Shown: positions 1 through 64,000 of the stretch, piece after piece
How the letters are laid out: each line of letters begins with the position of its first letter
Numbering within the stretch: the stretch's first letter is position 1
Source: Clytia hemisphaerica
Taxonomy: Eukaryota; Cnidaria; Hydrozoa; Leptothecata; Clytiidae
Assembly (NCBI GenBank): GCA_902728285.1
Contig: CACVBU010000918.1
Coordinates: 1,011,086 to 1,075,085, forward strand
DNA: 64,000 bases
Direction: 5' to 3'
Program-made: the position numbers and the translations under genes
The notes under the pieces: model-generated
Seen by the model: only the letters and a program-made list of their open reading frames with translations
Database searches by the model: none
Told to the model about the DNA's origin: nothing

Positions 1-785
1 TGTAACAATATTTCGACCCCTTACATGTCTTTTTCAAATTCAATTATGAAGTCTTATACATACATTCATAGGGTGTGCTAAATTATAATCGGGCTATTTA
101 TTTTTCTGAGGGTTTAGCAACGTGCAAACTTATTCTTGATCACAGAAAGATTCCGAAAAATATTTACAAACTCATAATTGAAATTATTTACAAATTGATA
201 AAATCAATATTAATGAACGAAAGTCGCATTCTTTTTCACCATTTCACAAATTCATAATCTCAAAATATCATAGTTTTTCGGAAAAAATACACAAAACTTT
301 GTACAGGCTAAATTAAATATATTGTGAGGAAAATACTTAAAGAAACTTAAAGAGAGGATTTTTCGTCTCAAAACTCAGCGAATTTCTACAAAATTTTAAG
401 AAGTAGAGCTATTTTGTTGCGTGTGTTGTTTGTCGTCCGATAAGTTCTGTCCGACACGAAAGGATTTTTTTCGCTACTATTTAATACATAGGTCTGATCA
501 TGATTGGAACTTCTTTAAGGCTGACATCATTGACAAAACTCTCCCACTCTACACGTTTTTTTTTATAAGAACGTCAAAAATTTTCGAAGCCTTCGGATGT
601 TCTTAGTTTTTTGGATTTGAAGCCTAAAAATGTTCTTAAAATGTTCTTATTTTCAGTATTTTTTGAGCATTTTGATGTAATTTCTTAAGAAAATGCATGT
701 TTTTAAGTCTCCAAAGCCTTAGAATGTTCTTAAAATGTTCTTAAGTTTTTGGGCCTCGAAGCCTTATGTTCTTATATAGTTTGTT
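1..785. other. AT-rich stretch without a recognised gene
   Basis: No coding region can be supported here. The part from about 600 to 770 repeats the phrase ATGTTCTTAAAATGTTCTTA several times. A related phrase occurs near 33,243, so this is probably dispersed repeat sequence. The small open frames have no recognisable features. Confidence 0.5.
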
Positions 786-789
786 CTTA

Positions 790-1651
790 TAAAAAACAAA
801 CGTGTATCTTATCTTTCCAATGCAGAAACATAGTTCCACAGCCTGTGTACCAAAATCCGCTATTAAAAAACTATGCGCATTTTAAAGCTGTCGAACTATC
901 ATTCTCCTCGTCAACCGTGGAAAAAGGAACGTTGGTTCCATCGAAAGACTTTATTCCTTTTCTTATTGTTTCATTGTAATAAATATGATATAAATCGGTT
1001 TCATTGCCAACTTTGAAAGAATCGTGAATTGAAATCGCTGTTGTGTTACCCCAAACAAGAAATTGGTATTCTTTGGAGGAACTCATTTCATGGATAAGTT
1101 CGTTACCATGCCAGAACTCATTGTTTACGTCACCGAAGCCAGCTTTGTAGGTTATCCAATCTCTGTCAAAAGTTATTTTGAACTGATTTGTACGGCGATA
1201 AAAGACAAGCCAACAACCGCCCTCATTTCCATATTACATCTTACTTCTTTGTTCATCCGCCCCATCCAGTTGATTGTATACACGTCCAACACCCTTCCTC
1301 CTAAATTGTGCCATTCTTTTCAATCTATGGAGTATTTGCTGCTTCATCGTCGACAAAATAATAATTTTTTTTGTTAGTGGAAACCAGATCCTCCTTAACG
1401 TAAGCTGTATCATAGAACTGACATTGAAACTGGTTTCCACTCTTTTTTTGAATTGTGTAAGAGCGACACTGATTCCATGTTGCACAAACGCTAACACATT
1501 GTTGATGATATTTAGTTTCCATCTTTCGTAAGGGTGTCAAAGAAGGGTTGCCATGGTTTGAAACCAGATGATAAAGCACTGCATCTATGCAATTAAAAAT
1601 TGCAACCGTTAAAAAAAGAACAATAAACAACTTCCCATGATATGTTGCCAT
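790..1651 (-). pseudogene. PAN/apple + fibrinogen-related secreted protein, decayed
   Basis: On the minus strand a start at 1651 opens a hydrophobic signal peptide (MATYHGKLFIVLFLTVAIF, then NCIDA) followed by a PAN/apple-like stretch with four cysteines (QQCVSVC, NQCRSY, FQCQFY). Downstream, from about 1290 to 790, the sequence reads as a fibrinogen C-terminal domain: VYTIN, RCNME, GGCWLVFYRR, DWITYKAGFGD and EFWHGNELIHEM follow the family pattern. Three breaks separate these parts. The PAN frame stops near 1325. A one-base shift lies near 1226-1231, between RCNME and the GGCW segment. An in-frame TAG at 871-873 is followed in the same frame by SGFWYTGCG, which matches the family's WWY..C segment. 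Domain order and secretion signal fit the fibrinogen-related lectins of invertebrate immunity. The breaks could be real decay, unrecognised introns or assembly error; decay is the simplest reading. Confidence 0.7.
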
Positions 1652-2525
1652 GTTTAGTTGCTTCTGTGCTTCTCTCCTCTTGACTATTTTTGTTTGTTTT
1701 ATCGGTGAAAAAAGGAACAATTTTGTAACGTTATCCTTTCAGATTCAACCTGCATAGTCTCCTAGACTTGTACTTGTTGAAATTTAATTTTGAAATTTGT
1801 AGATTCTTGTGAAAATGTTTTCATTTTTGGATCAATAATTGTTTGTTCTGAGTTATGATATTTTCTCTTTTTAATATTATTAACATATTAATTTCATTTA
1901 GTTTTTCATTCCGACATTTATTCAACCCTTTCAACCAATAAAAATCGGTTATCCTTGCTCTTTGCTTTGCTTATCTTATTTGTACAAACAAGTCGTGAAA
2001 ACATCGGTTCAAATGCAATACTTTGACTAATGTTTTACCTTTGAAAATATTTGCCGCATTTCGATTGTAAATAATTCATAAATATGTTACCAGTTGATTT
2101 TCTCTTATTCGATCAAAAAGGTGCCAAAGATTGTATTCGAATTAAAGAAAAAATTTAACCTAGTTAAAGTTAGTATTTATATACGGTGAACCAATGATTT
2201 AGCTCGAAATAAAGGAAGAAGGCAACCAGGTTTTATGTGTGTTTGATCTTTAAATTTTTTATCGAAAGTCTTCATCAAATTTTGCCTTGGCGGTAAATTC
2301 AAATATGATTTGATTGTTTAATATTCTTTTTTAGACCTTGTTGTTCTTTAAATAGCATATTTATTATTTCTTAATAAGAAATTATTTGACATTGCGTAGG
2401 CTTTGAAATTTGTTTGGTTTCCCCGACTTCAAATCAAGAGTTAGTAGAGCTAGATGGCATGGATACTAATTTCTAAAAATAAAGATTATTGCTGCGAGCT
2501 CTGTGGACTGTTAGTGAATTCATTA
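1652..2525. other. Intergenic AT-rich sequence
   Basis: No gene is seen. Around 2105-2230 the words TTATTCGAT and CCAATGATTTAGCTCGAA resemble sequence near 27,770-27,870, so this is likely a decayed dispersed repeat. Confidence 0.4.
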
Positions 2526-2670
2526 TGCTAGGAGTGGGCTATACAGTGTGATTTTTCAAAAAATGTCAAACTAAATTTTTTTGAGCTTTAAATTATAAGT
2601 GTAGACAGGATCAAATAGAATTTTTGAACAAAAATGAAGAAAAAAATGTGGGAAGCCTTTTTGTAGACTA
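2526..2670. repeat. Inverted-repeat arm flanking the DIRS region (left)
   Basis: This stretch (TAGGAGTGGGCTATACAGTG onward) is a diverged reverse complement of about 8560-8712. Shared words include GGATCAAA/TTTGATCC, AATTTAGTTTGACAT and TGTATAGC.CACTCCTA. The two arms bracket the DIRS element, so it may have inserted inside an older inverted-repeat element. Confidence 0.5.
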
Positions 2671-2686
2671 AGGTTTGTGCCCTCAA

Positions 2687-2818
2687 ATTAGAGAATTACA
2701 TAAAGGCGCGAAGCGCCTGAATTGTAATTCCGATTTTATGAATAAAATCGGAGGAGATGTAATATTGGTTACTTCCAACCTAACCGCGAGAATGACTGGA
2801 ACCTAGTCTAACGACTTT
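2687..2818. repeat. Isolated DIRS terminal segment with hairpins
   Basis: The block holds two perfect small hairpins: GGCGC-GAA-GCGCC, and CCGATTTTAT-GA-ATAAAATCGG. It then runs into a diverged direct copy of the DIRS terminal repeat (GATGTAATATTGGTTACTTC, GGAACCTAGTCTAACGACTT). Its first part is the reverse complement of 3200-3280, so the two face each other across about 370 bp. This could be part of the element's own complex 3' end or the relic of a second insertion. Confidence 0.6.
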
Positions 2819-3186
2819 AATGAACATCTAAAGTATTATGTGGTTCAGAATGTTTTTAAAAGTTTCAACTACAAAAGAAACGCCATTAACCTCCTTTGGA
2901 CTTCAAAAATTAAGTTAATTTCAATGGAAGGGAAACTCCACCTGAATTTTTTTGTTTCGGAGGTTTTCGAAATGGTACGATTTCAGTATTCCTTTGTTAT
3001 ATTTATCCTTAACACTAGGTTTGGGAAAAAAGGAAAGAATTGACAAAAAGTAAATTAATGTGATGTTGTTTGTCTTTCACAGTTTCAACAATGCACTTGC
3101 GGTGAATAAAGTCTTCCGTGTCGACAGATCACCCTGAAGAAAAAGAAATAAAACAATCCGTAAAATAGTTGCAACAATTGATCGGG

Positions 3187-3388
3187 CGGGAGGGTGGACA
3201 ATATTACATCTCCTCCGATTTTATTCATAAAATGGGAATTACAATTCAGGCGCTTCGCGCCTTTATGTAATTCTCTAATTTTATTTCATAAAATCTCCGT
3301 CGATGTAATATTGGTTACTTCCAACCTAACCGACTCGGTACGACTGGAACCTAGTCTAACGACTTAGGACCTAGTCTAACGACCTCTG
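3187..3388. repeat. DIRS element terminus, left (3' of its genes)
   Basis: From 3279 to 3388 the sequence is the near-perfect reverse complement of 7543-7650, forming the roughly 110-bp inverted terminal repeat of the DIRS element. It contains two direct copies of a CCTAGTCTAACGAC motif and an ATTTTAT-TTC-ATAAAAT hairpin. The outer 3187-3278 part has no partner at the right end, but matches 2687-2770 in inverted orientation. Asymmetric inverted termini and complementary regions are typical of DIRS elements, which circularise and integrate with a tyrosine recombinase rather than an integrase. Confidence 0.75.
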
Positions 3389-3389
3389 T

Positions 3390-6300
3390 TCAAAGCCTTT
3401 TACCCGATCTTTTACTCAACACTCTACGCTGGAAAGTTTCCTCAGCAGTAATTATAGGCTTATTATAAAATCTTTGCCATGTTGATTCATTTGACCATGC
3501 CCCCATTTCAAGAATGTCTGAGACTGAAGCCCCAGCTAGTCCCGCATTCGAGGAAGAGGCAGAACGAGCTGAATGCCCTTTGAAAATTGCTGTATTAATG
3601 CCTGCTAACTTAAGAACATCTTTAATCCACCTGGAAATAGTGCTACTTGAAACCCCTTTATGAGGGTTCACATGACTTAGAAATAATTGATCAGAATTGT
3701 CCCTCCATGGTTTTGAACGTTCCCTGTAAACATTTAAAGTAGAAACTGGGCAGAGTTCTAAGTCTCCCTCAAACTTGTAGTATTTCACCTCTGGAGAACT
3801 TTTGTTAGTTTTCCAGCCTTTATGAAGTTTGTCGAATCGAAACCTGACATAAGTTGGGTACTCAGACATAAAATCCAGCTTAAGGCAATGAATAGTACAG
3901 GCCCTAGATGCTGATGTCAAGGCTAAAAGGATAACCAATTTGTAAGTGAGATCCTTATCTGAGAGATCTTCTGATCTACCCCATCTGGATTTAATATAAT
4001 CAAGTACAGTTTGGACATCCCAAGTAAAAGCATATCTTGGTTTAGGAGGCTTCTTTACAAATACTCCTTTCAATAGTTGACATACTTGTGGGTGCTGTCC
4101 TACTGGTTTTCCCTCAATGTGAGAGTGAAAAGCTGAGATAGCCGATCGATACAAATTTATAGTTCGATACTGCAGTCCAGAATCAAATAAGTGAGCTAGA
4201 AAATCCAAAACATCACTTAAAGGGCAGTGAAACGGATCAACCTGTTTCCCAGAACACCAGCTAGCAAATTTCTCCCAGGATGAGTCATAATTTGCATTCG
4301 TACCTGCTCTCCTCGAGTTGGAGATAAGATTGGCAGCTGACTCTGATATCCCTGTCTGGACAAGGGATTGCTTGAAATTTTCCAAGCCGCTAGCCTTAGA
4401 CAGTTGTTCTCTGTTAACGGATGTTTGGTCTTGTTTGAGTTCAAAAGAAGATTTGGGACTTGAGGAAGAATCAGTGGGTTTGCAACTGACAGTTGCAAAA
4501 GTTTTGGATACCATGTTTGTGATTGCCACACTGGAGCAATCAAGATCATTGTTTGGACCTGATCCCTCAAAACCTTGCTTAGGACTCTTGGCAGCAGCGA
4601 GAAAGGGGGAAAAGCGTACAATATTCGACCCAATTGGATTGACCAATTGTGTTGCAATGCATCTACTCCCTTGCTGAATGGATCTGGTCTCCATGAGAGG
4701 TAGTTTTGTAGCTGATGACAAAGCCGGGAAGCAAATAGGTCTATGGCTGGTTGGCCAAATCGGCCAACAACTTTCCTGAAGACTTGAGGGGATAGTTTCC
4801 AGTCTGATGAATCCCTGTGATTTCTGGACTCCCAGTCTGCTATTTGATTTAGAACACTCGGAAGGTACTCTGCTGTAATAGTTATGTTCTCCCTGAATAA
4901 AAATTCCCAAATCTCTTTTGAGAGATTGTTCATCATCATACTGGCAGTTCCTCCCATCTTCAGAAGGTATGACAAGGCTGTTTTGTTGTCTATTTGGAGA
5001 TGCACTGATGTCAGTCTCTCTATCTTGAAAAAGGAAAGAAGGGCTAGTTTCACAGCTATCAGCTCTAGAATGTTTATGTGGAGTTCTTTCTCCTTGGCTG
5101 ACCACCGACCTCCAGTGCGATTCCCTTTGCATACTGCTCCCCACCCTTTTTTGGAGGCATCCGTCTGAATCAGCACTTGACCTTTCTGTTGCAGAATGAG
5201 AGATTTTCCGTTGCAGTGTTTTAGATTTTCTATCCACCATCGAAGTTCCTTTCTGGCCAAACGGGTCAGTTTGATCTCCGCCTGAAAAGATTTCTTCAAT
5301 TTTAAGGCCTGGATTTGTAGTTGTTGCAGGTTTCGGAACTGCAATTTTGCTGGTAGCACTGCCTGAATGGTTGAGGCCAATAAACCCAACAGTTTTGTTA
5401 ACTCTAAAATCGATGTTACTCTTTTTCGATACATATTCTTGCATGCTTTCTGAACTTTCAGAATCTTTTCTTGTGGGAGAGACACAGTCATTCCTATTGA
5501 GTCTATTGTTAAGCCCAAGAATTCTATTACTTGACACGGTGTCAGCACAGATTTTTCCAGATTGAAAAGAAACCCCAACTGTTGCAAGAGGTAAATGACT
5601 GTGTCTCTGGCTATCAATGCCTCCTCCCTTGTACGAGCAATTATTAACATGTCGTCGATGTAAATAATTATCTGAATGTTCAGTCTGCGAAGGATACTCA
5701 TGGGTATTTTCATTATCTTGGTAAAAATTCTGGGGGCCGGTCCCAAACCAAAGCATAGGCAAACAAATTGATAAAGGCATCCCTCCCATTCGAATCGTAC
5801 ATATCGTACAGATTCCTGATGGAGAGGAACACTGAAGTAGGCATCTTTGAGGTCCAATTTCAATAGAAAGTCCCCTTGCTGTAACATGTGGGGAATCAAT
5901 TGAAGGCCTTCCATTTTGAAATGAACGTAAGGGACAAAGTTGTTTAGATCCTTCAGGTTTATGACAGGCCTTTGCCCACCTCCTTTCTTCTCCACCAGGA
6001 ATAGATTGCTCAGAAACTGGTCTGGTGAGTGAGGAACCTTTGAAATTGCATTCTTTCCCAGCATTGCTACAATTTCTGCTCTGACTAGTTCTTTTTCTTG
6101 ACTGTTCATCCTTAATTTCCGAGGTTTTTTTGCCTGGGATGGTTTGCTTAACAGTGGAATTTTGTATCCCTTTACTAAGGACAATATGTTTGGATCTTTT
6201 GTTATAACCTCCCAGTTTTTTATGAAGTATCTTAACCTTGCCGCAATGGGAAGATTTGGATTTATTTCTTGTTCTGAGAATAACTCTCGAACAAGAGGAT

Positions 6301-7448
6301 GAACTAGTTTGAGATCTTTCTCCAGAACTAGAGCAGCCTTTGGAGCAATCTTGGGGTGATATGGTGTGAAACTTACCAAATTTTCCATGTTTCTTGTGCC
6401 ATCTACTCTTCTGGTTGTAGTTATTGTTGTTGTTGAATTGGTTTGTGTTGCCACCATTTCTCTGCCATCTTGAATTTGATGAGTAATTCGAATCTCGGGT
6501 GAGGAGGACTCTTCGCCCCACAGCACTCCTCCCTTGTTGTTGATCAAAAGACTGCGAGGCTCCTGGAAATCTCGATTTACGGTGGCGCTTGTTTTTCGAG
6601 AAGGCTTCGATGGCAGTGTTCTTGGCTTTGGTCACTTCGATGATGTGTTTACGAAACTTTTTACCCATTAGCTGTGAATCATGCTTTTGTAAAAGTTCAG
6701 CTTTTTCTTTCAAGAGTTCTTTCGATTGAGAAGCTGATTGGGTAAGATTTTGCAACAAGTTAAAGCGTCTATGGTAGACTACTGTGTTACTGCTTTGACC
6801 CAACATCATCACAGTTTGCTGAATTAGCTCCTGAAGCTTCTCAGTGGAAACAGTTGCATCATCACCATCTGGTGATGTGTCTAGGGCACCTTCAATCAAC
6901 AGCCAAAGTCTTGAAAGAGGCCCCATTACGTCACGGATTTTTCCTTGGATTTTCTCAAGAACGCTATCCAGGTTGATTGCTTCGTTGGCAAGTCTGTTGT
7001 TCTTCTCTTGTTTCAACATACTCTTAGCAAAGTCGTCCAGTTTCTTGACAGTGTCAACATTGTTTGGCACTGGATTTTCAAGCAAGATGGCAGACTTTAA
7101 ATCTTTCTCAGGGATATACGTTTCAAATTGTTCATTTACGTATTCAGCCAAACTTTTAGGAAGTTCGTATTTATTCTTTTCTTCTTCGGGGACAACCTTG
7201 AACCTTTCTGGTGCCCTTCCTTCAACAGATGAGACATCCTCCGAGTCTGATGAGGAACTAGATGAAGAGCTGCACGAGGAGCTGGAGCTTGAAGATAATC
7301 TTCTTCTCTTATGTTTTCGTTTCTTGGCAGACGACTTTTTCGACTTCTTTCTTTTATTTCGGTCGATTTCTCCGGAAATTTCCCCTCTTTCAGTGTCTGA
7401 GGGTTGTACTATTTCCATTGGGTTTGTATTTTCTTGGTCGTCAGCCAT
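3390..7448 (-). CDS. DIRS retrotransposon long frame: Gag-like N-terminus and tyrosine recombinase C-terminus
   Basis: One uninterrupted 1352-codon frame. Residues 1-310 look Gag-like: an acidic start, a Lys/Arg-rich block, a serine run (about 51-67) and a charged helical region. The last 260 residues form a tyrosine recombinase with a catalytic Arg near residue 1182 (TSASRAC), HSAR near 1292 and Tyr near 1326 (RFYNKP). This enzyme class integrates DIRS circles without a target duplication. The middle, about 310-1000, has no recognisable domain and overlaps the RT/RNase H frame read one register over. It is probably not made as protein in this frame, or only as a by-product. The start lies just inside the right inverted terminus. 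The intact frame suggests a recent or still mobile copy. It is not known whether Gag and recombinase are made as one protein or from separate starts. Confidence 0.85.
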   Translation of the reverse strand: MADDQENTNPMEIVQPSDTERGEISGEIDRNKRKKSKKSSAKKRKHKRRRLSSSSSSSCSSSSSSSSDSEDVSSVEGRAPERFKVVPEEEKNKYELPKSLAEYVNEQFETYIPEKDLKSAILLENPVPNNVDTVKKLDDFAKSMLKQEKNNRLANEAINLDSVLEKIQGKIRDVMGPLSRLWLLIEGALDTSPDGDDATVSTEKLQELIQQTVMMLGQSSNTVVYHRRFNLLQNLTQSASQSKELLKEKAELLQKHDSQLMGKKFRKHIIEVTKAKNTAIEAFSKNKRHRKSRFPGASQSFDQQQGRSAVGRRVLLTRDSNYSSNSRWQRNGGNTNQFNNNNNYNQKSRWHKKHGKFGKFHTISPQDCSKGCSSSGERSQTSSSSCSRVILRTRNKSKSSHCGKVKILHKKLGGYNKRSKHIVLSKGIQNSTVKQTIPGKKTSEIKDEQSRKRTSQSRNCSNAGKECNFKGSSLTRPVSEQSIPGGEERRWAKACHKPEGSKQLCPLRSFQNGRPSIDSPHVTARGLSIEIGPQRCLLQCSSPSGICTICTIRMGGMPLSICLPMLWFGTGPQNFYQDNENTHEYPSQTEHSDNYLHRRHVNNCSYKGGGIDSQRHSHLPLATVGVSFQSGKICADTVSSNRILGLNNRLNRNDCVSPTRKDSESSESMQEYVSKKSNIDFRVNKTVGFIGLNHSGSATSKIAVPKPATTTNPGLKIEEIFSGGDQTDPFGQKGTSMVDRKSKTLQRKISHSATERSSADSDGCLQKRVGSSMQRESHWRSVVSQGERTPHKHSRADSCETSPSFLFQDRETDISASPNRQQNSLVIPSEDGRNCQYDDEQSLKRDLGIFIQGEHNYYSRVPSECSKSNSRLGVQKSQGFIRLETIPSSLQESCWPIWPTSHRPICFPALSSATKLPLMETRSIQQGSRCIATQLVNPIGSNIVRFSPFLAAAKSPKQGFEGSGPNNDLDCSSVAITNMVSKTFATVSCKPTDSSSSPKSSFELKQDQTSVNREQLSKASGLENFKQSLVQTGISESAANLISNSRRAGTNANYDSSWEKFASWCSGKQVDPFHCPLSDVLDFLAHLFDSGLQYRTINLYRSAISAFHSHIEGKPVGQHPQVCQLLKGVFVKKPPKPRYAFTWDVQTVLDYIKSRWGRSEDLSDKDLTYKLVILLALTSASRACTIHCLKLDFMSEYPTYVRFRFDKLHKGWKTNKSSPEVKYYKFEGDLELCPVSTLNVYRERSKPWRDNSDQLFLSHVNPHKGVSSSTISRWIKDVLKLAGINTAIFKGHSARSASSSNAGLAGASVSDILEMGAWSNESTWQRFYNKPIITAEETFQRRVLSKRSGKRL
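4217..6547 (-). CDS. DIRS retrotransposon reverse transcriptase / RNase H
   Basis: This 776-codon frame lies wholly inside the longer Gag/recombinase frame, in another register. It contains the reverse transcriptase blocks SNLFLVEKKGGGQRPVINLK, LKLDLKDAYFSVPLH, CFGLGPAP and the catalytic YIDD near residue 296. An RNase H follows, with QTDASKKGWGAV, ILELIAVKLAL, LQIDNKTALSYL and IADWESRN. The C-terminal part (GQPAIDLFASR...YLSWRPDP, YAFPPF, LIAPVW) is the extension usual in DIRS polymerases. It copies the element RNA for the circular intermediate. No stop or frameshift is seen. The annotated Met is internal to the overlap, so translation may begin upstream by frameshift or reinitiation. Confidence 0.9.
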   Translation of the reverse strand: MINNKGGVLWGEESSSPEIRITHQIQDGREMVATQTNSTTTITTTRRVDGTRNMENLVSFTPYHPKIAPKAALVLEKDLKLVHPLVRELFSEQEINPNLPIAARLRYFIKNWEVITKDPNILSLVKGYKIPLLSKPSQAKKPRKLRMNSQEKELVRAEIVAMLGKNAISKVPHSPDQFLSNLFLVEKKGGGQRPVINLKDLNNFVPYVHFKMEGLQLIPHMLQQGDFLLKLDLKDAYFSVPLHQESVRYVRFEWEGCLYQFVCLCFGLGPAPRIFTKIMKIPMSILRRLNIQIIIYIDDMLIIARTREEALIARDTVIYLLQQLGFLFNLEKSVLTPCQVIEFLGLTIDSIGMTVSLPQEKILKVQKACKNMYRKRVTSILELTKLLGLLASTIQAVLPAKLQFRNLQQLQIQALKLKKSFQAEIKLTRLARKELRWWIENLKHCNGKSLILQQKGQVLIQTDASKKGWGAVCKGNRTGGRWSAKEKELHINILELIAVKLALLSFFKIERLTSVHLQIDNKTALSYLLKMGGTASMMMNNLSKEIWEFLFRENITITAEYLPSVLNQIADWESRNHRDSSDWKLSPQVFRKVVGRFGQPAIDLFASRLCHQLQNYLSWRPDPFSKGVDALQHNWSIQLGRILYAFPPFSLLPRVLSKVLRDQVQTMILIAPVWQSQTWYPKLLQLSVANPLILPQVPNLLLNSNKTKHPLTENNCLRLAAWKISSNPLSRQGYQSQLPILSPTRGEQVRMQIMTHPGRNLLAGVLGNRLIRFTAL

Positions 7449-7542
7449 TTATTGAAAAGATACAACAGGATTCAGAAAATGTTTAAAAAGATTGTAAATT
7501 TTCTGAAGAAAGGTCCTGTCGCTTCGCGATCTAAATTGAAAG

Positions 7543-7650
7543 AGGTCGTTAGACTAGGTCCTAAGTCGTTAGACTAGGTTCCAGTCGTACCGAGTCGGTT
7601 AGGTTGGAAGTAACCAATATTACATCGACGGAGATTTTATGAAATAAAAT
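7543..7650. repeat. DIRS element terminus, right (5' of its genes)
   Basis: Reverse complement of 3279-3388. It has two direct GTCGTTAGACTAGGT motifs and ends in the GATTTTATGAAATAAAAT hairpin. It lies about 95 bp upstream of the long frame's start and presumably carries the element's promoter. Confidence 0.75.
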
Positions 7651-9583
7651 CAATCTTTTTCCATCTACCCAACTACCCAGGGACAGAAATAAAGTATATC
7701 AAAACATTTATTCGAGAAATATAATGCTTTACGCAGGCAAAAAAGAGGAAGGCTTGACTTTAAAGGCGAGAAAACATTCTTTCCTGCTTAAATTTGGCAC
7801 ATTACCTCTTCAGGTGAAGATTTGTCAGTGTAAATTTTGAAATCTTAAAAATTTTATTTTTCCTACCTAGAGGGAGTGACTTCTCGTCCTAAATATATTG
7901 GAAAACTTGACAACCAATTTATTTCTATGATCTTGAACAACAGAAAATCCATCAAAATTTATGTTTGTGAATTATAAGCACTTCTTTTATATCTGAAATA
8001 ATGTAAATTCTCGTAGATAAAAACACTTTCCTTAATTTAGCACTACCTCAGTGAAGTTCAGAAGACGTAAAAAGGGATCTGAAAGCGGAAAATTGAAATT
8101 TTTACATGAATTTCGACTCTGAAAGGCTTCAAAACTGTTGGATCAAGAATACCAATTTCTAGAGGGAATTTCAATTGAATTACACGATTTATGAATAGCC
8201 CGTCTATATTTCCCCTTTTTTTACGGACATCGAAACAATTATTTACGAAATAACGTATTACTTTGGGAAATATTCTCAGGATTCGTCAAGATAGATAACT
8301 GAGGGTAGGTATGCAAAACTTTAGGGCAAAAATATCATTCCAAAGTTTTCTAGAGCTACCCAGTCCTTTTTGCCCTTTTTGGGGTTTGGCTAGCCCTAAA
8401 ACGTCCGATAATGAAATTTTTTAAATAATACTGACAAAATGTTATTATTGTTATTCAAGGAGGACTTGTACCAAATTGCAGCAAAATTGAATGATTTTTA
8501 AGGTTTCCAGGTTAAATTGGGGATTTTTTGTCATACTTTATATGAGTCTAATAGGGGGCAAGAAAAGGGGCTCCCACATTTTGTATATTTAAAATAACTC
8601 AACAATTATTTTTGATCCTGCCTAGATATGCCATACGGAGCTAAAGAAAATTTAGTTTGACATGATTTGACGAAAAAAATGAAAATGACCCTGTATAGCT
8701 CACTCCTAATAAATTATGCACATATTTACTAATACACTGTTTTGTATGAACCTCAACGAATTGATGCCTTCATGTCGTGTCGAGAAAAGACAAGCTGTTT
8801 ACCAGCATTTACTTATCTAATATTCTTATAGCGGGTTAGTGGCTGTTCACGCTAGAATGGTAAAGAGCGGGTTAATTCTCTAGATAAAAATTGCATTTGA
8901 TCTCTGATGTGCAACGTCCCCAGTCGGGTTCAACTGCTGTACCCGTAAACAACAAAAATTTACAGTTTCACCCTACACCACCCCCAAAAACATAATCTTG
9001 GGTTCAGACCTCCTGCTGCAAAATCTGTTGTGTGGTTAGGCGAAATTCTGTAATCCAAATCTTCCAGATGTTGAAATTTGTTCCGCCCTTTATAGCTTAA
9101 GCGTGTCGGAAGAAAATTTCTACATCAGGTGACATACGTACCATCCACCGCCCAATGCGGCAACCGTATCAGTGATACACACCTCCATAGCGTCAGCCTG
9201 GGTTTCATCATCATCATCATTGCTCGACCGCAGTCGAGACGAGCCTGGGTTTAGGTCCCAGGCAAAAATTAGGTCCCCCCCCCCTGAGTTTTAAGTCCCC
9301 CAAAGATTTATGAAATTTTTGTTAGCCCCCAGGAATTCTGACCTAGGGTCAGAATTCAAAAGATTGATCAGGTGTAAAAGGTTTTTTCAATTTAAATTGC
9401 ATAGGTCCCCCCAAAAAAGTGGTGTCCTTCCAGCCCCCTCCTTTTTTGGGAAAAATTTAGAGTGTAACCCCCCCCAACCAGCAAGCGGGGGGTGGGGGGC
9501 TGACGCTATGGACCTCCCTCTCCCGCTTTCAATTTGTACACATAATATATAACGAAATCCATTTCATTTTCTTTAAAATTTAG
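7651..9583. other. Repeat-rich sequence upstream of the first visible dynein exon
   Basis: No exon could be supported. The segment 8560-8712 is the right arm of the inverted repeat paired with 2526-2670. Around 9200-9500 there are CATCATCAT, C-runs and G-runs, and a GACCGCAGTCGAGACGA motif that matches the tail of the SINE seen at 15.6 kb. This may be intron of the dynein gene or intergenic sequence. Confidence 0.4.
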
Positions 9584-12500
9584 GTTTCGAGAATCTCTTT
9601 GGGCTGACATAAATTTGGAAGAAAAACATACCCAGGTATATATGTGAATTTTTATGTTTTCTTTTCTTTTTTAATTCGTATGCCTGGTCAATTCCAAAAA
9701 AGAATGCGTAGAGATGTCGAGGATATCAATCTCTTGACCATTTCTTACGTTCTATTTAGTCTTGCTTCCTGGATGATGGGTAAAACTTGAAAATGTTCAA
9801 TATTACCTCATTTTTAGTTTTTCAAACTGTTTCACCCCTGAAATATCCAATTCAAGCTAAGCCTCCCTGGATATTAGCAAAAATTTCAGAGGTCTCCTTT
9901 GGATATATGCCTATTTTCAAGGCACCCTCCTCGAATTTTCAGGTTTGATAGGCGCCTCACTGTATGGAACATGCCACCTCTCTCTTAAAATAGCGAACAA
10001 ACTTTTTTTTCTACAGAAGCCCCGAGCCCTAAGTTATTTTATTCCATTATGTATAGCTTAACATTCTGCACGATAACTGTATGGGAGTACCAACGGAGAT
10101 TCATGGCTGGTATGCTTTCAAGAAACTGATCGAATCCATCAACGATTACATTAATTTATTCCCCATCCTATACAAGCTGGCTTCAAAGGTAGGCGTGGAG
10201 AAACTGTACTAAGCAAAGCAATACTTTAGACAGCCATTATTCTGCCCTGCCTATTTTGATTTTTAGAGTAGACAGGGCCAAAAGAACAAAGAGGCTCAAA
10301 AAATGCCGAAAAATAGGAGCAGTTCAAGAACAATGCTGGGCCTGGAATTTGTAAAAACAAAACCTAGAATACCTTTTTACCTTTTAGCTCTTTGATGTTG
10401 TGATCGTTTGGGTAAGGTAACGATGCACGAACCTGGATTTGATATGGAGATCTGGATTTAAAATTAACTAACGATCTTTTCCTTACTTCTTTCTATCAGG
10501 AAATCAGGAACAGACATTGGCTACAAGTCATGCATGTCACAAAGAAATCTTTTCAACTGGAAGCCAACATATTCAAACTCAAATTTATCCTAGATATCGA
10601 TTTGTTAAAGTAAGTTTCCATTTAAAGATGATTGAGAATTTTATAAAATGTGGACGATTTTACATCGAGGCCAAATTGTCGTCCGACTCGTACATTGCAT
10701 ACCGTAGCTGTTAAGTTTTGAAATCCAATGGCTCCCTTTTTGATAGCTTTCTACCAAAAGGGAGGATGTCATTGCTCTAAGTTATTCCACTTACCCCTAA
10801 TCTTTCTTTGATTGCTAAATAATGTAAAATAGAGTGGCTGAAGAGTCACCGAAACTGTGGCTTGTCACATCTTACAGTGCTGGCAGTTACAAAGGGATTG
10901 GTTCCCAGTTTCACATGATTGGCTATAGTCAATAAGTTAGGTCATTTTGATGTTTTTTTTTAACCTCTCGAATTCGAATCCAACCGGATTTCGGTGGACA
11001 TAAAGATTGATGTGTGTACTATTGTTTTTTTAGACACCGAGACGCAATCGAAGAGATACTATGTGGAAGTAAAGCTGAGTTAGAATTGGAAATGAAATTG
11101 AGACATATCGAAGAAGAGTGGACTGAACAGGTCAGAAAATCCAACTTCTTTCTAAATGTCATCTCAATGGTTATAACAGTTGAAATATCAGATTGATGAA
11201 TGATTTTCAATAATTTTTGAGACACTGTTTTAATGCTTTTAGCGAATAAACTTTTTGACATCTACTTTTGGTAGATTTCATCTTTTTATCACAATCTGAA
11301 TGTATTCCACTCACAATTACTTCTTTTGTCATCACAATAGATCTTGAAATTCCAATCATTCAAATCAAGAGGTTTAGTATTGTTTGACCAAGATCACATG
11401 AACCATTTGCTGGACACACTTGGTGATGCTAAAACCACACTTTCTGCAATGCTGACATCCAAGTATGTGAAGCCATTACGTGAAGAAGCGGCCACGTGGT
11501 CTTTGAAACTTGATGAAGTTAGCGAAGTTCTTGAAGAGGTGAGTTTTTGCTGTTGTTTTTTAAGGGAAAGAAAAATGACCTTTTCAAAAAAGCTCCTACA
11601 ACGTTGTTCAAATTCTTTTGATCTCATACAAATGATTTTATTGCTTCATGGATTTTTGATTTTCATTTCTAGTGGTTACTTGTTGAAGAATTATGGATCA
11701 ATTTGGAAGCTATTTTTAGCATTGAAAACATGATCAAGGTATGTATGAATGTTCTATCCTTAGGAGTTTTTTTTCTTTTTTACTTAAAAGTGAAACATCG
11801 TGCTGGATCCCATTTTCAAAAAAAAAAGTTCGACCTGCACTTTACATCAGAATTTCTTAGCACTCAAATATTAAAATACTTGTTGTTGTGGATGGGTCGT
11901 TTTGGGTATGTATGTGCGGACGGTAAGGGTTGGCTTTTTTACTTTACCGAGTCTCGGGTCAATTTTCCGCCCATTTTGCCTCTCTGAGGGTAACTATTTC
12001 GCTGAAATGTAGCTCTCTCTAAAAGTTTGGTTCGCACATACCCCAACCCCAACATTCCCTAACCCTAGTATACCACGCCCCGGGTGCACACACTCTAGTA
12101 GACCACGCCCGGGTGCACACACCCTAGTATACCCCGCCCCGGGTGCACACAAATCTTTACGAGGGGTAACGGGTAATGTATCTTCTAAGATCTCTGTCTG
12201 GATGTTTATAGTAACTTTAGTCGGAAATATAATCGAGTTCAACAGTTCTAAAATATCTTTTTTAAGTTTTTAATGTTAAATCACCTTTTTACCCTTTTTT
12301 ACGCCATTAAGCATTGACACTATTGAGGTTAAATATTGATAGATATTCAGCGACATCGAAAACGGAGCCTTCCCAGAACCTTTGTTCGCGCTAAGATGTT
12401 TTAACAAACTAACCAACCGTGATGCAAGGCAGACATGCCCTGCAAAAATATCAGCTTTGCTTTTAGAACAGAAATCTGAACGGAAATTCATTCTAGAGGT

Positions 12501-14840
12501 AAATTCGATTCCGTAATGCACTCATTTTTGGACCTACCTCCGGGTACCCCGGTGGAGGTCCTTTAAATTAACCCATGTTCGTCCGTTCGTTCGTTCGTTC
12601 GTCTGTTGCCAGCTTTTCTCGGGATTGGCTTATTACTTTTTTCTGTTTTTTGGCACAATGATGCAAAATGATGATTCTTAAAAAGTGACGGAGCCTGATT
12701 TTCGAAAACAAAATTTTACCGGCCGAAAATGCCGGAAATATGCCGGAAAAACTGTTTTTTTGACATTTTCTCGAGAATTTATCATTAGTTTTTTTTGATT
12801 TTTTGCTTAAAGATGTGTATTAACAATGTCCAAAACATGGCCGAGTCTGATTTTTGAGAATTTTTTTTTACCGGCCGAAAATGCCGGAAATATGCCGGAA
12901 ATCGCCGTTTTTCTGGATTTCCATTGGACTTTTTCCTTATAATTGGTTGTTTTTTTATTCAAAAACATTATTAATAGCAATGCCCACCATCAAGCATGTT
13001 TCAATTTTCAATAAAATTAATTTTTGAAGCCGGAACTATTTAAAAATCGCCGGAACAACCTATTTTCGCCGGAAAGACATATTTCTTGAATTTCTCGAGC
13101 TGTACTTTATATTTTTTATGAAATTTTGCACACTGATGCAAAATGACAATACCTAAAAAAATGTGACGGAGCCTGATTTTCAAAAAAAAATTTATATGCC
13201 GGAAAAACCGTTTTTTTGACATTTTCTCGAGATTTTATCATAAGTTTTTTCTGATTTTTTGCTCAAAGATGCGTATTCGCAATGCTCAAAACATGGTCGA
13301 GTTCGATTTTTGAGAAAAAATTTTTTTCGGTTGAAATCGCCGTTTTTGCAGATTTTCATTGGATTTTTTTCCTGATATTTCAATGTTTTTCACACAAAAA
13401 TATTACCGATAACAATGCTCACCATCAAGCATGATTCAATTGTCAATAAAACTCATTTTTGCGACCAGAACTTTCTATTTATTTTTCCCCTACAACCCTT
13501 CCCTCTCCCCCCATCAGCAATCAATGATGAATTTATTGGGTTATGCATTTTCCCTAAACGTTATATTTTCTGACTGATTTTTTTCATTTATTTCCTCGCA
13601 TTGCTATCTAACTTTCATCATCAGGTAGGTCCATTCAGCTTGTTAAATTTCTTTTCACACACAGGAACTTCCGGAACAATCAACAAGTTTCGTTAAAGCA
13701 GATCGCTCCTATATGAAATTGATGAAGAAATCCTCGGAAACTGCCAACGTTTTACAGGTATGACAAGTTCCTTGGTATGACAAAGATATTCTTTATTCAA
13801 GAGTTAGCGAATAGAATTTCATGAGCCTTTACCTATTATAAAATAAATTCTAAATGTTAGTTATAATTGGGTTACCTTTGTGTAGAGAGACTTTATTTCG
13901 AATCTTTTTGTCAAAATGAAACTTACATAGACTTCGCTTCAGATTACCGGCCAGTTCAAAACATCAAAAACCGTCGCAAAGGCTAGTCAAAACCACGACA
14001 GTAAACCAAGATAACGGCGACCATTTTACTCTTATGTGAATAGCCTCTGGTATCGATAATACTATCAAATATGGTATCGAAGAATAATCTATATTGGAAT
14101 AAGAAAATTTGAGAATCTTAACTGAACTGTTGGATCTTTTTTTCTTTCTTGTTTGTTTCAGTGTTGTCTTGGTGGAGATGTTTCTAAAGTGTTGACGATC
14201 AAACAAATTTATCGTGAACTAGAAACATGTTTCAAAAGTTTGAAAGGCTACCTCAATGAAAAACGAAAGGTTTTTATTGTAAAGTTAGATAAAAATTTGG
14301 AATGAAGTTAGGCATAAATCTAAGCATTTTTTGTTCTCAACTTCAGTTGAGCTAGAATCTGAGAATGTCTGTCTGTCTGTCTGTCTGTCACCTCAAAGCT
14401 TTGGGCCAGAGACTTCAAATCAAAAATGGTCCAATTTGGCTGAAAATTTGCACACTTGTTCCTTGGGTGAATATCTGGGTTTTTTTTTTTCATTTTTTGA
14501 AAATTTTGATTTTTAGCGACGTGGTCACGAGTTTTTCGCCAATACGAGGCTAAAACTTTTCTTTTATCAAAAATCTTATTTTTTAATATTTTAATTTTTA
14601 TTTCTTATGTTTACAATTGGGCCTACGAGTAATTTGAAAGATACTTAAGTTGAGCCAGTGCGGTTAGTACGTTCGACAGTGATTTATATAGGGGCATATG
14701 TTATTTATATCTTTTCTATCTCAATACAATATTCCTTCTTCTTTTCAGGTTTTCCCAAGGTTTCATTTCGTACCAGACGAAGTGTTGTTATGTATGTTGA
14801 GTAAACGATTCTCCATTGAAACTGTCACTCCTTATATCAG
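9584..14840 (+). CDS. Dynein exons 1-9: linker domain (DHC_N2), first part
   Basis: Exons read as 9584-9635, 10057-10188, 10500-10609, 11034-11130, 11341-11538, 11673-11738, 13665-13757, 14162-14269 and 14749-14840. Diagnostic linker phrases are EIRNRHWLQVM (family: LR.RHW), LRHIEEEWTEQ, WLLVEELWINLEAIFS (W...Q..W.YLE.IF), ELPEQSTSFVKADRSYMKLM, YLNEKRK and VFPRFHFVPDEVLLCMLSKR (family: FPRFYFLS.DELLEILS). The linker is the lever that swings during the power stroke. The first visible exon begins in the middle of the protein, so upstream exons must exist. Splice sites follow consensus, for example TTTCTATCAG|GAAATC and GTTAAA|GTAAGT. Confidence 0.85.
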
Positions 14841-17800
14841 GTATGAGTTGTTTTTATATCGGGTAACATTTTTGAATTTGTAACTATTTGATAAAAAATT
14901 TTCGCGGTAAGAAATGTTCACGATTTTCGATAATGACGCAAATTCACAAGCGTTAATTCGGTGAAAAATTCATAAAAGCTGCTTGCGAAAGTCGCAAAAA
15001 TGTATATCAAATTTTTTAAAGACACTATGACACTGTGATCTGTTATTTTCCTCTTTTCGAAATTTATCAAACTGACAAAAAACTACTCTGATTTAACACA
15101 ATGGTGGTCCCTTCAGTTAACAACGCCTTATAAAATTTACTCCATACTTCAATATTTCGTTAACTCGAACAAATCTGTTAATGCAATGCTATGTAGATTC
15201 CAATGAGGAAAAAAAACGTAAAATGTAGAAGCAACAAATATATGAAACAGAAAAATTAAGCCACTGCTTAAGTAGAAATTTTCGTCATCTTTCGTGACTT
15301 CATCAACACCAACTTCATTAGATTCCAATGTATAACCTTATTTTTGTATTTTACTTTTAACAACAAAGAGATGTGATCTTGGCAGTGAACAGGTTCGATA
15401 CCATCACCACCAATCAGAACCACCGAGCATCAATTGATACATCCAGAGCTTCCAGTGGATCACCACAATCATTGAAAACCAACTTAATGGATATGCCCGT
15501 TAAACAGCAAACAAGAAAAAAGGTATTGTTTTTTAAAAGGTTTTCTTCCCGACTCTGATGATGCAAAGGGCTCGCGTATTTTTAAACGAGCACAAAATCT
15601 TAGTAAAGTAAGTCTGCGACCGCAGTCGGAGACGACACGAAGGTTCCTCTTTCGATAGCTATCTACCTGAAGGTAGGGAGGGTGCCAGTCTTTCTCCCTG
15701 GATTGCTCCACTTACCTTTGATCCTTCTCTTAATTGCTGAGCATCAGGCAGAGAGACATCAAGTACCATTTTGAGAATCTTTGGTATGATCCGGCTGGGG
15801 TTGAACCCACAACCTTGCGAACCGTAGCCGGGTGTTCTACCACTGCACTACCGTTCGCTAAAATCTTTCACTGTCAGTAGAAGGGGCAAACCTTTTGTGA
15901 AAATACTATATACCTTATTGGAACTAATTTTCGCGGGTTTTAATTTTAGCGTTTTTCGCGGTTTTTCGTCAAAATCGCGAAAATTTGATCCCGCGAAAAA
16001 CTTTGAGAGTTGAAAACCGCGAAAATTAATTCCCGCGAAATGCAATTTTTTTCCAATTTTATCGAAAATCTTGAAAAATCCCTAGGAAAATGAAAGAAAT
16101 TTGTCCAAAAAAGGGCAAAACCGCGAAAATTAAAACCCGCGAAAATTCCAGAATGGAAAAAACCGCCAAAATTAGAACCCGTGAAATGCAATATTTCGGA
16201 TATTTTTTTTCGACCGCGAAAATTAGTTCCCGCGAAAATTAGTTCCAATAAGGTAACTCTTATGGAATTCTAGACTATTTTAGGACCAAAGCCTTAAGGA
16301 GTTCTGCCTCTATTTCAATTTATGTTTTTGAACTGCTATGAAATTCCGCAACATTTCAAATCTTATCCCCTAGCTAAGAACGATTTTTTGTACATAATTA
16401 AGATTGGCAATGCAAATAATAATTTGGCCCTGATTTGGTGAAAAATGCGGTCTCAGTGATGGTGTTAGGATCACTTATTGACTAGATTCATGAGATATTC
16501 ACAACTAAAGCATTACAACATTGAAATAATTTTCTAAAAGATGTATTTAAAAGAATTGAAATGAAATTATCTATAAAAAATATATAAGTTTTAAAATATA
16601 AAATATACCCATGTAACAGAGACCCTGTCAACAAAGCCTATAATACTCAATGGCTAAATCACACAGCCGGTGATAGAGAAATATTTTGAAAACCCATTCC
16701 AAATAAGATGTTTAATACCGTTAGCACTCATCATCATCGGGTCATTACTACAGGGGTGTCGAAACACTTTTTCTGAAAATTGTCTTAAGGACAAAGTTTA
16801 TAAATATTATTTCCACAAGTAAAACTTTCAAACACCACCACAACTGAATTAAAAATTATGATATCGAAGGTTATTAATTGCAAAAATACTAAAAAAAAGT
16901 TTAAATAATACCTCTAGGAAGTTTAAAAATACAGACCAAGCAGGACAAAGTACACAAAGTACTAAGTTATTATGAATACTGAATGATTTCTTTATAAGTT
17001 ACGCTTTGTTTATAAGAAAAATTTAATAAGAAAATGAGGCTCAGTTTTGACCCCAAAACCTAAGAAACAATTATGAACAATCCCAGCCTCAGTTCTTAGA
17101 TATGAAAATTCTGTATTCAAGCCTTCTTTTGAAACAATAAGTAAATAAAGTAATCATGTTAAAAACATTTCAAATTTAAAATCATGAAAAAATGAGAAGA
17201 ATTAAGCATCAGCTAAAACTTACTAGTTCCTTCTAAAAAAGCGCATTTATTACTTATTTGTTTTGGTTTTGCTACCAAAGTTAATTACTTTTAGGAATTG
17301 AGCATATATAGAGGAGTTTCCTCCAACATAATGCATCACGCCATTCCCCTCTATAATAATACAAACAATGATGTCTGATTGGGTCAGCTCCATCTTTGAT
17401 CGGATCAGTATAACTCATCTGCGTTCCATCAATCCATTTCCAAGGATGAATATCTCCATCTTTATGTCCTCCAATCCAAAATGGCCAATCACCTCTATGA
17501 ATAGAATTGAAATAAAAACATTAAATTCATACTTCATAACGGAAAATCTTGTGATGTACCTCTTAACCAATCAGATTTTATTCTGGCGAGGGGAGACAAA
17601 CACTATGGTTTAACTCCCTATTAAAATATGTTATTTACCTTACACTCGTTAACTTTTAGTAAATTAAGCCTTTTAAATGTCTGCGACCGCAGTCGGAGGC
17701 GACCCGAAGGCTCCTCTTTCGATAGCTATCTATCTACCTGAAGGTAGGGAAGGTGCCACTCTTTCTCCCTGGATTGCTCAACTTATCCTTGATCCTTCTC

Positions 17801-20800
17801 TTAATTGCTGAGCATCAAACAGAGAGGTATCAAGTACTATTTTGAGAATCTTTGGTATGATCCGGCTGGGGGTTGAACCCACAAGTTTTCGAACCGTAGC
17901 CGGATGCTCTACCACTGCAATACGGTCGCTGTACTACGGTCACAGCTTTCAGACGTCATGGCTTAGAATTCAGATGAAAAACAGATAATTAGGATATCAT
18001 TTACTGCACATTACTTTGAATGGCTAATTATCATTTTCTTAGAAACGGAGACCCGTAAAACATCTAAGCGCAATCTATCCGGGAGTTTATACTCTGGCTT
18101 TTCACATTTAAGAATTTTCACAATGTCGACTCAAAAATAAAAAACATACCTTTTATGAACTTCCCCTCTGAGATAATTGTTTTCTTCCAGTGAATGGATG
18201 CTAGCAAGACGAGCGCCCATTGCTTGGCAAGCTTTTTCTGCATCTTGCCAATATAGGTATGCTGTTCCGAAGATAAATTTTTTAGAAATCTCGTTTGGCT
18301 TTGTTGTTGTTGTCGGTGTAGTCGTTGTTGTCGTCGGAGTTGTCGTTGTTGTGGTTGGAGTGGTCGTTGTTGTTGTCGGAATGGTCGTTGTTGTGGTTGG
18401 AGTGGTCGTTATTGTGTTAGGAGTGGTCGTTGTTGTCGTCGGAGTTGTCGTTGTTGTGGTTGGAGTGGTCGTTGCTGTTGTCGGAATGGTCGTTGTTGTG
18501 GTTGGAGTGGTCGTTGTTGTGGTAGGGGTGGTCGTTGTTGTCGTCGGAATGGTCGTTGTTGTGGTTGGAGTGGTCGTTGTTGTGGTTGGAGTGGTTGTTG
18601 TTGAAGTTGGGGCGGTCGTTGTTGTGGTTTTATTGGCAGTTGTAGTTGTGATTTTTGTTAGGGTCGTAGGTTTTGTTGTTACAACTTCACAAATGCTAGC
18701 AAGATGCCCGCCACGTGCTTTACAATCATCCTCAGCATCTTGCCAACTTTGGAGAGTTGTACTGAGGTAATAATTCCCTGAAACGATGATGTGGTTCATC
18801 AATATCAAATAGTTGATTGTTGATTTTAGATTAAATTGATTAAGAACACCTTATTGTATTGATAAAGTAAGCATGTATATTTTTATCTCGGTACTGTTAA
18901 TATATCCTCCATTACTGAGGGAGTTTATCCGCTTTTCTATTTGCGTTACATCAAATCCTGATGTGGAGTGCCGAATGCTTTACCGACTGAGTAAGCTACC
19001 CGATCCATGGTTTATTTCAAAAAAAAATTAAACATACCTGCTTGTCCTTTAACTAGGATAGCCAACGAAAGAAGAACTGCATAACTAAATAAAATAATTT
19101 TCAATTCCATATTTGATGTCTTTGAGCTCTTTCTTATGAAGTAATTAGATGTTGAATGAATTTGCTTGATATCTTGACCATTTTTATAGCAATTTTTCAA
19201 AGGCTATTTCTGGTCCTATACGTGATCGATGTCATAAAAAACGCGTAATAAAATGTAAATCTAACGTAAAAAATGGTACGTGGTTTGATTTATTCAATTG
19301 GCAGGGTTAAGTGTCCTCAGAACAATCACGTTTTATCCATGCAATCGATTGTCTGTGCAGTGATAATATAAAATCCTTTGGCAATAACTTATATTTCCTC
19401 GATTGGCTTCAATCACTCTAAATAAGCTTGAAATACCGACAGTGAGATTTTCATCTTTTAAACCAATTGAAATTGAAAGATCCTAGTTTTTCAATCATAC
19501 CCTAGTCAAACTTGCTTGAAAAGGGATTGTGATGCTTAAGGGCCAGGACACACGTGAAGGTTAAAAATATATGTCTCGATCCAAAAGAGGAAGTCAGTCT
19601 AATTTGATAATTATGGAAGGCTTACCTGTTTAATGCCAATTTTCGTCCGGGAAGTTTTACTCTGCCATTAATTATCATTGATCTAATTTGGTCTTAATCA
19701 CAACAATTGATAAGCGTCATAAACTTTTTCTTCGAATTTTTTAATGACGTGGGAAGAAATCGGGGAAAATAGAATAGGCAAGTCGACTCTTGACTTGAAT
19801 GGCTCTTTTTAGCTTTTAGTATCATTTTGCGACGACGAGCGCGTTTCCGCTAGCCTTCGTTCGCAATATTCACTCATTTTTCAACAGGCTAAGTAGAAAG
19901 CAAGAAAGGTCTTACCCCGCTTAGTATATCCATCCGCTTTGCTTCTAGAACGAAAAATCAAGCTGGAATTCGTTCTAGTTTATTCTCAGGGTAAGCTTTC
20001 CTTACTTTCAGTTTAGCCTGTAAAGAATGCCGTAGTGTGAACGAAGGCTATAGGAAACATGCTTGTCGTGGTAAAACATCTATCAAAAAACAAAAAATTA
20101 TCCATTATTTTCAATACACTTAGACTTTGAAGTTCAAAGTGCTAAAAAATAAGAATATCAGAGAAATTTACAGCTTCCAACCTCTAGATATGAAACATGA
20201 GGGTATTTGTAGTTTTTGTGATCTTTTTTTCTGACTACATTTGACCTTTTCTAAATAAAGGCTCTCTCTCTATCAGCTTAACCGGTTAAGACGAAAAACT
20301 TCTTCGGAGATTTTCCTTCAAAAAAGTTCGGAATTTTTACAATCTCTCTACACCTCTCTGTTAGTATGAATGCTGCTTGGGACTACAGTTGATGCTCTCT
20401 TATTCAACGTTCAAATGTGCGATACCAGTCCATTATTCGATAATATTGAAAGTCACCGTCAAAAAGAAATTTCATTCACGACGCTATATCAAGTAGATAT
20501 TCGACAAGAAAAATCGGATACCGAAAATTATTCAGTCGAGCTTGATGATATTCGACGAAGCGAAGCTGAGCCTAAAGGCTCGGAAAATATGACGAAAAAT
20601 CTAAACTCGAAAAATATTTCCCATACTGAACTCTGTACCGTGTGATAACTATTACTTATTCAATGAAAATTGAATTCCCCCTTTAAAATCGAATTAGAGA
20701 GCGTCAATTGTACTTTCATTGACTTTACATTATAAAATCTTATTTTTCATTTCAAATTTCCCCACTTCTAGTTTTCGATTGCAATTCAACAACGTGAAAG

Positions 20801-23800
20801 ATTCTCGATGCAATCAGCATTTGAAGCACGTAATTCACAACGAGGAAGCTACTTCGATTATTTGTTGGACTCTTCATCAATCACCGTCACACCAGATACA
20901 TCAGTCACTGCAGTAGTCGATTCTCAAGGAGAAAAAATGTACCTCGATAACCATGTAAGCTCGATTCAAACCATGTTCTAACCTTACAAGTGGTGTATCC
21001 ACCGAGGGGGGTAGGAGTGGGGTCCAAAATTGATCAAAAAGTTTTCCCAATAGAATCTTTAGGTGTCTGTAGTTTTTGTGACCTGTTTCTGGCTACCTTT
21101 AACCTTTTTAAGGCCTCCTTTAAAAGTTGTTTGGCCTTTTTAAAACAAAAATTTTTGCTTGCGGAGCCCAAATTACAAAGGAAATTTTCTATGACATGAA
21201 ATTTCATGTTTTCTTCACTGTTTGTGACCTTTTCTCCGAAACTTGTGGCTACATCTTTGCTTGCAATCACGGTTCGTCTTGAAGTGAAATGAAGTTGATG
21301 TTATCCATCAATGTTTGTGATACTGATAGCCTTCTGCTCCTCCTCCTAACGAAAAAGTATAAGGTCTACGAATCAGTCTAGGTTTGTGATTAAGATTATT
21401 TTTGACCAATAGTTTCTAAGCTACTATTGTTTTGTGTTTCTGAAAGATATGGAACCTTAACGTCTGAACATATCAGTGAGGTTCTAAACCTTTTGAAGAC
21501 CTTAGAAGGCCTAGAAGCTATTTGATGAAATTTTATCGGCTTTGTTGCACCATCTGGCACCATGTTAATAAGTAAGCACAAAACTACTTACCACGTCCCA
21601 AGGGGCTTCTTCGCCAAAGATTTTTCAATTAACAAACACTTATTTATTTCTTTTTCAGATTTTATTGGAAGGTTACGTCGAGACATGGATGTCAAAAATC
21701 TTGAGCGAAATGAAAAACTCAGTCAAGCAACTCTTATCGACCTCTATTCAAAAGTTGGATAATGGTGTACCTTTCGAAGAAGTCCTCTTGAATACGCCCG
21801 CTCAAATTGGTGTCATTAGCTTTTATTACTACTTCACCAAAGAAACTGAGCGCGCGGTATTGTTTTTGCGCTCCGATCGTAAATCATTGACTAACTTAGC
21901 GAAGAAGTTTTCAGGATTGTCCAATCGTTTGAGCTATATGCTATCACGTGGTGTTTATCGTCCAATGAATGTTAATCTAAGCAAAACACAAAAGATCAGA
22001 GTTGAAAATGTTTTAGGTGTAAGTAGAATGTTTTTTGTTTCTGTTGACTTTTTTCATTGGGTGAAGGGACGGCGGATATATATCATTTCAATGATCTACC
22101 CATTGGCATCTCGCTCTTTGAACAGGCGTCGTTTCTTTGGACAAGCGTCAAATTATTGAAAACTCACACAATGGGATCAAAACTCTTTTGATACCCCCTA
22201 AACAATATATCTTCAATCCTCTATGAACAGTTTTTATTTTGTTGAATTAAAACTGTAATGTTCTTAAGCAAACGAGAGAAACATAACTTGTTGTCATTTT
22301 TTCGACTCATCCTTTATTCTTCGGATGGTTCCGACTTTAATGAGCTATCTCTTCTGGATTCTTTACGATATTTCAGACCCCCGGTCCCCTGGATCTACCA
22401 GGCTTTTAAAGTTAGGGTTGGGGGGGGGGGTGGTGAAACTTTCTTCTGTTACAACCGAATCACAAGGATAAGGTGATATTGCCTCAAATCTAATTAGGCG
22501 AGACCAATTTAATTTGTTGTTCTACGGACAGATCGTTAGAAAAATATGGGTCGGTCGGCAAAATAAGAATAAATTTTTCATTTATCAGGGTTGGTAAGGT
22601 ACCGAGAATATTTTCCAATAAGTATCTGGATCAAAGATTCATAATAAAATTTTAGTGTATGGAATGCTTTTTATGATTTTTCAATTTCTTGAATTAATTT
22701 TCAGCTTTATTCAAGTTTAATTTTTAAAAATAACTAGTGTGTAAAATATATTGTAGTGGAAATTCGATATTATTATGTTTTTGATTTTAGCAAAAATAGG
22801 GTCGTTCGGGCCCGTAGAACAACAAATTAAATTGGTCTCGCCTTAGCAGGTAAGAAACTGGACAAAACGAACGTAATATCCAAGCTGACACACAACGTTC
22901 ATTCAACGTTTATCTATCTAGCGTTATATGTACGTCGTGAACATTAGATTAACATCGAAACAGCTGTTCGCCAGCTGGGTTATCGCGCTCTCAATCTAAC
23001 TGGTACAATTCTTCCATCATTCCGATATATACATTTTGTTACTTTCTTTTATCCAGCTTTGTTTCTTCGCCGTAAGCACCATCGATAAATTGATTGCCGT
23101 CAAAATGCGAGATACGAACGATTTTGAATGGCGTCAAACATTAAAATGTTATGCAGGTGATGCCCAGTACCTTCAAACTACCCGAATCAATTCGCCCCAG
23201 CCCCCTCGAAGTCATACGCCTACACGGAAGAATATGTCGCCACCCAGGAGCCAAACACCGCGAATCGAGACGATCGATGAGAGGGGCGTCCAACCAGTTC
23301 ATATCAAGCTTCTAGACTTCTCTTTCACCTATCAAAATGAATTTCATGGCTGCCAACTAGGGTCCGTTGTCTGGGTAACGTCAGACAAAGCTTTTTTAAA
23401 TTTGATGACTTCATTGACCAATGGGAAAGCAGGATGCGTGTCATGTGACCAACCAACGGGACGAAGTGGCATCATCGATGTAAGTTTATTTCGAACCTTA
23501 AAAATGAAAATTCTAAAGGCGATAATTAAACTTCAATTGTTACTAAAACTTTTTCTGCTTTGAGTGCATCGTTGATTTTGAAAGTTCATTGCGACTTTAT
23601 GTACTGTTATTATGATCTAGTCCGTATTTTATGTTATCGTTATGTTTTGATTTGGAGCATTCCTCTGTGAACTTAGCTATTTACACTTGGCGCTGTAAAA
23701 GCAGGACACGTAATGAAACCCTCCCCCACTTCAAAGAATATTATCCCCAACATACCCTGATATTTCATCTCCATCCGAATATTACATTGTTAACGCTTGC

Positions 23801-26800
23801 AGGATTTTTGTGCTCTAAAAATCGAATTTGAAATCGACACTCATTAAAATCGGTGTGATTTCCCTTTCCCGTGACATTTGACATCTTCATATTATTTGCA
23901 TTGGTTAAGAAACTCTCTCTAGGTTCATTGGCACACGTGTGTATTGACCTTTTTCATGACATTCATGGTGTCAAGTCAAGTCTTATGAGGAAGCACCCGA
24001 AAACTTTATTGTATCAAACATTACGTAATAATCAACGATATCATTATCAAGGACTTACCATTAACCAAACCAAACTGAGGTCAATGCGCATATACATACG
24101 TGTTGGCAATTACGTAATAAATATCATGGATTATATAAGTCAGTCTTCTTTACTTTTTACAGTGCTTGAAAATCCTGTGTGGACAACACTGTTTCACATT
24201 GGATTGTGCATCACCGCTCAGTTATCAATCAATCGGTCATTTATTCCTCGGTATTATTGAGGACGGCTCATGGTGTACATTCTCCAACTTCGATCAATTG
24301 TCGTCAGTGAAGATGAATCTTGTCCAATATTTTCTGTTCAACATTCACCAATTCTTAAAACAACCTGGTTTCAATAAGCTGGTGAGCAACAAAGGGACAA
24401 ATCACGTTGATGGTTTCCGTGTTGTAAGTGAAAATTAAATGTTTGATACTTTTTTGGGATTTAAAACCTATATCCTCGCGGAATATCTACCGATGATTAA
24501 TTTCTTTAATACCTCTTCTATGGGAAGAAAGTAATTTTAGTCCTTTCATATATAATTTATCAACTCCGTCTACGTAACGTTTACACTTTTCAATTCAGAC
24601 ATCCGTCCATCCAAACTGTGGAGTTTTCCTGACCACAACAACATCCTACATTCACCAACAATGTCCACCTTCCATCAAACTACATCTTCGGAATATCAGT
24701 ATCGCCAAGCCTGATCTTCAACGTCTACTGAAAATACAATTGATCGCCAGAAGCTTCAAATCGTATAAAATCATCACCAATTATTTGGTTTTGTTGAAAG
24801 ATTGCGTCAAAAATCAACTGTAGGTTTGAATTATGCTTTTTGCAAATTTTGCAGCAGTTTCTCTTTACAGATTTTCTGCAAATTTTTAAATTAATTTTTT
24901 TTTGGAAATATTGATTATAAAATGAACCATCACAGACCGTTTATTATATGAATGTCTGCTTAGAATACACCTTTCAACCTTTAAAGTCTGTGGAGACCAG
25001 GTTCGAGTTTACCAGGAAGGATGGTGTCAGAATATCTGAAGTCGTTACAATGACATCCTCGCAGACTAAGATAGATGTATTGTCTTAAATCACAAACTAA
25101 AGTGTATCCAGAAATAATTGGCAGTTGAAACAAGAATTCCTGTATTTGATATTTCACAGAAAAATCCTACCTTTCGGGTCCCATATCTTCCGAAGGACTT
25201 CCGTTTGGCTGGAAATTTGACCGTTAAAAATCGCGAAATTTTCTACAAAAAATACACTCAAATATAGCGCTTTTAATTCTCTAAAACAAGCAAAACAAAT
25301 TTCCACAATTGTATTGGAGAAACAAAGGTTACAGGCCTTATCTCCACTTATATGCCAATTATATCTGGGTACACTTTAACTCTACACTAGAATTCTACAA
25401 CTCATGACGAAAAGAAAAGGATACATTTGAAATTGATAGTATTTTGCCTGCTAAATTGTCTGATGCATGTAAGCCGTCATGGTCCTCTCTGATGGATAGT
25501 GAATTATGGAAATAAACTGAATACTTTTTACAAGCGGCCATTGACAAATTAAATACGTAGAATTTTACTTTTTTTTTCTTTCCATAAAGCGGTCGTAGTG
25601 TAAAGGTAAAGCGAGGTGCTCATCTTTCCCAGCTGACATTCAACGTGGTTTCAACGTTTATCTAATGTTCACAACGTCCATATAACATTAGGTAAACGTC
25701 ACAACAGCGTTTTGTGCCATACCAAAGACTTGAAAATTGGCACTTGATATCTCTCTAATTTATGCTCAGCAATTAAAAAGAAGGATCGAGGGTAGGTGGA
25801 GCAATCCACCTTAATCTCGGTCCATCTTTTCAATTGCTGGCCAAGATATCAAGTGTTATCGATTTGTATCATAGCACTGATAATGTTTTAAATGAACGAA
25901 AAGCTTAAATGCTGAAAACAAAAAATTATTGTTCAAATGTTTTTTTTTATATTGATTCTGGCATACATAATTTATTGGAACTAATTTTTGCGAGAATTCA
26001 TTTTAGCGTTTTTGAACCTGCGAAATACAATTTTTTTTTTAATTTTATTGAAAAATTTGAAAAATCCTTAAGAAAATGAAAGAAATTTGTCCAAAAAAGG
26101 ACAAAACCGCGAAAATTAAAACCCGTGAAATGCTATTTTTCCGATTTTTTTTCGACCGCGAATATTATTTCCAATAAGGTAAGTGCTAATGAATGATACT
26201 TTTTCATCATCCTCATCATAGGCACCGTGATGTGTTCACCACGAAAACATACGAGACGATCATTACACAAGCGTGGAAGAATTACAAGACATTACACACA
26301 CAAGAGAATCACCACAACAGCATCAGTAACCCTAACACAGCTGGTGGTGATGGATTCATTAATAAATATCCAAGTGCTGTCTCATCTGTTACCACATTCT
26401 CACAATCTCGTAAGTTGTCGTCGTTTACTAATCGTTTTGATACTTCAATTCGTGATATTCATGACGAAATGTTCAATACGGAAGCACACAAAAAAGACCG
26501 GATGTTTGCCACTAGTTTTGAATTTAGACAATGAAACTAGTGGCAAACGCCCGGGCTATTTTTAGTTCTTCCGTATGAAAAATTACGTCATGAATATCAT
26601 GAATTATCCACAATCCAATAGTATTGTTTATGTTTATGTTTCTTTTTTGTCAAGTAGATGTAAAATACAAATGCACTTAGCTCGAGTATCGGTATCAGAT
26701 ATTACTTACAGTGCTATCTATTAAGTTGACACGCGATCGACTAAATTCAGGACGGAGCCCGAGGGGGGGGGGGGGCGTACAGCAGAAAATTTGTGAAATT

Positions 26801-29800
26801 CGTATCCTTACAGTGCATTTTTCTCAAATTTTCAACTCTTTTAGAGCAGAAAAAAACAAATTTTCCTGCATTTACTGAAATATTTGCAATGCATTTAATC
26901 GAAAAGTCCCCTTTCTGCTATCTTGAAAAACATACCCTTACGCTGCACACTAGTCAATTTGTCTGACTGCCTTCCCGCTCCCCCACTCTCCCCCGTTTCG
27001 TTTATTCACAAGATTACATTGTATTTTAGATGGTGGTGTACGTGGTGGTGGTGGCGGTTCCCAAACGCCCATAACAACGCCCGCAGTACAAAATGCTGTG
27101 TCAGCAGAAATTACGAAATTTGAATTAAACACCATTTGTAAATCCGTCTTGACCATCGTCAATGCTTCATTATCTGATAGTGTAATTATTTCTTTATTAG
27201 CTCTTTGAACAGTCTTCGGGATACATCAATGCCTCAGCTCAGGTTGCCCATGAAAATAGACAAACTTTGTGACCACAAAAATTATCGATTTTAAGTTTAA
27301 ACTCCTCTTGATTTTTACAAAAGTTTTAAATTTACCTCCATACAGAATTGTACCATGGTTTAAAGGGACAAAAAAGTAGTAAAATGTAAACATTGCGCAA
27401 ACCACGTTACAATCGAAACAATCAAAATCAGCCATATTTGTTTTGATTTTTTGTTTTGACATGTGATATTTGTTTTGATTTTGTATCCCGCTGCATACGG
27501 TTTGTTTACAAATTTCGTCAGTACTTTTATGTCCCTTTAATGACTTGACTTGGTGGTGTAACTAGTTATTTTTCTACAAGTCCTCTGAGCGGTTTACCCT
27601 GTATAAAGAGTGTTTGCAAATATGAGAAGCTGAAAATAAAGTCATTTTAAAGTTAGTAAGCAACAAACTGCTCTCTTTTCAAATTTGTACCCAAGACCTC
27701 GCATCATGCCTTTCCATTTGCAAATTCCATTTACAACTGTCTCTCTCTATTTCGATCTTCAAGGAACCAAGACTTTTCTTCGAATAAAAGAAAGATTTAA
27801 ATCGTTGAGAGCAGGTTACACTACTTTCTACTGAAGGAGACCAATGATTTAGCACGAATTACAGAAAGATTCGAATAATAGAAGTTCGAATTATGGAGAG
27901 AAGTAAACTGTAATCTAATCCGCCGCTTCCAGGTATTATTTTAAACTTTACTTAATCATTTTTAACTTTTCAGGATTCGATGTTATTTAAAGAAATTGTT
28001 CGAGGTGTGTTCGGTGACCATGCTGACTCAGCACTTTTTCCATCATACGTTCTTCCTGAAGAAATGTCACTTTTGGAGATTGTTAAAAAGACTATCGATG
28101 AAAACGGGTTATCTCATCATAAATTGTTCGAAGATAAAATCATGCAGTTGTATCAAGTATCACAAATCAATCAAGGTTTGTAATCACGTAAATCTCGCAT
28201 CTTTTTTAGTAGGCAATTATATGGAGGGGTGTCGTCAATATTTTCCCCGATTTCCGTCAAACCGTCAAACAAAAACAGAAAGTCCGCCACCAAAAATTCA
28301 AGAATTCTGTCAAAAATTCCGAAAATTTGGACTATTACTTTCCTTCCGAACAATTTTTGTACTAAATGTCGATTTTCGGGACTAATAAAGCCTAGTTTGA
28401 CGAGGAACTTGTGAATTTCCGTCAAATTTCGGCTATCTGTTTGAAAAAAATGAGCGATTCCGCTCCTCTGCCAACCGAGATTTTATTCATTTATTTAAGA
28501 AGATCTTAGACAGTTCCCTATATTCTGTAAATTGAGGCTTGACCAGGCTTGACTTTTAGGAATATGTGAACCCATCACTGTTTTTAAATAGACTTTTTAA
28601 TGTTCAATTGAGGGTGTTCCATTTAAAATATAAGACGAAGACGAACCCTTCCAAGCCAAAAAAATTCTCTAAAATGTGTATGTTTTCCCCCTGGAAAATG
28701 AAAAAAAATTGCAGAAAAAACCTTTGAAAAATTCTTCTTCGCACCTTTACGTCAGGGTGGACGAACGAACATCAGTCTTTTACGCTTTGCAAAAAAAAAA
28801 CTCCTTCCCTGGGCTGGAAATTCTTCATGGATTACCCCAGGGGGGGGGGCCTGGAAAAGTTTATCCGACCCACTGTATAGATGAAAAGTGGAATGGCCCA
28901 TTCTTGTATCGATTTTGATGCATTTCAGGGATCGTGATATGCGGACAAAGCAAAACAGGGAAATCAACTTTGGTTCAAACACTCATCCAATCGTTAGGTA
29001 TTTTAGCCGAAGAAACGGATAAAGAAAACCACATAACTTATCATCAAGAACACATTAACGTTCTAGCGGTAAAGTTTTCTTATGAAATTTTTTGAACCTT
29101 TACATTCAAGAGTGAATGTAAGAGTTCGCATTGCTGAGCTCTAAAAAGTTAAATGTCTTAAAATGAAGGACGATTTTATTTTTTAAGATTGATATTTTTT
29201 ATTTTTGAACATAACTTTTGAACCAATGAAGTAAAATTAGAAAGTAATACACCAAATTTTAAGTTAGGCTTTCTTCTGAATTATTCCGAAACAATCTTTG
29301 AAAACTCTTTCTGCTACTACCTGCAATTTAAATTCAAAGAGGGTAACTTATTTGTGGCACACCGGTAGTTAGAGTGAGAATGGCGATTTCAATACTTGTA
29401 CTTTACTTCATTGGATATTTCGATTTAGGAGAGGTTTAATGACTTCTAGACTATATTCTCAATCTGTACCGTTTCCTCTGAACCAATCGTTTTTCAGATG
29501 GGGGTAAGAAACGTGTAGTAACATTAAAACATAAAATGTCCTAAATTTATAGGTATCTAGCTTAGAGCAAATGTTTGGTTGTATAAGCGAGGCGGGTGAT
29601 TGGGTGAATGGCGTGTTTACAGTGGCGTTGAAGAAAGCCAATCAAAGTTTGTTGCAGCATAAACAATCAACGTGGATTACACTGGATGGACCCTTACATG
29701 ATGGATGGTGCTCTGCTTTGAATGGTCTCTTCGAACAGAGAAAGGTATACATTGTGCATAGTTCTTTCGTCTCAGACTGATTTCCACTTCAGCAAGATAC

Positions 29801-32800
29801 AAAAGAAGGCTTTCCCGCCTTCAAACATAACAAAAGCATTCTTTTGACCACTGGGTATAATATGCGATTTATAAAGGATTCAAATTCAGATTCTCCTGAC
29901 TGGTATGTTTTACACTGGTAAATTCGACAAGTCGTCTATCTTCTGCATTTTTAACAGTCTTTCAATTAATATATCTTACAACTGTGAGCGATTGAGTTAA
30001 ACTATCATTTATCTTCATAGGTTTACATGCAACCTGACATGAAGCAACACCATCTGAACAAGAATGTGACTTTTGTTTACGAAACACACACGTTAGATCA
30101 CATATCTCCAATTGTCTTTGCAAATATGGTACGAGTTAATCGATTCATTCTTTGCTTGTTCATTTAAAAACTAGGTCACAGTGTGGATGTAAACCACACT
30201 GAAACGACCGCCTTCCATCACGCATCACGCTCGCGAAAGAGCGCGCGCACATTATTAACGCCTACATGTCATCTCCAGTACATTTTAGATTATTCATTGA
30301 AAACAGATTACAATATAGTCATTTTTCATATCTCGATTATTTAATTCCAAATAAAAGACATTCAGGGGAAAAAAAAGAGAAACACCTGGGTAATCTAGTT
30401 AAAAAAACCGAAAGTAAATGGTAGACAAAGTAATGAGCCAAGGCAAAACGAGATTAGCGTACCACTATGAAAGAAACCGCCTCCGGCCTTTGATTATTCC
30501 ACTTTCACGCCTAAAAGGGCAAGACAGAACAGGAAAAGCCAAAAGATTGAGGCTAGAAATCAGCTCTCACTGGGATTCAGAAGTTTGATGGTTAAACTGT
30601 GTGTAAAGTAAAGAAATCTAAATGTGAAAAAATAAAGAATTTTGTAAAAAAGTTCACAACCACGGACAAAGTATCAGCCATTATAAATCCTTAAACTTTT
30701 TTCGTGGGTCACTTGGTATCTAAATAAAGTAACAGTTTACCGAGTTATTAGCTACTCCGTCTCAGCAAAGTATGAGGCTTTTTCATCTCAAAATTCAGCA
30801 TAATTCAACAAGATTTCAAAAAAATACGCTAATTTTCTGTGTACAATCCATTTTCCGTCTCAGGCGTAAGACCTCGCTTTGACCACCGAATTTCAGATGA
30901 TAGAGTATTCTCCATTCAGTGCTTGGTAGCTGAATCATTAATTTTCATCATTTCGATTTCATTCTAGAGTATCATATACATGGATAACTCAGCACTTGGT
31001 TGGAGGCCTCTTGCGAATGCATGGTTAGCTAAACAAGATCAAACTTATTTCCATGTAAGTTTAACACAAAATCCACGGGGACGTACCGATGTTTATCCGA
31101 CAGGGTCGATCGGAAAATTTTTCTATTTTTCTTTCTGACAGGGTCCCAAATTTACCCAAATTTACTTGTCCCCCCCCCCGGAACAAGTAGTAATTGATAA
31201 AGTAGTAAGCTCACGTGTCTACGTTATGGAATGAAATGATTTTAAACATTACGGCATCTTCCCCACAAAATTAATCAAGCACTGATTAGCCGTTGTTCTC
31301 AGTCCATCAGGATCTAAACAAAGGAAGTACTAAACGTCCCTGTCGCAAACAAAGGATACATCGACTTGCTTGTTATTACTGGGACGCCTTCTCTGCTGAA
31401 TTTGAAACATTTTTTTATCAATTTATGGAATGATGGTCACATGTCTAAGGCGTCAGAGCCACAAACAAAGAGTTCCCAGTTCTATTCCTTACTTCCTCTG
31501 ATATTCTGTTCAATTCATAGATAGTCGATATGGTGGGCCGTGGACCCCGTGAAAACAGCTGAAAGACTAATAAAGCCATGTGTTATTTGACTATCCACAT
31601 GAAATAGAAAATACTGACTCTATTTATCAATGAATTAATTATCAATTATCATTTGTTTGTTTGTAGGTACTTCAACGTTCTTTCCATAAAAGTGTTGACC
31701 GATGTCTACAATTTGTACAAGATGAGGCTAGGTTAGTTTTCTTTCGTTGATTCACTTCAAACTTTCATTGCCATCTGAAGTTATGTCAAGATCACAGTAG
31801 CATAGACAAAAGGGGTGCAAAATTTGTGTTTGATTTTTATAGTAATAAAGTCAAAAAATCTGTTCTCTGACACAAATTTCGCGCCCTTTTTGTCTACACT
31901 ACTGGATCACGTGGTATAAAAAAGTTTGAGCACTAAAAACTACTTTCGGTCTTTTACAGTTTATATTTTACGTAAAATTCTTGTTTATTTTCAGATGTTG
32001 TGTTACTTTATCAGAAGGTTCATTGTTTTCTTCGTGTCTGAGCATGTTATCCAGTTTGTTGAGAGTAAGTTTAGTTTCGTAGTATTGTCAATTTTTGGGA
32101 TGCTCGATTTATTTTTTTCCTTTACTTTGAATGAAAAATTAGTTGGTATGATATATTTGGCACGTGGATTTGTTTTATTGTCCTGGGCAAAAGTTCGAAA
32201 TATTTTTGGCTATTTATTTTCCAAAGTCTATATCCAAACTTTTAGGATTTTTTAGTACTGACTTTTAGTAAAAGAACAATATAATTTCAACATAACAACC
32301 GTGAAAAAACCCATTTTTCAAAAATTGAAATTTTAATATTTTGACTTTTGAAAATATTAAGACAAAAACACTTAGAGGTTTTACTCAGGACCACAAAAGG
32401 TTACTACAGGCCAAATATCTTACTACAGGCCAAATATCTCGCTTGTGATCATCCATTTAAAGATGAAAAATACAGTACTTACATGCAATATTCGTTCAAC
32501 GTCCAATCACAGGGTAGAAATCATTAATATTGATACGAATAACCACAAATTGTGTTTCCTGACAGCTGATTGGTTGTAAGCCCTGCCTATTCTAATTGTG
32601 AATTAAAGTCGGCAAAACGCTGGTTGTCTAAAGTCAATGCATAGCCCTCTTTCGACGTCAATGCAAAGTCTTCTTTCAATCTTTTCGAAGCAAAGATTTT
32701 AACACCAAGTTTGCGCCCACTTTTCGCCTACTCAAAGAATTAGAATAGGCAGGGCGAAAAGTGGACCGTCTAAACTAGAGCTAAGTGACGTGAAATTACT

Positions 32801-35800
32801 TAATACGTCACTTGAAATCAATCAGCTGTTAGACCCATGAAGTTTTGATCAATCCTTTCTTCTTTACTGCATACAGGATCACCAAGAATCGTTAGCAGGA
32901 GAACTCCACATTGAGAGATTGTATCTTTTCTCTTTGATATGGACTTTTGGAAGTTTATTGATCCATGATCAAGAGAGACATCAATTCAATGCACTTCTTT
33001 TGTCACTGTCCAATGCGTATGTTTTTAGTGTTTCTGTATATCTACTGTAATCATTTTTCTTTGTTCTGGGTATATGATTGGGTTGAAGGAACAGGAAAAT
33101 GAGCTGTTGGCAGATAAATAAATAGTTACTTATCAACACTTATCTCACTATAATCTACTGCTTTGCAGTAACAATACCGATGTATGTTCTTGTGAGTTAT
33201 TTATACCCTGCTATACATCGTTTTTTCTTGTAATTTTCAGACTAATGTTCTTAAAATGTTCTTAATAAGTTTACTTTAATGACTTAAAAGGGGATTGAAA
33301 TCAGCCTTTCTTCTCCATTTCTAAAATCTGAAGCTGTGATTGTTCTTAATCTTTAAAAGTTTTTTACCCATTCTTATAAAACAGCGTGTTTGTTTAAAGT
33401 ATACCATTCGTCATTGCCAACTTGTCTCCGTCGTGTTTCTACTGGTATTTCACCAAACCTTTGTCGTCTGTTTTTTTCAGATTGCCCGATGATGATCGAG
33501 AGATTTCAGTCTTCGATTATTTCGTTGACGAATCGGGTGAATGGGATTCGTGGGCCACTCGGTAAGACCATTTTATTATATGCCACCCTAATTATTGAGA
33601 GGGTTAGGTATGTTCCGTCCAATATCATTCGATAATGGTTCAATAACGCTCGTGGTTTATTTTCTTCAATAAACGGAGAACAAAAAACAGTTCTGTTACA
33701 TTGGTTTCATGATCTTGTTGAAAGTAGTTACACGCTACCTGAACGACATATTGGACAAACACTTACTGTATCGCGAAAAATAGTCTAGCAAGCTAGACGA
33801 CTAATTCATACATAGTAGAAATAAAGCAAAAAGTAATAAAGGGAACAATTTTAGTCGTCTAGAAACCTTTGTGCACTAACTCCAAACAAAAGAAAAGTGT
33901 CAATATTTGCAATTATAATCTTTTTCCCGCTCAAAATAATTCTTGAGAAAAACATGTATGTGGATTTGTGTATTGAAAGTTTTTCATTTGAGTTGATTTT
34001 GTTTTGAGAGTTTGTTATTGCTTGATAAATTGTTTTCTCGCTACGCAAGTTTCTGCGTAGCTAGCCCCTGTATCTATAAGGCTGGAACACCGGATTCTTC
34101 CAGTCGTTTATACAAACTAAATCCCGTATTATTATTAGTATTGGTATTATTAGTATTACACGCATTATAAACGACTCCAGTCTACGCGAAAAACAGCAAT
34201 GCGATTTTTAATTAAGGGTTTTGGCGTGTCCCGGTGGACTCCCGTTTATCATACGAATATTTCTATATTTCAATCTAAATTTCTCAGTCACCTAGTAAAA
34301 TATTGTCTCTAATTTGAAAGTTTAAATTAAATCTCTTTGTAATCCGAACATCAGACTTCCAATTCGAGTTCGAATTAGCAACATTTAACTCAAATTTTTA
34401 ATTCTTAATTCTAATACTAGATTATCAGAAGCAAGCTTGGACGAAAGTATTGATTCTTTTGGACAAATCTTTGTGGAAACTGTCTCCTCCGTAAGTATAT
34501 GCTGCTAAAATGAACTAAAAGTAACTTTTTACAACCTTAACCATATTTGTCAAATATATCATTCAAACCGTAATTTATTGAATATTTAGGACAAAATAAG
34601 CATTTTAAACTCAGGGAACGTTTTTCTAAAGCTTTTGTTAGAATATAATAGCTATTTATAAGAACAAAGGAAATGCTCGGTGTTTGCTCACTTTGGGCGT
34701 GATGAGTGACGTCATCAAAGATATTTTTGTTCAAAGTTACCTTATGTGACAAGGATCTTGTGTGCCAAATTTCATCCACAAAGACCAACTAGATCAAAAG
34801 TTAAGGGGTGGTACAGGAAAAGCCCCAACCCTAAAGGCATACCGGATAAGTGGGATGGGGGAACCTGGGAACCTAAAGTGGGAACCTAAATGAACACCTG
34901 AAAAGTGGGATGGGGGAACCTAAGTGGGAACCTAAATGAACACCTGAAAAGTGGGATGGGGGAACCTAAGTGGGAACCTAAATGAACACCTGAAAAGTGG
35001 GATGGGGGAACCTAAGTGGGAACCTAAATGAACACCGGAAAAGTGGGATGGGGGAACCTAAGTGGGAAACCTAAATGAACACCGGAAAAGTGGGATGGGG
35101 GAACCTAAGTGAAACCTAAATGAGCACCGGAAATATGGGGAACTAAGTGGGAACCTAAGTTGTTTAATTATTAATAGAATTGAAATATTTTTCTTTAAAA
35201 ACAAATACATAAGCGAAAAATAAGACTTGCTCGATAGCAAGTCTTATTGTAGTTTAAGAAGAATTCCTTTATGTTTAAATAAATAGGTCTATTGAAAATG
35301 GCGATTTTGTGTTTACTTTTCAAATTTTTGAAAATTTTGAAAAGATGGTGCACATATTTTTTACCTGAAAAGTGGGATGGGGGAACCCGGGAACCTAAAG
35401 TGGGAACCTAATTTGTTTATTATTATTATTTTTCTTTAAAAACAAATACATAAAGATAAGAAAGATATTATATGCAAGGAAAGAAAAAACCTTTTATCAT
35501 AATAAGAACACTAGTTATTTACTTTTTACATTACGGTTCGCAAACAATAATGTTGAAAATAAAACAAAGGGAATTTATTTATTCAATTAGCTCAAAAAAG
35601 CATGTTTATTTATCAGCAGTTTTATAGTGCATCTTTTTGAAAGGTTCTTTTTAGTAAATTGACTTAATTGACTTTAAACTTTAAACTTTAAACCGTCATA
35701 TCTTCAAATCTAGAAGGAATTAGAAGTTCGTTCATAGCTCGATGGATAACTTAGAGCCTCTTCTTTCTTTTGCACGGATCTAATTTGCTTGAATACAGAA

Positions 35801-38800
35801 TCTAGTAAAACATTATTTACGATCTAGTTTTAGTTCACTCTTGATGCAATAAACATTGTTTTTTATTAGCAGCTCCAATTTTCGGGTCAGGGCTGGGGTC
35901 GCTTAGCATTTAACGGATTCTAGCTCGTTTTTCTTTCTGTACCAACCAAACAGTACAGCGTGTGAATACACTTCATTAATTAAAAATGTTTGATAGTAAA
36001 ATAGAACATATTGCACGGCTTGCCACGTTTCAATACACATAAGCATAGATCCACGGGGGGGCACTCAAGGTAAACGACCTACCGTACGTGCGGCCCTTTT
36101 TTCCAAGCTTCCCAAAGTACACTGTAAGGGTGGAAATTAGCAAAAATGAGAATAAGTGCACTCTAAGGGTTTAAAATTTGGTCAAAGCCAGTCCGGCTTT
36201 TAGAATTTCATCCGAACAAGTGTCATGTTTTAACACTGGGTAAATTTTGGAACATCAAATATGTCCATCCCTATCAGGATCTGTTCTAGAACATGTTGAC
36301 CAAGAAAAAGATCTAGGAGTGATAATCGATAGCGACCTGACCTTTGAAGCCCATATATTCAGTAAAATCAAGAAAGCTAACTCTATCGTTGGCTTGATTA
36401 GCAGGAGCTTCGAATTTCTCTCACCAGATATGTTTCGAACGCTTTTCATTGCATTTGTCAGACCCCATTTGGAATATGCACATGTAGTATGGTCTCTAAG
36501 GCTAATCAAACATATCAATGCAATCGAGGGCGTCCAACGAAGAGCTACAAGGCTAGTTAGTTGCTATAGAAACTACTCATACGAAGATCGGCTACGACTC
36601 ATCAATCTACCTAGCCTAAAGACCAGGCGGCAAGTTGGTGATATGGTGGAAGTTTTCAAGAACCTCCACATTTATGACGAGTCTATAAGATCAGAGAAAT
36701 TTACTCCTCGAACACGACCACGACGTCAGCATGATTACGAGCTTCAAAGGAACTTTGCTAATGACAGTATGAGAGGCTACCAAAGCAACTCTCTTTTTTA
36801 CAGAAGTGTGAAACCTTGGAATGATCTAGAAGAAGATATTGTTGAAGCACCATCCTTACAAGTCTTCAAAGAGCGTTCGATAAAAGAAAGGGAGAAAAAA
36901 CTTTATAAAATGTAAAATCAAAAGTTCTGTTTCATAGGAGGTCAATAGACGTGCGAAATATATTGCTATAAAAAAAAAAAAAAAATAAAATAAAATAAAA
37001 AAAATAAAAAATTAGGTTCCCACTTAGGTTCCCCTATCCCACTTTTCCGGTGTTCATTTAGGTTCCCACTTAGGTTCCCCCATCCCACTTTTCAGGTGCT
37101 CATTTAGGTTCCCACTTAGGTTCCCCCATCCCACTTTTCCGGTGTTCATTTAGGTTCCCACTTAGGTTCCCCCATCCCACTTTTCAGGTGTTCATTTAGG
37201 TTCCCACTTAGGTTCCCCCATCCCACTTTTCAGGTGTTCATTTAGGTTCCCACTTTAGGTTCCCAGGTTCCCCCATCCCACTTATCCGGTATGCCCACCC
37301 TAAAAGCCTAGTATGAATGGGGTTAAAGTAAACAACAGAATTGAATTCAGAAAATTGCTATTCTTAACTTTTTGGTTTTTGGCCTGAAAATTATCTTAGA
37401 CTGTTCTTATTTTCACCACTTTTTAAGTATTTTTGCCACATTCTTTATAGCATCGCACAAAATTCTTGATCAGTCAATATATGGAGATGGGAAATAATAT
37501 CCTCCTGGCAGGCCCCACTGGATGTGGAAAAACCAAAATTATTCAAGACCTTCTCAAAAATACTGGTAAATATCTTTCTTATTTTTGTCACGTGTTTGAA
37601 AATCGTTTCCTATCAGCCCTGACGATTCCAAAGGGGACTGGATTCTAGCTTACATAGTGGGGTCGTTTAGCATAATTTACGGGAAAAAATAAGATCTAGC
37701 TGAAACTTTTTCCAGACCTTCTCTATAGGATGCTTATGCCTCAGGAAAAAATCCCCTAAAATCCCACTGGTGGAACATCCCTTTTTTGGGACATTTCTTT
37801 TTCACCAGGCAAAACCCTAAGGGCGAAATTTTTTGAAAATTTCAAACTCATTTTCAGACATTATCAAGTTTACCTAACTCAAGATAATTCACGCAGAAGA
37901 TGCTATTTATGGTCAATTTTAGACTAAAATGTGAAAAGTGGAACACTTTAAAGGTGGAACTTGCGCATGAAATATCTCGAGTTAGGTAAAGGAAATCGGC
38001 TATAACCGTTTAAAAGTCTTCTATATAGTTTTCGAGAGCTTTCGAATGGTATACATGATATTGTCTAGAAATAAGTTTGAAATTTTCAGTCTTAAGTCTA
38101 GCGTTAAAACTCAGAGTTAAAACTTTACCCTACGAACCTACTTTAGAGCACTTACAAATCGATTGTGGTTTCAAAACACCCCGGTGAATTTCCCTTTTGT
38201 GCCAAGTATTTTGTCCCTGGTTGTAGATATTATTTTTTTTCCTACAAACAGCCTGCATTTTTGTAACACGACCACACTAACAAGGTTCGAATGGCTCCAA
38301 ATGTCTGTATCTGTGATAATTGTAGACATTTGACGTCATTCAGCTCTGGTAAACTCAAGCCCCTTCCCATTTTCTGGTGCAAAAATCAGCTAGGTAGATA
38401 AATCTGAATTGAAAATTTTGTTTAACAACAGCTCAAACTATCTCTTTTTTTAAGCAAAAACTACATAAGCTCTTCAATTCGATTTTCAATGTGATTGAAT
38501 TTTCATCGAATAAGGAAGTGTATCGAATAATTAGAGCGTCGTTTATTAGAGTTTCTTACTGACGGTGACTTTCAATATTATTGAATAATGGACCGTATCG
38601 AATCAAAGAACTTTGTCAATAATACAATCTTTTCAACAATCAAATAATTAAATCAAATCAAATAATTGCCTTCTTCTTTCCATTTCAGAATCAAAGAACA
38701 GGGTGACGTTAAACATAGCATTTTCAAATTCAACTGATGCTTCTTTCCTTCAAAATTTCATCGCTGGTAATCTCCATCATCGACAAGGTAACTCAGAGAA

Positions 38801-41800
38801 TATGTTATCATTTTAGTTTTAGTCGGTAACAAGGATACAGTAGGACCTAATGTTCTATAAAAGTTTGCATTGTTTACAATATTGTCCTAAAAATATAAAT
38901 ATTGTGGAATGACCAGCTTTTTACATTCCACATCCTTCAAAATGCAAAAATAGATGAAAATAGCAAGTTACTGCTCAAAGAGCAATGCCATGAGAAGCTA
39001 TGAGAAATTCTGCACGTTTTATTTTGAACTGAAATATTCCAGTGTCGATAGAGAGTCAATCACTTTGCTTTCCTAACACACTGTCTGGAAGTGATCGGGT
39101 TTCGAACATAGTCGATTGCGATGCAAGTTTTTGATCGAAACCTTCACACCACCAACCGGTAGAATGATAAAGAGACACAGTGATAGCCTTATGTAGATGT
39201 TGATTGAATATAAACCGAGTTTATCGCTCTAAAACTGCAATTTGAGTTTTACTAAGCTCATTTGAAGTATATTCCATCACAATTTTTTCACCAACCATAG
39301 GATTCGTTTACGGTGCGAAAAAGAAGAAAACACTTCGCATCTTCATCGACGACATCCATTTACCAAAACACGACATCTGCGACGTCCAATCGTCCAATCA
39401 ACTTCTACGTCAATTAGTCGACCAACAAATGATATATACTTTACAATCAAAACATTTCAAGCCGAAATATATCGAAGGAATGAACCTGTTGACGTCCTTA
39501 AACCCAACGACATTGGATTCGAAGAGTGGTCTTCAGCGTTTATTGGTAATTTCATTTTAAAAGCAGTTTTGAATTTCGTCTGTGCTATGGGTATTGTTGA
39601 TTTTTTGTGAGATTTAATTTGCGAGCCATACATTTTTCCAAAATCTATTTTTTTCATATCGCTTGGGTATCATTTCACGAATCCGTGAAAAAATTAGTTG
39701 AAAACTGGTTCTGAAAACGCTAATCTTTGTCAAAAATTATAAATTTACAAGGTTATTTTAAGCCGAAAACGCAAAAACGCATATTTTTATCTCGCCAAAA
39801 TCAATCCGATTAAAGTACTGATGAAAGACTAAACCAATTTGCACTACTTAAACTTTTGCAGGCTTTTGAAAATAATGAGTCTTAACTATTTTATGTGTAT
39901 TTTGATTGGTCATACTACATACAAATATTTGTAAGTGACCAATCATATCGCTTCATTTGTGCATCTTAAATTCACTGATAATATTTAATCTCCACCACAG
40001 GGTCGATTTGGTGTGTTTTACCTTCCGCAACCAAACGAAAAGGAAATTTTCAGTATGGCGTCTGTTATATTGGAGGTAAGAACATATTTGTGATAGTCAC
40101 CATGTAAAGTTTTATACCCAAAAAAGGCCGGCTGTCTGTCACTAATTTTGAATTCAAACAATGAAACTAGTGACGTCTGGGCTATTTTGAGTGCTTCCGT
40201 ATACGTCATGAATATCATGATTAAGATTGATTTTCAAACCCACCAAGACTGCATCGATGTTTATGACATATCCAGCGCGACTATCATTTTCGTATAATTT
40301 CCACACGATTACCACATATAGTACAACGTAACAGCATAGAGGCAAGAGTACAACAGTATATGTCTTATAACTAGACTAGTGTAAAATGGAGGGTTGAATG
40401 CAAGTTTTGAGCTCGCCACAGTATTAATTTTCCAGACTTCGCCAGAATAATCTCTATTTTCATTTTAGGCAAATATGAGTTACGAGCAAGGTATGAGTTT
40501 ACCGCAACACTTACACTCACTTATCGTAGAGTTGTCAACAAAAATCGTTTCCGCAGTCACAATGAACCTACAACACCATGCACTATCCAAATTCAATCAT
40601 TATAAATTCAATATTGGTGATCTAAAGCACATCTTCCAGGTACAATAACTTTATCTTACAATATGAGAGTTTGCTCCACAGCAAATTTAGAGACACTAAT
40701 TTGGATTTTTCTGATATTTGAGACTTTTAAAGGTGAAAAAAAACGACTCTTACCTGTACCGTCCGTGCATACCCACCACCCATTTTTGTCTAAGTGCCCC
40801 CCGGGCTTTGTTTGAGGCATATCAGGAGTCCAAAATGAAAATTTTCTCCTGTCGGCGCAAACCGGTTGCGCCTCCTTCGTCACTAAATTCTCCTTTGCCT
40901 CTGCACGTTTGAAATCAAGCCAATTGCTTTCTTCTATATAATAATGTAGTCCCACCCACATGAAAGCACAACATTTTGATATTGAGGCTTATAAGATCAC
41001 TCACGATGTGGAAATTTACTGTAATTAAACCCGATTCTTATCTAATTCCTTATCCAAAAGTAAGTATAAGTAAGTACAACCCTCACCTTATCAATCAGTC
41101 AGCTAGAGTGTAGATGGGAAAACTTTTAGCAAAGATGGGGTAGGGTGCGAATTTTTTTAACCCTTTCGAGGGGGGGGGGGTTCGAAAAAGTTTTCCGGAT
41201 TAGGGGTGTGGGGGTGCGAAATTTTTTTTTGATTTTTTGAAATACCATGCACTCTCCCCTAGTAGATACTTTCCGACCACTCCCTAATCTTCATGGTTAT
41301 CTTCGTTAGATGTTAAGACGATGTCCTGAAGAAGAACGGGTCGACGAACAAGGCGCTTATCTCCTTAATTTCTGGTATTATGAGACACAACGGACTTTTT
41401 CGGATCGTATTCTCAATCCGAACGATATTGCGTTGTTTGAAAGAACTTTCGACAGTCAGCTTCATCAGGTAATTGCCAATTGTCTTTCGTTCAACATTCG
41501 TTACAAGTTTTTAATTTTGATAATAACAAATTAATCTTACTTCACTTTTATTTCTTAAATTTTTGCCCCTAAAAAGGTTATTTTTTTGGGAAAAGTTCTA
41601 AATTCCCCAAAAGATTTCCAATTTTCAAAAGTCGGATGATACCCAGCAGTAATCTAGAGCCTATCTATCTATACCTATAGCCTTCAATCTTTCAGATTAG
41701 AGGGCAGTTTTTTCCAGATGTTTTAAAAAAATACAAATCATTTTTCCTTTCAACTTTTTAGCTCATGAGAGAAAACAAAGTTGAATTCGAGAAACAAATT

Positions 41801-44800
41801 TTCACCACTTTCCTGAGTGATTCTCATTTAAGAATGCATCGACCTGCTAATAGTAAATCTAACAAAAAGGTAAGGTCATCGCTATGAATTAGATGCTTTC
41901 TAATTTTACTGTTAGCTTTAAAAGTCATTTTGATCATTGGGTTGATCGCTATGATTAAGAATTTATACCGATTGAGTTGTTAGGCTGGTCCTTCGCCTCA
42001 CCTTTATCTTCATAAATTGTAAAATGTTTTAGACGGTGAAAGGTACGTTTGGTTCTGGAAGTCTTAAAAAACTAACAAATCAGATTCTATAAAGCATAAT
42101 CAAGATCATCGAGGCTTTGGATGCTCCATTGATTGGGCGAGCGTATTCAACTACAATCGACGCTCTCTAATTCGACGTTATATTATTCGATACGCTCCGT
42201 TATTCCTTCGATAATATGAAAAGTCACCGTTAACAAGAAACTTTCACAAACAACGCTCTATTCGATACGAATAGAGAATTCTCCCTTATTCGACGAGAAT
42301 TCAATTCCCCTTGAAAATCAAATAAGAGAGCGTTAACTGTAGTTAAATGCACACGTCCGATCAATGGCCGTATTCACTTTTTGACAAGATCATTTGTTAG
42401 AACTCTTGAGCTTTTTCCATACACAGAAACATGTTCACCAACTACTAACATCCATTGACGACCTTGACAAATGCATAGAAGCCTATGAGAACGCGTTTAG
42501 TAACGAGACTGGTGAAACCATGGATATTGTATGGCATTCTTTCCATAAAGAACAATTTATCAAATGTCATCGCATATTATCACAAGAAAACAGGTAAACA
42601 ATTAGTTAGTTTTTTTTGCTGGTGTTGTATACTCTCAGTGGCCCAACAGTTGACCTTTAGCCTAGAAATCTAAGCTAGTTTTACTCATTCACTAGGATAA
42701 TTATGGTAAGTTGTGACCGAATAACTAGTATTCCAATGCAAACTTAAAAACCGTAAGTTTAAAAAAATCTTTAAAGCGCTGAAAGCGCTATATATTGTCT
42801 AAGCCGTGTGTCTAAAAAGGCCAGGGGACCTTCGAATGATAACCTGTAAAGTTAATGACATTTCTTACCTCGTTTGATGAAAAATGAATTTTTATTGTTG
42901 ATTTTCGTTGATGTATTTTTTATGTATTTTTAAGCGAAACTAGATACTATTTTGAACGCCATAAATGCAATTCGTAAAAAAGCCTCATTTCTGGGCACAA
43001 AAACACGCGTAAGCGTCAGAATATCGTTGGAAATTTTACACCATCACTATGACGATGCTGTTGTTGTGAAGCGAAATATTAGTTTTTTCAAAAATGAAAA
43101 TTTTGTTGTTTGTGATCTGACTCCGCATTGATCCAAGGCAAAATAAATTTTCGGATTAAGTTTTATCTTGTTCTTACTGAAGCTGTCATATGGTCAAAAT
43201 TTTACATTAATGTTTGCTTTTTTACCACCACAGGGGTAATTTGATCACTGTTACCTCAGCACCCAATCAAATGCTTTGTATCGTCAAACTGTCAACCTTT
43301 ATGTTGAGCCATCAGTTCTTTGATGTTGATTGCACTAATAAAGTTAGTTTTATTAAATGTCTTCGTGTTGCTGTACGAATCGCTGGGTGTGACAATCGGA
43401 ACGTCAGTCTTTGCATTCAGGTAATTGTGCTTTAATTAAGAGTATTTATTGATAGCAGATATAATCTTGGTGATAGGTATAGATAACTGGTAAATATTTA
43501 GGTTAAGAAGAAAACTTGCTTAAGCGGGATCTTTGGACCTCAGGACTTTTAGGGGTCTATAAGCGGAAATTGCAAAGGAAATGTCAGCACTCATATCTTG
43601 GGACCTCGGGATCTTTAGGGGTGTGTAAGTGGAAATTGAGTTTAAAATGTCAACTTTTTCGTCATTTGTAACTGAACTATTTTGCATAGAATCTTTTTTT
43701 CTGAAAGTCTTATTCTGTAATTTACTTAAAACTTTCATATCTTGTAAAATCTCCCTAGAAAAAGAAATATGAAGATGGTAATTGCAAATTGGCAAGAGTT
43801 GAGATGGAAGAAATTGAAGATGTGTGAAAAATATCTCACTCTCAATTTCAAACAATTCCTGATAATATTTCAATCTCACCCAAAAAAAAAACATAAAATA
43901 AGCATGATGTACAGAGCATTTTATTCAACGTTTTATATGACCTTTCAACATTTTATACAACGTTTCATCTTTAGACTTCCAACTTGAAAGACCTCGATTG
44001 TTTGGGTGCTTTACATAGTATCATGCTGCTTGGTGAATATGTACCCTTATTCAGTGAAACCGAAATCCATGGTCTGCTTGTGGTATGTTTACACTTTGAA
44101 ACGATTGCTGTATTTTAATTGTTATCTAATTACTAACCTCGTCTCCGTGTATTCCAGGCTCCATTTACGTTACTAGCGTACGCCAGAGAATACCCTGATA
44201 TTGGCTGATGCGAATTTCCCTTCTCAAAACAATACGTCATAAGAAAATCTGACTTTGCGAAAATTAGCGGAAATACAATGGTTTCAAATCTTAAGGCCGG
44301 TCTCCACTTTCGCGCGACATGAGTGAAAACTTTTTGACGTTTTTTTAAGGTCATTGGTCGGTTGAAAATGAAACAATTCCATTGGTCGAAATTGACGTAA
44401 CGGATGAAAAAAAGTAGAACTTCCTTCAACTTTTTTTTTGTTCGTGCGAAACTTTTTTATGACGTAATCTCTTCTTCAGGCAAAAAAGGTTGAGAAAAAA
44501 ACTTTCCCCTATTTCGCGCGAAAGTGGAGACCGGCCTTAAGAACGAATGAAATCTGACGTTTGCTTTTGAATTACGTAATCTTTTGCATTCAAAAAGTAG
44601 ACAATGCCAGGATGTTATCTGGTGTAATCAGCAAGCATCAAAAAGCCGATTGATAATACGCAGAGGGAGCGATGTTGGTCGAATTATCTACATTTCAGAT
44701 CTTAAAGAGAGACATAGACTTGATATATTTGCAAGGAGCCTGGCGTCGAGTCTTATCCGATCCTTGATACGTTTTATGTTGCCCAATAAACTGTCTTTTT

Positions 44801-45636
44801 TATCGCGCGTCAATGTTACAAAAACTTTACAAAATGGATTTGAGAAAACTCAAACCCAGGTTTCTCGGAACACTAAGGTTGATAAGTGGGGAAAAAGTAT
44901 ATATAAAAGGTCATTTATTCACTTCCCACCACGTTAAAAGCCACCGCCCACCTATATTATTTCTGTTCTGTTTTTATTTCACTTCATTTTAGGCTTTGAG
45001 GCCGAAGATTAAACGTGCTTTTTCAGAATACGTTACTGCGCCCATGAAATTCTTTACTAAATGTGTCATGAAGAATCTTCACGTTATTTTCTTGACGATG
45101 CCAAACGAAAATTTCATTTCATATTTACAGGAGTAAGTACCCACTTTCTTCCAATGTTGTTTGGCGTAAGTTTTAAAAGCTGGTATATTATTCAAACAAT
45201 ATATAGTTCATAGATTCTCTATAACTCGAAATAGATATCTAATCCCTTTAGGCAACTTAACTAACCCTTACACGAATATTCCATAACTCGAACAAATTTC
45301 AATCCTCTGGTACATGTTCGAGTTATGAGACTTATTGCTTATTATGTTGTCCTTTGGATATTTCTGGCTCAATTAAAGTCTATAAAACAACCGTGTTTCT
45401 GCTTGGGCCATAAAACACCACTAAAACGACTACAAGGAACGGGCCTTAATGTAGTCCAATCCGTGGGCCGTAACTATTTATCTCTATATCTTCTTCATTC
45501 ATAGAAAATATCCAGTGATTGTTGCCAAATCACATGTCAGTTGTATCCCTAACAATTATGCTCCATACTTGAAAGAAGAAATCAAGAACACCCTACCTAC
45601 CTCTTCTTTTTGGTCTCGCTTTGATGACACCATGAG
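9584..45636 (+). CDS. Divergent dynein heavy chain, partial (linker to AAA4, about 40 exons)
   Basis: About 40 short exons with GT-AG borders and continuing frame encode some 1,950 residues following the dynein heavy-chain plan: linker (DHC_N2), AAA1, AAA2, AAA3 and AAA4. Cytoplasmic and ciliary dyneins use ATP hydrolysis in this ring to pull on microtubules. Here AAA1 and AAA4 have lost their nucleotide-binding residues, while AAA2 and AAA3 keep Walker A motifs. Low-complexity insertions (Ser/Pro-rich, Gly-rich) interrupt the linker, the approach to AAA1 and the AAA1-AAA2 junction. The N-terminal tail and the stalk, microtubule-binding domain, AAA5 and AAA6 are not recognised in the window. 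They may lie outside, or the gene may be truncated. The pattern recalls the DNHD1 group of divergent dynein-like proteins, but that is inference. Domain blocks are listed separately. Confidence 0.85.
12345..12510. repeat. Dispersed repeat, first copy
   Basis: Shares scattered blocks (TTCGTTCGC or TTGTTCGCGCTAAG, GATGCAAGGCAG, GCTTTGCTTTTAGAAC, GGAAATTCATTCTAG) with 19,838-20,010. It lies in a dynein intron between exons 6 and 7, which read straight through without it. Confidence 0.45.
12533..13638. repeat. Transposon-like repeat with GGACCTACC termini and TTCG tandem tract
   Basis: Begins TGGACCTACCTCCGGGTACC, has (GTTCGTTC)n near 12,583-12,603, and contains internal repeats of CCGGCCGAAAATGCCGGAAA. 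It ends with the inverted AGGTAGGTCCA near 13,623-13,633. Partial relatives start at 54,145, 60,612 and 63,446 (GGACCTACCCCGGTGGAGGT). The internal part exists in two diverged tandem copies (12,720-13,030 and 13,170-13,450). Confidence 0.6.
14360..14560. repeat. GTCT microsatellite and flanking dispersed repeat
   Basis: A (GTCT)n tract at 14,367-14,388 is followed by a T-rich segment ending in CGACGTGGTCACGAG. It lies in a dynein intron. The layout resembles the TTCG-tract repeat at 12.5 kb but has different sequence. Confidence 0.4.
15369..22018 (+). CDS. Dynein exons 10-12: end of linker with Ser-rich insertion
   Basis: Exons read as 15369-15522, 20772-20954 and 21659-22018. Exon 10 starts with RDVILAVNRFDTI and then becomes Ser/Thr/Asn-rich. 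Exon 11 ends with VTAVVDSQGEKMYL, matching the family I.AM.S.EGE.V. Exon 12 opens with GYVETWMSKILSEMKNSV (G.VE.WL...M) and has NTPAQIGVISFYYYF, matching the family PAQ......WT. The exon 10 acceptor has a weak pyrimidine tract, so its border is the least sure. The intron between exons 10 and 11 is about 5.2 kb and contains the antisense lectin gene, two tRNA-derived SINEs and two MITEs. Confidence 0.8.
15598..15862 (-). repeat. tRNA-derived SINE, copy 1
   Basis: Read on the minus strand from 15862, the head has a box A-like TAGTGCAGTGGTAGAAC and a box B-like GTGGGTTCAACCCC at tRNA spacing, followed by an unrelated body ending in CTCCGACTGCGGTCGCAGAC. A second copy is at 17,676-17,945. These are pol III promoter boxes, so it is a SINE rather than a functional tRNA. 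Confidence 0.75.
15911..16255. mobile_element. MITE with TA target duplication (CCTTATTGG family), copy 1
   Basis: Inverted ends CCTTATTGGAACTAATTTTC... are flanked by TA on both sides. The interior is made of repeated CCGCGAAAATTAA words in both orientations, giving a strongly folding element. A shorter copy is at about 25,968-26,181. TA duplication suggests mobilisation by a Tc1/mariner-like transposase. Confidence 0.75.
16256..17280. other. AT-rich sequence 3' of the lectin gene
   Basis: No gene or clear repeat is seen. This is the 3' flank of the antisense lectin and also intron of the dynein. A possible lectin poly(A) signal on the minus strand was not resolved. Confidence 0.4.
17281..19110 (-). 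CDS. Secreted C-type lectin with mucin-like Thr/Pro linker (3 exons)
   Basis: Exons on the minus strand: 19110-19038 (signal peptide MELKIILFSYAVLLSLAI, then cleavage near GQA), 18777-18150 and 17494-17281. Together they make exactly 305 codons including TAA. Order: signal peptide; a half lectin domain (QSWQDAEDDCKARGGHLASI) cut off after ASI; about 115 residues of Thr/Pro repeats (TTTTTP, TTTTTIP); and a full lectin domain with YWQDAEKACQAMGARLASIH, WIGG, WKWIDG, HHCLYYYRGEWRDALCW and YIC. It should bind carbohydrate outside the cell, with the repeat heavily O-glycosylated. The usual WND calcium ligand reads WRD and no EPN/QPD triplet is evident, so calcium-dependent sugar binding is doubtful. 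Splice sites are consensus on all four borders (CAG|GTATGT, TTTCAG|GG, AAAAG|GTATGT, CATAG|AG). The gene is nested antisense in a dynein intron. Confidence 0.85.
17676..17945 (-). repeat. tRNA-derived SINE, copy 2
   Basis: Same family and orientation as the copy at 15.6-15.9 kb. The body is near-identical (TTTCGATAGCTATCTA, GGATTGCTCAACTTA) and the tRNA-like head carries GGGGGTTGAACCCAC. It lies within 200 bp of the lectin's third exon. Degraded relatives are seen near 10,725-10,890 and 25,735-25,870. Confidence 0.75.
18300..18655. repeat. Coding minisatellite for the lectin Thr/Pro region
   Basis: Degenerate 18-39 bp repeats of ACAACGACCACTCC type (minus strand) encode alternating TTTTTP and TTTTTIP units. 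The complementary strand is also open, which makes a Val-rich artefact frame. Confidence 0.85.
18955..19015 (-). repeat. Possible tRNA-related fragment
   Basis: The minus strand reads GGGTAGCTTACTCAGTCGGT AAAGCATTCGG, similar to a tRNA D-arm/box A, but no good box B or acceptor stem follows. It is most likely a decayed SINE head upstream of lectin exon 2. Confidence 0.35.
19838..20010. repeat. Dispersed repeat, second copy
   Basis: Related to 12,345-12,510 through CCTTCGTTCGC, GCTTTGCTTCTAGAACGA and GGAATTCGTTCTAG. It lies in a dynein intron upstream of the lectin. Confidence 0.45.
20384..20712. mobile_element. pogo-like MITE, copy 1
   Basis: TA-flanked element with inverted ends CAGTTGATGCTCTCTTATTC and (reverse) CAATTGACGCTCTCTAATTC. 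Termini starting CAGTTGAC and TA duplication are the pogo/Tigger pattern. A second complete copy is at 42,152-42,341 and a fragment lies near 38,475-38,640. Confidence 0.7.
22494..22845. mobile_element. PIF/Harbinger-like MITE
   Basis: Perfect inverted ends of about 30 bp start GGCGAGACCAATTTAATTTG and are flanked on both sides by TTA. Three-base TTA/TAA duplication is the PIF/Harbinger hallmark. The interior is non-coding. It lies in the intron between dynein exons 12 and 13. Confidence 0.8.
23057..24819 (+). CDS. Dynein exons 13-15: AAA1 with destroyed ATP site
   Basis: Exons read as 23057-23479, 24163-24423 and 24599-24819. After FEWRQTLKCYAGDAQ and a Ser/Pro-rich insertion (SPQPPRSHTP, MSPPRSQTP), the region FTYQNEFHGCQLGSVVWVTS corresponds to the conserved YGYEYLG...VITPLTDR entry to AAA1. 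The P-loop position reads CDQPTGRS where motors have GPAGTGKT. Walker B reads WCTFSNFDQL where motors have WGCFDEFNRI. Sensor I reads TTTSYIHQQ where motors have MNPGYAGR. The flanks CFTLDCASPLSYQSIGHLF and GVFLTTTTSYI still align without gaps, so this is substitution rather than a missing exon. The site should neither bind nor hydrolyse ATP normally. Splice sites are consensus (ATCGAT|GTAAGT, GTGTT|GTAAGT). Confidence 0.85.
25098..25379. mobile_element. MITE with TA target duplication (AAGTGTA family)
   Basis: Ends AAGTGTATCCAGAAATAATT and the inverted AAGTGTACCCAGATATAATT face each other and are bordered by TA. No coding capacity. Confidence 0.65.
25968..26181. mobile_element. MITE (CCTTATTGG family), copy 2
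   Basis: Shortened relative of 15,911-16,255. It shares TTATTGGAACTAATTTT at the left, CCGCGAAAATTAAAACCCG inside and CCAATAAGG then TA at the right. It ends 40 bp before dynein exon 16. Confidence 0.65.
26222..28175 (+). CDS. Dynein exons 16-18: AAA1-AAA2 connector with Gly-rich insert
   Basis: Exons read as 26222-26409, 27030-27181 and 27974-28175. HRDVFTTKTYETIITQAW matches the family HYD.GMRA.KSVL..AG. Then comes a non-conserved Asn/Ser/Gly-rich stretch that includes GGVRGGGGGSQTPITTP. ELNTICKSVLTIVNASLSD matches E..LVLRAI.DVN.PKFL. Exon 18, MLFKEIVRGVFGD onward, matches LF.GI..DLFPG and leads directly to the AAA2 P-loop in the next exon. A hairpin-type MITE sits 40 bp after the exon 16 donor, and another MITE ends 40 bp before its acceptor. 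Confidence 0.8.
26451..26603. mobile_element. Near-perfect hairpin MITE
   Basis: Two arms of about 75 bp are near-complete reverse complements: TGATATTCATGACG, ATACGGAAG, CCGG.TGTTTGCCACTAGTTT. They meet around 26,526. One arm of the same family recurs at about 40,135-40,225 in another dynein intron (ACTAGTG, CTTCCGTATACGTCATGAAT). Confidence 0.7.
26755..26945. repeat. Poly-G linked dispersed repeat
   Basis: A 12-13 base G run is followed by a segment with TATCCTTACAGTGCATTTT. Related sequence sits next to G runs at about 36,050-36,160 and 57,760-57,920 (CATACGTGCGGCCC, CCCTTACGGTGCATTGCC). Confidence 0.5.
28929..34490 (+). CDS. Dynein exons 19-28: AAA2 with intact Walker A
   Basis: Exons read as 28929-29070, 29553-29744, 29793-about 29902, 30021-30128, 30968-31054, 31667-31731, 31995-32064, 32877-33016, 33481-33561 and 34421-34490. 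The Walker A is GIVICGQSKTGKSTLVQTL, a standard GxxxxGKS. Walker B is TWITLDGPLHDGW, matching the family KWIVFDGPVDALW. MDNSALGWRPLANAWL matches the conserved DPSDLGWRP..QSW. LYLFSLIWTFGSLL matches FSLVWSIGG, and FDYFVDESGEWDSWA matches the Y.YD...WV.W element before AAA3. The 3' border of the 29.8-kb exon is uncertain, because the best donors do not keep frame with the next exon. A small exon or a weaker donor near 29908 may be used. Confidence 0.8.
34828..37304. mobile_element. Foldback-like DNA element with tandem-repeat arms and hAT-like duplication
   Basis: Left arm 34,836-35,160 (with an extra piece near 35,365-35,415) is made of about 46-bp repeats of AAGTGGGATGGGGGAACCTA with AACCTAAATGAACACC. 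The right arm, 37,015-37,296, is the same array inverted. The ends GGCATACCGGAT and ATCCGGTATGCC are flanked by ACCCTAAA on both sides, an 8-bp duplication as left by hAT transposases. The interior carries a LINE 3' fragment. The element lies in the dynein intron before the AAA3 P-loop exon. Confidence 0.75.
36247..37010 (+). pseudogene. LINE (jockey/CR1-like) reverse transcriptase 3' fragment
   Basis: A 222-codon open frame, 36,247-36,915, carries the C-terminal part of a non-LTR reverse transcriptase: DQEKDLGVIIDSDLTFEAHI, FIAFVRPHLEYAHVVW, IEGVQRRATRLV, YEDRLRLINLPSLKTRR and GDMVEVFK. It stops properly and is followed by an A-rich tail at about 36,968-37,010. The catalytic palm and the endonuclease are absent, so it is a 5'-truncated, dead insertion nested in the foldback element. 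Confidence 0.85.
37451..41869 (+). CDS. Dynein exons 29-35: AAA3 with intact Walker A and B
   Basis: Exons read as 37451-37565, 38689-38787, 39301-39545, 40001-40075, 40469-40639, 41310-41468 and 41762-41869. The P-loop is ILLAGPTGCGKTKIIQDLL (family: VLLVGPTGTGKT..VQ..L). Walker B is LRIFIDDIHLPKHD (family: FIDDLNMP). NQLLRQLVDQQMIY matches ELLRQ.LD.GG.YD. SKFNHYKFNIGDLKHIFQ matches SHY.FNLRDLSR.FQG, and LLNFWYYETQRTFSDRIL matches LWYHE..RVF.DRL. AAA3 is the main regulatory nucleotide site in cytoplasmic dynein, so its preservation beside a dead AAA1 is notable. Confidence 0.85.
37655..38279. mobile_element. Long-TIR MITE (GTGGGGTCG family), copy 1
   Basis: TA-flanked element starting GTGGGGTCGTTTAGC and ending GTAACACGACCACAC. 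It is the same family as 49,201-49,882 but in the opposite orientation. It contains CCAGACCTTCT, TAGGATGCTTATGCCTCAGG and CCCACTGGTGGAACATCCC in common. It starts 90 bp after the AAA3 P-loop exon of the dynein. Confidence 0.7.
42152..42341. mobile_element. pogo-like MITE, copy 2
   Basis: TA-flanked; begins CAATCGACGCTCTCTAATTC and ends with the inverted AATAAGAGAGCGTTAACTG. It shares internal AAAAGTCACCGT and AATTCAATTCCCC with the copy at 20.4 kb. It lies between dynein exons 35 and 36. Confidence 0.7.
42427..45636 (+). CDS. Dynein exons 36-40: AAA4 with lost P-loop
   Basis: Exons read as 42427-42593, 43234-43420, 43975-44082, 44993-45132 and 45505-45636. The stretch GNLITVTSAPNQMLCIVKLS occupies the place of the family GN.LLVGVGGSGKQSL.RLA, so the glycine-rich loop and its lysine are gone. 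The Walker B region reads SLCIQTSNLKD in place of FLFTD.QI. Later parts still align: GEYVPLFSETEI (GEVPNLF..DE) and MKNLHVIFLTMP (NLHIVL.MSP). The frame closes in phase after DDTMR at a consensus donor. No stalk coiled coil or AAA5 exon is recognised beyond this point, apart from one possible exon at 49,913. Confidence 0.8.
44291..44540. mobile_element. piggyBac-like MITE
   Basis: Perfect inverted ends GGCCGGTCTCCACTTTCGCG are flanked on both sides by TTAA, the obligate piggyBac target. The 250-bp interior has no coding capacity. It lies between dynein exons 38 and 39. Confidence 0.8.
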
Positions 45637-45898
45637 GTAAGGATTTATTTTTGGGGGATGAGTATATGTTAATGCCCAGTTCTTACATACTTTAAAAATC
45701 AAAAATTTACCAGAAATTGATTTTATATTTAATTTCTTTACCGCACGTAAAAGAGCTGGTTAAAAATTTGGTCATATTCTGTCATTTAGCAGTTTGAGTA
45801 AAAGTTTAGCGTTGCACGTTTCTTTTAATCTGCTGCCCTGACCTAGCTTCTTACCACCTTTGAAGAAAAACGGATGAAAAGGTCCCCCCTCTCTTCCA

Positions 45899-46066
45899 AT
45901 GACAATGCTTAGATTAGATGATGATCGTCCCACGATTTCCACTGCCATTCAACATTTTTGGAAAAGGAGAGGTCGAATGTCAAACTATATTACCAGCATA
46001 CTAATTCAGAGGCACCTTGAAGAAAGGAGACTCCCAATAAATTTCGAACAAGCTTCATCAACTTAG
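45899..46066 (+). other. Unrecognised short open frame
   Basis: A 55-codon frame starts MTMLRLDDDRPTIST, continues with HFWKRRGRMSNYI and RHLEERRLPINFEQ, and ends at TAG. Its charged, protein-like composition differs from the surrounding AT-rich sequence, but no family is recognised. No clear splice border joins it to the dynein. It may be a relic of a mobile element or a small exon. Confidence 0.2.
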
Positions 46067-46511
46067 CGGTCTTACAAAGCTAGCTGCAATCCTAAAAAAA
46101 GCTTTGTGTTAGAAGTCGATATCCACTAACGTGAGAAAAGGTTTTAGGTTCAAGGCTGAATTCTTTTCGGCAACAAATTATTACATTTTTATACTAAATT
46201 ATTTAAAATTCAAAAAGAATGATGTAGTTCTCTTGAGCAGATTGTATCCAACGTTTATCGTAACGGTAATGAATTTTCAAATACACGGGCTTCGTATTAG
46301 TTCTATGTTTTGAATCCATGTAAGCGGCAAGAAAAAAATATAAAGTAAACAAACTCTCTAATTGGGAAATATGATAATAAACGCAGTTTTCAACCAATCA
46401 GAGCTTATTCACTTGATTTTTTTTCGTGCAAATAACACAGAATCAAAGCGAAAAACAAGTCCAAAACCTGTGTGTATCAAAATGTTTACAGAGAATGTAC
46501 TTGGTTGGTCA

Positions 46512-47447
46512 TCAACATCTTTCAGTATGAATCGTCCCTCTTCGATAACATTTACGATACCAATAATGTCGTATTTTAGAAAAACATGTTAAATACACAA
46601 TAGGATTCGAAAGAGCATTTATCAGCCCAAAAAAGGCATTCAATTTGATGCCTAGCTCTGACACGCCTGTCATGAGAAGAGTCAATGTGAATAAAATCAT
46701 AGGTATCAGAAAGACGCACGTCCAGATATTTAGTTTCATAACATCTTTGACACTTCTTTTCAACTTCATAATTACATCCAACCTTTCTGCTTCTACACCG
46801 TGAAGGTTTTCTACATATGGTCTGTTTGCTTCGCTCTTATCACGCAAGCGAATTGTTAATTTCCCCAGGACAAGAATGGCAACACAGGTGGCTGTTCGTA
46901 AAATTAAGAGAAACGAAAAAATACCGCGATTTGTGAAAAACATTTTATACTTTGTTACACTACTTGCATCATCAATAAAAAACAAACAAACAAAAGTGAC
47001 TGCACAAAAAGTGCCTGAAATAGACACAGCAATGTTGATTCTAAGTTTGGAGACGAGTTCTTGATATCGTAAAGGGTATTTGACAGCTATCCATCGGTCG
47101 GTGGCTATCAAGACAGTGATAAGCATTGACGAGGCATGAAAAATGTATACAGACATTGTCATCAAAACCATTACTGTCTGGTTAGGTAGCGTGTCATTGA
47201 CAGTCGATTCAATTAAATAAGATAATTGGCAAATAGACAAGATGACAAAAACTGAATCAAAGATTGACAACACCCGAATCAAATGATACTGATTTTCATT
47301 TACACGAAGTTTATATATAACTAATTGTAGGATTATATGCAAGACCAAAGCCATACTTTCAAGTGATAAATAAACTTTTAGGAATATGAAGTCATTTATT
47401 TCCAGGTTGGCTTTTACAAAAACCTCTGATGAAGAAAAATTAGACAT
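46512..47447 (-). CDS. Rhodopsin-like 7TM receptor, divergent paralogue
   Basis: A single-exon, 311-residue plasma-membrane receptor with seven hydrophobic segments. Segment 3 ends in LITVLIATDRWIAVKYPLRY, a DRW in place of the class A DRY. Segment 7 carries NPIVY (family NPxxY), followed by a basic helix-8-like KIRHYWYRK. N-glycosylation sequons lie at the N-terminus (NFS) and in the first outer loop (NDT, NQT). The TM1 Asn and TM6 CWxP motifs of class A are absent, and no outer-loop cysteine pair is evident. It clearly resembles the three plus-strand receptors over its whole length (NINIAVSISG-type segment 4, HGVEAERLDVI loop), but is the most diverged and lacks their flanking repeats. Ligand unknown. 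The start ATGTCTAATTTT is the first Met of the frame. Confidence 0.85.
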   Translation of the reverse strand: MSNFSSSEVFVKANLEINDFIFLKVYLSLESMALVLHIILQLVIYKLRVNENQYHLIRVLSIFDSVFVILSICQLSYLIESTVNDTLPNQTVMVLMTMSVYIFHASSMLITVLIATDRWIAVKYPLRYQELVSKLRINIAVSISGTFCAVTFVCLFFIDDASSVTKYKMFFTNRGIFSFLLILRTATCVAILVLGKLTIRLRDKSEANRPYVENLHGVEAERLDVIMKLKRSVKDVMKLNIWTCVFLIPMILFTLTLLMTGVSELGIKLNAFFGLINALSNPIVYLTCFSKIRHYWYRKCYRRGTIHTERC

Positions 47448-48684
47448 GATCTTATGATAGGATAGTACCTAATTCTGCCATAGGTTAACGATCTCATGAA
47501 GGGAGTTTATCAAATTTATGACTTGGTAAAGGTTTTTTATTACTTTGGGTGTTAAAAGAATTGATCAAAGAACATGCCCCGAACTTTACGTTGAAGCTTC
47601 CCAAAATTAAAACAACAAAGTGCAAAGAGGTTCGTGTGATTCCGATTGTAACGCAAAAAAGCGAAATAGATAAGAACAGAAAGAATATCTAATAATATTT
47701 AGCTATATAATAAAAACGATGAACAAAATCAAAAGTCACTTAAATCCCCACCTCCAGTACCCCCTAATGGGAAAGTTATATTATAATCATGGAGGTACAA
47801 AGAAAAACAGGAGAAGTATGTTATTATAACCAAGCTTGCCCTACGATTAAAAAAGTTACGAGGTTTGCATGATCATAATCTCATATATCGTGCATTTTTA
47901 ATGAGCTCTTTTGTCAATTGGTGAAATCTTATTGGCTCATTTCAGTTTTAGAAATTAGATGAGACGAGATCCTTTCTTTCTGACATCAGTGTTAGAAAAT
48001 ATTTGAACTAAAAAAAGGCCTGTAAACTTGTCAATTCTTCATCAAATGAAGAGATTTTTCATTAGGATCCGTGACAACAATTTCCGGAGTGGAATTTTAT
48101 GATTTCATTTCAAAGAACAATGTATTTCGAAACTTTTTTGAGAAGGGAGTAAATTTTTTGGTACAGCACAAATTTTTATGGGCCAAAATCGGAAATTACC
48201 CCTTTTGGGCCCAGGTGAAAAATTCACTTAAGAACTATATCTTGGAATATCAGTATATTATATACCATACGATCGGAAATTCTCTCCTGATTTCAAATCA
48301 ACTCACAACTATGGTTCGAAAATCAACTTACGACGAGTTATATCGATTCGTAGTAGGGTGAAATAGGTCGAACCTATAAATGTGACGTCAAAAGAAGTCT
48401 ATATTAATGATGAATACATTCTATACTTAAAAAATTGTTCCTGTCTCTTAAAACCAGCGCATATCTTTTCAGTAACTCGTCCAAGCAAGGTGTTAAAAAA
48501 GAAGTCTGCATTGCATTTCAATGCCACGGCTTCTTTTCTTTTTATAACGACCGCCGCAAAAAATGCGAAGAGGGCGCGTCAAGTTCTAGCCTATCTCTAT
48601 CCCAACACGCGATTTTTTTTATCACTCCGGAACGGTGTTGAGGAAAAAGCCGTGGTCGTCTGGTACAGGCAAGTCAAGTTCATT

Positions 48685-49026
48685 TTAGGCTGTGCGCATC
48701 CCCAGAATTTATTTTGTTATAGGGGATGCGTATCGTGTATGAGATTCTCGTCCGAGAGTTACCTCAAATTTGGGGTAACCAAAATTTGCATAAATTTACA
48801 TAATTTCGTCACATCCGATCAAAGAAAGAAAAAAATGAAGTCATTGTGCTGTTATTTTCATAATTATCAATTTTCATTCATTGAACAAAGAAAAAAGTCA
48901 TTGTATTGCTATGACGCATAATCAAAACAGAAAAAAGAAAAGACGGGGGTAAGTTGGAATAGAAATATTTTAGACGATACGCATCCCCTATATCAAATCA
49001 TATCAGAGGGGATGCGTGCAGCCTAA
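48685..49026. mobile_element. MITE with GGCTG.GCGCATCCCC ends
   Basis: Left end TTAGGCTGTGCGCATCCCC and right end GGGGATGCGTGCAGCCTAA are inverted copies. A second inverted pair (AGGGGATGCGTATCGT and ACGATACGCATCCCCT) lies inside. TA sits at both borders. No coding capacity. Confidence 0.65.
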
Positions 49027-49200
49027 GTTCGTTTGGGATGAAGAAATTAAGCGCTGCGATTATAGTAAAGTTTGTTTTGTTTGCGAAAAAAAGTGTACGG
49101 AAAAACAGAAAAATTCATGAGACAAAACATGGAGTAGTTTTGATCGAGTTTGTTGGAGAAATGGAGTTTTAGGAGTCTCCTGGCACAAAAACTGCAAATG

Positions 49201-49882
49201 TAGTGTGATCGTGTTACAAAAGTACAGGATGTTTGTAGGAAAAAAATAATATCAGGCTGAAACTTTCTCCAGACCTTCTATAGGATGCTTATGCCTCAGG
49301 AAAAAATCCCCTAAAATCCCACTGGTGGAACATCCCTTTTTTTGGGCAATTTCTTTTTTCCCCAGGCAAAACCCTAAGGTCGAAAATTTTGGAAAATTTC
49401 AAACTCATTTTCAGACAATATCATGTATACTGTACCATTTGAAAGCTCTCAAAAAAACTATATATAAGACTTTTAAATGGGTATAGCCGATTTCATTACC
49501 TAACTCGAGATAATTTCACGCAGAAGATGCAATTTATGGTCAATTTTAGACCAAAATGTGGCGAAAAGTGGAACTTGCGCATGAAATATCTTGAGTTAGG
49601 TAATGGAATTGACTATACCCGTTTAAAAGTCTTCTATGTAAGTTTTTTGAGAGCTTTCGAATGGTATACGTGATATTGTCTGAAAATGAGTTTGAAATTT
49701 TCGAAAATTTCGCCCTTTGGGTTTTACTAGGGAAAAAAGAAATTGCCAAAAAAAGGGATGTTCCACCAATGGGATTTTAGGGGATTTTTTCATGAGGCAT
49801 AAGCATCCTATAGAGAAGGTCTGGAGAAAGTTTCAGCTAGATATTATTTTTTTCCTGTAAATTATGCTAAACGACCCCACTA
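49201..49882. mobile_element. Long-TIR MITE (GTGGGGTCG family), copy 2
   Basis: TA-flanked, about 680 bp, with inverted arms of roughly 300 bp. The left end GTGTGATCGTGTTACA and the right end TAAACGACCCCAC are flanked by arms carrying CCAGACCTTCT and AAGCATCCTATAG in opposite orientation. It matches 37,655-38,279 in reverse. It is more complete than that copy and would form a long hairpin if transcribed. Confidence 0.75.
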
Positions 49883-49912
49883 ATGGTCAATGGTCAGTAA
49901 ATCAACTTTAAG

Positions 49913-50129
49913 CTCAGCGATTAAAATTTTTGAAGATGAGCAAAGGAATCGAGAAGAAATGCCATCATCCTCAATACCTCAACCCGTTTGTGTTGATGAA
50001 ACAGAGAAAGAAACAAAACGAAAGAAATGGAAGAAGCCTGATCAACCGAGGGAAACAAGAAAAGTCATCGGTGTTTTACATAATATTGACATTTGTATTT
50101 GGTGTGGATTTCGTTTGCCTACTATAAAA
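49913..50129 (+). CDS. Possible exon, charged Lys/Glu-rich (dynein continuation?)
   Basis: An open stretch between AACTTTAAG and ATAAAA|GTGAGT reads SAIKIFEDEQRNREEMPSSS, then a Lys/Glu/Pro-rich part (KRKKWKKPDQPRE), then VIGVLHNIDICIWCGF. Its phase fits the open end of the dynein exon at 45,636, and its composition looks coded. It does not match a dynein stalk or AAA5 that can be recalled. If genuine, the minus-strand receptor at 46.5 kb would be nested in a dynein intron. It could equally be the first exon of another gene. Confidence 0.3.
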
Positions 50130-50945
50130 GTGAGTATGAAAGAGCTCTACTAGTTAATCCTTTGATAGTTTACTGTTGCCAAAGCGCGGATACTTTAAGA
50201 AAATCTAGTATGTTCATACTTTAAGCTGTTTAGATCTCCGGATCTACAAAGGAATTACAGGCTTGTCAATAGCTCGTTAGCTAGCTATGAGTTTGCTCTT
50301 TTTTTGGACGTGTTTGTCGCTACTAATACTAATATTATATATCCTTGAGTCGTGTTTTAAAACGATTGTATTGTACAGACTTGTAGACTTTTCCTAATAA
50401 CTGTGATGAAGCGTTTTCATTTGATAAATTAGAAACATTAACTGCTAAAAACAGGAAACCAATTTGGGGCTAACGACACTTCCGCTAGGCCCCACAAACG
50501 ACGGTATATAATACACGAAACGATTTCCTACTATAAAAGTGAGTATGAAAGAGCTCTACTAGTTAATCCTTTGATAGTTTACTGTTGCCAAAGCGCGGAT
50601 ACTTTAAGAAAATCTAGTATGTCCATACTTTAAGCTGTTTAGTTCTCCGGATCTACAAAGGAATTACAGGCTTGTCAATAGCTCGTTAGCTAGCTAAGAG
50701 TTTGTTCTTTTTTTGGACGGCTTTGTCGCTACTAATACTAATATTATATATCCTTGAGTCGTGTTTTAAAACGATTGTATTGTAGGTAGGTTTGATTTAG
50801 AGACTTTTCCTAATAACTGTGATGAAGCGTTTTCATTTGATAAATTAGAAACATTAACTGCTAAAAACAGGAAACCAATTTGGGGCTAACGACACTTCCG
50901 CTAGGCCCCACAAACGACGGTATATAATACACGAAACGATTTCCG
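50117..50945. repeat. Tandem duplication of about 412 bp
   Basis: 50,117-50,525 and 50,530-50,945 are near-identical direct copies, differing by a few substitutions and a short insertion (GTAGGTAGGTTTGATTT... region). The copied block begins with the end of the possible exon at 49,913 and its donor site (CCTACTATAAAAGTGAGTAT). Confidence 0.85.
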
Positions 50946-51660
50946 TCCGGGTCCTAACGACAATTCATTACGAAATTGCATATCAGACAAATGATATAAA
51001 ATGACCCGGATAACGAAATGGAACATAAACTTGTTTTGCGGGGCTAAGTTTTATTTAATTCTCGTATATTAGAAGGCTAATATCTTCAATGCTGATAGTT
51101 AGAATGTTCAGAGCAAACTTGAGTTATCTTATTTTGCATCGGGCGAGCTTAGAATTTCTTTTGATACAATTTATAAAAGAAATCAAAAGACTTTAACAAC
51201 CAATTACTGACAAATTAAACTCCTGTTTTACTTTATACTTCCATGTTATAATGTTCTTTGATTAGGATAGACTTCACGCTTTTTTATAAGAATAAATCCC
51301 ATAAGAACATTTACGATGGAATCGTCCAAAAAATTAAAAATATGCTAAGAATATGACCATCATTGAAGTTAGCACCAGAACCTAGGGATGCCTTTTTAGA
51401 GCATTTCTAACTGTGTGGATTACCAATTATCCCCCAGTAAGGCCCAATATTCTCGCAGAAATAACATTTTATGCTTTAGGTGTATATTAAATTTCGATCC
51501 TAAAGTACGAATAAAGAGTATCCATGATGAAATGTGAAAACGCCATTCTTATAAAAAAACGTATTTCTTTTAACACCTACACTATGGCAAATAATTTATC
51601 TTCACTATATATGATAATTTTGATAAAAACATTGGTTGGTAGGTCTTCATCGATTCAACC

Positions 51661-52590
51661 ATGGTCAATTCTACATTAGAGAGTTTTGAAAAGAGCACTC
51701 AAGAAAAGGGTGACGAATTTCTTTTCGTAAAGGTGTTTATTGCACTTGAAATTATGGCTTTGGTCTTGCACGCTATTTTACAATGGGTCATTTTCAAACT
51801 TGACGTAAATGAAAATCACTATCATTTGATTCGGGTGCTGTCTATTTTTGATTCAATGCATGCCACTTTTGTGATTTGTCATGCTTCTTACTATATGGGT
51901 GCAGTCATCAACAAAAGTCTACCAAACTATACAGTGATAATTTTATTGACAATGTTTATATTCATTGTTCATGCTTCATCGATGCTTATCACTGTCTTGA
52001 TAATCACCGACCGATGGATAGCTGTCAAATACCCTTTACGGCATCAAGAACTTGTCTCCAAACGTAAAATCAACATCGCTGTGTCTATTTCAGGGATTTT
52101 TTGTGCAGTTTCTTTGAGTTGCTTGTTTTTCATTCTTGATATAAGAAGAGTACTTAAACTATTCATAAATCGCAGTATTTTTTCGTTCCTCTTTATTTTA
52201 CGAACAGTCACCTGTGTTGCCATACTTGTACTGGGAAAATTAACAATTCGTTTGCGTGATAAAAGCGAAGCAAATAGACCACATGCAGAAAACCTTCACG
52301 GTGTAGAAGCAGAAAGGTTGGATGTAATTATCAAGTTGAAAAGAAGTGTCAAAGATGTTATGAAACTGAATATCTGGACTTGCGTCTTTCTTTTACCTAT
52401 GATGTTCTGCTCTTTGACTTTTCTCGTGACAGATGTGTCCGAGTTAGGCATCAAATTGGATGCTTTATTTGGATTGGTCAATGTTATCTCGAATCCTATT
52501 GTGTATTTAACATGTTTTTCTAAAATACGACAATATTGGTATCGTAAATTTTTCCAAAGATGGACGATTGATCCTCAAACAGATGAATGA
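51661..52590 (+). CDS. Rhodopsin-like 7TM receptor, array copy A
   Basis: 309 residues in one exon. Hydrophobic segments lie at about 22-46, 55-80, 91-115, 136-159, 170-195, 234-257 and 264-286. DRW is at 117-119 followed by IAVKYPLR. NPIVY is at 278-282, with an amphipathic KIRQYWYRKFF after it. Sequons are NST at 3, NKS at 84 and NYT at 89. The 40-residue third inner loop is charged and ends in KLKRSVKDVMKLN, a plausible G-protein contact. No TM1 GN motif or TM6 CWxP. The start CAACCATGG is a strong initiation context conserved in all three copies. A possible 3' splice site (TTGGTTGGTAG) just upstream leaves room for a 5' UTR intron. Compared with copies B and C it has two extra residues after segment 4 (RRVLKLF instead of RRELF). 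Confidence 0.85.
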   Translation: MVNSTLESFEKSTQEKGDEFLFVKVFIALEIMALVLHAILQWVIFKLDVNENHYHLIRVLSIFDSMHATFVICHASYYMGAVINKSLPNYTVIILLTMFIFIVHASSMLITVLIITDRWIAVKYPLRHQELVSKRKINIAVSISGIFCAVSLSCLFFILDIRRVLKLFINRSIFSFLFILRTVTCVAILVLGKLTIRLRDKSEANRPHAENLHGVEAERLDVIIKLKRSVKDVMKLNIWTCVFLLPMMFCSLTFLVTDVSELGIKLDALFGLVNVISNPIVYLTCFSKIRQYWYRKFFQRWTIDPQTDE

Positions 52591-53100
52591 TAAACAAAAA
52601 TACCTTGCATAGAGTCTATTTTATACGTTGATAAAATCCGTAGTCTAGGGCTTTTGCTTGGTATCTACGGCATTTAGAGTACTATAGGTCAAAATTTTCA
52701 GTTTTTATCATAACTTTTAATTATCTTCAACCGATTTTAAAGTTTCATATACCAAAATTTAAGTTAAACTTTCCTCTATATTGAAATAAAATCTCACAAT
52801 GTCTTGACAAACCTGTATATTTTTCTTGGCACACCCGGTATGAGCGAAATGGAGCATTGGAAGGAGTGAGTGGGGGTTTGAATCGGGAGTTTCTGGATAG
52901 TTACATTCATAAATATTTATTCTGAATGATTAATAGGTAAATTGCCTTAAACCTAAACTTAAAACCTAAAAATTTGTGTAAAATACATTCCCAAGAAAAG
53001 TGGAATGCTGGAATCCCATCTGAAGCGATTTTGATTCTATGTACGAAACGATTTTCATGTTTCAAAAGCGCTACACTAGAATACTTTTCAAATATTTTTA

Positions 53101-53860
53101 CTCTTTCCAGGGATATGTTATAGCGGAGCTGGATAACGCACATTTAAAAAAGCCTTGTTCTATCTCTGTCCCTGACATTAAAATTTGATATGAAATTTAA
53201 CTTTTTTAATTACAAACTCGTGAAATTTGGATTTCCTCTTAGCCAATGATTCTGCTGCTGCATTTATCGTTCACGATTAAAAACTTTTAATTATCAAGAG
53301 AGTCTGTAAAACATTGGTGAATGACAATTTAAAAAAATGAAAACATTGTTTTCATTAGTAAAGTTATAAGAAGTTTCTTCTTTAAGATTACAAAGAGCAC
53401 TTTTTTATTTGAAATACCGCGCTACACCGCGGGGTGCCTCACTTTCTAACTGATATTTTCAGATAGCAAGTCGGTATGTTTGATTTTGGAAAAAATTTCA
53501 AGTCAATTGAAACAATATTTGTCAAAATATTTACATCCGAAATTTTTAAAGAGAAATCATGAAAGCTTCCCAAATTCATAACACACACTGATAAAAATAG
53601 ATATCATTTACAAGGATGCTTTTGGGGTATCTTCTACAAATATCATTTTGATGAAAAGCGGGAACATCATAGCAAAATATGTGCAAACGTACTGCATGAA
53701 TACTTTGTCTGCTTCATTTTTCTTATAAAAACAGAACACTTAAGGGGACAGAGATGGATTTTTATTATCAACAGTTTACAATAGAAAAGACAAAGAAGCA
53801 ATCCGCCAAAGGAATTCTCGTCCTTCATCCAGCTCCGCTATAACATATCCCTGCTGTTTC
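53101..53860. mobile_element. hAT-like non-autonomous element inserted in receptor unit A
   Basis: Inverted ends CAGGGATATGTTATAGCGGA and TCCGCTATAACATATCCCTG bound a 746-bp insertion at 53,108-53,853. It is flanked by CTCTTTC and CTGTTTC. The corresponding sites in the other two units (ACTGTTTCTAATC near 60,322 and 63,158) are empty, which proves it as an insertion. CAGGG termini and a 7-8 bp duplication suggest the hAT superfamily. Confidence 0.8.
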
Positions 53861-54544
53861 TAAGCTAGAAAGATAAATTTAAAATGCTAGTTTTACAATT
53901 GTTATCATCGACATGAAAAATATGAGCAATCTGATTGGCTCAAAACGCGTACATAAATGTTGTATTTCACATTGTACCATACAAATACAAGACCTCGTCC
54001 CATAAAGGGGTCTGGTAAGCGAGAGATCATATTTTGTACATTTTTATGCTCAGAAATGTTTTCTTTTCATTCATAATACACAACAGGTTATCCAAAGACT
54101 TATGAAAATAATGTTTTGATCTTTTTAATGACCGTTCGATTTTTGGACCTACCCCGGTGGAGGTCCTATAAATTAACCTGTGTTTGTTCGTCCATTCGTC
54201 CGTTCGTTCGTCTGTTACCAACTTTTCTCAGGATTGAATCATAGGAATATTTTGATTTTTGGTACAAAGGTGTAAAATGGTAGTGGGCAAAATATGACAG
54301 AGCCCGATTTAAAAAAAAAAGATTTTTGGGTAAATTTGGGCCAAAAAACGGCTTGGACTTTGTGAAAAATTGGATCATTAATTTTTTCTGATTATTTGCA
54401 TGAAAGTAGCGTACCATCATAGGTAAAAGATGGCTCAAGCAGATTTTTGGCAAAAAAAATCATTTGGCTTAAAAAACTATTGTTATTATTATAGAAGAAT
54501 ATATCGCAGGTCTATTGACCTCAATGAAACAATCTAATTTAAAT

Positions 54545-55558
54545 TTACAGTTCATCAATAACGGTCTTTTTACATATTTTCTTAAAGTAGAGCTTAGCCC
54601 GAGGGCTACCTCTCACTTTCAATACGCAGCATTCATCCTTCTCATTCTTCGTTTTCTCTTTAGCTTTTTCATGCCATTCTTTAATGGTTCCACGTTCTTT
54701 CTTGGAGAAGTCATCTGTCACACTGAAATTTTGTTCGTTTAGTTTATGGACTGAGGCCATAATTCTTTTCTTGTCTTCTTCATTGCCCAACGTTACTTTC
54801 AATGGCTGCCATCTTTTCGTCTTGAACATATCATCCTTTCGAGCACCAATTCGTTCTGCGGTGACAACGTTTATTTTTAATCCCATACGATTTCCTACAA
54901 CTTCCTCCACGTAATCTTTGTCACCGGCCCGCTGTTCCTCTTTATTCTCATCTTTATTTTCACCTAAATGATGGACAATGATGTTGGATCTAGTTGAGTT
55001 CTTCCAGCGATCTTCTTCTCTTTCTTCTTTTTCATTTTTGATAAATTTCTTAATGATAACCTCTTGTTTCTTCACCTCTTCCTTCGTGATATCTGCATAT
55101 GTTGCCCGTTTTGGTTCTTTAGCGACGTCTGCTTTGTTTATAGCCATAAGTTCCTCCATTTTCTTCTCTAGATTATGCAATCTAGTGTTGAAAACAGATT
55201 CAAATATTTGCTGACCTCCATCTTGACATTCTGCTTTCGTTATTGTTTGCGTTATTTGGTTACTTCTGACTCTTTGGTTACTTGTTTTGATTTTTTCCAA
55301 AAGTATTGGCGTGACTGTAACACATTTTTTACATTCGAAGCATCGGCTTTTGTATTGCAGAAAAAGCTGAATTTGGTATGCGGGAAGCTCCGAACAAGCA
55401 TAATGAACGAATCTCTGGCATTTCCTGCATTGTAACATGTCATTATCCTTTATTATTTCATTCGTGAAGCATTTATTGGCGGTACAGGATCCATATTTTT
55501 TCAGCATTTTCAGTGGATTTTTCATCGATTGTTGCCATTCTTTTTCATTCATTCGCAA
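54545..55558 (-). CDS. LINE ORF1 protein (PHD finger, coiled coil, RRM-like)
   Basis: A 337-residue intact frame. Residues 20-80 hold a PHD-type zinc finger with the cysteine/histidine order C..C...CRKC...HYAC...CFECKKC. A coiled coil follows (RLHNLEKKMEEL), then a lysine/glutamate-rich hinge. The C-terminal domain contains SNIIVHHLGE, TAERIG, RWQPLKVTLGNEEDKKRI and VTDDFSKKER, matching the RNA-binding ORF1 domain of CR1/jockey-type LINEs. It coats element RNA and acts as a chaperone in retrotransposition. No reverse transcriptase follows downstream on this strand in the window, so the copy is not autonomous. Confidence 0.8.
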   Translation of the reverse strand: MRMNEKEWQQSMKNPLKMLKKYGSCTANKCFTNEIIKDNDMLQCRKCQRFVHYACSELPAYQIQLFLQYKSRCFECKKCVTVTPILLEKIKTSNQRVRSNQITQTITKAECQDGGQQIFESVFNTRLHNLEKKMEELMAINKADVAKEPKRATYADITKEEVKKQEVIIKKFIKNEKEEREEDRWKNSTRSNIIVHHLGENKDENKEEQRAGDKDYVEEVVGNRMGLKINVVTAERIGARKDDMFKTKRWQPLKVTLGNEEDKKRIMASVHKLNEQNFSVTDDFSKKERGTIKEWHEKAKEKTKNEKDECCVLKVRGSPRAKLYFKKICKKTVIDEL

Positions 55559-55559
55559 G

Positions 55560-56560
55560 AGCGTGGCTGTGCATGTTTATCTATAAGAATCACTATTAAT
55601 AAGCATACATCAATGTTCTTAGTCAAATTACGCAACTTTTTATGAGATGGATGATTTTTTTGCTCATGAGGACTTACTTTTGAAGAATATATTTGTTTAG
55701 ACAGGAAATTTTCAAAACTCAATACACTGGTTTCCCTTATCGTTCACCACTTCTGGGCTATCCGTCCTGCTCACAGCGTCCTTTCCAGGAGTAAAAAATA
55801 GAAAGTTAAATGGTAATTTAAGAGGTTAAGTTTTAGTTTAACTTTTATTTTGTTACGACGCCACGCCCTTTAGCGTATCTAGCTAGAGTGGCTTTGGTAG
55901 GCCGTCCGCCCATAGTACGCCCTCGTCGCATTTGCTCCTTTCGGTAGAATCTATAGGTGGTTTAGAGCTATGACTTCGAGCACTGATCTTCCATTCGCAA
56001 AGAAGCTCATCTTACAGTGAAGACAGAGAAAATTATTTTTTTACCTCCCTCCCTCCCTTCAAGGCTTGCGAGCATGGTTGCAGGCGGCCATCTTATACAT
56101 TATAATTATTGTCAAATATGGGAAATATTTTATCCCCAAAATTATTTGTATAGGAGTGGTTAGCCAATAAACAAATGCCAAAACTTAATACACTGGTTTC
56201 CCTTATCGTTCACCACTTCTGGGCTATCCGTCCTGCTCACAGCGTCCTTTCCAGGAGCAAAAAATAGAAAGTTAAATGGACCATTAATTTTTTCCAATTT
56301 TTTTGCATGAAAGTAGGGTACCATCATAGGTAAAAGATGGCTCAAGCAGATTTTTGCAAATAAGATTTGTTGGCTCAAAAAACGCATGATTATCTATAAG
56401 AATCACTATTAATAAGCATGCATCAATGTTCTTAGTCAAATTACTCAATTTTTTATGAGATAGATGTTTTTTTTGCTCACAAGGGCTTACTTTTGAAGAA
56501 TATGTGTGTTTAGACATGAAATTTTGGTTGCTTGGCGTGTTTTCATAAAAAAAACTGGCC
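55560..56560. repeat. Rearranged repeat block between LINE fragments
   Basis: The segment 55,577-55,800 is repeated in two parts: TTATCTATAAGAATCACTAT onward at about 56,390-56,525, and ACACTGGTTTCCCTTATCGT onward at about 56,190-56,280. A third weaker copy of TCACTCAATTTTTTGATGA type lies at 57,070-57,175. No gene is seen. Confidence 0.6.
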
Positions 56561-57062
56561 AAATTGAGGGAATTAAATGAGTACGAATTCGATGCTTATA
56601 AAATTGCTAGGCAAGTTAATTTAGACACAGATCAAGGGCGTGGCGTTGTCATATATGTTCATACCTCGATAAAACATTTAGTAGCCGATGTCAAACCTCC
56701 AATCACTTTCAACGAAGTATGCATGATTGAAGTACAATTATCTGGAAAAGATTTGCTTGTGTCGCGTGCATCTACCGAAGTCCGAGCAGTCTACATCATC
56801 AAACGGAAATAACAGCAACCCTGAATTGTCTGATCAAATCTATTGCACTGAACAACAAGTATTCCCACAAATGTTTGCTAGGAGACTTCAACTTCCCAAC
56901 GATAAATTGGGAAAATTGGACAACCCCACACATAGAACTAGAAGATAGTAAAGAAGAAAAGTTTCTAGATGCTTTAAGAGATGCATATCTTCATCAACAC
57001 GTTGACGAGCCAACTCGATGTCGTGAAACAGATGACCCATCTCTCCCGGGGGGGGGGGGGTA
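56545..57062 (+). pseudogene. LINE ORF2 endonuclease fragment, frameshifted
   Basis: Two open stretches in different frames make one broken AP-type endonuclease domain. First comes a part with NEYEFDAYKIAR and DQGRGVVIYVHTSIKH up to LSGKDLLV. After a one-base shift near 56,760 come IYRSPSSS, LLGDFNFPTINWENW, KEEKFLDALRDAYLHQHV and EPTRCR. The GDFN.P.INW motif and the PTR.R end are characteristic of CR1/jockey LINE ORF2. The sequence ends abruptly at a G run near 57,048. It is not functional. Confidence 0.8.
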
Positions 57063-57313
57063 CTACCAACGTTCTTAGCCAAATTACTCAATTTTTTGAT
57101 GAAATAGATGTTTGTTTTTGCTCACGAAGTCTTGAATATGAAAGAATATTTCAAGAGCATGAAATTTTGGTTTCTAAACGTTTTTTTACAAGAAACAAAC
57201 GACTAATTTTAATAGATCGTCACTATTTGTGTTCTGAATGATTGTTTAATGGTCACGTCACGTAGATATCAATTATAAATGTGTTAAATGCATAACCAGG
57301 TAGGTCCATAAAA

Positions 57314-58082
57314 GTATCACTTGTTTTTCGAATGTTTTGATGTTGATTTCATTAAAAAAGAGGAGAGAGAAAAATCAGGAAGAGAAAAAACTAAACATTG
57401 AAAAAGTCACAGATGAAGATATAGGTCTGCTTAATAGTGTATGGATTGGTTTCCGGCTACGGTGGCTCTTATGGTGGTCGACTCATGCTATTTGGCGAGT
57501 TGGCAAGTTTTATGGGAACTCGAATGCGAGTTAAAAGATAAACAAAAGAAATCAAAGTGAAGACATTCCAGTGTCAGACGGATTCCATTTTGCCACAGGC
57601 ACGCCTTTTCGAATGTTTCTTTTATTTTCGAATGATTTTTTTCTATTTTCGAATGATTTTTTATTTTCGAATGTTTTGATATTAGAGCTTTCCTGCACAC
57701 GGAAGACATAGTGGCATCTACTGCAAATATTTAAAAAAATGTCTAGACTCAAAATCCCGGGGGGGGGGAGGACTCGATTCAAAAACGACCATACGTGCGG
57801 CCCAAAATTATGCCTTTAAAATCGGACCTTGCAGTGCAATGAAAATTTTGGAAAATTTGAGAATATCTGGGCGAAAAATCGACCCTTACGGTGCATTGCC
57901 CCGGGGGGGGGGGGCAATATTTGTGAATTTTGATTGTTACAAGAATATTTTTTAATGACCGATCGACTGACATATTTTCAAAGTGAAATAAATGGACGTA
58001 AGAAATTTTGATTGCAAGTAAAATGAATAAAAACATATATCACACCCCTTTCTCACAGACCAACAGGAAAAATTGGCCAAAA
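57314..58082. other. Non-coding repeat-rich stretch
   Basis: Contains short TTCGAATGATTTTT repeats (57,610-57,680), two G runs (57,761 and 57,903) and the dispersed CATACGTGCGGCCC/CCCTTACGGTGCATTGCC sequence. No gene is supported. Confidence 0.5.
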
Positions 58083-58338
58083 TATCGTCCCCGGCGGAAA
58101 ACTATACCCTAATGTTGTCCCCGCTGAAAATAATCAGATAAGCAAATCCTCGCTGCGAAATATTATATGCTATTTTTTACACCCCCACTTAATTTTCTGG
58201 CTCAAAAACAATGGATTTCAAGTTACCAACCATAAAAAAATGGGATAATCTATGACACGCGGTGTGTTGCAAAATTATTGCAGGGAGAAAAAAATGGGAA
58301 ATACTGCGAGTATTTAAGTTGGGATTTTCACTCTAATG

Positions 58339-58590
58339 CACTCACTTTTTCACTTTTTACACCCGCGACTTTTTCACTTTTTATAGCCGTAACTTTTCAC
58401 TTTTTATAACCGCAACTTTTTCACTTTTTATAGCCGTGATTTTTCACTTTTTATAGCCGCGATTTTTCACTTTTATATAGCCGCAACTTTTCACTTTTTA
58501 TAGCCGCGACTTTTCACTTTTTATAGCCGTGATTTCACTTTTTATAGCCGCAACTTTTCACTTTTTATAGCCGTGACTTTTTTTACTTTA
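58339..58590 (+). repeat. TTTTCAC/TATAGCCG minisatellite upstream of receptor B
   Basis: About 11 units of 20-23 bp, consensus CTTTTTATAGCCGCGACTTTTCA with G/A and C/T alternation in the GCGAC part. It ends about 300 bp before the receptor start. Each unit carries TTTTTATA. The repeat number differs between copies. Confidence 0.9.
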
Positions 58591-58887
58591 CAATAAACAG
58601 TCAATTTCACTTTCAATTTCTCGTTACAATTATTCTTTGATTACGATGGAATTGTCCAAAAAATTGAGAATATGCTAAGAATATGACCATGCTTTAGGTG
58701 TGAATCAAATTTCGATCCTAACCTAAGAATAAAGAGTATTCATGATGAAATGGAAAAACACCATTCTTATAAAAAAAACGTATTTCTTTTAACACCTACA
58801 GTATGGCAAATAATTTATCTTCACTATATATGATCATTTTGATAAAAACTTCCCCTCATTGGTTGGTAGGTCTTCATCGATTCAACC

Positions 58888-59790
58888 ATGGTCAATTCTA
58901 CATTAGAGAGTTTTGAAAAGGAAATTCTTTTCGTGAAGGTGTTTATTGCACTTGAAATTATGGCTTTGGTCTTGCACGCTATTTTACATTGGGTTATTTT
59001 CAAACTTAACGTAAATGAAAATCACTATCATTTGATTCGGGTGCTATCTATCTCTGATTCAATACATGCGACTTTTGTGATTTGTCAGGCTTCTTACTTT
59101 ATGGGTGCGGTCATCAACAAAAGTCTACCAAACTATGCAGTGATAATTTTATTGACAATGTTTCTCTTCATTTTTCATGCCTCGTCAATGCTTATCACTG
59201 TATTGATAATCACCGACCGATGGATAGCTGTCAAATATCCTTTACGATATCAAGAACTTGTCTCCAAACTTAGAATCAACATCGCTGTGTCTATTTCAGG
59301 GATTTTTTGTGCAGTCTCTTTGAGTTGTTTATTTTTTATTCTTGATGTAAGAAGAGAACTATTCATAAATCGCAGTATTTTTTCGTTCCTCTTTATTTTA
59401 CGAACAGTCACCTGTGTTATCATACTTGTTCTGGGAAAATTAACAATTCGTTTGCGTGATGAAAGCGAAGCAAATAGACCACATGCAGAAAACCCTCACG
59501 GTGTAGAAGCAGAAAGGTTGGATGTAATTATCAAGTTGAAAAGAAGTGTCAAAGATGTTATGAAACTGAATATCTGGACTTGCGTCTTTCTTTTACCTAT
59601 GATGTTCTGCTCTTTGACTTTTCTCGTGACAGATGTGTCCGAGTTAGCCCTCAAATTGGATGCTTTATTTGCATTGGTCAATGTTATTTCGAATCCTATT
59701 GTGTATTTAACATGTTTTTCTAAAATACGACAATATTGGTATCGTAAATTTTTCCAAAGATGGACGATTCATCCTGAAAGAGATGAATGA
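58888..59790 (+). CDS. Rhodopsin-like 7TM receptor, array copy B
   Basis: 300 residues, near-identical to copies A and C. It lacks the nine-residue STQEKGDEL/F stretch at the N-terminal outside end (reads FEKEILFVKVF), an in-frame deletion. DRW, KYPLRY and NPIVY are kept. Specific differences are ALKLDALFALVN before segment 7, VIILVLGKL in segment 5 and a tail ending HPERDE instead of DPQTDE. All seven membrane segments are intact, so it should be functional. Promoter-proximal sequence AACACCTACAGTATGGCAAA and TTCACTATATATGATCATTT is shared with copy C. Confidence 0.85.
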   Translation: MVNSTLESFEKEILFVKVFIALEIMALVLHAILHWVIFKLNVNENHYHLIRVLSISDSIHATFVICQASYFMGAVINKSLPNYAVIILLTMFLFIFHASSMLITVLIITDRWIAVKYPLRYQELVSKLRINIAVSISGIFCAVSLSCLFFILDVRRELFINRSIFSFLFILRTVTCVIILVLGKLTIRLRDESEANRPHAENPHGVEAERLDVIIKLKRSVKDVMKLNIWTCVFLLPMMFCSLTFLVTDVSELALKLDALFALVNVISNPIVYLTCFSKIRQYWYRKFFQRWTIHPERDE

Positions 59791-61044
59791 TAAACAAAAA
59801 TACCTTTATGTTTAGTTTGCGTAGAGTCTATTTTATACGTCGATAAAATCCGTAGTCTAGGGCTTTTACTTGGTATCTACGGCATTTAGAGTACTATAGG
59901 TCAAAATTTTCAGTTTTTTAACATAACTTTTAATTGTCTTCAACCAAGCTTCATATACCAAAATTTAAGTTAAAATTTCCTCTATAATGAAATAAAATCT
60001 TTAACCGTAAGCTCACAATATCTTGACAACCCTGTATATTTTTCTTGGCACACCCGGTATGAGCGAAATGGAGCATTGGAAGGAGTGAGTGGGGGGTTTG
60101 AATCGGGAGTTTCTGGATAGTTACATTCATAAATATTTATTCTAAATGATTAATAGGTAAATTGCCTTAAACCTAAACTTAAAATCTAAATATTTGTGTA
60201 AAATACATTCCCAAGAAAAGTGGAATGCTGGAATCCCATCTGAAGCGATTTTGATTCTATTTACGAAACGATTTTCATGTTTCAAAAGCGCTACACTAGC
60301 ATACTTTTCAAATATTTTTACTGTTTCTAATCTAGAAAGATAAATTTAAAATGCTAGTTTTACAATTGTTATCATCGACATGAAAAATATGAGCAATCTG
60401 ATTGGCTCAAAACATGTACATAAATGTTGTATTTCACATTGTACAATACAAATACAAGAATGACCACTTTCCAAAAGGGGTCTGGTAAGCGAGAGATCAT
60501 ATTTTGTACATTTTTATGCTCAGAAATGTTTTCTTTTCATTCATAATACAAAACAGCTTATCCAAAGACTTACGAAAATAATGTTTTGATCTTTTTAATG
60601 ACCGTTCGATTTTTGGACATACCCCGGTGGAGGTCCTATAAATTAACCTGTGTTTGTTCGTTCGTCCGTTCGTTCGTCTGTTACCAACTTTTCTCAGGAT
60701 TGAATCATAGGAATATTTTAATTTTTGGTACAAAGGTGCAAAATGGTAGTGGGCAAAATGTGACAGAGCCCGATTTTTGAAAAAAAAAATTCGTCCCCGA
60801 TGGAAAACTATACCCTAATGTTGTCCCCGCTGAAAATAATCAGATAAGCAAATCCTCGCTGCAAAATATTATGCTAGTTTTTACACCCCCACTGAATTTT
60901 CTGGCTCCAAAAATTCCCAAGTCATAAAAAAATGGGATAATTTATGACGCGCGGTGTGTTGCAAAATTATTTTTAATTGCAGGGAGAAAAAAATGGGAAA
61001 TACTGCGAGTATATAAGTTGGAAAATATCGAAAATATAAGGGAT

Positions 61045-61390
61045 TTTCACTCTAGTGCACTCACTTTTTCACTTTTTACACCCGCGACTTTTTCACTTTT
61101 TATAACCGTAACTTTTCACTTTTTATAACCGCGATTTTTCACCTTTTATAGCCGCAACTTTTCACTTTTTATAGCCGCGACTTTTCACTTTTTATAGCCG
61201 TGATTTCACTTTTTATAGCCGCAACTTTTCACTTTTTATAGCCGCGACTTATCACTTTTTATAGCTGTGATTTCACTTTTTATAGCCGCAACTTTTCTCT
61301 TTTTATAGCTGCGACTTTTCACTGTTTATAGCCGTGATTTCACTTTTTATAGCCGCAACTTTTCACTTTTTATAGTCGTGACTTTTTTAA
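61045..61390 (+). repeat. TTTTCAC/TATAGCCG minisatellite upstream of receptor C
   Basis: Same unit as at 58.4 kb but with more copies (about 15). GCGAC, GTGAT and GCAAC variants alternate in a higher-order pattern. It ends about 310 bp before the receptor start. Confidence 0.9.
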
Positions 61391-61698
61391 CTTTTTTTGT
61401 CATTAAACAGACAATAAACATTAAATTTCACTTTCAATTTCTCATTGCAATTGTTCTTTGATTACGATGGAATTGTCAAAAAAATTAAGAATATGCTAAG
61501 AATATGACCATGCTTTAGGCGTGAATTAAATTTCGATCCTAACCTAAGAATAAAGAGTGTCCATGATGAAATGGAAGAACACCATTCTTATAAAAAACGT
61601 ATTTCTTTTAACACCTACAGTATGGCAAATAATTTATCTTCACTATATATGATCATTTTGATAAAAACATTGGTTGGTAGGTCTTCATCGATTCAACC

Positions 61699-62622
61699 AT
61701 GGTCAATTCTACATTAAAAAGTTTTGAAAAGAGCACTCAAGAAAAGGGTGACGAACTTTTATTCGTAAAGGTGTTTATTGCACTTGAAATTATGGCTTTG
61801 GTCTTGCACGCTATTTTACAATGGGTTATTTTCAAACTTAACGTAAATGAAAATCACTATCATTTGATTCGGGTGCTGTCTCTCTTTGATTCAATACATG
61901 CGACTTTTGTGATTTGTCATGCTTCTTACTATATGGCTGCAGTCATCAACAAAAGTCTACCAAACTATACAGTGATAATTTTATTGACAATTTTTTTCTT
62001 CATTTTTCATGCCTCGTCAATGCTTATCACTGTATTGATAATCACCGACCGATGGATGGCTGTTAAATACCCTTTACGATATCAAGAACTTGTCTCTAAA
62101 CTTAGAATCAACATTGCTGTGTCTATTTCAGGGATTTTTTGTGCAGTCTCTTTGAGTTGTTTATTTTTTATTCTTGATGTAAGAAGAGAACTATTCATAA
62201 ATCGCGGTATTTTTTCGTTCCTCTTTATTTTACGAACAGTCACCTGTGTTGCCATACTTGTTCTGGGAAAATTAACAATTCGTTTGCGTGATGAAAGCGA
62301 AGCAAATAGACCTCATGCAGAAAACCCTCACGGTGTAGAAGCAGAAAGGTTGGATGTAATTATCAAGTTGAAAAGAAGTGTCAAAGATGTTATGAAACTG
62401 AATATCTGGACTTGCGTCTTTCTTTTACCTATGATGTTCTGCTCTTTGACTTTTCTCGTGACAGATATGTCCGAGTTAGGCCTCAAATTGGATGCTTTAT
62501 TTGCATTGGTCAATGTTATTTCGAATCCTATTGTGTATTTAACATGTTTTTCTAAAATACGACAATATTGGTATCGTAAATTTTTCCAAAGATGGACGAT
62601 TGATCCTCAAACAGATGAATGA
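61699..62622 (+). CDS. Rhodopsin-like 7TM receptor, array copy C
   Basis: 307 residues. It has the longer N-terminus of copy A (KSTQEKGDELLF) but the shorter segment 4-5 loop of copy B (VRRELF), so it looks mosaic between the two. DRWMAVKYPLRY, the HGVEAERLDVI inner loop and NPIVYLTCF are present. Small changes are AAVINKS in outer loop 1, FFFIFHASS in segment 3 and TDMSELGLKL in outer loop 3. The exchange pattern suggests gene conversion or unequal crossing-over within the array. Confidence 0.85.
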   Translation: MVNSTLKSFEKSTQEKGDELLFVKVFIALEIMALVLHAILQWVIFKLNVNENHYHLIRVLSLFDSIHATFVICHASYYMAAVINKSLPNYTVIILLTIFFFIFHASSMLITVLIITDRWMAVKYPLRYQELVSKLRINIAVSISGIFCAVSLSCLFFILDVRRELFINRGIFSFLFILRTVTCVAILVLGKLTIRLRDESEANRPHAENPHGVEAERLDVIIKLKRSVKDVMKLNIWTCVFLLPMMFCSLTFLVTDMSELGLKLDALFALVNVISNPIVYLTCFSKIRQYWYRKFFQRWTIDPQTDE

Positions 62623-63626
62623 TAAACAAAAATACCTTTATGTTTAGTTTGCATAGAGTCAATTTTATACGTCGATAAAATCCGCAGTCAAGGGCTTTTA
62701 CTTTGTATCTACGGCATTTTGGGTACTATGGGTCAAAATTTTCAGTTTTTTAACATAACTTTTAATTATCTTCAACCGATTTTAAAGTTTCATATACCAA
62801 AATTTAAGTTAAAATTTCCTCTATAATGAAATAAAATCTTTAACCGTAAGCTCACAATATCTTGACAACCCTGTATATTTTTCTTGGCACACCCGGTATG
62901 AGCGAAATGGAGCATTGGAAGGAGTGAGTGGGGGTTTGAATCGGGAGTTTCTGGATAGTTACATTCATAAATATTTATTCTAAATGATTAATAGGTAAAT
63001 TGCCTTAAACCTAAACTTAAAATCTAAATATTTGTGTAAAATACATTCCCAAGAAAAGTGGAATGCTGGAATCCCATCTGAAGCGATTTTGATTCTATTT
63101 ACGAAACGATTTTCATGTTTCAAAAGCGCTACACTAGCATACTTTTCAAATATTTTTACTGTTTCTAATCTAGAAAGATAAATTTAAAATGCTAGTTTTA
63201 CAATTGTTATCATCGACATGAAAAATATGAGCAATCTGATTGGCTCAAAACGCGTACATAAATGTTGTATTTCACATTGTACAATACAAATACAAGACCA
63301 CGTTCCAAAAGGGGTCTGGTAAGCGAGAGATCATATTTTGTACATTTTTATGCTCAGAAATGTTTTCTTTTCATTCATAATACACAACAGGTTATCCAAA
63401 GACTTATGAAAATAATGTTTTGATCTTTTTAATGACCGTTCGATTTTTGGACATACCCCGGTGGAGGTCCTATAAATTAACCTGTGTTTGTTCGTTCGTC
63501 CCTTCGTTCGTCTGTTACCAACTTTTCTCAGGATTGAATCATAGGAATATTTTAATTTTTGGTACAAAGGTGCAAAATGGTAGTGGGCAAAATGTGACAG
63601 AGCCCGATTTTTGAAAAAAAAAAATT

Positions 63627-64000
63627 CGTCCCCGATGGAAAACTATACCCTAATGTTGTCCCCGCTGAAAATAATCAGATAAGCAAATCCTCGCTGCAAA
63701 ATATTATGCTAGTTTTTACACCCCCACTGAATTTTCTGGCTCCAAAAATTCCCAAGTCATAAAAAAATGGGATAATTTATGACGCGCGGTGTGTTGCAAA
63801 ATTATTTTTAATTGCAGGGAGAAAAAAATGGGAAATACTGCGAGTATATAAGTTGGAAAATATCGAAAATATAAGGGATTTTCACTCTAGTGCACTCACT
63901 TTTTCACTTTTTACACCCGCGACTTTTTCACTTTTTATAACCGTAACTTTTCACTTTTTATAACCGCGATTTTTCACTTTTTATAGCCGCGATTTTTCAC
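63627..64000 (+). repeat. Receptor tandem unit, copy D (cut by window edge)
   Basis: Repeats the start of units B and C (CGTCCCCGATGGAAAACTAT, CTCGCTGCAAAATATTATGC) and enters the TTTTCAC minisatellite at about 63,897. A further receptor gene is expected beyond the edge, around 530 bp on. Confidence 0.85.

Follow-up and report, generated by a model that had tools for sequence, protein, structure and literature searches.

A long dynein-type heavy chain gene in Clytia hemisphaerica with a conserved protein and a main ATPase site that lacks its key residues

Extent of the gene and its linker exons

The stretch of DNA analysed here, called the window, comprises 64,000 nt of the Clytia hemisphaerica assembly GCA_902728285.1 (contig CACVBU010000918.1, 1,011,086–1,075,085 of the forward strand). 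The contig carries the label C635, and C635:1022429–1022626 corresponds to window positions 11344–11541; exon and motif coordinates given without a contig label are those of the window. The gene that runs through it is a long dynein-type heavy chain gene whose main ATPase site is without its key residues and whose protein is conserved. It spans ~130 kb, from weak matches to the tail profile DHC_N1 upstream of the window to a Dynein_C match downstream of it, and linker, AAA1, AAA3 and C-terminal domains are found in that order. The gene model was drawn from the genome sequence, and several exons between our anchors are missing from it.

Concatenated exon cores match the Pfam profiles DHC_N2 (linker, 1.2e-38), AAA_6 (3.2e-25), AAA_7 (7.1e-19), Dynein_AAA_lid (2.2e-10) and Dynein_C (1.2e-22, and 2.2e-13 in a genome profile search), and Dynein_heavy reaches 14.6 bits, under its cut-off. 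For the DHC_N1 tail there are five collinear weak matches at C635:980664–993743, the best of 27.7 bits and all below the 28.3-bit cut-off.

All exons described below lie on the + strand. In the linker region, a by-eye anchor at 10084–10185 shows 4 synonymous and 0 non-synonymous differences between the two gene copies (see below). Linker exon cores follow at 10488–10598 and 11035–11142 (both part of the DHC_N2 concatenation, the latter with 3 synonymous and 1 non-synonymous difference between copies), at 11374–11538 (DHC_N2 2.4e-5 at C635:1022429–1022626) and at 13665–13751 (ELPEQSTSFVKADRSYMKLMKKSSE), where the DHC_N2 match at C635:1024747–1024854 has an E of 0.887 alone. The cores at 14168–14266, 14749–14802 (VFPRFHFVPDEVLLCMLS) and 20847–20960 are by-eye anchors included in the DHC_N2 and ODA gamma queries, as is the C-terminal linker core at 21662–22015, which alone matches DHC_N2 positions 375–402 with an E of 0.028. 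Together the linker cores match ODA gamma at 2.1e-38 in the comparison with solved structures.

The AAA domains

AAA1 is spread over exons A (23057–23479), B (24163–24423) and C (24599–24819), with borders at 23479/gt 23480, ag/24163, 24423/gt 24424 and ag/24599. Both introns are GT-AG and phase 0, and all four splice dinucleotides are the same in the second copy; the 5′ end of exon A is a splice-score prediction and the 3′ end of exon C was set by eye. The spliced domain matches AAA_6 positions 1–200 from its residue 81 onwards (78 bits, E 7.6e-22), and its best match among solved dynein structures is DNAH5 (8.1e-18), values on which chance resemblance is rejected. As single-exon ORFs, B and C match AAA_6 at 3.6e-7 and 2.5e-8, respectively; the exon A ORF on its own has no Pfam match, and it includes a Ser/Pro-rich insert ahead of AAA1 at about 23189–23260. 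The initial annotation described the frame as intact over the three exons, and its observation on AAA1 is confirmed, with the qualifications given below.

The three motif strings read by that annotation are present where it placed them, as judged by string match and by alignment with DNAH5. The Walker A equivalent in exon A is CDQPTGRS (23444–23467; GPAGTGKT in motors), the Walker B equivalent in exon B is TFSNFDQL (24277–24300; D to S and E to N), and the sensor I segment in exon C is TTTSYIHQ (24635–24658), in which the Asn position is occupied by Thr and one residue is missing (YI-H vs YAGR). The motor-type features GxxGxGK[ST], the Walker B acidic pair and the sensor I Asn are all absent from AAA1 of this chain. 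The description of AAA1 as fully degenerate is right in that these key residues are lost, but it is too strong, since the T-G-R-S of Walker A remains facing the T-G-K-T of motors (K to R, T to S), and weak nucleotide binding through this remnant of the motif is possible. Likewise, the ungapped alignment that had been claimed for the flanking sequence holds against DNAH5 from upstream of Walker A to the end of Walker B, but further gaps lie between Walker B and sensor I.

No G....GK[ST] P-loop occurs in any + frame from 21.0 to 27.9 kb of the window, and the alternative exon encoding GxxGxGKT whose existence the initial annotation had raised is thus not evident in this interval and is rejected. 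The exact canonical motifs GPAGTGKTE and CFDEFNR occur at 12 and 15 sites in the genome, respectively, and at none in this chain or in two other divergent chains, on contigs C224 and C18 (see below).

Downstream of AAA1, an AAA1/AAA2 junction core (27977–28159) aligns partially to 9y6s_5X and 7kzm_C. The AAA2 exon core at 28928–29005 carries the P-loop GQSKTGKS at 28943–28966 (structure alignment and P-loop scan); it is followed by the AAA2 Walker B core at 29556–29732 (WITLDGPLHDGW; structure alignment of the AAA2–AAA4 query), a late AAA2 core at 30066–30131 (by-eye anchor within the Dynein_AAA_lid match) and an AAA2/AAA3 lid core at 32904–33011 (structure alignment and Dynein_AAA_lid). AAA3 comprises a core at 37481–37561 with the P-loop GPTGCGKT at 37511–37534 (P-loop scan), a core at 38700–38777 within the AAA_7 match of the concatenated cores, a core at 39333–39518 with Walker B FIDDIHLP and sensor I SLNPT, and a small-domain core at 41346–41468 (structure alignment of the AAA2–AAA4 query). 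In the genome profile search AAA_7 matches at C635:1048515–1048667 (window 37430–37582, E 3.9e-5) and C635:1050391–1050627 (window 39306–39542, E 2.9e-11), and both places are present in both gene copies. The AAA2 and AAA3 P-loops are intact, and AAA3 looks intact in its Walker B and sensor I as well. Because these two P-loops are kept, the ring probably still carries nucleotide. The initial annotation had overlooked them. Among the structure matches listed, AAA2–AAA4 is nearest 9y6s_5X and then ODA gamma.

AAA4 starts with a by-eye anchor at 42445–42585, inside a DNAH3 stretch among the structure matches listed. The core at 43235–43333 (GNLITVTSAPNQMLC), read by eye, has lost its P-loop relative to what we take to be the canonical AAA4 P-loop; a sensor I core (by-eye anchor) lies at 45044–45130, and AAA4 as a whole looks degenerate. 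The AAA4, stalk and microtubule-binding-domain exons were read by eye, and the alignment to the DNAH9 stalk region reaches 9.0 bits. For AAA5 and AAA6, query residues 404–668 align with DNAH9 3607–3877 at 30.2 bits. The locus is not among the matches listed for AAA_8 (PF12780), AAA_9 and MT (PF12777) in the genome profile searches. Over the 3′ half, the closest matches are DNAH9, which scores best, and DNAH10, and not DNAH5.

The second copy and purifying selection

A second copy or allele of the gene, with 3.3% non-coding divergence, has AAA1 motifs identical to those of the first. The two were compared over 49 exon anchors, chosen by eye for dynein likeness after a between-copy difference table for many ORFs had been seen; two anchors that extended into introns were cut back, and the splitting of one of these gives 50. 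The trimmed cores contain no stops and have a dN/dS of 0.076 over 2293 codons (71 synonymous and 21 non-synonymous differences, P about 1e-30), which would be a polymorphism ratio and not a divergence ratio if copy 2 is an allele. Untrimmed, the anchors cover 2316 codons and give 0.083, with 71 synonymous and 23 non-synonymous differences, 5 gap codons and 2 stops. When the trimmed cores are translated in the two shifted frames, the ratio rises to 2.7 and 1.7, and 134 and 145 stops appear. The AAA1 exons alone have a dN/dS of 0.117 (301 codons, P 3e-5), and the AAA1 domain alone has 4 synonymous and 1 non-synonymous differences in 220 codons (P 0.009). The two AAA2 exons have 1 synonymous and 3 non-synonymous differences in 114 codons, and purifying constraint is not evident there.

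The ratio over the 2293 codons indicates that the gene is not a pseudogene, and it supports the earlier view that purifying selection maintains a chain which is dynein-like but whose AAA1 looks catalytically dead. The initial annotation had also considered a pseudogene copy next to an intact one; this is rejected on the same ratio and on the AAA1 motifs that the adjacent copy shares.

We lean towards regarding the second copy as an allele that was joined wrongly during assembly, and not as a tandem duplicate, a distinction that alters gene number and not the reading of AAA1. Collinear homology begins at window position 1542, the 3′ half of copy 2 sits on a separate contig (C273), and C635 contains 747 N, with isolated single N close to the joins. 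C635 has a single set of DHC_N1 matches and C273 has none, so copy 2 is without the tail; both copies nonetheless look constrained. On the other hand, the end of copy 1 homology lies within about 0.82 kb of the start of copy 2 homology, as in a real tandem unit. In the C273 copy, a C run close to an exon end at 80570 also differs in length by two bases, which reflects a frameshift or else a mistake in the assembly.

Relatives and possible function

DNAH5 and Chlamydomonas outer-arm gamma (7kzm_C) are the best or near-best structure matches for the linker and AAA1, YQNEF segment included, but DNAH5 retains GPAGTGKT and CFDEFNR where the present chain has CDQPTGRS and TFSNFDQL. The cytoplasmic dynein 1 and 2 heavy chains, which are motor chains, match the same AAA1 stretch (1.7e-14 and 8.1e-14) with weaker linker similarity. 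Like the C635 chain, DNHD1 of human, mouse and zebrafish is a dynein-related orphan that belongs to none of the named heavy chain classes, a likeness drawn from published description, and no DNHD1 chain is among the PDB matches listed for our queries. Excerpts of the DNHD1 literature report that its loss disorganises the sperm flagellum (PMC9916431), and they give no description of its AAA1 motifs apart from a remark that one variant sits in the hydrolytic ATP binding site (PMC9916431).

The chain perhaps resembles the little-understood human DNHD1, and orthology to it is plausible. That it is the DNHD1 orthologue, needed to build the sperm flagellum or motile cilia, we propose only tentatively. 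It is a divergent heavy chain of dynein architecture whose linker and AAA1 come closest to outer-arm gamma/DNAH5, and Dnah5 is named a paralog of Dnhd1 in an excerpt of PMC9749982; however, its 3′ half is closer to DNAH9/DNAH10 than to DNAH5, and the AAA1-degenerate C224 and C18 chains compete for the name.

We consider it likely that the gene encodes a dynein heavy chain paralogue, kept by purifying selection, in which AAA1, regarded as the principal dynein ATPase (excerpt of PMC7215579), would no longer hydrolyse ATP and probably would not bind it tightly either. With AAA1 hydrolysis lost, no dynein power stroke would be expected, and the chain is probably a functional but non-walking relative of dynein. 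Nucleotide bound at AAA2 and AAA3 could then have a structural role or serve as a slow switch, and the protein could work as a scaffold or assembly factor associated with microtubules or the axoneme, of the same kind as vertebrate DNHD1 and possibly its orthologue. The dead-looking AAA1, the AAA2 and AAA3 P-loops and a dN/dS near 0.08 argue that such chains are kept for a role other than the power stroke, and the AAA3 Walker B and the remaining TGRS are residues where that role can be probed.

The gene might alternatively be a duplicated outer-arm chain of the DNAH5/DNAH8 class that is decaying towards a pseudogene, which would also account for a linker and AAA1 resembling ODA gamma/DNAH5 and for the two-base change in an exon on C273. 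The exact YQNEFLG signature and CFDEFNR are present at two other loci, C412 and C577, and DNHD1 itself has been described as a possible "ghost gene", maybe turning into a pseudogene (excerpt of PMC8754002). The selection test disfavours this reading, which we regard as very improbable: dN/dS is 0.076 and the trimmed cores are stop-free despite long divergence from the known classes. The presence of GPTGCGKT and FIDDIHLP, with AAA_7 matches at both places in both copies, could instead mean that AAA3 still powers the chain, as a slow motor or a microtubule switch. We think this unlikely, since in known dyneins the linker and stalk move in step with the AAA1–AAA2 gap (excerpt of PMC7215579), and ATP binding at AAA4, required for yeast dynein motility (excerpt of PMC7683685), is at a site that looks degenerate here. 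The initial annotation's reading of a non-motor dynein under selection stands in part, as a dynein-like chain with a dead-looking AAA1; the scaffold or assembly role and the DNHD1 membership that it put forward are conjecture.

Two further divergent heavy chains in the genome, on contigs C224 and C18, are without the AAA1 catalytic Glu, a loss missed by the initial annotation. As in the C635 chain, the Walker B Glu is gone (LDK in C224, CFNK in C18), but contigs and AAA1 residues differ. C224 has the Walker A GTNGTSKT, with one Gly lost, and best matches 9y6s_6z (1.6e-13), then cytoplasmic dynein 1; C18 best matches cytoplasmic dynein 3vkg_A (2.3e-8) and DNAH10 (2.8e-8), and its Walker A exon was not found in the 3.5 kb upstream. 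Repeats swamped the output of tblastx between the C635 locus and C224 and C105. The three chains may have lost AAA1 catalysis by different substitutions and form a class of AAA3-gated nucleotide switches or scaffolds, not motors, that arose more than once, a suggestion we hold to be doubtful. C224 is not among the matches listed in the AAA_7 genome profile search; AAA2- and AAA3-type P-loops, read by eye, are present in it.

AAA1 of the window gene

Splice scoring places three plus-strand exons, A (23057–23479), B (24163–24423) and C (24599–24819, 3′ end set by eye), around two phase 0 introns, and these exons encode a dynein AAA1 domain. By themselves, the exon B and exon C ORFs match the Pfam profile AAA_6 at 3.6e-7 and 2.5e-8, respectively, and no Pfam match was found for the exon A ORF by itself; the spliced product matches profile positions 1–200 at 7.6e-22. 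Among solved chains it matches 84 distinct sequences at ≤0.001, the best being DNAH5 (8.1e-18). A sequence search found the strings CDQPTGRS, TFSNFDQL and TTTSYIHQ on the plus strand at 23444, 24277 and 24635, as the initial annotation had claimed. In the DNAH5 alignment, CDQPTGRS (Walker A) lies opposite GPAGTGKT, SN (Walker B) opposite DE, and FLTTTTSYI-H (sensor I) opposite FLTMNPGYAGR. The loss is real, but “fully degenerate” overstates it: the P-loop keeps its T-G and hydroxyl residue, with K replaced by R.

A second copy and coding constraint

The window covers C635:1011086–1075085. Its positions 1.5–47.4 kb have a second copy, with gaps, at 100.7–139.6 kb of the same contig, C635 (window numbering carried on past 64 kb), where this copy lies not far from the contig end (141.4 kb); 67.0–99.9 kb has its second copy on another contig, C273. 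Non-coding divergence between the copies is 1865 of 55860 aligned bases. The 50 exon cores (2293 codons) carry 71 synonymous and 21 non-synonymous differences, giving a dN/dS of 0.076 (binomial P ~1e-30), and in a shifted-frame control the same cores gave 2.7 in one frame and 1.7 in the other, where they ran into 134 and 145 stops, respectively. For the three exons of AAA1 (301 codons), 10.5 synonymous and 4.5 non-synonymous differences were counted (P 3e-5); the four amino-acid differences (23075, 23141, 23186 and 24307) all lie outside the three motif segments, and copy 2 preserves the splice dinucleotides, four in all, of both inner introns. The two AAA2 exons, with one synonymous and three non-synonymous differences in 114 codons, count against uniform constraint.

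Constraint is apparent in both copies, and we lean toward copy 2 being an allele misjoined in assembly rather than a duplicate. Copy 2 is without the tail, since its collinear homology begins at window 1542 and DHC_N1 matches were found once only. A two-base difference in a C run close to an exon end of the C273 copy could reflect either a frameshift or a mistake in assembly. A 747-N gap (66159–66905) and isolated single Ns (141428 and C273:1587539) lie near ends of homologous blocks and suggest assembly joins around both copies. Two insertions occur in copy 1 only. The 6.2 kb one (2528–8708), which we take to resemble a DIRS-type element, has overlapping minus-strand ORFs, one of 1352 aa for a recombinase of the phage-integrase type and one of 804 aa for a reverse transcriptase. 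The 2.45 kb one (34841–37294) has a 46-bp minisatellite in inverted orientation on its two flanks, together with an inverted 16-bp end, and holds a 223-aa ORF, LINE-like by eye, for which no Pfam match was found.

Extent, likely function and class

In profile searches of the genome, DHC_N2 matches begin inside the window, Dynein_C matches at C635:1110178–1110462, and five collinear DHC_N1 matches, all below the curated cut-off, lie at C635:980664–993743; if DHC_N1 to Dynein_C is one gene, it would span ~130 kb. The exon cores, picked by eye and joined to spliced AAA1 in a model from which some exons are missing, match DHC_N2 (1.2e-38), AAA_6 (3.2e-25), Dynein_C (1.2e-22), AAA_7 (7.1e-19), the AAA lid (2.2e-10) and, at only 14.6 bits, Dynein_heavy (AAA6). 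Genome searches with AAA_8, AAA_9 and MT did not have C635 among their matches, so the evidence for AAA4, AAA5, AAA6 and the stalk comes from phmmer and from reading by eye. Two cores contain strict-form P-loops, AAA2 (28943) and AAA3 (37511), the latter domain backed by AAA_7 matches in both copies; AAA4, read by eye, has none.

Within the gene are intronless ORFs of ~310 aa (51643–52587, 58870–59787 and 61681–62619, plus strand; 46515–47468, minus strand) whose rhodopsin-type 7TM matches are weak (1.2e-6 at best); together they make up a repeated cluster that looks receptor-like. Also inside this gene, two abutting long ORFs at 91647–94061 resemble, by eye only, a receptor that joins a large extracellular portion to a 7TM region. 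A 21-bp tandem repeat (15.6 copies, 18303–18629) has several frames open, one Val-rich.

According to passages of PMC7215579, AAA1 is the principal hydrolysis site of dyneins, and closing of the AAA1–AAA2 gap moves linker and stalk; with K, D, E and the sensor Asn gone, this cycle should not run here. Yeast dynein motility requires ATP binding at AAA4, as sections of PMC7683685 state. If the ring holds nucleotide at AAA2 and AAA3 but does not cycle at AAA1, the best reading is that it serves as a scaffold or as a switch that works slowly. The gene is a real, constrained dynein heavy chain, and its product is probably non-motor. It belongs to a known but poorly understood kind of chain, and DNHD1 is an unproven candidate identity for the gene; portions of PMC9916431 describe this known orphan chain as required by the sperm flagellum, and an extract of PMC8754002 terms it a ghost gene.

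Class placement is not uniform along the gene, because its parts have different best matches among solved chains. The linker is closest to ODA gamma (2.1e-38), then 9fqr_I3 (1.8e-35; listed as CFAP57, its 4730 residues suggesting a heavy chain), DNAH5 (1.4e-28) and the next chain (4.5e-24); AAA2–AAA4 best match 9y6s_5X (2e-14), with ODA gamma, and the 3′ half DNAH9 (4.2e-20; DNAH5, 2.8e-16).

Other heavy chains in the genome

A search of the genome (417 Mb, 951 contigs) for exact motifs gave 12 GPAGTGKTE sites and 15 CFDEFNR sites, none of them in C635, C224 or C18; exact patterns overlook conservative variants such as GPAGTGKSE with a DE pair on C649. Exact YQNEFLG occurs on C412 and C577 only, both with CFDEFNR; therefore genes of the outer-arm gamma type whose Walker B is intact lie elsewhere in the genome, and the gene in the window looks to be a divergent chain additional to them.

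Another divergent heavy chain (C18:1681982–1764451) has the AAA1 Walker B CFNK; its Walker A exon was not found in the stretch examined, and paired matches on C770, C772 and C327 suggest a second copy or allele. A further one (C224:1687049–1859157) reads GTNGTSKT at Walker A of AAA1 and LDK at its Walker B, and by eye has the AAA2 and AAA3 P-loops GSCATGKST and GDVATGKSQ. Its AAA1 is nearest 9y6s_6z, followed by another putative chain and then cytoplasmic dynein 1, so, going by best matches rather than a tree, its AAA1 loss and that of the window gene look separate.
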